A stretch of 21,318 nt of DNA from positions 1 through 21,318 of IMG/VR virus record IMGVR_UViG_3300031707_000219, one strand, 5' to 3'. This document shows, piece after piece, positions 1-21,318 of the stretch (positions within the stretch are counted from its first letter, which is position 1; each line of letters starts with the position of its first letter). Both the position numbers and the translations under genes were made by a program. The notes below the pieces were generated by a model. It saw nothing but the letters and a program-made list of their open reading frames with translations, was not told the DNA's origin and searched no databases. This DNA is from a virus.

Positions 1-1
1 T

Positions 2-415
2 ATCCTGGAAGAAGTAAACGAAACACCGGTGAATCCTGTTCCGGTAAATCCTGAACAACCAACTGTTTTGGAAGCAGAAGCAAAGACAACGGGAACAGAT
101 AAGCCAAAAGCTCAGATTCAATCGGAACTTCAAACGAAAATAAGAGAGGCAAAGGTTCGTGATTTAATACTTGAAATCAGCGACTGCACATTGCTTTCAC
201 GTCTGGAAGATGTACTGACAAGTCCGGAAACACTGCCGGAAGTAAAGAAAGCGGCAAAGATACAGTATATGAAATTGCGTGGCTGGGCGAATGACGAAGG
301 CGAATTGATTGAAGGTTCAGTTGATGATGACAATCAGGATATCACGAGCATAGACGGCTGGGAATTTAAGCCATTTAGCGTAGCGAAAGCAACTGGCGGA
401 AATATAATCCAGTAA
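2..415 (+). CDS. 3' part of an unidentified phage protein
   Basis: The frame is open to the left edge of the window, so the gene starts upstream; the GTG at 29 is only an internal valine and has no ribosome binding site. The visible part begins with a Pro/Val/Glu-rich linker (PVNPVPVNPEQP) that looks disordered, followed by a charged helical stretch with predicted-helix content around KIREAKVRDLILEI and a Trp-containing tail (GWEFKPF). The gene ends in TAA, with 56 bases before the next start. I do not recognise the family. Its position upstream of neck genes suggests a virion or packaging-related role, but that is inference from location only. Confidence 0.7.
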   Translation: MLEEVNETPVNPVPVNPEQPTVLEAEAKTTGTDKPKAQIQSELQTKIREAKVRDLILEISDCTLLSRLEDVLTSPETLPEVKKAAKIQYMKLRGWANDEGELIEGSVDDDNQDITSIDGWEFKPFSVAKATGGNIIQ

Positions 416-471
416 AGTCTCTTTTTAATAGATTCGTAGCAATTGCATGAAAGAGTTGAAAGGGGTATTGC

Positions 472-786
472 ATGGAAAATTTACCTAGCACGCTACCTGC
501 GTCTGCTTATATTATAATTGCATTGATTATGATAATTGCGAATGCAGGCACAGAGATAATCAAGTCGTTGATAATTGCTCTGACAAAAAAGAATGGGAAA
601 TCAATTGGGAATAATCCAATAAACTTTCACGATTTGGAAGCAACCGTAAGTTCTATTCATGAGACTTTAAGTAAAACCGATGAAAAAGGAACTCCTCTAT
701 GTTATGCGCCAAAGGCAATTGAATTACAGCAGAGGACATTGGATAGGCTGGATACGATTATTAAATTGTTATCGGGGAATAAATGA
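472..786 (+). CDS. Small single-span membrane protein, possibly holin-like
   Basis: A 104-residue protein with a strongly hydrophobic segment at about residues 12-37 (YIIIALIMIIANAG core), followed by a polar region with several lysines and a C-terminal amphipathic helix (about 81-101). An AAAGGGG Shine-Dalgarno-like sequence lies about 8 bases upstream of the ATG. It overlaps the next gene by ATGA, indicating translational coupling. One N-terminal membrane span with a cytoplasmic tail is compatible with a small phage holin or an accessory membrane protein. No family-specific motif is visible, so the lysis role is a guess based on topology. Confidence 0.75.
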   Translation: MENLPSTLPASAYIIIALIMIIANAGTEIIKSLIIALTKKNGKSIGNNPINFHDLEATVSSIHETLSKTDEKGTPLCYAPKAIELQQRTLDRLDTIIKLLSGNK

Positions 787-1145
787 GCGAAAAACAACTT
801 AAACCATTAAGTTTCGTCAATCCTGAACCTATAAGTGAGCAGGAAATTATTAAAATTTTCCAAGAATTTCCTATTGACTTTATCCGGGTTCGTGATTTTC
901 TTTCCAAGGAACCTGGTATTCGTGAAGCATTTCTGCAATATACCGGCACATACATCAACATGTTTGCGGATATAATTGGAATAGAATTGAGACCGGTAGT
1001 TTATGCAAAGTTGCAGGAAATACTTCTTACATGTCTTACGGTAGGATACTCGACTCGTGAGAATCTGTTTAAGTTCAAATTAAAAGAAAGTTTAAAAGAA
1101 GAGGAAAAAGATAAAGGAAAAGATAAAGGAGATGGACCTGTATGA
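783..1145 (+). CDS. Hypothetical phage protein with a charged C-terminus
   Basis: A 120-residue soluble, mainly helical protein. It starts within the stop codon of the membrane protein gene (ATGA overlap) and its own stop overlaps the next start in the same way, so it sits inside a coupled chain. The last 20 or so residues are a Lys/Glu/Asp-rich tail (KDKGKDKGDG). The body contains FQEFPIDFIRVRDFL and a hydrophobic helix around residues 78-88. Small proteins of this size between packaging and neck genes are sometimes assembly chaperones or head-completion factors. I do not recognise this one. Confidence 0.75.
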   Translation: MSEKQLKPLSFVNPEPISEQEIIKIFQEFPIDFIRVRDFLSKEPGIREAFLQYTGTYINMFADIIGIELRPVVYAKLQEILLTCLTVGYSTRENLFKFKLKESLKEEEKDKGKDKGDGPV

Positions 1146-1903
1146 GTTTGCTTCCACCGACTAATGTCGTTGGCTCTTATCAGAACAAAGCAACTAATCA
1201 GAACACTTTACAGATAAAGTTGACTTGGACTGCTCCGGTTGGAAGCGACCTGTTTGATAAGTATTTCATCTATCGCAATGACGTAAAATTGGCAGAAGTT
1301 GATGATGCTATAACCACATATCTTGATGAAACACTGATGGGAACTGTCAACTATGTGAGTTATTATGTGACCACGTGGAAAAGCGGAGCGACTCCGGCAG
1401 AAAGTGCTATATCAAATATTGTTTCAAATTATTCGCTGGCATTTGAGGATTTAATTGCGAGATTAAGGGAATCTTATTTGATGGATATTCCAGTTGACCC
1501 ACGTATGAAACGATGGACTGATGAACAACTGCTCGAATATATCAATGTTGGTCTTGATGATGTTAATACGGAACCGCCAAGTTCAAATTATAATCTGGAA
1601 AACTTGCCACCTGGCTGGAGAAGTCTTGTGCTTATAAGAGCAAAGATTGAAGCACTTTCAAGCAGGGCAGGATTAGAAGTAGCGAAAGAATTTCAATTTG
1701 GTTTTGGCGGCGTATCAGTTCAAATTGACCGTTCCCAAAAATATGTTTCAGTGTCTACTGCTGAACGCACTGCTTATAATGAAAGATTGCATAAGGCAAA
1801 ACTGGCTTCTGTGATGATTACAGTGTCGCCTGGCGGAATATTGACCAGCGATTTACCGTTTAAAATTCGAACTTACAGTCCCAGAATGATGAGAATTAGG
1901 TAA
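1142..1903 (+). CDS. FN3-like domain fused to a head-tail adaptor-like protein
   Basis: 253 residues with two parts. Residues about 4-95 look like a fibronectin type III fold: PPTNV at the start, LTWTAP, a YFIYRNDVKLAEV strand pair, TTYLDE, VNYVSYYVTTW, and SAISNIVS at the end. Residues about 100-253 resemble a phage neck or head-tail adaptor protein: WTDEQLLEYINVGLDDVNTEPP, a Trp-Arg helix leading to LIRAKIEALSSRAGLEVAKEF, then GFGGVSVQIDRSQKY. This helix-plus-GGxSxxID arrangement is familiar from myovirus structural proteins just upstream of the tail genes. The start overlaps the previous stop (ATGA), with AAAGGAGATGG just upstream. FN3-like domains on virion proteins are often surface decorations. 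The exact neck role is inference. Confidence 0.7.
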   Translation: MSLLPPTNVVGSYQNKATNQNTLQIKLTWTAPVGSDLFDKYFIYRNDVKLAEVDDAITTYLDETLMGTVNYVSYYVTTWKSGATPAESAISNIVSNYSLAFEDLIARLRESYLMDIPVDPRMKRWTDEQLLEYINVGLDDVNTEPPSSNYNLENLPPGWRSLVLIRAKIEALSSRAGLEVAKEFQFGFGGVSVQIDRSQKYVSVSTAERTAYNERLHKAKLASVMITVSPGGILTSDLPFKIRTYSPRMMRIR

Positions 1904-1907
1904 TTTT

Positions 1908-2750
1908 ATGGAATGTAGAATTTGTAGAAAAAAGTTGAAACATATTGGATGTCATCTACAATTTATTCACAAAATATCGTCGGAAGAATACTTGCGTCGA
2001 TTTCCCGATGCGCAATTGGTTGATGAGGAATCAAGGATAAAATATATTGAAGCAAAAAATAACCCTAAATCAATTGCAAGGCAAAGAGAAGTAATGAAAA
2101 AAGTTCGTAAAGAATATTATTCGGACCCAGAAAACAAAAAAGATTGGTATAAAAAAATATGTATAGGAAATAAAATAGCAGGACAAAAATGGTTGGGAAC
2201 AAAAAGACCTGAATGTGGGCATGTGCCTTGGAATAAAGGATTAACAAAAGAAACTGATGAAAGAGTTAATCAGAGTGCTTTACATCTTTCAAAACCACGT
2301 TCTGAACAAGGAAAGATGAATATAAAACAGGCAAGTATTAAACGTAGCAAAAATCCGGTATGGCGTGAGAACAATCTCAAAGCCAACAGACTGATTGCTG
2401 ACAGTAAGCGTGGCGTTTCCAGACCACCGGAAATTATGAAAAAAATATTGCAGGTCAATAAGCCAACGGATATTGAAAGGAAGTTCATTGAATTGATTAA
2501 GAAGCATAATCTTCCATATAGGTATGTTGGCAATGGTGACCTTTGGATAAGCAATATGAATCCAGATTTCATTAACATCAATGGCAAGAAACAGGTCGTT
2601 GAGGTTAATGGAGACTTTTGGCATAAAGGACAAAATCCGCAGGACAGAATAAACAGATTCAAGCAGTATGGTTTTGACTGTATTGTTATCTGGGGAAAAG
2701 AGATGAAAGGTGAAGGTTGGGAATCAAGGATACTAGGAAGGTTAATATAA
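1908..2750 (+). CDS. Free-standing homing endonuclease with a Vsr-like nuclease domain
   Basis: 280 residues, three regions. Residues 1-35 form a MucR/Ros-type zinc finger: C3-x2-C6, H16 and H21, then SSEEYLRRFPDA. The middle (about 90-155) carries a NUMOD3-like DNA-binding motif, HVPWNKGLTKETDERV. Residues about 188-280 look like a Vsr/EDxHD-type nuclease: E190, NPDF with D220, VVEVNGDFWH with E232, D236 and H239, then D246 and GFDCIVIW. I-Bth0305I is the known homing endonuclease of this fold. It lies between two virion genes, four bases after one and overlapping the next by TAATG. Its first third is A-rich (about 30% GC over 2041-2220), below its neighbours, consistent with transfer. It probably promotes its own spread by cutting uninserted alleles nearby. 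A protective or repair Vsr function is less likely given the NUMOD3 region. Confidence 0.85.
   Translation: MECRICRKKLKHIGCHLQFIHKISSEEYLRRFPDAQLVDEESRIKYIEAKNNPKSIARQREVMKKVRKEYYSDPENKKDWYKKICIGNKIAGQKWLGTKRPECGHVPWNKGLTKETDERVNQSALHLSKPRSEQGKMNIKQASIKRSKNPVWRENNLKANRLIADSKRGVSRPPEIMKKILQVNKPTDIERKFIELIKKHNLPYRYVGNGDLWISNMNPDFININGKKQVVEVNGDFWHKGQNPQDRINRFKQYGFDCIVIWGKEMKGEGWESRILGRLI
2735..2741 (+). promoter_or_regulatory. Ribosome binding site inside the endonuclease 3' end
   Basis: AGGAAGG lies eight bases before the ATG at 2750. It fixes the neck protein start there rather than at the ATG at 2717, which has no comparable signal and would overlap the endonuclease by 34 bases. The site is made of endonuclease codons, so the inserted gene supplies translation initiation for its neighbour. 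Confidence 0.7.
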
Positions 2751-4033
2751 TGCCTCGCATAAATAAACCATTTATAGAGACACCCTTTTCATTACCAGCT
2801 GGAACTACTGATATGGAAACCAGTAAATTCCCTAATCCGATTGAACGGTATAAGCACGAACCCGATGAAGCAGTTGAAGATGACCTTATATATGACCAGG
2901 TAAAGAACAAATTGTTCCTTGGTCTGAAAGTGTTTGGCGAGCAAGTTGCTTTTTACCGGCAGAAACAGTCCGGCGAGATGTGTTCCTGTGTTGACCCGAA
3001 CAGGCAGTCGGCAGTTAGTTCATGTCCGGTTTGTCATGGAACAAAATATGTCGGCGGATATGATTATATGGGAAAAGCACTTGTTCAGTTTCCGCAAGTG
3101 CCTAGAACGAAAATCATCAGCGAGTTGGGTCTAAAGTTGCAGGAAATAGCGACTCCCTGGACATTGAATTTTCCAATGCTCAAAGAAAGGGATTTTCTTA
3201 TAAGGCGTATGGCTATAGCGGTAAGCGGTCAATTAAGAGTTGTTGATGAGCCGGTTATAAGAGGCAATTACAGTTCTGATTCGGATATACTGCGGTATAT
3301 CAACGACATGACTGTGTATAAAATATCCAACATCAAAAATGCGGAACAGTCGGATTATTTTGAAGGCACAGATTTCATCTTGAATGGCGGAGAACTTGTC
3401 CTTCAAGAATCAGCAGCGGTACCAATAGCAGATACAAGGACTCTCCGATTATTGGGTAAAAAGCCACCAATCTTTCTTGGGACGGGAGTCCAGCCATTTG
3501 CGTTAAACGCCGGATTAATTGCTGGAATGAACGTAAAAGTCCAGAATGATTTGGCGTGGACTGGGTTAAAAGACATTGTATTGGTGGCTGGTGCCGGCGC
3601 AGATGCTGGATTCTTCGTTATTACGATAAGCCAGACCGGAATACACAACACAATTACTTATCCATTAGAATCATTTCTAACGACTATTGCAGGGGATAAA
3701 ATCATATGGCTGGCAAGCGGAAGCAAGCCTACGATTGGAGCGACTTATTATATTACTTATGAGTATATCCAGGCATTCACGCAGAGATATCAGATTAAGG
3801 CAGTATCTCCGGTTGCTCCGCAAGGCGCAGTAATTTTACAGAGTTTTGATATTGACCTTCTTGACTTTACGGCGCCGATATACAATGTCGGGTCGCCATT
3901 CGATAATGGGAATATGATAGATTTCAGAAATGGCGTAACCAAAGAAATGGTAAAGCAACTATACGGTCAGTTTGCTGTTGCTCCAGGGAACACGGACAAC
4001 AAAAAATTCAATCAAGAAGCTGGGTATTACTAA
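2750..4033 (+). CDS. Probable neck/virion structural protein with a four-cysteine cluster
   Basis: 427 residues from the ATG at 2750, which overlaps the endonuclease stop (TAATG). C78, C80, C92 and C95 form a CxC-x11-CxxC cluster followed by HGTKYVGGYD, a likely zinc ribbon-like site seen in structural proteins of some large myoviruses. Residues 169-212 and 315-339 resemble the start and end of the beta-domain that also occurs in the sheath and two baseplate proteins here; about 100 residues separate them. The C-terminus contains FTAPIYNVGSPFDNGNMIDFRNG. It ends in a TAATG overlap with the next gene. Position before the sheath suggests a neck or tail-terminator-proximal protein; this is inferred from order rather than from a recognised family. 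Confidence 0.75.
   Translation: MPRINKPFIETPFSLPAGTTDMETSKFPNPIERYKHEPDEAVEDDLIYDQVKNKLFLGLKVFGEQVAFYRQKQSGEMCSCVDPNRQSAVSSCPVCHGTKYVGGYDYMGKALVQFPQVPRTKIISELGLKLQEIATPWTLNFPMLKERDFLIRRMAIAVSGQLRVVDEPVIRGNYSSDSDILRYINDMTVYKISNIKNAEQSDYFEGTDFILNGGELVLQESAAVPIADTRTLRLLGKKPPIFLGTGVQPFALNAGLIAGMNVKVQNDLAWTGLKDIVLVAGAGADAGFFVITISQTGIHNTITYPLESFLTTIAGDKIIWLASGSKPTIGATYYITYEYIQAFTQRYQIKAVSPVAPQGAVILQSFDIDLLDFTAPIYNVGSPFDNGNMIDFRNGVTKEMVKQLYGQFAVAPGNTDNKKFNQEAGYY
3254..3385 (+). other. Shared beta-domain, N-terminal half (neck protein)
   Basis: Residues 169-212 of the neck protein: VIRGN, then SDSDIL, VYKI, and SDYFEGTDFIL. These align with the first half of the domain copies in the gpJ-like and gpI-like proteins (RGxT, TSD, VxRVG, DYTxxxDYxI). 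The matching second half is found only at 3692-3766. Confidence 0.5.
3692..3766 (+). other. Shared beta-domain, C-terminal half (neck protein)
   Basis: Residues 315-339 read GDKIIWLASGSKPTIGATYY then ITYEY. This matches the I-x-W ... G-x-x-YY-[IV]-T-Y ending of the other copies. Bases 3737-3750 (GGAGCGACTTATTA) are identical to 5197-5210 in the sheath gene. Confidence 0.65.
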
Positions 4034-4872
4034 TGCCTTCTAGATTTCTTTTGACTTATGCGGTTACAAATATTCTTTGTAATGAAATCCGTGACGGATT
4101 TAACAAGGATAAAGAATTATATTATACCGACAACAATATTCAAAACAGAATAAATATACCGCAGGTCCTTGACAGCTGGAATTATAAGATACGAGAATAT
4201 CCCAGCATTATAGTGAATGCAGTTCCCGGGCAAAACCGTCGCATGGGAATAGGAGATGCCGCAGCAATTCCATACTTTGGGGTCTCGGGTACAGAAGATA
4301 AAAATGTCAGTTCGGCTATATATAGAAAATTCGTCATTAGTAACATTGTCCCTGTTGATACTGAAATAACCGTGAAATATAATGGCGACCCTGCGACTGA
4401 CCCATATGAATGGGTTGTTAAGGTCAAAGAAGTTCCTTCGAGTAATCCGCCGGTAAGATACATTGAACTTACCGGAACCAACATAGGACCATATGGAATA
4501 TTTCCGGCAAGCAATTTTAGTTTTATCAGCAAGACGCCGACTGCAGAACAATATGGCGGATTCTTTGATTTCAGGACGGAATTATTTGTTATAACGTTAT
4601 CTCCGGTGGAAAGAGAGATTGTTCTTGACAAGTTATGGGCAATGCTCTGGTTTTCTAAAAAACGAGAGATAATGGTCAAAGGGGTAATTATTCTTGACGT
4701 ATCGTATAGTGGAACATCCCAGCAGGATTTTGGTGCTGATAAATTATATATCGGCAAGATGACGGTAAGTTGTGCAACGGAATTCAGGCAGCTTGTTTAT
4801 TATCTTGATACCGTTGAAGGTATAACAGTTCAGGCGGAAGCGGTTCTGCCTGAAGAAATGATTCAATCGTAG
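4033..4872 (+). CDS. Probable tail completion/terminator protein
   Basis: A 279-residue protein whose ATG overlaps the previous stop (TAATG). It has an N-terminal helical part (LTYAVTNILCNEIRDGF), a central beta-rich part (ISNIVPVDTEITVKYNG; VRYIELTGTNIG), and a C-terminal part with FFDFRTELFVITLSPVEREI and LDKLWAMLWFSKKREIM. It sits directly before the sheath gene, where T4 gp15-type or other tail terminator proteins are commonly found, and the motif of a beta sheet plus a helix binding the last sheath ring would fit. I recognise no diagnostic family motif. It ends in tandem in-frame stops (TAG TAA). Confidence 0.65.
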   Translation: MPSRFLLTYAVTNILCNEIRDGFNKDKELYYTDNNIQNRINIPQVLDSWNYKIREYPSIIVNAVPGQNRRMGIGDAAAIPYFGVSGTEDKNVSSAIYRKFVISNIVPVDTEITVKYNGDPATDPYEWVVKVKEVPSSNPPVRYIELTGTNIGPYGIFPASNFSFISKTPTAEQYGGFFDFRTELFVITLSPVEREIVLDKLWAMLWFSKKREIMVKGVIILDVSYSGTSQQDFGADKLYIGKMTVSCATEFRQLVYYLDTVEGITVQAEAVLPEEMIQS

Positions 4873-4899
4873 TAAAAAAGAATAAGGAGGTAAGGAAAA

Positions 4900-6273
4900 A
4901 TGCCCAGACCACGTGTTACGAGTCAGTTTGTAAGAACGCCTGCAGCAAGCCCAGTTGCAGTCGGTACCAGAGTAATGGCGATTATAGGTCCTGGAAGCGA
5001 CAGTTTTACTATCCAGGAAGCAGTTGTGAAAGGTTCTCCCGGCGGACAGGATACGCTGGCACATATTGCTGCTGCAATTGTCAAAGTGGGTGATTACAAA
5101 GGGACACAGAACTATGTAGCCACGATAGATTATCTTTTAACTGATGGCAAGATAGACTGGTCGCCAAGCGGCGTTGGAGCCAAGGAACCGACAACGGGAG
5201 CGACTTATTACGTGACCTACACTTACGAAAAGGACGAAGAAACTGATTACGTTCCGTATCTCACGGATAATTTTGATGAAGTGGCGACGAAAGAAGGTGC
5301 GATTAATGTTACTAGCGGAGTTTTAGATGTTGCATCTTATTTGTCGGAAGCGGCACAGATTGCTTTTAATATCGGAGTAAGACAGGTGATTATTTGTCCT
5401 GTTGTGACCAATGATGAGGCTGGATATACAGCTGCTTTTACTAAACTGGAAAATCCGGTAAATTCAGTAAATCCTTACTACATCGTTCCATTGCTTGGTT
5501 CGTTGGCGATAGACGAATTTGACGCTGTAAAAGCGTTAGCACTTGCACATTGTCATAAAATGGCAAGCGAGGAATTCGGCAAGGAACGCATGCTTTATAC
5601 CGGCAAAAAGAATTATGGCGGTTCAGGTTCGGAGATTGGAGCGGATGATTTCATAAATGAAGCGACAGCTTTGCTTGACAGCAGAGAAGTTCTCTGTGGA
5701 AACTATGACCCAATCCGTGTCATTAGCGGCGAGAACGTTGTTCTTGACGGTTGTTTCCAGGCGGTCAGCCTGGCAGCGTTCAGATGCACGCAGTTCATCT
5801 CGGACCCGATGATGAACAGACCCATCGTAGGCGGATTCATCGGATTCAATACGAGATGGGGAGACATTGACGTTGACAATCTCGTTGACGGCGGAGTCTG
5901 CGTTTCCGAAGAACTTTCCAGCATAATCAAGGTCGTTGACGATATCACCACGAATACAAGCGACGAAATTGAAGTTGATATCAATACCGTCGAAGCAAGG
6001 GATATCCTCATCATGACTTTGAGGAATCAGATTGAAAAGAAATTCAAAGGCGCCAGAGGAACAAACTCGGTAAGTTCTGAATTGAAGGCATATACCGAAG
6101 ATTGTCTGGACCAGAGAGTTGGCGATGGAACAATAGCAGGAAAAGGTTCTGTATCTGCAAACAGGCAATCGGGCAGCCTGCGTAAATGGGAAATAGCATT
6201 CACGTATCTTCCAGTAACCAAGGTCAGGGATATAAATATAAAGTTCAGTGTGGATATAGGGCTAGCAGCCTAG
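4900..6273 (+). CDS. Contractile tail sheath protein
   Basis: 457 residues behind a very strong AAGGAGGTAAGG ribosome binding site, as expected for a major virion protein. The N-terminal domain includes VGTRVMAIIGPG and a beta-domain (residues 55-110) shared with other virion proteins. The middle has VRQVIICPV and SLAAFRCTQFISDPMMNRPIV. The C-terminal half carries typical sheath features: the FNTRWGDIDVDNLVDGGVCV segment, VVDDITTNT, EARDILIMTLRNQIEKKFKG, and the final VTKVRDINIKFSVDI strand. In contractile tails the C-terminal domain forms the inner layer that packs on the tube, and sheath contraction drives the tube into the cell. Base composition rises to about 53% GC at 5761-5940, well above the neighbours. 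It is followed by TAG TAA. Confidence 0.93.
   Translation: MPRPRVTSQFVRTPAASPVAVGTRVMAIIGPGSDSFTIQEAVVKGSPGGQDTLAHIAAAIVKVGDYKGTQNYVATIDYLLTDGKIDWSPSGVGAKEPTTGATYYVTYTYEKDEETDYVPYLTDNFDEVATKEGAINVTSGVLDVASYLSEAAQIAFNIGVRQVIICPVVTNDEAGYTAAFTKLENPVNSVNPYYIVPLLGSLAIDEFDAVKALALAHCHKMASEEFGKERMLYTGKKNYGGSGSEIGADDFINEATALLDSREVLCGNYDPIRVISGENVVLDGCFQAVSLAAFRCTQFISDPMMNRPIVGGFIGFNTRWGDIDVDNLVDGGVCVSEELSSIIKVVDDITTNTSDEIEVDINTVEARDILIMTLRNQIEKKFKGARGTNSVSSELKAYTEDCLDQRVGDGTIAGKGSVSANRQSGSLRKWEIAFTYLPVTKVRDINIKFSVDIGLAA
5062..5229 (+). other. Shared beta-domain (sheath copy)
   Basis: Residues 55-110 of the sheath: NYVATIDYLL, GKIDWSPSG, EPTTGATYYVTYTY. It is the compact complete form of the module also found in gpJ-like and gpI-like proteins and, split, in the neck protein. 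Preceding residues VVKG...DTL extend the similarity to the N-terminal side. Confidence 0.7.
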
Positions 6274-6304
6274 TAAAAATTAAAAAAAAGGATGGTGAAG
6301 AAAA

Positions 6305-6937
6305 ATGCCAGATATCACGGGAGCAAAACCAGTTAATAATGCGGTCATATCTACCAACATTAAAATCAAGATTGGTAGCTGGATTATCGGGTATATTCGC
6401 AATATAACCGAGACACAGGCAAGACCGGCGAATCCGCAGTATGAGGTGGGGACAGTTGGTCCGATAGACATAGTTCCGGCACAGCCAGCGGCTGTAACTC
6501 TTGCTTGCACAAAAATAGCGATATATGGTGGCAATCTCATCAATATTATCGCTAATGCATTGAAAAGTAATGACCTTGCGTCCATTACAGCGGCACCCGG
6601 ACTAACTCTTGCAGAAACACAAGCAGCATTGAAATACTGGCTTGGTCAGAAACAAGCAACGGGCGGCGCAGACGGAAACATGGCAACAGTATTTTCTCTT
6701 GCCGATATTCCTGTCGGTTTTGAAATTGAATGCGACGAGATATTTCCTGCCGGAACAACGCCTGGTTCGGAAATAATGATATCCAAGTATATCAACTGCT
6801 GGGTGGTTAGATATACCAGACCAATAGTTGCCAGTGGAGATTTGCTTGTAGCGGAGACTGCGGATATTAACGCACAGTATGTGAAATATACGCAGGGCAG
6901 ACAGATTGCAAGCGGAAGCGTTGAAGTAGTAACATAG
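6305..6937 (+). CDS. Tail tube protein
   Basis: 210 residues immediately downstream of the sheath gene, the usual tube position. Key features are an N-terminal strand NIKIKIGSWIIGYI, then YEVGTVGPIDIVPAQPAAVTLACTKIAIYG, a pattern typical of myovirus tube proteins (a loop of GT/DIVPG type followed by a strand leading to the oligomerising helix), and a C-terminal beta region ending in GRQIASGSVEVV. It is preceded by GGATGGTGAAG and followed by TAG TAA, the same tandem stop as the two upstream genes. The protein forms the rigid inner tube through which DNA passes. The size is in the normal range for T4 gp19-like and related tubes. Confidence 0.82.
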   Translation: MPDITGAKPVNNAVISTNIKIKIGSWIIGYIRNITETQARPANPQYEVGTVGPIDIVPAQPAAVTLACTKIAIYGGNLINIIANALKSNDLASITAAPGLTLAETQAALKYWLGQKQATGGADGNMATVFSLADIPVGFEIECDEIFPAGTTPGSEIMISKYINCWVVRYTRPIVASGDLLVAETADINAQYVKYTQGRQIASGSVEVVT

Positions 6938-6976
6938 TAAAGGAATTCAAAAACAAATTCAAAGGAGATAAACATC

Positions 6977-7381
6977 ATGGCTAATCCAATTGAGGAACTA
7001 GTTTTTTTTAACAAGTTATCGGAAGAAATCGTTGTCTTCGGGAAAAAGATTAAGTGGCATACCCTTGACGGTGACGAATTCTTAGGTGCTTTACAGTCAA
7101 CCCCTGCCTTCGATGATTACACACGTCTTAATCTATTAAAAGTTGAAAAACTTGCCCGTGCTATTGATTCCGTTGACGGTCATACCTGGCTGGAACTTAT
7201 TCCGCAGGACAAGAGAGATGAGATGAAGCCGGTTGAAAAAGCACGTGAGACAATCCGCAAATGGCAGAGGAACGTCATTGATTATTTCTATTTCAAGTAT
7301 GAACAGTTAGAACAAAAAGCGAATAAGGCTTTAGAGGAACTTGATAAAGGAAATTTTCAGCAGCCGCATACCTCCGGTTAA
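6977..7381 (+). CDS. Tail assembly chaperone, short (zero-frame) product
   Basis: 134 residues, between tube and tape measure, the conserved location of the G/GT-type chaperone pair. It has a strong AAAGGAGAT ribosome binding site. The body is helical and charged (LLKVEKLARAIDSVDGHTWLEL; EKARETIRKWQRNVIDYFYFKYEQLE). A slippery heptamer at 7351-7357 near the 3' end is followed by a stem-loop; a -1 slip there adds 132 residues from the next frame, giving a 259-residue fusion. The short form is expected to be the abundant product and the fused form the minor one. Both are thought to coat the tape measure and recruit tube subunits; neither is usually present in the mature virion. Confidence 0.85.
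   Translation: MANPIEELVFFNKLSEEIVVFGKKIKWHTLDGDEFLGALQSTPAFDDYTRLNLLKVEKLARAIDSVDGHTWLELIPQDKRDEMKPVEKARETIRKWQRNVIDYFYFKYEQLEQKANKALEELDKGNFQQPHTSG
7351..7357 (+). promoter_or_regulatory. Programmed -1 ribosomal frameshift slippery site
   Basis: The bases AAATTTT read A AAT TTT in the zero frame, an exact X XXY YYZ heptamer. Slipping back one base re-pairs the two tRNAs on AAA TTT and continues into the frame ending at 7755. That frame is closed by TGA TAA at 7342-7347, so the slip must occur after 7347 and before the zero-frame stop at 7379; the heptamer falls inside this short interval. Confidence 0.9.
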
Positions 7382-7398
7382 GGTGGAAGGTATTGCGG
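7364..7398 (+). promoter_or_regulatory. Frameshift-stimulating stem-loop
   Basis: CCGCATACCT (7364-7373) pairs with AGGTA-T-TGCGG (7388-7398), giving ten base pairs with one bulged T at 7393. The spacer from the slippery site is six bases (7358-7363), in the usual five-to-nine range. The 14-base loop contains the zero-frame stop TAA (7379-7381). The stem also buries the only candidate TTG start for the second frame. Confidence 0.85.
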
Positions 7399-7755
7399 GC
7401 TTTGGGAAAAACACCGAATGACCCGTTGATACAGTCGATGTCAAAGACACAATGGCGAGTGTGCATAAATAATGTTCTTGAAGATGAAAAAGAAACGAAT
7501 GAAAAAATCAAGACTATTATAGATATTGCCATTAAGATATTTGTGGGAAGTCCAGAAAAAGATAAACCGAAGACTCCTACAAGGGAAGGATATGTGGGTC
7601 AGGAACCGAATAAAGAAAATCCAGATGTTTCTTATACTGTACATGGGACACATGGAGAACAGATAGAAATTCATAAGATAATGTCAACGGAGTTCGATAA
7701 AATTGTAGCATCAGGCGGAAAATACAAGGGATTTGAAGTTGAGGAGAATAAATAA
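7393..7755 (+). CDS. Tail assembly chaperone, -1 frame extension
   Basis: This frame encodes the C-terminal part of the frameshifted chaperone. It is open from 7348; after a slip at 7357 translation would enter as SAAAYLRLRWKVLRALGKTP and run 132 residues to the TAA at 7753. The TTG at 7393 is a possible independent start with AGGTGGAAGG just upstream, but both it and part of that sequence are in the stem-loop, so independent initiation is less likely. The region has a helical start (SKTQWRVCINNVLEDEKE) and a polar, probably flexible middle (KDKPKTPTREGY). The stop overlaps the tape measure start (TAATG). By analogy with lambda gpGT, the extension would bind the tape measure or recruit the tube. 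Confidence 0.8.
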   Translation: MRALGKTPNDPLIQSMSKTQWRVCINNVLEDEKETNEKIKTIIDIAIKIFVGSPEKDKPKTPTREGYVGQEPNKENPDVSYTVHGTHGEQIEIHKIMSTEFDKIVASGGKYKGFEVEENK

Positions 7756-9650
7756 TGCCACCGGAGATTAGCGGGTCAGATATAAAAGAAAAAATGGAAT
7801 CGATGCGTGACTATGTACAGACGCTGAACGAGATGGCTATGGCTCAACAGGCAGGATATAGTTCATTAGGTCTTATGCTGGAAACAATGCATAAAGCACA
7901 TTATTCTTTTTCCGAATTCATGCAGATACTTGAAAAAACCAATGTAGTAGTATATACGACGGCAAGAATGATAAATGAACTGGGTCAGAATATAAAAGGG
8001 GCAACAACCAGCGTTGAAGGGTTAATATCCGCTTTCGGAATGCTGGGTGGCAAGGTGATGCCTGAATTAGTCCATCATATAGGAATGTCAATCAAAAACA
8101 GCCAGCTGAATATAGATGCAATGAAAAATGAAGCAAAAATCCTTCAAGAAAACATAGTTCATCGGACAAAATCAATTAGTATGGGCGACCAAGAAAGTTC
8201 AATAGTAAAGGATTTAATTGCTGTAAGAAGTCGTGAACAGGAAAAATTAAAGGAATTAAAAACAGATATAGAAGAGGCTTCTTCGGCTATGAGCAAATTT
8301 AGCGAAACCATGACCAAGTTTTTAGGTCCGGCAACACTGGTTATTACAGCTGCAATAGCTGTAGCACAGGCATATGATGCTTCCATAAAGGCAAAGAGAG
8401 AGGTTATATATACTCTTGGTAGAACGGGAATAAGTTATTCTCAAAATACCGAGGCAATGAATAGATTTAATGCTGAATTTACCACTATTGCAAATAGATG
8501 GGGTATGTTAAGAGAGGAAATGGCAAAAGCTGTTGCTCCATTGGCTGCGCTGGGAGTTGGCGGCGCAGGCACAGTTAAAGAAGCAGCGGAGTTAGCCGGA
8601 GGAATGTTCAGAGGATTTGGAATAGGAATGGACATCACAGTTAAATCTTTGGGTACACTCGCTACAGCATTTGATTTAAAGGGTAAAGCCTTGGGAGATA
8701 TATTTCTTGAAATAGCAGGACATGGACAAAAAAGCGCCCTTGATATGCAACGATACATCACGGAAATGACGTCTGCTATAGAAACAACCCGTCGTTACGG
8801 TGGTTCAGTAGAAAGTGCGATGATAATGATGGATTCGTTTTCAGAAGAAATCAGAAGAGGCACTATTACAATGGAAAATATTACACGTCTTACTACACCA
8901 GCGATGTGGTCTTTGCCTCAACAAGGGGCAGTTGCAGCGATGATGGGTAGATTTGCCCCGGAAGAAGCAAGAAAATTGGGAATTACCGGAAGAAGTCTAA
9001 CGGATGATATACTTGCTTTGGAACGGGCAGCGGGAGACAAAAATAAATCCGATGAACTTGCCAGAGGGATGGATAAACTGATAACTGGATTATCGGCAGG
9101 TGGTACAGAAGGAGACAAGGCTGTTAAGGCTCAATTAATATTACAACAATTAACAGGAGTCCAGGTTCCATTACTTGATGCCGTAAAAACCCTCACGGAC
9201 CCTGAAAAACTCAAGAAAGCTATGGCACCGCCCATAACTATAGCAGACATGAAAGATACTTTTGATTTAACAAAAACATATGCCGAAAGAACAGCTTCAG
9301 CAATAGAATGGATAAGAAATCAACTGGAAGGTAGATGGGGAAAACAATTAACCAGAGAACAATTGGCAGAAACTGTTCGAGGAAGAGAACAAATAACAAG
9401 TGAAATGATGACAAAGGGAATGGATACTAACGTTGGAATAATACCGACTGGTATTGGTGAATATTCAAAATATATGAAAGGTTTGAAATCAATAGGCGGA
9501 ACGTCAACTGTTGTCAATGTTGGAGATACTCATATTCATATTGATGGTGCTGATATACATGCCAGTTTAAGCAAGGCTATGGATAGACATAAAGAAGAAA
9601 CTTTGGCAGAAGTTAAAAGACAATACGACGAATTTCAGGTTATTCACTAG
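7755..9650 (+). CDS. Tail tape measure protein
   Basis: 631 residues directly after the chaperone pair, mostly alpha-helical with heptad-like charged stretches (for example ILQENIVHR, EQEKLKELKTDIEEASSAMS), a hydrophobic segment at about 188-206 (FLGPATLVITAAIAVAQAY) and a Gly/Ala-rich region around 262-290. The C-terminus has VVNVGDTHIHIDGADIHASL followed by a charged helix, a common tape-measure ending. The protein sets tail length and is ejected with the DNA. At the usual 0.15 nm per residue it would specify a tail of roughly 95 nm, modest for a myovirus. I see no peptidase or lysozyme domain in it. Its ATG overlaps the previous stop. Confidence 0.9.
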   Translation: MPPEISGSDIKEKMESMRDYVQTLNEMAMAQQAGYSSLGLMLETMHKAHYSFSEFMQILEKTNVVVYTTARMINELGQNIKGATTSVEGLISAFGMLGGKVMPELVHHIGMSIKNSQLNIDAMKNEAKILQENIVHRTKSISMGDQESSIVKDLIAVRSREQEKLKELKTDIEEASSAMSKFSETMTKFLGPATLVITAAIAVAQAYDASIKAKREVIYTLGRTGISYSQNTEAMNRFNAEFTTIANRWGMLREEMAKAVAPLAALGVGGAGTVKEAAELAGGMFRGFGIGMDITVKSLGTLATAFDLKGKALGDIFLEIAGHGQKSALDMQRYITEMTSAIETTRRYGGSVESAMIMMDSFSEEIRRGTITMENITRLTTPAMWSLPQQGAVAAMMGRFAPEEARKLGITGRSLTDDILALERAAGDKNKSDELARGMDKLITGLSAGGTEGDKAVKAQLILQQLTGVQVPLLDAVKTLTDPEKLKKAMAPPITIADMKDTFDLTKTYAERTASAIEWIRNQLEGRWGKQLTREQLAETVRGREQITSEMMTKGMDTNVGIIPTGIGEYSKYMKGLKSIGGTSTVVNVGDTHIHIDGADIHASLSKAMDRHKEETLAEVKRQYDEFQVIH

Positions 9651-9658
9651 GGGATTTT

Positions 9659-10354
9659 ATGGCTGATTTACTTGCAGGCGTAAAAACCAAGATGTCATTC
9701 ACTGACCTTGTTCCTTCCATTGATTGGAGAGTGAAAGGAATTTCTGATAAGACAACGGCGCTATATAATTTCTTGAATCCCAGTTCACTTGATACTACCG
9801 CACAAAAAGTCTATGATATTTTTGAATCAATAGATTTTGTTGTTACAATGATAAAGAATCCTGTGATTTCTCTGTTTATCAATCCCCAGAGCATTACAGT
9901 CAGTAAAAATATTTTATTAAGCAAACAGATAACGAAAGGCGGATTCGTTGTCCAATTCTGGGGTCCTGACCTTGAAACCATACAAGTCAAAGCGGAAACA
10001 GGATATTTCGGATTGAGTAATGTTCCTTTGCAGGCGTTTAATCTGTTCAAAGATTATTGCTTTCAGGGACGATATAGTCCACGGAAACCTTTTAAATCAA
10101 TACCAATAATAACTATGCTGTATGAAGGGCAGGCATTACGAGGATATTTCAATGGTCTTACATATAATGTTGTCCAGCAAAGACCATACATTATAACCTA
10201 CGATTTTACGTTTACCGTGGTTGAATTGATTAGTGTTCCCATTGTAACTTCAATAGCGAAACTTGCCGATAAATTTGCGAAACCGGTCAATACCGGAGAT
10301 GACCTGAAAGATTATACCAATTTTTCAAAAGGTTGGGGAGTGAAACTTTACTAA
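9659..10354 (+). CDS. Tape-measure-proximal baseplate/tail protein
   Basis: 231 residues, preceded by AGGGGATTTT and eight bases after the tape measure. The centre has INPQSITVSKNILLSKQITK followed by GGFVVQFWGPDLETIQVKAETGYFG; this NPQ...GGF...WG...TG(Y/F)FG arrangement occurs in myovirus baseplate proteins encoded between the tape measure and the hub. The C-terminal part contains YFNGLTYNVVQQRPYIITYDFTF, a beta hairpin typical of tail-tube-like folds. It probably links the tube or the tape measure end to the hub. I do not see a LysM domain, so I leave the precise equivalence open. Confidence 0.72.
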   Translation: MADLLAGVKTKMSFTDLVPSIDWRVKGISDKTTALYNFLNPSSLDTTAQKVYDIFESIDFVVTMIKNPVISLFINPQSITVSKNILLSKQITKGGFVVQFWGPDLETIQVKAETGYFGLSNVPLQAFNLFKDYCFQGRYSPRKPFKSIPIITMLYEGQALRGYFNGLTYNVVQQRPYIITYDFTFTVVELISVPIVTSIAKLADKFAKPVNTGDDLKDYTNFSKGWGVKLY

Positions 10355-10355
10355 T

Positions 10356-12599
10356 ATGTATTATGTAGCTGAACATCATCCTGACTGCAGGGTATTCGTG
10401 AAAAGACTTGTCGTTCCAGAAATCGGAGTGGTTGCTAATGTTGACGCAGGCGAAACCCATATTTCCAACGATATATTAAAAAAGGCGTTTGCTAATTATA
10501 AACCGAATATATTTTTTAAGAATCTAATTGACTATTATAAACAGGGATTCAGTAATGGCGACGCCAATGATGTTTCCTTATTACAAAAAACTTTTGCGGC
10601 AGATACCGAGACAATAAAATCTCTGCAGGGAACAGACAAATATTATCTCGGTATAAAAATTGAAAGCGAAAAAAGGGCTTTAGCTACAGTAAGGGCGACT
10701 TATGAACCTTTATTGCTGGAAATAGCAGTTGGTGTATATTCAGCGCAGACCACAATTTTAAGAAATGGAGTTGGCAATGCATCCGTCACAATAAGATTGC
10801 CTCTAGGAGAAAATGGATTTTATGAAAATATACTTTATGCTTTGAAAGACAATGATATGTGGAATCTGGATGAACAATTTAAGGAACAAAGTTCCCAGTT
10901 CAAACAAGTGTCTCCAAGGGAATTGAATATTTTTAAGATAATAGGAAACCAGGTAGATAAGCGTGAATGTTCATTACTGCCACATGATATGATTCAAATA
11001 TGGTTTTCAAAAAGGTATTCGGATACAATAGCGAAAAAAGACACTATAAAAAATGTAATTGGAATTCCATGTTTCCCCCGTGATTATGTCTCTGGATTTA
11101 CAGGATTTATTAAGTCAACTAATGTAAGTTATACCGGCGGTCAAAGTCCGAGTTATACGGTTACAATAGACTGTGAAGATTCCGGGCATGCTTTAAGAAT
11201 ATCAAGAGTGAACCTGGACCCTTCCCTTGACCCAAGCTATCGGCTGGAAGAATTGGGAGTTTCTCCCTGGCAGACCATATTTTCAGCGGCGGATGTTCCG
11301 TTTAAGTCGCCTTCTGAATATATTCGTAGTTTGGTGGTAGGATATCCTGGTCATTGGGGTGGTGTATCCAATATAGAAGTTCAAGATGATGTAGAATTTG
11401 ACAACAGTACAGGTCAATATTCTTGGCAATCAACCAAGGATAAGGTAGAAAAAAATGATGCAAGAGATATATTTACACATAGAGGGGTATCTTTAATCAG
11501 AATGCCCTGGGAATTGGATAAAATAAAACTGAATTTATACGATGATTTGATTACAAAATGTTGGCGTCCTTATGTAATTACTTTTAAGAATGCGTTTAAG
11601 TTATGGGAGAGTGATTACAAGTATCGTTGGGACATATGCAAGGAAATATCAGATATAATGGAATTTGAATTTTATGCCGATAACTTCGGGGCAATAAATT
11701 ATCATCCGCCGTTCTATAATTGGAATCCGGCAAACGTGAAATATTTCATTGAGGACAGAGAGATTTTATCGGAAAGTCATAAGTTTGATGAAACCGGCGT
11801 GGTAACTTCGGTGGAAATAGTATCTCAACCTCAAATACTGCAGATGGAAAATATAGCAAAATTCTTATCGGCTTTTGCCCGGGCTCCTAATGATATTATT
11901 CAAAGATATGGTCTTAGATTCAGAACTAAAAATATACCTGCTTTATCCGGTACAGACATAGGAGTGCAACAGGGTCCCATGGCAGATATTACACGCAAAG
12001 CGAGAAATTTATATGCAAGAGCATGGATTAACCGTAGAAATTATGAACTGAAATCAGCGACTGTAGAGATTCCAGGGACACCTGAATTATATCTTTGTAA
12101 TACGGTAGCGTTTGTGGGTGATTTGAATGATGTAATAAAAAAACTGGCTTTATCCAATGTAACAGAAACTGTCTCTGATGCAACCAAGATGATATCACGA
12201 ATAGAATCTGGATTGACTCCGACTTATCACGGCGGTGATTTGATAGATAATTTGCCGGTTTATTATATTAGCGGAATAAGCCATAAATATACACAAGGTG
12301 GAAGTTTTACTACTACGCTGACTTTGACCCATGGTCGCCGATGGGGAAAACATTTTATGGTTGGATATTCATTTTCAGAGCAAGACCACGAAGAGTTAAT
12401 GGCGTTGATGAAAAAATATTTCGGACAGCCGGAAAATTCAATAAATCTGTTCAAGTTAGCGACAGTGGCTGGACCGGTAACAAGAAATGTTTTTCCTGTG
12501 AACGATGCTTTTTCTCTGCAAAATAGAATATCATCAGCAAAAATCAATACTCCATTAGATATTCCTGGAATAGAAACAGGAGTTAGTCATATAAAATGA
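10356..12599 (+). CDS. Baseplate hub protein (gp27/gpD-type)
   Basis: 747 residues starting two bases after the previous stop; the nearest ribosome binding site (GGGGAG) is about 15 bases upstream, so translation is probably coupled. Residues about 205-285 contain LLPHDMIQIWF and FTGFIKSTNVSY...YTVTIDCED, the first beta-barrel pattern of late-control-D/hub proteins. A second barrel-like region is at about 575-680 (ATVEIPGTPELYLCNTVAF, YYISGISHKYTQGGSFTTTLTL), again typical of hubs, where a trimer forms the adaptor between tube and spike. The N-terminus (about 1-200) is an additional region rich in beta strands. Its stop overlaps the spike gene start (ATGA). Confidence 0.82.
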   Translation: MYYVAEHHPDCRVFVKRLVVPEIGVVANVDAGETHISNDILKKAFANYKPNIFFKNLIDYYKQGFSNGDANDVSLLQKTFAADTETIKSLQGTDKYYLGIKIESEKRALATVRATYEPLLLEIAVGVYSAQTTILRNGVGNASVTIRLPLGENGFYENILYALKDNDMWNLDEQFKEQSSQFKQVSPRELNIFKIIGNQVDKRECSLLPHDMIQIWFSKRYSDTIAKKDTIKNVIGIPCFPRDYVSGFTGFIKSTNVSYTGGQSPSYTVTIDCEDSGHALRISRVNLDPSLDPSYRLEELGVSPWQTIFSAADVPFKSPSEYIRSLVVGYPGHWGGVSNIEVQDDVEFDNSTGQYSWQSTKDKVEKNDARDIFTHRGVSLIRMPWELDKIKLNLYDDLITKCWRPYVITFKNAFKLWESDYKYRWDICKEISDIMEFEFYADNFGAINYHPPFYNWNPANVKYFIEDREILSESHKFDETGVVTSVEIVSQPQILQMENIAKFLSAFARAPNDIIQRYGLRFRTKNIPALSGTDIGVQQGPMADITRKARNLYARAWINRRNYELKSATVEIPGTPELYLCNTVAFVGDLNDVIKKLALSNVTETVSDATKMISRIESGLTPTYHGGDLIDNLPVYYISGISHKYTQGGSFTTTLTLTHGRRWGKHFMVGYSFSEQDHEELMALMKKYFGQPENSINLFKLATVAGPVTRNVFPVNDAFSLQNRISSAKINTPLDIPGIETGVSHIK

Positions 12600-13573
12600 A
12601 AAATATATTTTCAAATATTGGCGATAAAGATAATCTTGAACTATACAAAGGTTTAAGATTGGCAACTATTATTAACGTAGATGAAGATAAGGCAGTGGTT
12701 TCACTGCAATGGCTTGACAAATCCGGTGGACGCCGCCAAGTGCCATTATCAATGCCATTCTGCGAGCAGGGCTGGGGAATTTATGCGATGCCAAGAAAAT
12801 ATGGCATTGTAGTATGTCTTACAAGACCATATGAGTTTCCTGTTATCATTGCTTATATTCCTCCAAACTTTATGGGGTTGGATTCGTCATGGAAACAGTT
12901 TAAACAACAATCCAATATGCCGCAGGATTTTAAAAGCGGAGAAATTATTCTGCGGAATATGATACCAAAGGCAAAATGCAGGGTATGCAAGGTAGTATCC
13001 ACATTTGCTGACTGGGCGGCAAATTACGGATATGTAAGCGGTACGCTTTATCCGACGTTAAATGGATTGAAAGTGGAAAAGTGTCCTTCGTGTAATGTTC
13101 CTGCGTTTATCCTTGACGCCAATAAAATTGACATAAAAACCGTGAATAAGATACAGATGGGTATTCTCATATACATGAAACAAGATGGAAAGATGCGGAT
13201 AAAACTCAATGACGGACTCGATGCAAGTGATGGTTTTACCAAAGGCAGCATAGTAGATATTTTGTTTGACGAGAATAGCAATTTGACTGTTACCGGAATA
13301 CAAAATCTTAATATATCGTCTGACAATACTACGATAAATGCTGGAGGAAATAATAGCATTGTTTTAGATAAGGATGGAAATATTACAGCTATTGTCGCAT
13401 CGGGTAAAAAAATAAATCTTGGCAAAAATAACGCCAGTGAACCGGGTGTATTGGGTAATCAAATTAAACAATGGCTGGAAACCCATACCCATCCGACAGG
13501 CGTAGGACCAAGCGGACCACCATCTCAACCAGTGCCAAATAGTGCATTTTCTCAAAAGGTAGCTTTAGAATAA
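12596..13573 (+). CDS. Baseplate spike protein (gpV/gp5-type) with CxxC pair and HTH tip
   Basis: 325 residues. The N-terminal part (about 17-90) resembles the OB fold of gpV/gp5 spikes (YKGLRLATIINVDEDKAVVSL, GIYAMPRKYGIVVCL). Residues 128-131 (CRVC) and 163-166 (CPSC) form a CxxC-x31-CxxC pair, a probable zinc-ribbon insertion that standard spikes lack. Residues about 225-280 give short repeating strands (NLTVTGIQNLNISSDNTTIN, SIVLDKDGNIT) consistent with the triple-stranded beta-helix. The C-terminus contains H297-T-H299-P followed by a Gly/Pro-rich stretch; HxH motifs bind iron at the tip of P2 and phi92 spikes. It starts inside the hub stop and ends in a TAATG overlap. Confidence 0.83.
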   Translation: MKNIFSNIGDKDNLELYKGLRLATIINVDEDKAVVSLQWLDKSGGRRQVPLSMPFCEQGWGIYAMPRKYGIVVCLTRPYEFPVIIAYIPPNFMGLDSSWKQFKQQSNMPQDFKSGEIILRNMIPKAKCRVCKVVSTFADWAANYGYVSGTLYPTLNGLKVEKCPSCNVPAFILDANKIDIKTVNKIQMGILIYMKQDGKMRIKLNDGLDASDGFTKGSIVDILFDENSNLTVTGIQNLNISSDNTTINAGGNNSIVLDKDGNITAIVASGKKINLGKNNASEPGVLGNQIKQWLETHTHPTGVGPSGPPSQPVPNSAFSQKVALE

Positions 13574-14064
13574 TGGTATTAGACCCGAATAAGTTAAAAA
13601 CGAATATAAAGAATTTATTGACTGAAAAAGCGGAAACATATGAAGATGCGGCACAGAACTGGGTTGATGCTTACGTAGATTATGCAGGAGATGCGAAAGG
13701 ATTCATATATAGCCCGACAATACCAGATAGTGCTAAAATTGCCATGAAAGATACTCTTAAAACTTATTTTGAAAATGTAGATGCCGGAACAGCGGCTTTA
13801 GCAGCATTGGCAATGGCAAATGCTTTGACATTGTTTTGGTTGACACCGCCAATTGTGTTTTCTGTTGTTCCTCCGGTAGCAGTTAATCCGCTTACTCCGC
13901 CTGCAACGTCAGTATTGATTTCTGCACTTACGGCTATATTCATGGTGATAGGAGGAACGGAAGATTCAAAGGCACAGCAAATATCGTCAGCAATTGATAC
14001 ATTTACAAAAACGGTATGGGTTATAAATACGACGCCACCAGGAACAACGGCAATGCTTATATGA
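13573..14064 (+). CDS. Conserved-looking phage structural protein of unknown function
   Basis: 163 residues, coupled to the spike gene by TAATG. The N-terminus has AAQNWVDAYVDYAGDAKGF, followed by an Ala-rich helix, LTLFWLTPPIVF with a Pro-rich turn, a hydrophobic stretch around 113-126, and DTFTKTVWVINTTPPGT at the end. I have seen this Trp-Asp-Tyr plus FW-x-PP layout in proteins of other myovirus baseplate regions but cannot give it a defined function. The two hydrophobic stretches are short and Pro-interrupted, so I do not call it a membrane protein. Its stop overlaps a 12-codon ATG frame (14061-14099) that begins with a repeated sequence. Confidence 0.7.
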   Translation: MVLDPNKLKTNIKNLLTEKAETYEDAAQNWVDAYVDYAGDAKGFIYSPTIPDSAKIAMKDTLKTYFENVDAGTAALAALAMANALTLFWLTPPIVFSVVPPVAVNPLTPPATSVLISALTAIFMVIGGTEDSKAQQISSAIDTFTKTVWVINTTPPGTTAMLI

Positions 14065-14073
14065 AACTAATAA
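14061..14073 (+). repeat. Direct repeat copy 1 flanking the lipoprotein gene
   Basis: ATGAAACTAATAA occurs here and again at 14519-14531. Both copies overlap the TGA stop of the preceding gene, and the pair brackets the spanin-like lipoprotein gene. A 13-base match can arise by chance in a window this size; the matching placement at two gene junctions is what makes it notable. Confidence 0.6.
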
Positions 14074-14111
14074 GTGATACGGTGAAGACAGAGAATTAAG
14101 GAGAAGAAACA

Positions 14112-14522
14112 ATGAAACGTCTTATGTTAATATTATTGCCTATTGTATTATTTGCAGGTTGTAAACTTGGCGATAGCGGTAGCGGTTCATTTATAAATGC
14201 CACTAATGCCGGAGCGGATATTTATATCAGCAGTAATTCTGTTAAAGGTTTAGAAGGCAACAATCTGAATGTGAAGATTTTGGAAAGATACAATAATCCC
14301 TTTATAGTAGTTGAAGAAGCTATCGGAATGAAATCATATCCAGATGCCGAATACTCAAAGACAGTCAAAAAATATAGCGGAAATGAACTGACAAGCGTAT
14401 CCATAGAAATTGTCCATCCGGTGGCAAAGAGTAAACCAAACAATGTGCCTTATAAGCTCTTGGCAGCAGTTCTTGTGTTTGGCATTCTATGTAACGTGCT
14501 AATTAAGATACTAAAAAAATGA
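14112..14522 (+). CDS. Lipoprotein with C-terminal membrane span, candidate unimolecular spanin
   Basis: 136 residues with an AAGGAGAAGAAACA ribosome binding site. The N-terminus MKRLMLILLPIVLFAGC is a signal peptide with a lipobox-like LFAGC (Cys17 would be lipidated; Phe at -3 is less usual). After a Gly/Ser-rich linker come a beta-containing domain (about 35-102) and a C-terminal transmembrane segment at about 115-132 ending in KILKK. An outer-membrane lipid anchor plus an inner-membrane span is the architecture of u-spanins such as T1 gp11 (about 131 residues), which fuse the two membranes in the last step of lysis. Alternatives are a superinfection-exclusion or lysogenic-conversion lipoprotein. 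Placing it among baseplate genes is unusual. It overlaps the next small gene by ATGA. Confidence 0.75.
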   Translation: MKRLMLILLPIVLFAGCKLGDSGSGSFINATNAGADIYISSNSVKGLEGNNLNVKILERYNNPFIVVEEAIGMKSYPDAEYSKTVKKYSGNELTSVSIEIVHPVAKSKPNNVPYKLLAAVLVFGILCNVLIKILKK

Positions 14523-14531
14523 AACTAATAA
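14519..14531 (+). repeat. Direct repeat copy 2 flanking the lipoprotein gene
   Basis: Second copy of ATGAAACTAATAA. It forms the first codons (MKLI) of the 40-residue membrane peptide, overlapping the lipoprotein stop. Confidence 0.6.
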
Positions 14532-14641
14532 CTGTTGTGCTTATTTTATGGCTTTCAATTTTGACGTTTGTTATAGTCAAAGATAAATATGACATGAAAC
14601 ATCAGGAGGTCGCAAATGTCGTACGACCTGCAATTAGATAA
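14519..14641 (+). CDS. 40-residue membrane peptide coupled to the lipoprotein gene
   Basis: ATG at 14519 overlaps the lipoprotein stop (ATGA) and reads 40 codons to TAA at 14639. Residues 2-20 (KLITVVLILWLSILTFVIV) form one clear transmembrane segment, followed by a charged tail (KDKYDMKHQE) and a short C-terminus. The last 26 bases overlap the start of the gp25-like gene in another frame, and the AGGAGGT ribosome binding site of that gene lies within this frame. No independent Shine-Dalgarno is present, so expression would depend on re-initiation after the lipoprotein. It may be a lysis accessory or a partner of the lipoprotein; there is no family evidence. Confidence 0.5.
   Translation: MKLITVVLILWLSILTFVIVKDKYDMKHQEVANVVRPAIR
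14604..14610 (+). promoter_or_regulatory. Strong ribosome binding site for the gp25-like gene
   Basis: AGGAGGT with five bases to the ATG at 14616. It defines the wedge protein start even though the 40-residue peptide frame runs through it to 14641. Confidence 0.8.
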
Positions 14642-15032
14642 CGGTGATGTAGTCGTTGATTTACAGGGAGATGTTATTGTTCTTGAAGGATATGATAAGT
14701 TAAATCAAGACCTTCAACGGTTAATGGTTACGTCTCATGGAGACAATAAATTTGACGTCAACGAAGGTTGTGGTGTGATAGATTTGCTTGGCAAGGCATT
14801 GCCAAGGGACCTTGCAGAAATGATACTTAATAAGGATATATATATGGGATTAAAGCATATGATTGACCAACAGAACGCACAATCGTTGATACAGGTCTTA
14901 TCGGCTTATGAACAGATAGCGACAATTGATGCCATTGTTCTCAAACAAATATCTCTTAAAGCAATAGAATTTGATATTGTGTTGACCACAGCAAGAGGAT
15001 TAGAAAAAGCGTTTGCTGTTAGCGTAAAATAA
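14616..15032 (+). CDS. Baseplate wedge protein, gp25/gpW-like
   Basis: 138 residues, normal size for the family. The N-terminus DLQLDNGDVVVDLQGDVIVLEGYDKLNQDLQRLM is the characteristic pattern (split here as DLQLDNGD, GDVIVLEG, LNQDLQRLM), followed by a DNKFDVNEGCGV loop, a helix and a C-terminal beta strand pair (IDAIVLKQIS, IEFDIVLTT). gp25-like proteins fold like a lysozyme relative without catalysis and initiate sheath polymerisation at the baseplate. Encoded directly before the gpJ-like gene, as in P2 (W then J) and many other contractile systems. The base pairing AGGAGGT upstream is strong. Confidence 0.9.
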   Translation: MSYDLQLDNGDVVVDLQGDVIVLEGYDKLNQDLQRLMVTSHGDNKFDVNEGCGVIDLLGKALPRDLAEMILNKDIYMGLKHMIDQQNAQSLIQVLSAYEQIATIDAIVLKQISLKAIEFDIVLTTARGLEKAFAVSVK

Positions 15033-15044
15033 AAGGAGTATACT

Positions 15045-16676
15045 ATGCAGATAACGTCAGTAATTAACCAAATAACTCAAAGGATAATAAGAGGAAATAC
15101 TGCCGGAACAAGCGACCAGTTGCTTTATACTCCGATAGAAGTTGTTCGTGTCGGTATTAAAGCAAACACAAGCGATTATACTGTAACAATAGATTACAGG
15201 ATAGTGGGGTCAACTATCAGTTGGTCTCCTGCCGGAGCCGAACCTTCTCCCGGTCAAGCATACTATATCACTTATAAGTATAATCCTACCCAATATTTTA
15301 AAGATTTTGATACAATTTCTCAGGAACTTCAATCTGATTATAATACGGTTTTACCTAACCTTGATGTATCCAAATCGGCGGCACGAGACCTTTATATTAA
15401 TGTTCCTTCCAGGCAACTCGTTGATGAATATAATACGGCAAGGCATATTTCGCTCATCCAGATGCTGCAAAATGTCAGTGAATTATCAGATGCTGAATTG
15501 GATGCAATCGGTGTAAATTACAGCAAGCCAAGGCTTCCTGCCACAAAATCATCTGGTACAGCCAAGTTTTATATGAACATAGCCAGAGGATATTCTGTAA
15601 CCATTCCAGTAGGGACAAAAATAGCCACGATGCCTACTCTGACAAATAACCAGCAAATTACATTTTCTACCACGGAAGCAGTGACAATTCTTGCCAGCCA
15701 GTTATATGTTCTTGTGCCGATAGAAGCTGATAATGCCGGATTGCTTGGCAATGTCAGTGCAAACACTATTGTAATATTGATTGATACGCTTGATGTAGAC
15801 GGTGTAACAAATATTGTTGCTACAACAGGCGGTCAGGACCAGGAAACTAACGATGATTATGCCAAGCGGCTCATAGATGTTTTTAAGGCAAGGAATATTG
15901 CCACTGTAAATGGAATAAGAGGTCTCGTGCTGGCACAGCCGAATGTGATTGATGCTTACATAGCCGATGTCGGAGATTCTGTTATGGTTCGTGATGGTGG
16001 ATTAGGCGGTAAAGTAGATATATACATTCAGTCTGAATCGGGTTTTGAGGGTGAAGTTATCAATGAAGAATATGTTTATGCCGGCGATTACGTGTTCCTT
16101 AAACAGCCTGTAATCAGTATTGTATCAGTGGAAATAAGCGAAGGAAGCGGTCCTTACGTGACGGTACCGTCTGACGAATACGAGTTGGTGAAAGATACCG
16201 GATTATTCCAAAACTCAACACGTGCATTGGATAAGTTGCGGTTTGTTTATCCCGATATTCCGACTCCCGGCGACCTTATAAAAATCAGTTATGTATATAA
16301 CAAGTTGTTTAATGATATACAGGATTTGCTTGACAGCGATGCGTATCATCGTGCCGGCATAGATGATTTGGTCCGTGGCGCCCTTGAAACGTTTATTGAC
16401 GTAACCGGAGCCATTAAAATAGCGTCTGGGTATGTGTTTGCTGACGTTCAAACCAGCATAATCAATAGCATTACCGATTACATCGAAGCCAAAGAAATAG
16501 GCTCACTCATTGTGTATGGAGACATTATCAATATCATACACGATACGCCGGGTGTGGCAGATTTGATGCCATTGAGCAGGTTATGCAGAAGCACTGAATA
16601 TCTGGTTAATACGATACAATTGCGTGGAAACGAATATCCTCGTGCTGGAACAATTACAATAAACAGAATTGTATAG
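15045..16676 (+). CDS. Baseplate wedge protein, gpJ/gp6-like
   Basis: 543 residues with AAAAGGAGT upstream. The Baseplate_J core is clear: KSSGTAKFYMNIARGYSVTI followed by PVGTKIAT, TFSTTEAVTI, VPIEADNAGLLGNVSANTI, VVATTGGQDQETNDDYAKRL-type segment (here ATTGGQDQETNDDYAKRL), a helix and VIDAYIADVGDSVMVRDGG. A copy of the shared beta-domain lies in the N-terminus (residues 31-80), and a longer C-terminal domain (about 330-543) includes DYVFLKQPVISIVSVEISEG and the helical DLVRGALETFIDVTGAI. The protein forms the inter-wedge ring that controls baseplate opening. It stops at TAG, and the next gene follows in the same frame after GAG TAG AAA. Confidence 0.92.
   Translation: MQITSVINQITQRIIRGNTAGTSDQLLYTPIEVVRVGIKANTSDYTVTIDYRIVGSTISWSPAGAEPSPGQAYYITYKYNPTQYFKDFDTISQELQSDYNTVLPNLDVSKSAARDLYINVPSRQLVDEYNTARHISLIQMLQNVSELSDAELDAIGVNYSKPRLPATKSSGTAKFYMNIARGYSVTIPVGTKIATMPTLTNNQQITFSTTEAVTILASQLYVLVPIEADNAGLLGNVSANTIVILIDTLDVDGVTNIVATTGGQDQETNDDYAKRLIDVFKARNIATVNGIRGLVLAQPNVIDAYIADVGDSVMVRDGGLGGKVDIYIQSESGFEGEVINEEYVYAGDYVFLKQPVISIVSVEISEGSGPYVTVPSDEYELVKDTGLFQNSTRALDKLRFVYPDIPTPGDLIKISYVYNKLFNDIQDLLDSDAYHRAGIDDLVRGALETFIDVTGAIKIASGYVFADVQTSIINSITDYIEAKEIGSLIVYGDIINIIHDTPGVADLMPLSRLCRSTEYLVNTIQLRGNEYPRAGTITINRIV
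15135..15284 (+). other. Shared beta-domain (gpJ-like copy)
   Basis: Residues 31-80 of the gpJ-like protein: VVRVG, TSDYTVTIDYRI, STISWSPAG, EPSPGQAYYITYKY. Preceding RGNTAGTSDQL extends the match to the gpI-like copy (RGDTSDDVL) and to the neck copy (RGNYSSDSDIL). Confidence 0.75.
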
Positions 16677-16685
16677 GAGTAGAAA

Positions 16686-16967
16686 ATGCTTCTTAAATTC
16701 GCTACTTTTGAAGAACGGACAAACAAATTTTTTAATGCGATGTTGACAGACCTGAATCCGAAGATATACGCTTTAAGCACGGATAGGTTTGTGTTCCTGG
16801 ATAAACAACTATTATTAACAGGCAACACGGGGGTTCCGAATGTTCACGTTCAGGTTTATATAAACGGCGTATTAAACGCTGAAACAGATGCTTTGGGTGA
16901 TGGAAGTTTTTCTTTATATGTTACACCGGTAAGAGATGAAAATAATATAGTCGTAAGATTTGCATAA
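16686..16967 (+). CDS. Small Ig-like virion protein
   Basis: 93 residues with AGGAG eight bases upstream, in the same frame as the preceding gene. The N-terminus (about 1-28) is a Phe-rich helical segment (ATFEERTNKFFNAML), and the rest is one small Ig/carboxypeptidase-regulatory-like beta-sandwich: LTGNTGVPNVHVQVYINGVL, TDALGDGSFSLYVTPV, NNIVVRFA at the end. The G-x-F-S-L and NNIVV strands are the typical last two strands, so the domain looks complete rather than truncated. Placed between the gpJ-like and gpI-like genes, it may be a baseplate accessory or a connector to fibres. No exact family recognised. Confidence 0.75.
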   Translation: MLLKFATFEERTNKFFNAMLTDLNPKIYALSTDRFVFLDKQLLLTGNTGVPNVHVQVYINGVLNAETDALGDGSFSLYVTPVRDENNIVVRFA

Positions 16968-16991
16968 AAGATTGAGGATTGCGAGGATATT

Positions 16992-17981
16992 ATGGGAGAA
17001 TTCATTCCTACAAAATTAACTGCATCTAATCTCTTGGCGATGCTATTTGTTTACTCAAAACAGTTACAGTTATTGGACGAAGAACTTACCCGTGTGAAAA
17101 ATGACCAGAATATAATGACCTGCAGGGATGAATTTATAGAAAGCATATGGGGAGTCAAATTAGGGCAGGTATTTACTTCTGATTTTAATATTACTCAATA
17201 CAGGAACCTTCTCATAGCACTTGTCAAAGTTGCATTGCAGGATTCTACGAATCAGAACATCATTGATACCGTTCATGCTTATTTTCCAACAGCCGAAGTG
17301 GATATAGTGGAATATTGGAAAAGACCGGAAGACATGGTGGGTTATGACTGGCAGAATACGTCGTTCAAATTCATGGGAGCTGGAGGGCTGCTGGCAACAG
17401 AAGAAGTGGTCAGAGGAGATACATCTGATGATGTACTTAAAGGCAGAGTATATAGCATTACACGTGTAGGGTTAACTCCTACTTCAACCGATTATACCGA
17501 AGGTGTTGATTATGAAATACCTGCTAATCCCAATGATTATTTTATACATTGGCTTGGGAGCGGAGGAGACGAACCTGACGAAGGACAGACGTATTACGTT
17601 ACTTATACATGTTATGAGATACTGGGCAATGTCTGGAATGGCAACCATCCCTGGATACCTGACCTTGGCGTACTTGGGTTTTTCCTTTTTGGCGTCCAGA
17701 TATATTTAAGAGGAATCAATGCTGATGAATTAGGACAGGTTGAACAATACGTGATTCCAGCGTTACAGAGATTCGTAAAACCAGCTGGAATATATTACGA
17801 GATAATTATAACGGATATAGAGATGTTAGTAGCATATAAATTAAAAGACGAAAGCACGAGAATGATTCCATTAACTGATAGTATTTTAGGATTTGGCATG
17901 CAGCCATTTGGAAGTCCGGTTTCTGTGGGACCAAGCGACTTCGGATTCGGGTCCCCGAGTTTACCTGAATATGTCTTGTAA
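16992..17981 (+). CDS. Tail protein I-like baseplate wedge protein
   Basis: 329 residues with GAGGATATT upstream. The N-terminal half fits gpI-type proteins that follow gpJ: a helix pair (LLAMLFVYSKQLQLLDEELT), CRDEFIESIWGVKLG, then TQYRNLLIALVKVALQDST and NQNIIDTVHAYFPTAEVDI. A copy of the shared beta-domain is inserted at about residues 134-208. After it come the strongly aromatic GNVWNGNHPWIPDLG and a beta/helix region (GFFLFGVQIYLRGINADEL, YEIIITDIEMLVAYKL), and a Gly/Pro-rich tail GFGMQPFGSPVSVGPSDFGF. Such proteins connect the wedge to tail fibres. Compared with P2 gpI (176 residues) it is nearly twice as long, partly because of the inserted domain. Confidence 0.78.
   Translation: MGEFIPTKLTASNLLAMLFVYSKQLQLLDEELTRVKNDQNIMTCRDEFIESIWGVKLGQVFTSDFNITQYRNLLIALVKVALQDSTNQNIIDTVHAYFPTAEVDIVEYWKRPEDMVGYDWQNTSFKFMGAGGLLATEEVVRGDTSDDVLKGRVYSITRVGLTPTSTDYTEGVDYEIPANPNDYFIHWLGSGGDEPDEGQTYYVTYTCYEILGNVWNGNHPWIPDLGVLGFFLFGVQIYLRGINADELGQVEQYVIPALQRFVKPAGIYYEIIITDIEMLVAYKLKDESTRMIPLTDSILGFGMQPFGSPVSVGPSDFGFGSPSLPEYVL
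17391..17615 (+). other. Shared beta-domain (gpI-like copy)
   Basis: Residues about 134-208: VVRGDTSDDVL, VYSITRVG, STDYTEGVDYEI, FIHWLGSGG, EPDEGQTYYVTYTC. It is the copy closest in layout to that of the gpJ-like protein, with two extra residues before the I-x-W strand. Confidence 0.75.
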
Positions 17982-17991
17982 GGAGTGAAAT

Positions 17992-18747
17992 ATGAGCGGA
18001 TTAAATCCAAGTTCAATTGATTTAGCGGTATCGTCAAAAGTGCAGATGGCAAGTGTTTTGAAAGATTTGCTCCCTTCGGCAAGATTCGTTATAGCGGTAG
18101 GAAGCGGTCTGGTGGAGACTGGCAAAGACGTGAACCCTACGCAAGGTAATAATTTCCAGATGGAATGGGATGACGGCAGCGAACAAGTAGTTATCCATAA
18201 CGATTTTCCTGTTTATATAGATACGCTGTCGCAGGATTACTATTATATAGACGCAATAGACCCTTCTACCGACAAATATATAGCATTGGCTTCTCTTACA
18301 AACGGAGCGACTCCGTATAACCATCTGTTTCTTGTTAATGGGTCAGCCCATGTCGGGAGCATAGAAATTAAAGCGACAGCAAATACAACCGAGCCTACTC
18401 CCGTCGGAACAAAAGTTATATATATCGGCTGGGTCTACCGTGGAAACAATGACGAAATTATTCTGCATAATGTCGGCAGGCTTATAGACCTTACGTTTCT
18501 TTCAAATCCTGTTACTTATCTTGACTTTCTTGACCTGAATAATGGAGTTAAGGTTACTATTCAGCCTACTAATATATTGAGATATACAGGATTTTTTGGT
18601 CCTACAATAGTTAAGACAATCCGTGAAGTGGCTATATTCATTAAAGATTCCGACGCATATCCGCATATGTTTGCATATTCAAAGGTAACTGACCATTCAT
18701 TATTGGAATCGGAAAGTTTAAGAATACTCTGGGAAGTTATAATTTAA
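17992..18747 (+). CDS. Probable baseplate/tail-fibre-associated structural protein
   Basis: 251 residues with AAGGAGT upstream, between the gpI-like gene and the fibre gene. The protein is mostly beta: SARFVIAVGSGLV, NNFQMEWDDGSEQVVIHNDF, DYYYIDAIDPSTDKYIALAS, VGTKVIYIGWVYRG. The C-terminus has FGPTIVKTIREVAIFIKD and ESLRILWEVII, a terminal strand pattern (...L.I.W.I) common at the ends of phage tail and baseplate beta proteins. I do not recognise a defined family. Position suggests a fibre connector or minor fibre. Confidence 0.72.
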   Translation: MSGLNPSSIDLAVSSKVQMASVLKDLLPSARFVIAVGSGLVETGKDVNPTQGNNFQMEWDDGSEQVVIHNDFPVYIDTLSQDYYYIDAIDPSTDKYIALASLTNGATPYNHLFLVNGSAHVGSIEIKATANTTEPTPVGTKVIYIGWVYRGNNDEIILHNVGRLIDLTFLSNPVTYLDFLDLNNGVKVTIQPTNILRYTGFFGPTIVKTIREVAIFIKDSDAYPHMFAYSKVTDHSLLESESLRILWEVII

Positions 18748-18759
18748 CAGGAGGCACAG

Positions 18760-20733
18760 ATGACTGTAAGTAAAAGAGAATTTTTTGATGATGACTATTG
18801 GAAAGAAAAACGTTATAGTACTCTTATAGCTCAGCCAGGAAAAAATCCGGCTGATTTTGAATTTGTCGAGATGCAGGACATGTTGAATTATGAATCACAG
18901 CAATTCATAGATAACATAGTGAATTGCGGATTTATCGGTGATGGATTCAAGGTATTTGAAGCGGGTACGCCAAGCACGACCAAAATCCGTATATATAAGG
19001 GAAGGGGATGGGTCCAGGCAGGTGAACCAACTACAGGAGGACCTGAATTTTCCGGTATTAGAATGGAACTTCCTGATGTGCTTACAAATTATCCCACGTT
19101 GACATATGAGCATGCATTGACCGGAGATTATTATGAATTGACTATTACGGCACCCAATCCCACAGGATACCGGTATGATTTGGTTTTTGTAAAGTTTTAC
19201 AGGAAAGAATATGTTTCTGCTGATGACCCTGAAATGCAGGACGGAGTATTAGGCGAAACAATGCACCGTGAAAAATGGTATTATGAGTTCGTGTATCAGG
19301 AAGGAGACGGAGTTATCAAGAATCCCGATATATCAGGATTGACAGCCGGTCAGCATGGAGTGAAACTGGCAGTAATAGTCCGGCATGATAATGAGGTTAT
19401 TGTTGACGGTCCTACACCTACATCGCCAGATACTGCTATCTGGGATATGAGACCGAAATTTTCCTTTAGTGTAAATAATCTTTTGAATGGCGAAGTAATC
19501 ACAGTCGGCAAGAATGGCGGGCAGTATCAGAATATTTATGATATTTTTCCCAATCAGATAAGTGAAATGCCTGTTACTTTGCCTATTACACCGACAGCAG
19601 ATAACCCATATATTATAAAGTTACTGGCAGGTCTTCATACCTGTCCGTACCAGATTAATATCGGCACCACAGGATATATAAAAATTTGCGGTGAGGGAGT
19701 TGATAAAACCATACTGGAATTTGACGATTTGTATGATTTAATGTCAGATTCAATTTCATGGATTAATATCGGTTCTCTTGCAGCAGGTGCCACCATTGAA
19801 TTTTCTGATATGACGATAAGGATAAAAAACGATACTTATACAATAGATAATTGGCTGATAAAAATAAGTTCTGCCAATCCTGCCCTTCCGGGAGTAGTGA
19901 AATTTATCAACTGTAAAATAGGAGACCTTGGTCCAGCCGCAAATCTTGACATGGTATACGGTGGCATATACGTTTCCAATGGACTGGTTACTTTACTGAA
20001 CTGCGATGTGATAACGAGGTCTACAACCAAGCAAGCCATATATTCAACAAATTACAGCACTGTGAAAATTGAAGGGTCCAGGATAAAACAGTCGAAGTTT
20101 GTGGCTATAAGCACTGATACAACTGTCAACGGAATACTGGAACTGTCCGGCAGTGAAGTTCATGGAAACGACAGGTTATTGTATCTTAACGGCACAAATG
20201 CTTTAACTGACGTCAATGTTGTTAAAGAGGAATGGAACACAGGAGATACAACGACATCAGCCGATGCCGTTTACATTCTTGCGCCCACGGATTTCGCATC
20301 GGTTTATATGACGGGACCTTCGGGTAAGAACAAATTGCATGTTTCATATACTGCGAATTTTTTTGACTGTTCTCACGATGACGTTGTTTTATGCGACACG
20401 GATTATGCCATGAATTTTTTAAACTGCCTGTTTGTCGTTACCACCGCCGTGAATGTAATCAGTGTTGCCGGAACCTGCTCGCCTAATATCCAGAATTGCC
20501 TGTTTCGTTTAGGGCATGCCAATGCGGTGGGTGTTTATATTTCTACCGCAACTACTGCGGTACCAATAGTAACCCATTGCACTTTTCTCGGTGTTGCTAA
20601 TTATATGTTTGCCGGTGTTGCCAGTTCTGCTTTGAATGCAGGTTTTATTGCTGCACCTGCTTCAATGTTATTACAGAACGGGTCAAATATTACTATAGAA
20701 AACATTGAAGTGGATTTACCTGTATCATCGTAA
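18760..20733 (+). CDS. Tail fibre or tailspike with right-handed beta-helix
   Basis: 657 residues with CAGGAGGCAC upstream. The N-terminus (about 1-240) starts SKREFFDDDYWKEKRYSTLI followed by a Gln/Glu-rich helix, IRIYKGRGWVQAGEP and beta strands, an arrangement resembling DUF4815-type baseplate-attached fibre proteins. Residues about 245-625 are a pectate-lyase-like beta-helix: VGKNGGQYQNIYDI, IKICGEGVDKTILEF, then recurring short strands such as VKFINCKIG, VTLLNCDV, VKIEGSRIKQS, LELSGSEVHG, IQNCLFRLG and VTHCTFLG. Asn/Cys ladder positions (NCxI/V) recur along the helix. It probably binds or degrades host surface polysaccharide; no catalytic residues can be assigned from sequence alone. Ends in TAA TAA. 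Confidence 0.8.
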   Translation: MTVSKREFFDDDYWKEKRYSTLIAQPGKNPADFEFVEMQDMLNYESQQFIDNIVNCGFIGDGFKVFEAGTPSTTKIRIYKGRGWVQAGEPTTGGPEFSGIRMELPDVLTNYPTLTYEHALTGDYYELTITAPNPTGYRYDLVFVKFYRKEYVSADDPEMQDGVLGETMHREKWYYEFVYQEGDGVIKNPDISGLTAGQHGVKLAVIVRHDNEVIVDGPTPTSPDTAIWDMRPKFSFSVNNLLNGEVITVGKNGGQYQNIYDIFPNQISEMPVTLPITPTADNPYIIKLLAGLHTCPYQINIGTTGYIKICGEGVDKTILEFDDLYDLMSDSISWINIGSLAAGATIEFSDMTIRIKNDTYTIDNWLIKISSANPALPGVVKFINCKIGDLGPAANLDMVYGGIYVSNGLVTLLNCDVITRSTTKQAIYSTNYSTVKIEGSRIKQSKFVAISTDTTVNGILELSGSEVHGNDRLLYLNGTNALTDVNVVKEEWNTGDTTTSADAVYILAPTDFASVYMTGPSGKNKLHVSYTANFFDCSHDDVVLCDTDYAMNFLNCLFVVTTAVNVISVAGTCSPNIQNCLFRLGHANAVGVYISTATTAVPIVTHCTFLGVANYMFAGVASSALNAGFIAAPASMLLQNGSNITIENIEVDLPVSS

Positions 20734-20746
20734 TAAAGGAGGTATC

Positions 20747-21318
20747 ATGAATTTCTTAGGAATATTTTCTGATGCCGAAATTAAAAAGATTGAAGAAGAA
20801 CTGAAGCTTTTGAAAGAGAAAAAACTGCTCATTGACATGGCACGGTTGCAGGCATACGAAAAACAGTTTGTACCCGAGAACGACGCCAGGATAATTTCTA
20901 TGCTTCACCCGATTGTCAAGGTAATGGTCAGAAAGACACTTATTAAGGCAATACAGACCGGTCTGAAAATCGGGATTTTTGTGGGTGGCAGAACCTACGA
21001 AAAACAGGCGGTAGAGTATGCCAAAGGCAGGAGACTGGTAAATGGTGTCTGGCAGGTAATAAACCAAAAGGAAGTGGTCACAGATGCCAAACCAGGCTAT
21101 TCCTGGCACAATTACTTCCTTGCCGTTGACATTGTAATGGACGGCAGCCCAAAACCCGGTTTACAGCCTTCCTGGGAAGCGTTTAAGGATGCCAATGGGG
21201 ATAAAGTCAACGACTGGACACAATTGGGAGGAATCGGTGAATCATTCGGTTTAACCTGGGGTGGCAGATGGAAACCGCCGGAAGCGCCGGTAGATGCTCC
21301 TCATTTCCAATATCATGG
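20747..21318 (+). CDS. M15-family peptidoglycan peptidase (endolysin), 3' end cut off
   Basis: Starts at the ATG at 20747 behind AAAGGAGGT and is open to the window edge (190 complete codons visible). Residues about 8-45 are a charged helix (EIKKIEEELKLLKEKK). The catalytic part shows GGRTYEKQAVEYAKGR (R82), SWHNYFLAVDI with H121 and D128, a Trp-containing loop, FGLTWGGRW and DAPHFQ with H186. S-x-H-x6-D plus P-H-F-Q are the zinc ligands of M15 L-Ala-D-Glu/D-Ala-D-Ala peptidases such as T5 and Listeria phage endolysins. F at the usual G of the HNYGLAVDI motif is a small variation. The protein would cleave peptidoglycan peptides at lysis. No signal peptide is seen, so a holin would be needed. 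Last residues lie beyond the window. Confidence 0.9.
   Translation, partial: MNFLGIFSDAEIKKIEEELKLLKEKKLLIDMARLQAYEKQFVPENDARIISMLHPIVKVMVRKTLIKAIQTGLKIGIFVGGRTYEKQAVEYAKGRRLVNGVWQVINQKEVVTDAKPGYSWHNYFLAVDIVMDGSPKPGLQPSWEAFKDANGDKVNDWTQLGGIGESFGLTWGGRWKPPEAPVDAPHFQYH

Follow-up and report, generated by a model that had tools for sequence, protein, structure and literature searches.

The window (the whole 21,318-base virus record that was analyzed) carries a contractile-tail module on the plus strand, in which an FN3-like adaptor candidate is followed by neck, terminator candidate, sheath, tube, tape measure, hub/spike region, gpW-like, gpJ, gpI and fibre genes, with several of these names being inferred from the gene order. 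The neck, terminator-like, sheath and baseplate genes, together with the beta-domain segments found within them, are laid out as follows:

2750..4033, plus strand: neck (stopper-like) protein, 427 aa; an N-terminal CxC...CxxC zinc-ribbon-like domain in common with phage G gp175, then a split beta-domain
3242..3427, plus strand: neck beta-domain piece 1, the first ~50-59 of 75 profile positions (Pfam DUF4815; HMM; hhalign probability 95.8 to 96.7)
3428..3682, plus strand: insert of ~85 aa separating the neck pieces (alignment)
3683..3775, plus strand: neck beta-domain piece 2, with the I-x-W and YYITY strands (DUF4815 positions 319-365; hhalign probability 95.6 to 96.1)
4033-4872: terminator-like protein (candidate)
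4900..6273, plus strand: tail sheath protein, 457 aa (PHROG tail sheath; PDB profile match; AF2 and Foldseek)
5008..5238, plus strand: sheath beta-domain, aa 37-113, within the N-terminal part of the sheath (DUF4815; PDB 9EUF residues 279-361; AF2 all-beta)
15045..16676, plus strand: gpJ-like baseplate wedge protein (Baseplate_J), 543 aa (Pfam PF04865, 3.6e-22; phrog_6)
15069..15293, plus strand: gpJ beta-domain, aa 9-83, an N-terminal extension (DUF4815; the L041 gpJ homologue begins at the end of the domain)
16992..17981, plus strand: gpI-like baseplate protein, 329 aa (phrog_1160 baseplate protein, 1.8e-4; placed after gpJ)
17391..17621, plus strand: gpI beta-domain, aa 134-210, an insertion (DUF4815; cleanly missing from the gpI of L008 and L040 in the alignment)

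The C-terminal core of the sheath matches the phage 812 sheath (5LI2) with an E-value of 1.7e-16 when an alignment profile is used, whereas the neck/stopper identity of the 2750..4033 product is inferred from the gene order adaptor, neck, terminator and sheath. No PDB relative was found for the terminator-like protein at 4033-4872.

What the neck, the sheath, the gpJ-like wedge protein and the gpI-like protein have in common is a match to one stretch of ~75 residues of Pfam DUF4815 (PF16075; positions ~270-360), with E-values of 3.4e-8 for the neck, 1.8e-15 for the sheath, 2.7e-16 for gpJ and 3.6e-7 for gpI, the score of the latter (29.3 bits) lying slightly below the Pfam curated cut-off of 30 bits. 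The region matched is the same in all four carriers (profile positions about 268-365), which bears out the first-pass annotation both in its claim of one beta-domain of similar sequence in four virion proteins and in its linking of that domain to DUF4815-type proteins; the motifs it had given all translate as described, and the copies of the sheath and gpJ begin earlier than it had placed them (5008-5238 and 15069-15293, respectively). Within the window, phmmer relates the copies to one another at 1e-12 (sheath-gpJ), 1e-8 (gpJ-gpI) and 6e-6 (sheath-gpI), and the neck to gpJ at 8e-6 to 5e-5, to the sheath at 1.5e-4 and to gpI at 2-4e-3. Every pair of copies scores above all 1000 shuffles (z 7 to 21), a seed profile built from the sheath, gpJ and gpI copies recovers both neck pieces, and the profile comparison of the segments that had been suggested as a check reveals similarity extending over their full length and well beyond the YYxTY strand. 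None of the four carriers is a full-length DUF4815 protein covering the whole 570-position profile, as AcaML1 gp48 or Yersinia fHe-Yen8-01 are; only ~75-100 of the 570 positions are matched, and what the carriers hold is the segment at positions ~270-360. One domain family of the DUF4815 type is, then, present in four otherwise unrelated virion proteins and behaves as a removable add-on. An additional candidate copy inside gpJ (aa ~335-422) was rejected for want of a significant relationship (8.7% hhalign probability; z of 3 at most).

The sheath, gpJ and gpI copies are complete, and the neck copy is in two pieces, one aligning to the beginning of the profile and the other to its end, with the two overlapping in its central part. 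As similar splits occur in the sheath copy elsewhere (Rctr197k, Tunturi_5, L076, L077 and L062), the simpler reading of the neck seems to be one domain that is split, rather than two partial domains; hhalign detected no similarity of one neck piece to the other, which makes a tandem repeat less likely. In L077, L076, L050, L052 and L062, the sheath copy is split by large nested inserts, which, like the insert of the neck copy, lie near the I-x-W/YYxTY loop; the one in L062 is FN3-like by eye.

A solved relative of the domain is available, as the domain profile matches residues 281-357 of the Staphylococcus phage 812 DUF4815 protein (PDB 9EUF, E 3.3e-13), and the sheath alignment matches the 812 sheath (via the core) and, separately, a segment of the 812 DUF4815 protein (3e-14). 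Residues ~279-361 of that protein (PDB 9EUF/9EUI) are the same domain by sequence, although in phage 812 it is one part of a baseplate tail protein of >1000 aa, whereas here it is a stand-alone add-on without the rest of DUF4815; besides this DUF4815 protein, no sequence match to the domain was found in a Twortvirinae genome. Structure prediction, which the first-pass annotation had also proposed, covered the sheath and the neck and yielded a fold for the sheath only: the AF2 model of the sheath (mean pLDDT 67) has an all-beta domain (pLDDT ~63-85) and is matched by Foldseek to 9eui chain Q over 100 columns (E 3.1e-4, rmsd 6.5, about 36% identity), while the neck model, built from six sequences, has a mean pLDDT of 31. 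Given their sequence relationship to the sheath copy, the other copies are expected to fold in the same way. Ig-like sheath domains (PMC9230969) are likewise extra beta-domains inserted in the sheath beside a conserved core; the difference is that here one sequence family, predicted as all-beta in the sheath, is common to the sheath and three further proteins of the shell. Removability, as it is understood for Ig-like accessory virion domains, is seen for the gpI, gpJ and neck copies, each of them being present in some homologues and absent from others.

This was established on relatives drawn from viral contigs and annotated phages, which were classified by core profiles and the domain profile; no neck relatives were found among the genome contigs searched. 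In the sheath, a complete or partial domain occurs in most relatives sharing this core, and a copy was not clearly found in phage G; the 009502_314 sheath (L062) was considered as a case without the domain and rejected, as this contig starts inside the gene and the YYVTYTY strand is present. The neck copy is present in the window, G001, G003, G004, G005 and the contig of L047 (weakly in G003, G004 and L047), and was not detected in phage G, L048, L076, L077 and Tunturi_5. The gpJ copy is present in the window, G001, G002, G003, G004, G005 and the contig of L047, and absent from G006, G007, L041, L077, phage G and others, the gpJ of Rctr197k giving a weak internal match only; in G006 and G007, the sheath copy is present and the gpJ copy missing. 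Among the relatives classified, the gpI copy is confined to the window and G001, with the gpI of L008 and L040 reading through the insertion point without the domain (the gpJ of L008 is 64% identical to that of the window). As homologues without the domain exist, it is dispensable for the core function of the neck, gpJ and gpI. A search of records of 45 to 218 kb with the domain profile (A1) found the domain only in the sheath, neck, gpJ and (in G001) gpI, and did not detect it in the capsid, these negatives being bounded by the sensitivity of the profile and the incompleteness of the records. Beyond these, whole DUF4815 proteins contain it, as does a terminator-like protein of L078 (encoded at 9428-10318; matching phrog_20284, virion structural protein, at 2.8e-22), which bears it at the C-terminus and whose gene immediately precedes a sheath-like gene.

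The reading that we tentatively prefer is that of a small all-beta accessory module of the DUF4815 type on the proteins of the sheath shell, which might brace the sheath together with the proteins at its ends. The domain would be located on the outside of the sheath and of the proteins flanking it at either end, where its lateral contacts would brace the sheath in its extended state and connect it to the neck and the baseplate, by analogy with the tail terminator of phage 812, the outer beta-sandwich of which binds and clamps the sheath (PMC12886913); the two are proposed to act alike, as beta add-ons on an end protein clamping the sheath, and homology between them is not claimed. Stabilisation of the tail has also been proposed, along with an aid to adhesion, for extra Ig-like sheath domains (PMC9230969). 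Bracing of this kind would provide a testable idea for how the sheath ends join the neck and the baseplate. At the baseplate end, it appears not to be obligatory, because G006 and G007 have the sheath copy without the gpJ copy, and the coupling of the neck and gpJ copies to that of the sheath is confounded with descent, because their co-occurrence, seen in a subset of relatives, rests on essentially one clade. It also counts against bracing that the solved relative from phage 812 belongs to a tail protein of the baseplate and not to the sheath.

We would nevertheless favour bracing over its main rival, adhesion, which seems unlikely, if still worth serious consideration, and by which an Ig-like surface module would bind host-surface glycans weakly, with the many copies along the tail raising avidity in adsorption. 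Such a role has been published as a proposal for added Ig-like sheath domains (PMC9230969), and it agrees with the additive, removable position of the domain in all carriers and with the solved relative being within a staphylococcal protein that some records annotate as adsorption-associated, but the domain was detected neither on the capsid nor in this phage's own fibre. A common interlocking element, which the first-pass annotation had suggested beside a surface decoration and by which the sheath subunits would contact one another via the domain, with the neck and wedge proteins extending the lattice and one type of interface running from neck to baseplate, is in our opinion quite unlikely. 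Less probable again is a neutral modular filler, i.e., an old domain moving among phage genes and kept without a specific role; the patchy presence in gpI, gpJ and the neck and the large nested inserts tolerated by the sheath copy in several lineages are what such a filler might show, yet 17 invariant columns are retained in A1, and the neck, sheath and gpJ copies have been kept together across lineages whose carriers are only ~34-41% identical.

As for the origin of the copies, the first-pass annotation had proposed copying within this tail module, and the four copies do lie inside one 14-kb stretch, with the neck and the sheath sharing 14 identical bases. This identity is real but uninformative, as the window has five independent exact repeats of at least 14 bases (versus 1.8 +/- 1.1 in second-order Markov simulations, with a maximum of 6 in 60). 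In topology tests, performed on 74 columns with weak tree support, a tree with a clade of this lineage's copies was rejected (p-AU 0.0085; 0.0084 without the neck), while grouping by carrier was not (p-AU 0.12). Sheath copies are 52-56% identical between phages, against 36% for the sheath and gpJ copies within one phage, identical residues share codons at the codon-usage expectation (e.g., 8 observed versus 11.9 expected for sheath-gpJ), and no residual identity between copies is left at silent codon positions. With the copies mostly grouping by carrier, recent copying is very improbable and is rejected for those of the sheath, gpJ and neck, a rejection that does not extend to gpI. Because the within-lineage clade is rejected and codon sharing is only at expectation, the neck, sheath and gpJ copies are old. 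Only the gpI copy looks lineage-specific: its grouping with the sheath copy of its own phage was rejected (p-AU 0.038), its grouping with this lineage's gpJ copies was as good as the best tree (in which the gpJ copies are not monophyletic), and it probably derives from a gpJ-type copy by a later gain, unless L008 has lost it. The sheath would, in this order of events, be the old home of the domain in this lineage, with copies arriving on the neck and gpJ early in the clade and a gpJ-type copy being inserted into gpI later. Convergent beta-sandwich motifs without common ancestry can hardly be entertained, for YYxTY-type end strands, which would be their main recommendation, are common in phage beta-domains, but the profile matches span the full length, well past that strand.

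Accessory beta-domains on phage virions are already well known; in the open papers searched, no description was found of one sequence family that is present on the sheath and on the proteins at both of its ends and is mostly inherited by carrier among widely divergent phages, and an unnamed DUF4815 segment with a solved structure is now linked to several other virion proteins.

Some further observations concern the neighbouring genes. Between the adaptor candidate and the neck lies a gene for a Vsr-like endonuclease (1908-2747; Pfam Vsr weak, E 0.038), which looks like an insertion, as the adaptor and neck genes of L043 (18650 and 18633) nearly adjoin, and which might possibly be a homing endonuclease; an HNH-like endonuclease candidate is seen by eye in L008 (3687-4451), between the gpW-like and gpJ genes. 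The adaptor candidate itself (1142-1903) has an N-terminal beta-domain that is weakly FN3-like (Pfam fn3, 0.024; phrog_1696, 6e-6), and the neck relatives of phage G and L076 have, by eye, an apparent N-terminal FN3-like part. Further along the tail module, a small protein (14112-14522) has a lipoprotein-type signal (ILLPIVLFAGC) and a C-terminal hydrophobic stretch. The N-terminus of the fibre protein (18760-20733), which is without the beta-domain, matches DUF4815 positions 3-60 (E 9.5e-5) and is followed by a weak beta-helix match, and an M15-type peptidase, probably an endolysin, is encoded at 20705-21316 (Pfam Peptidase_M15_4, 1.5e-11) and runs off the record.
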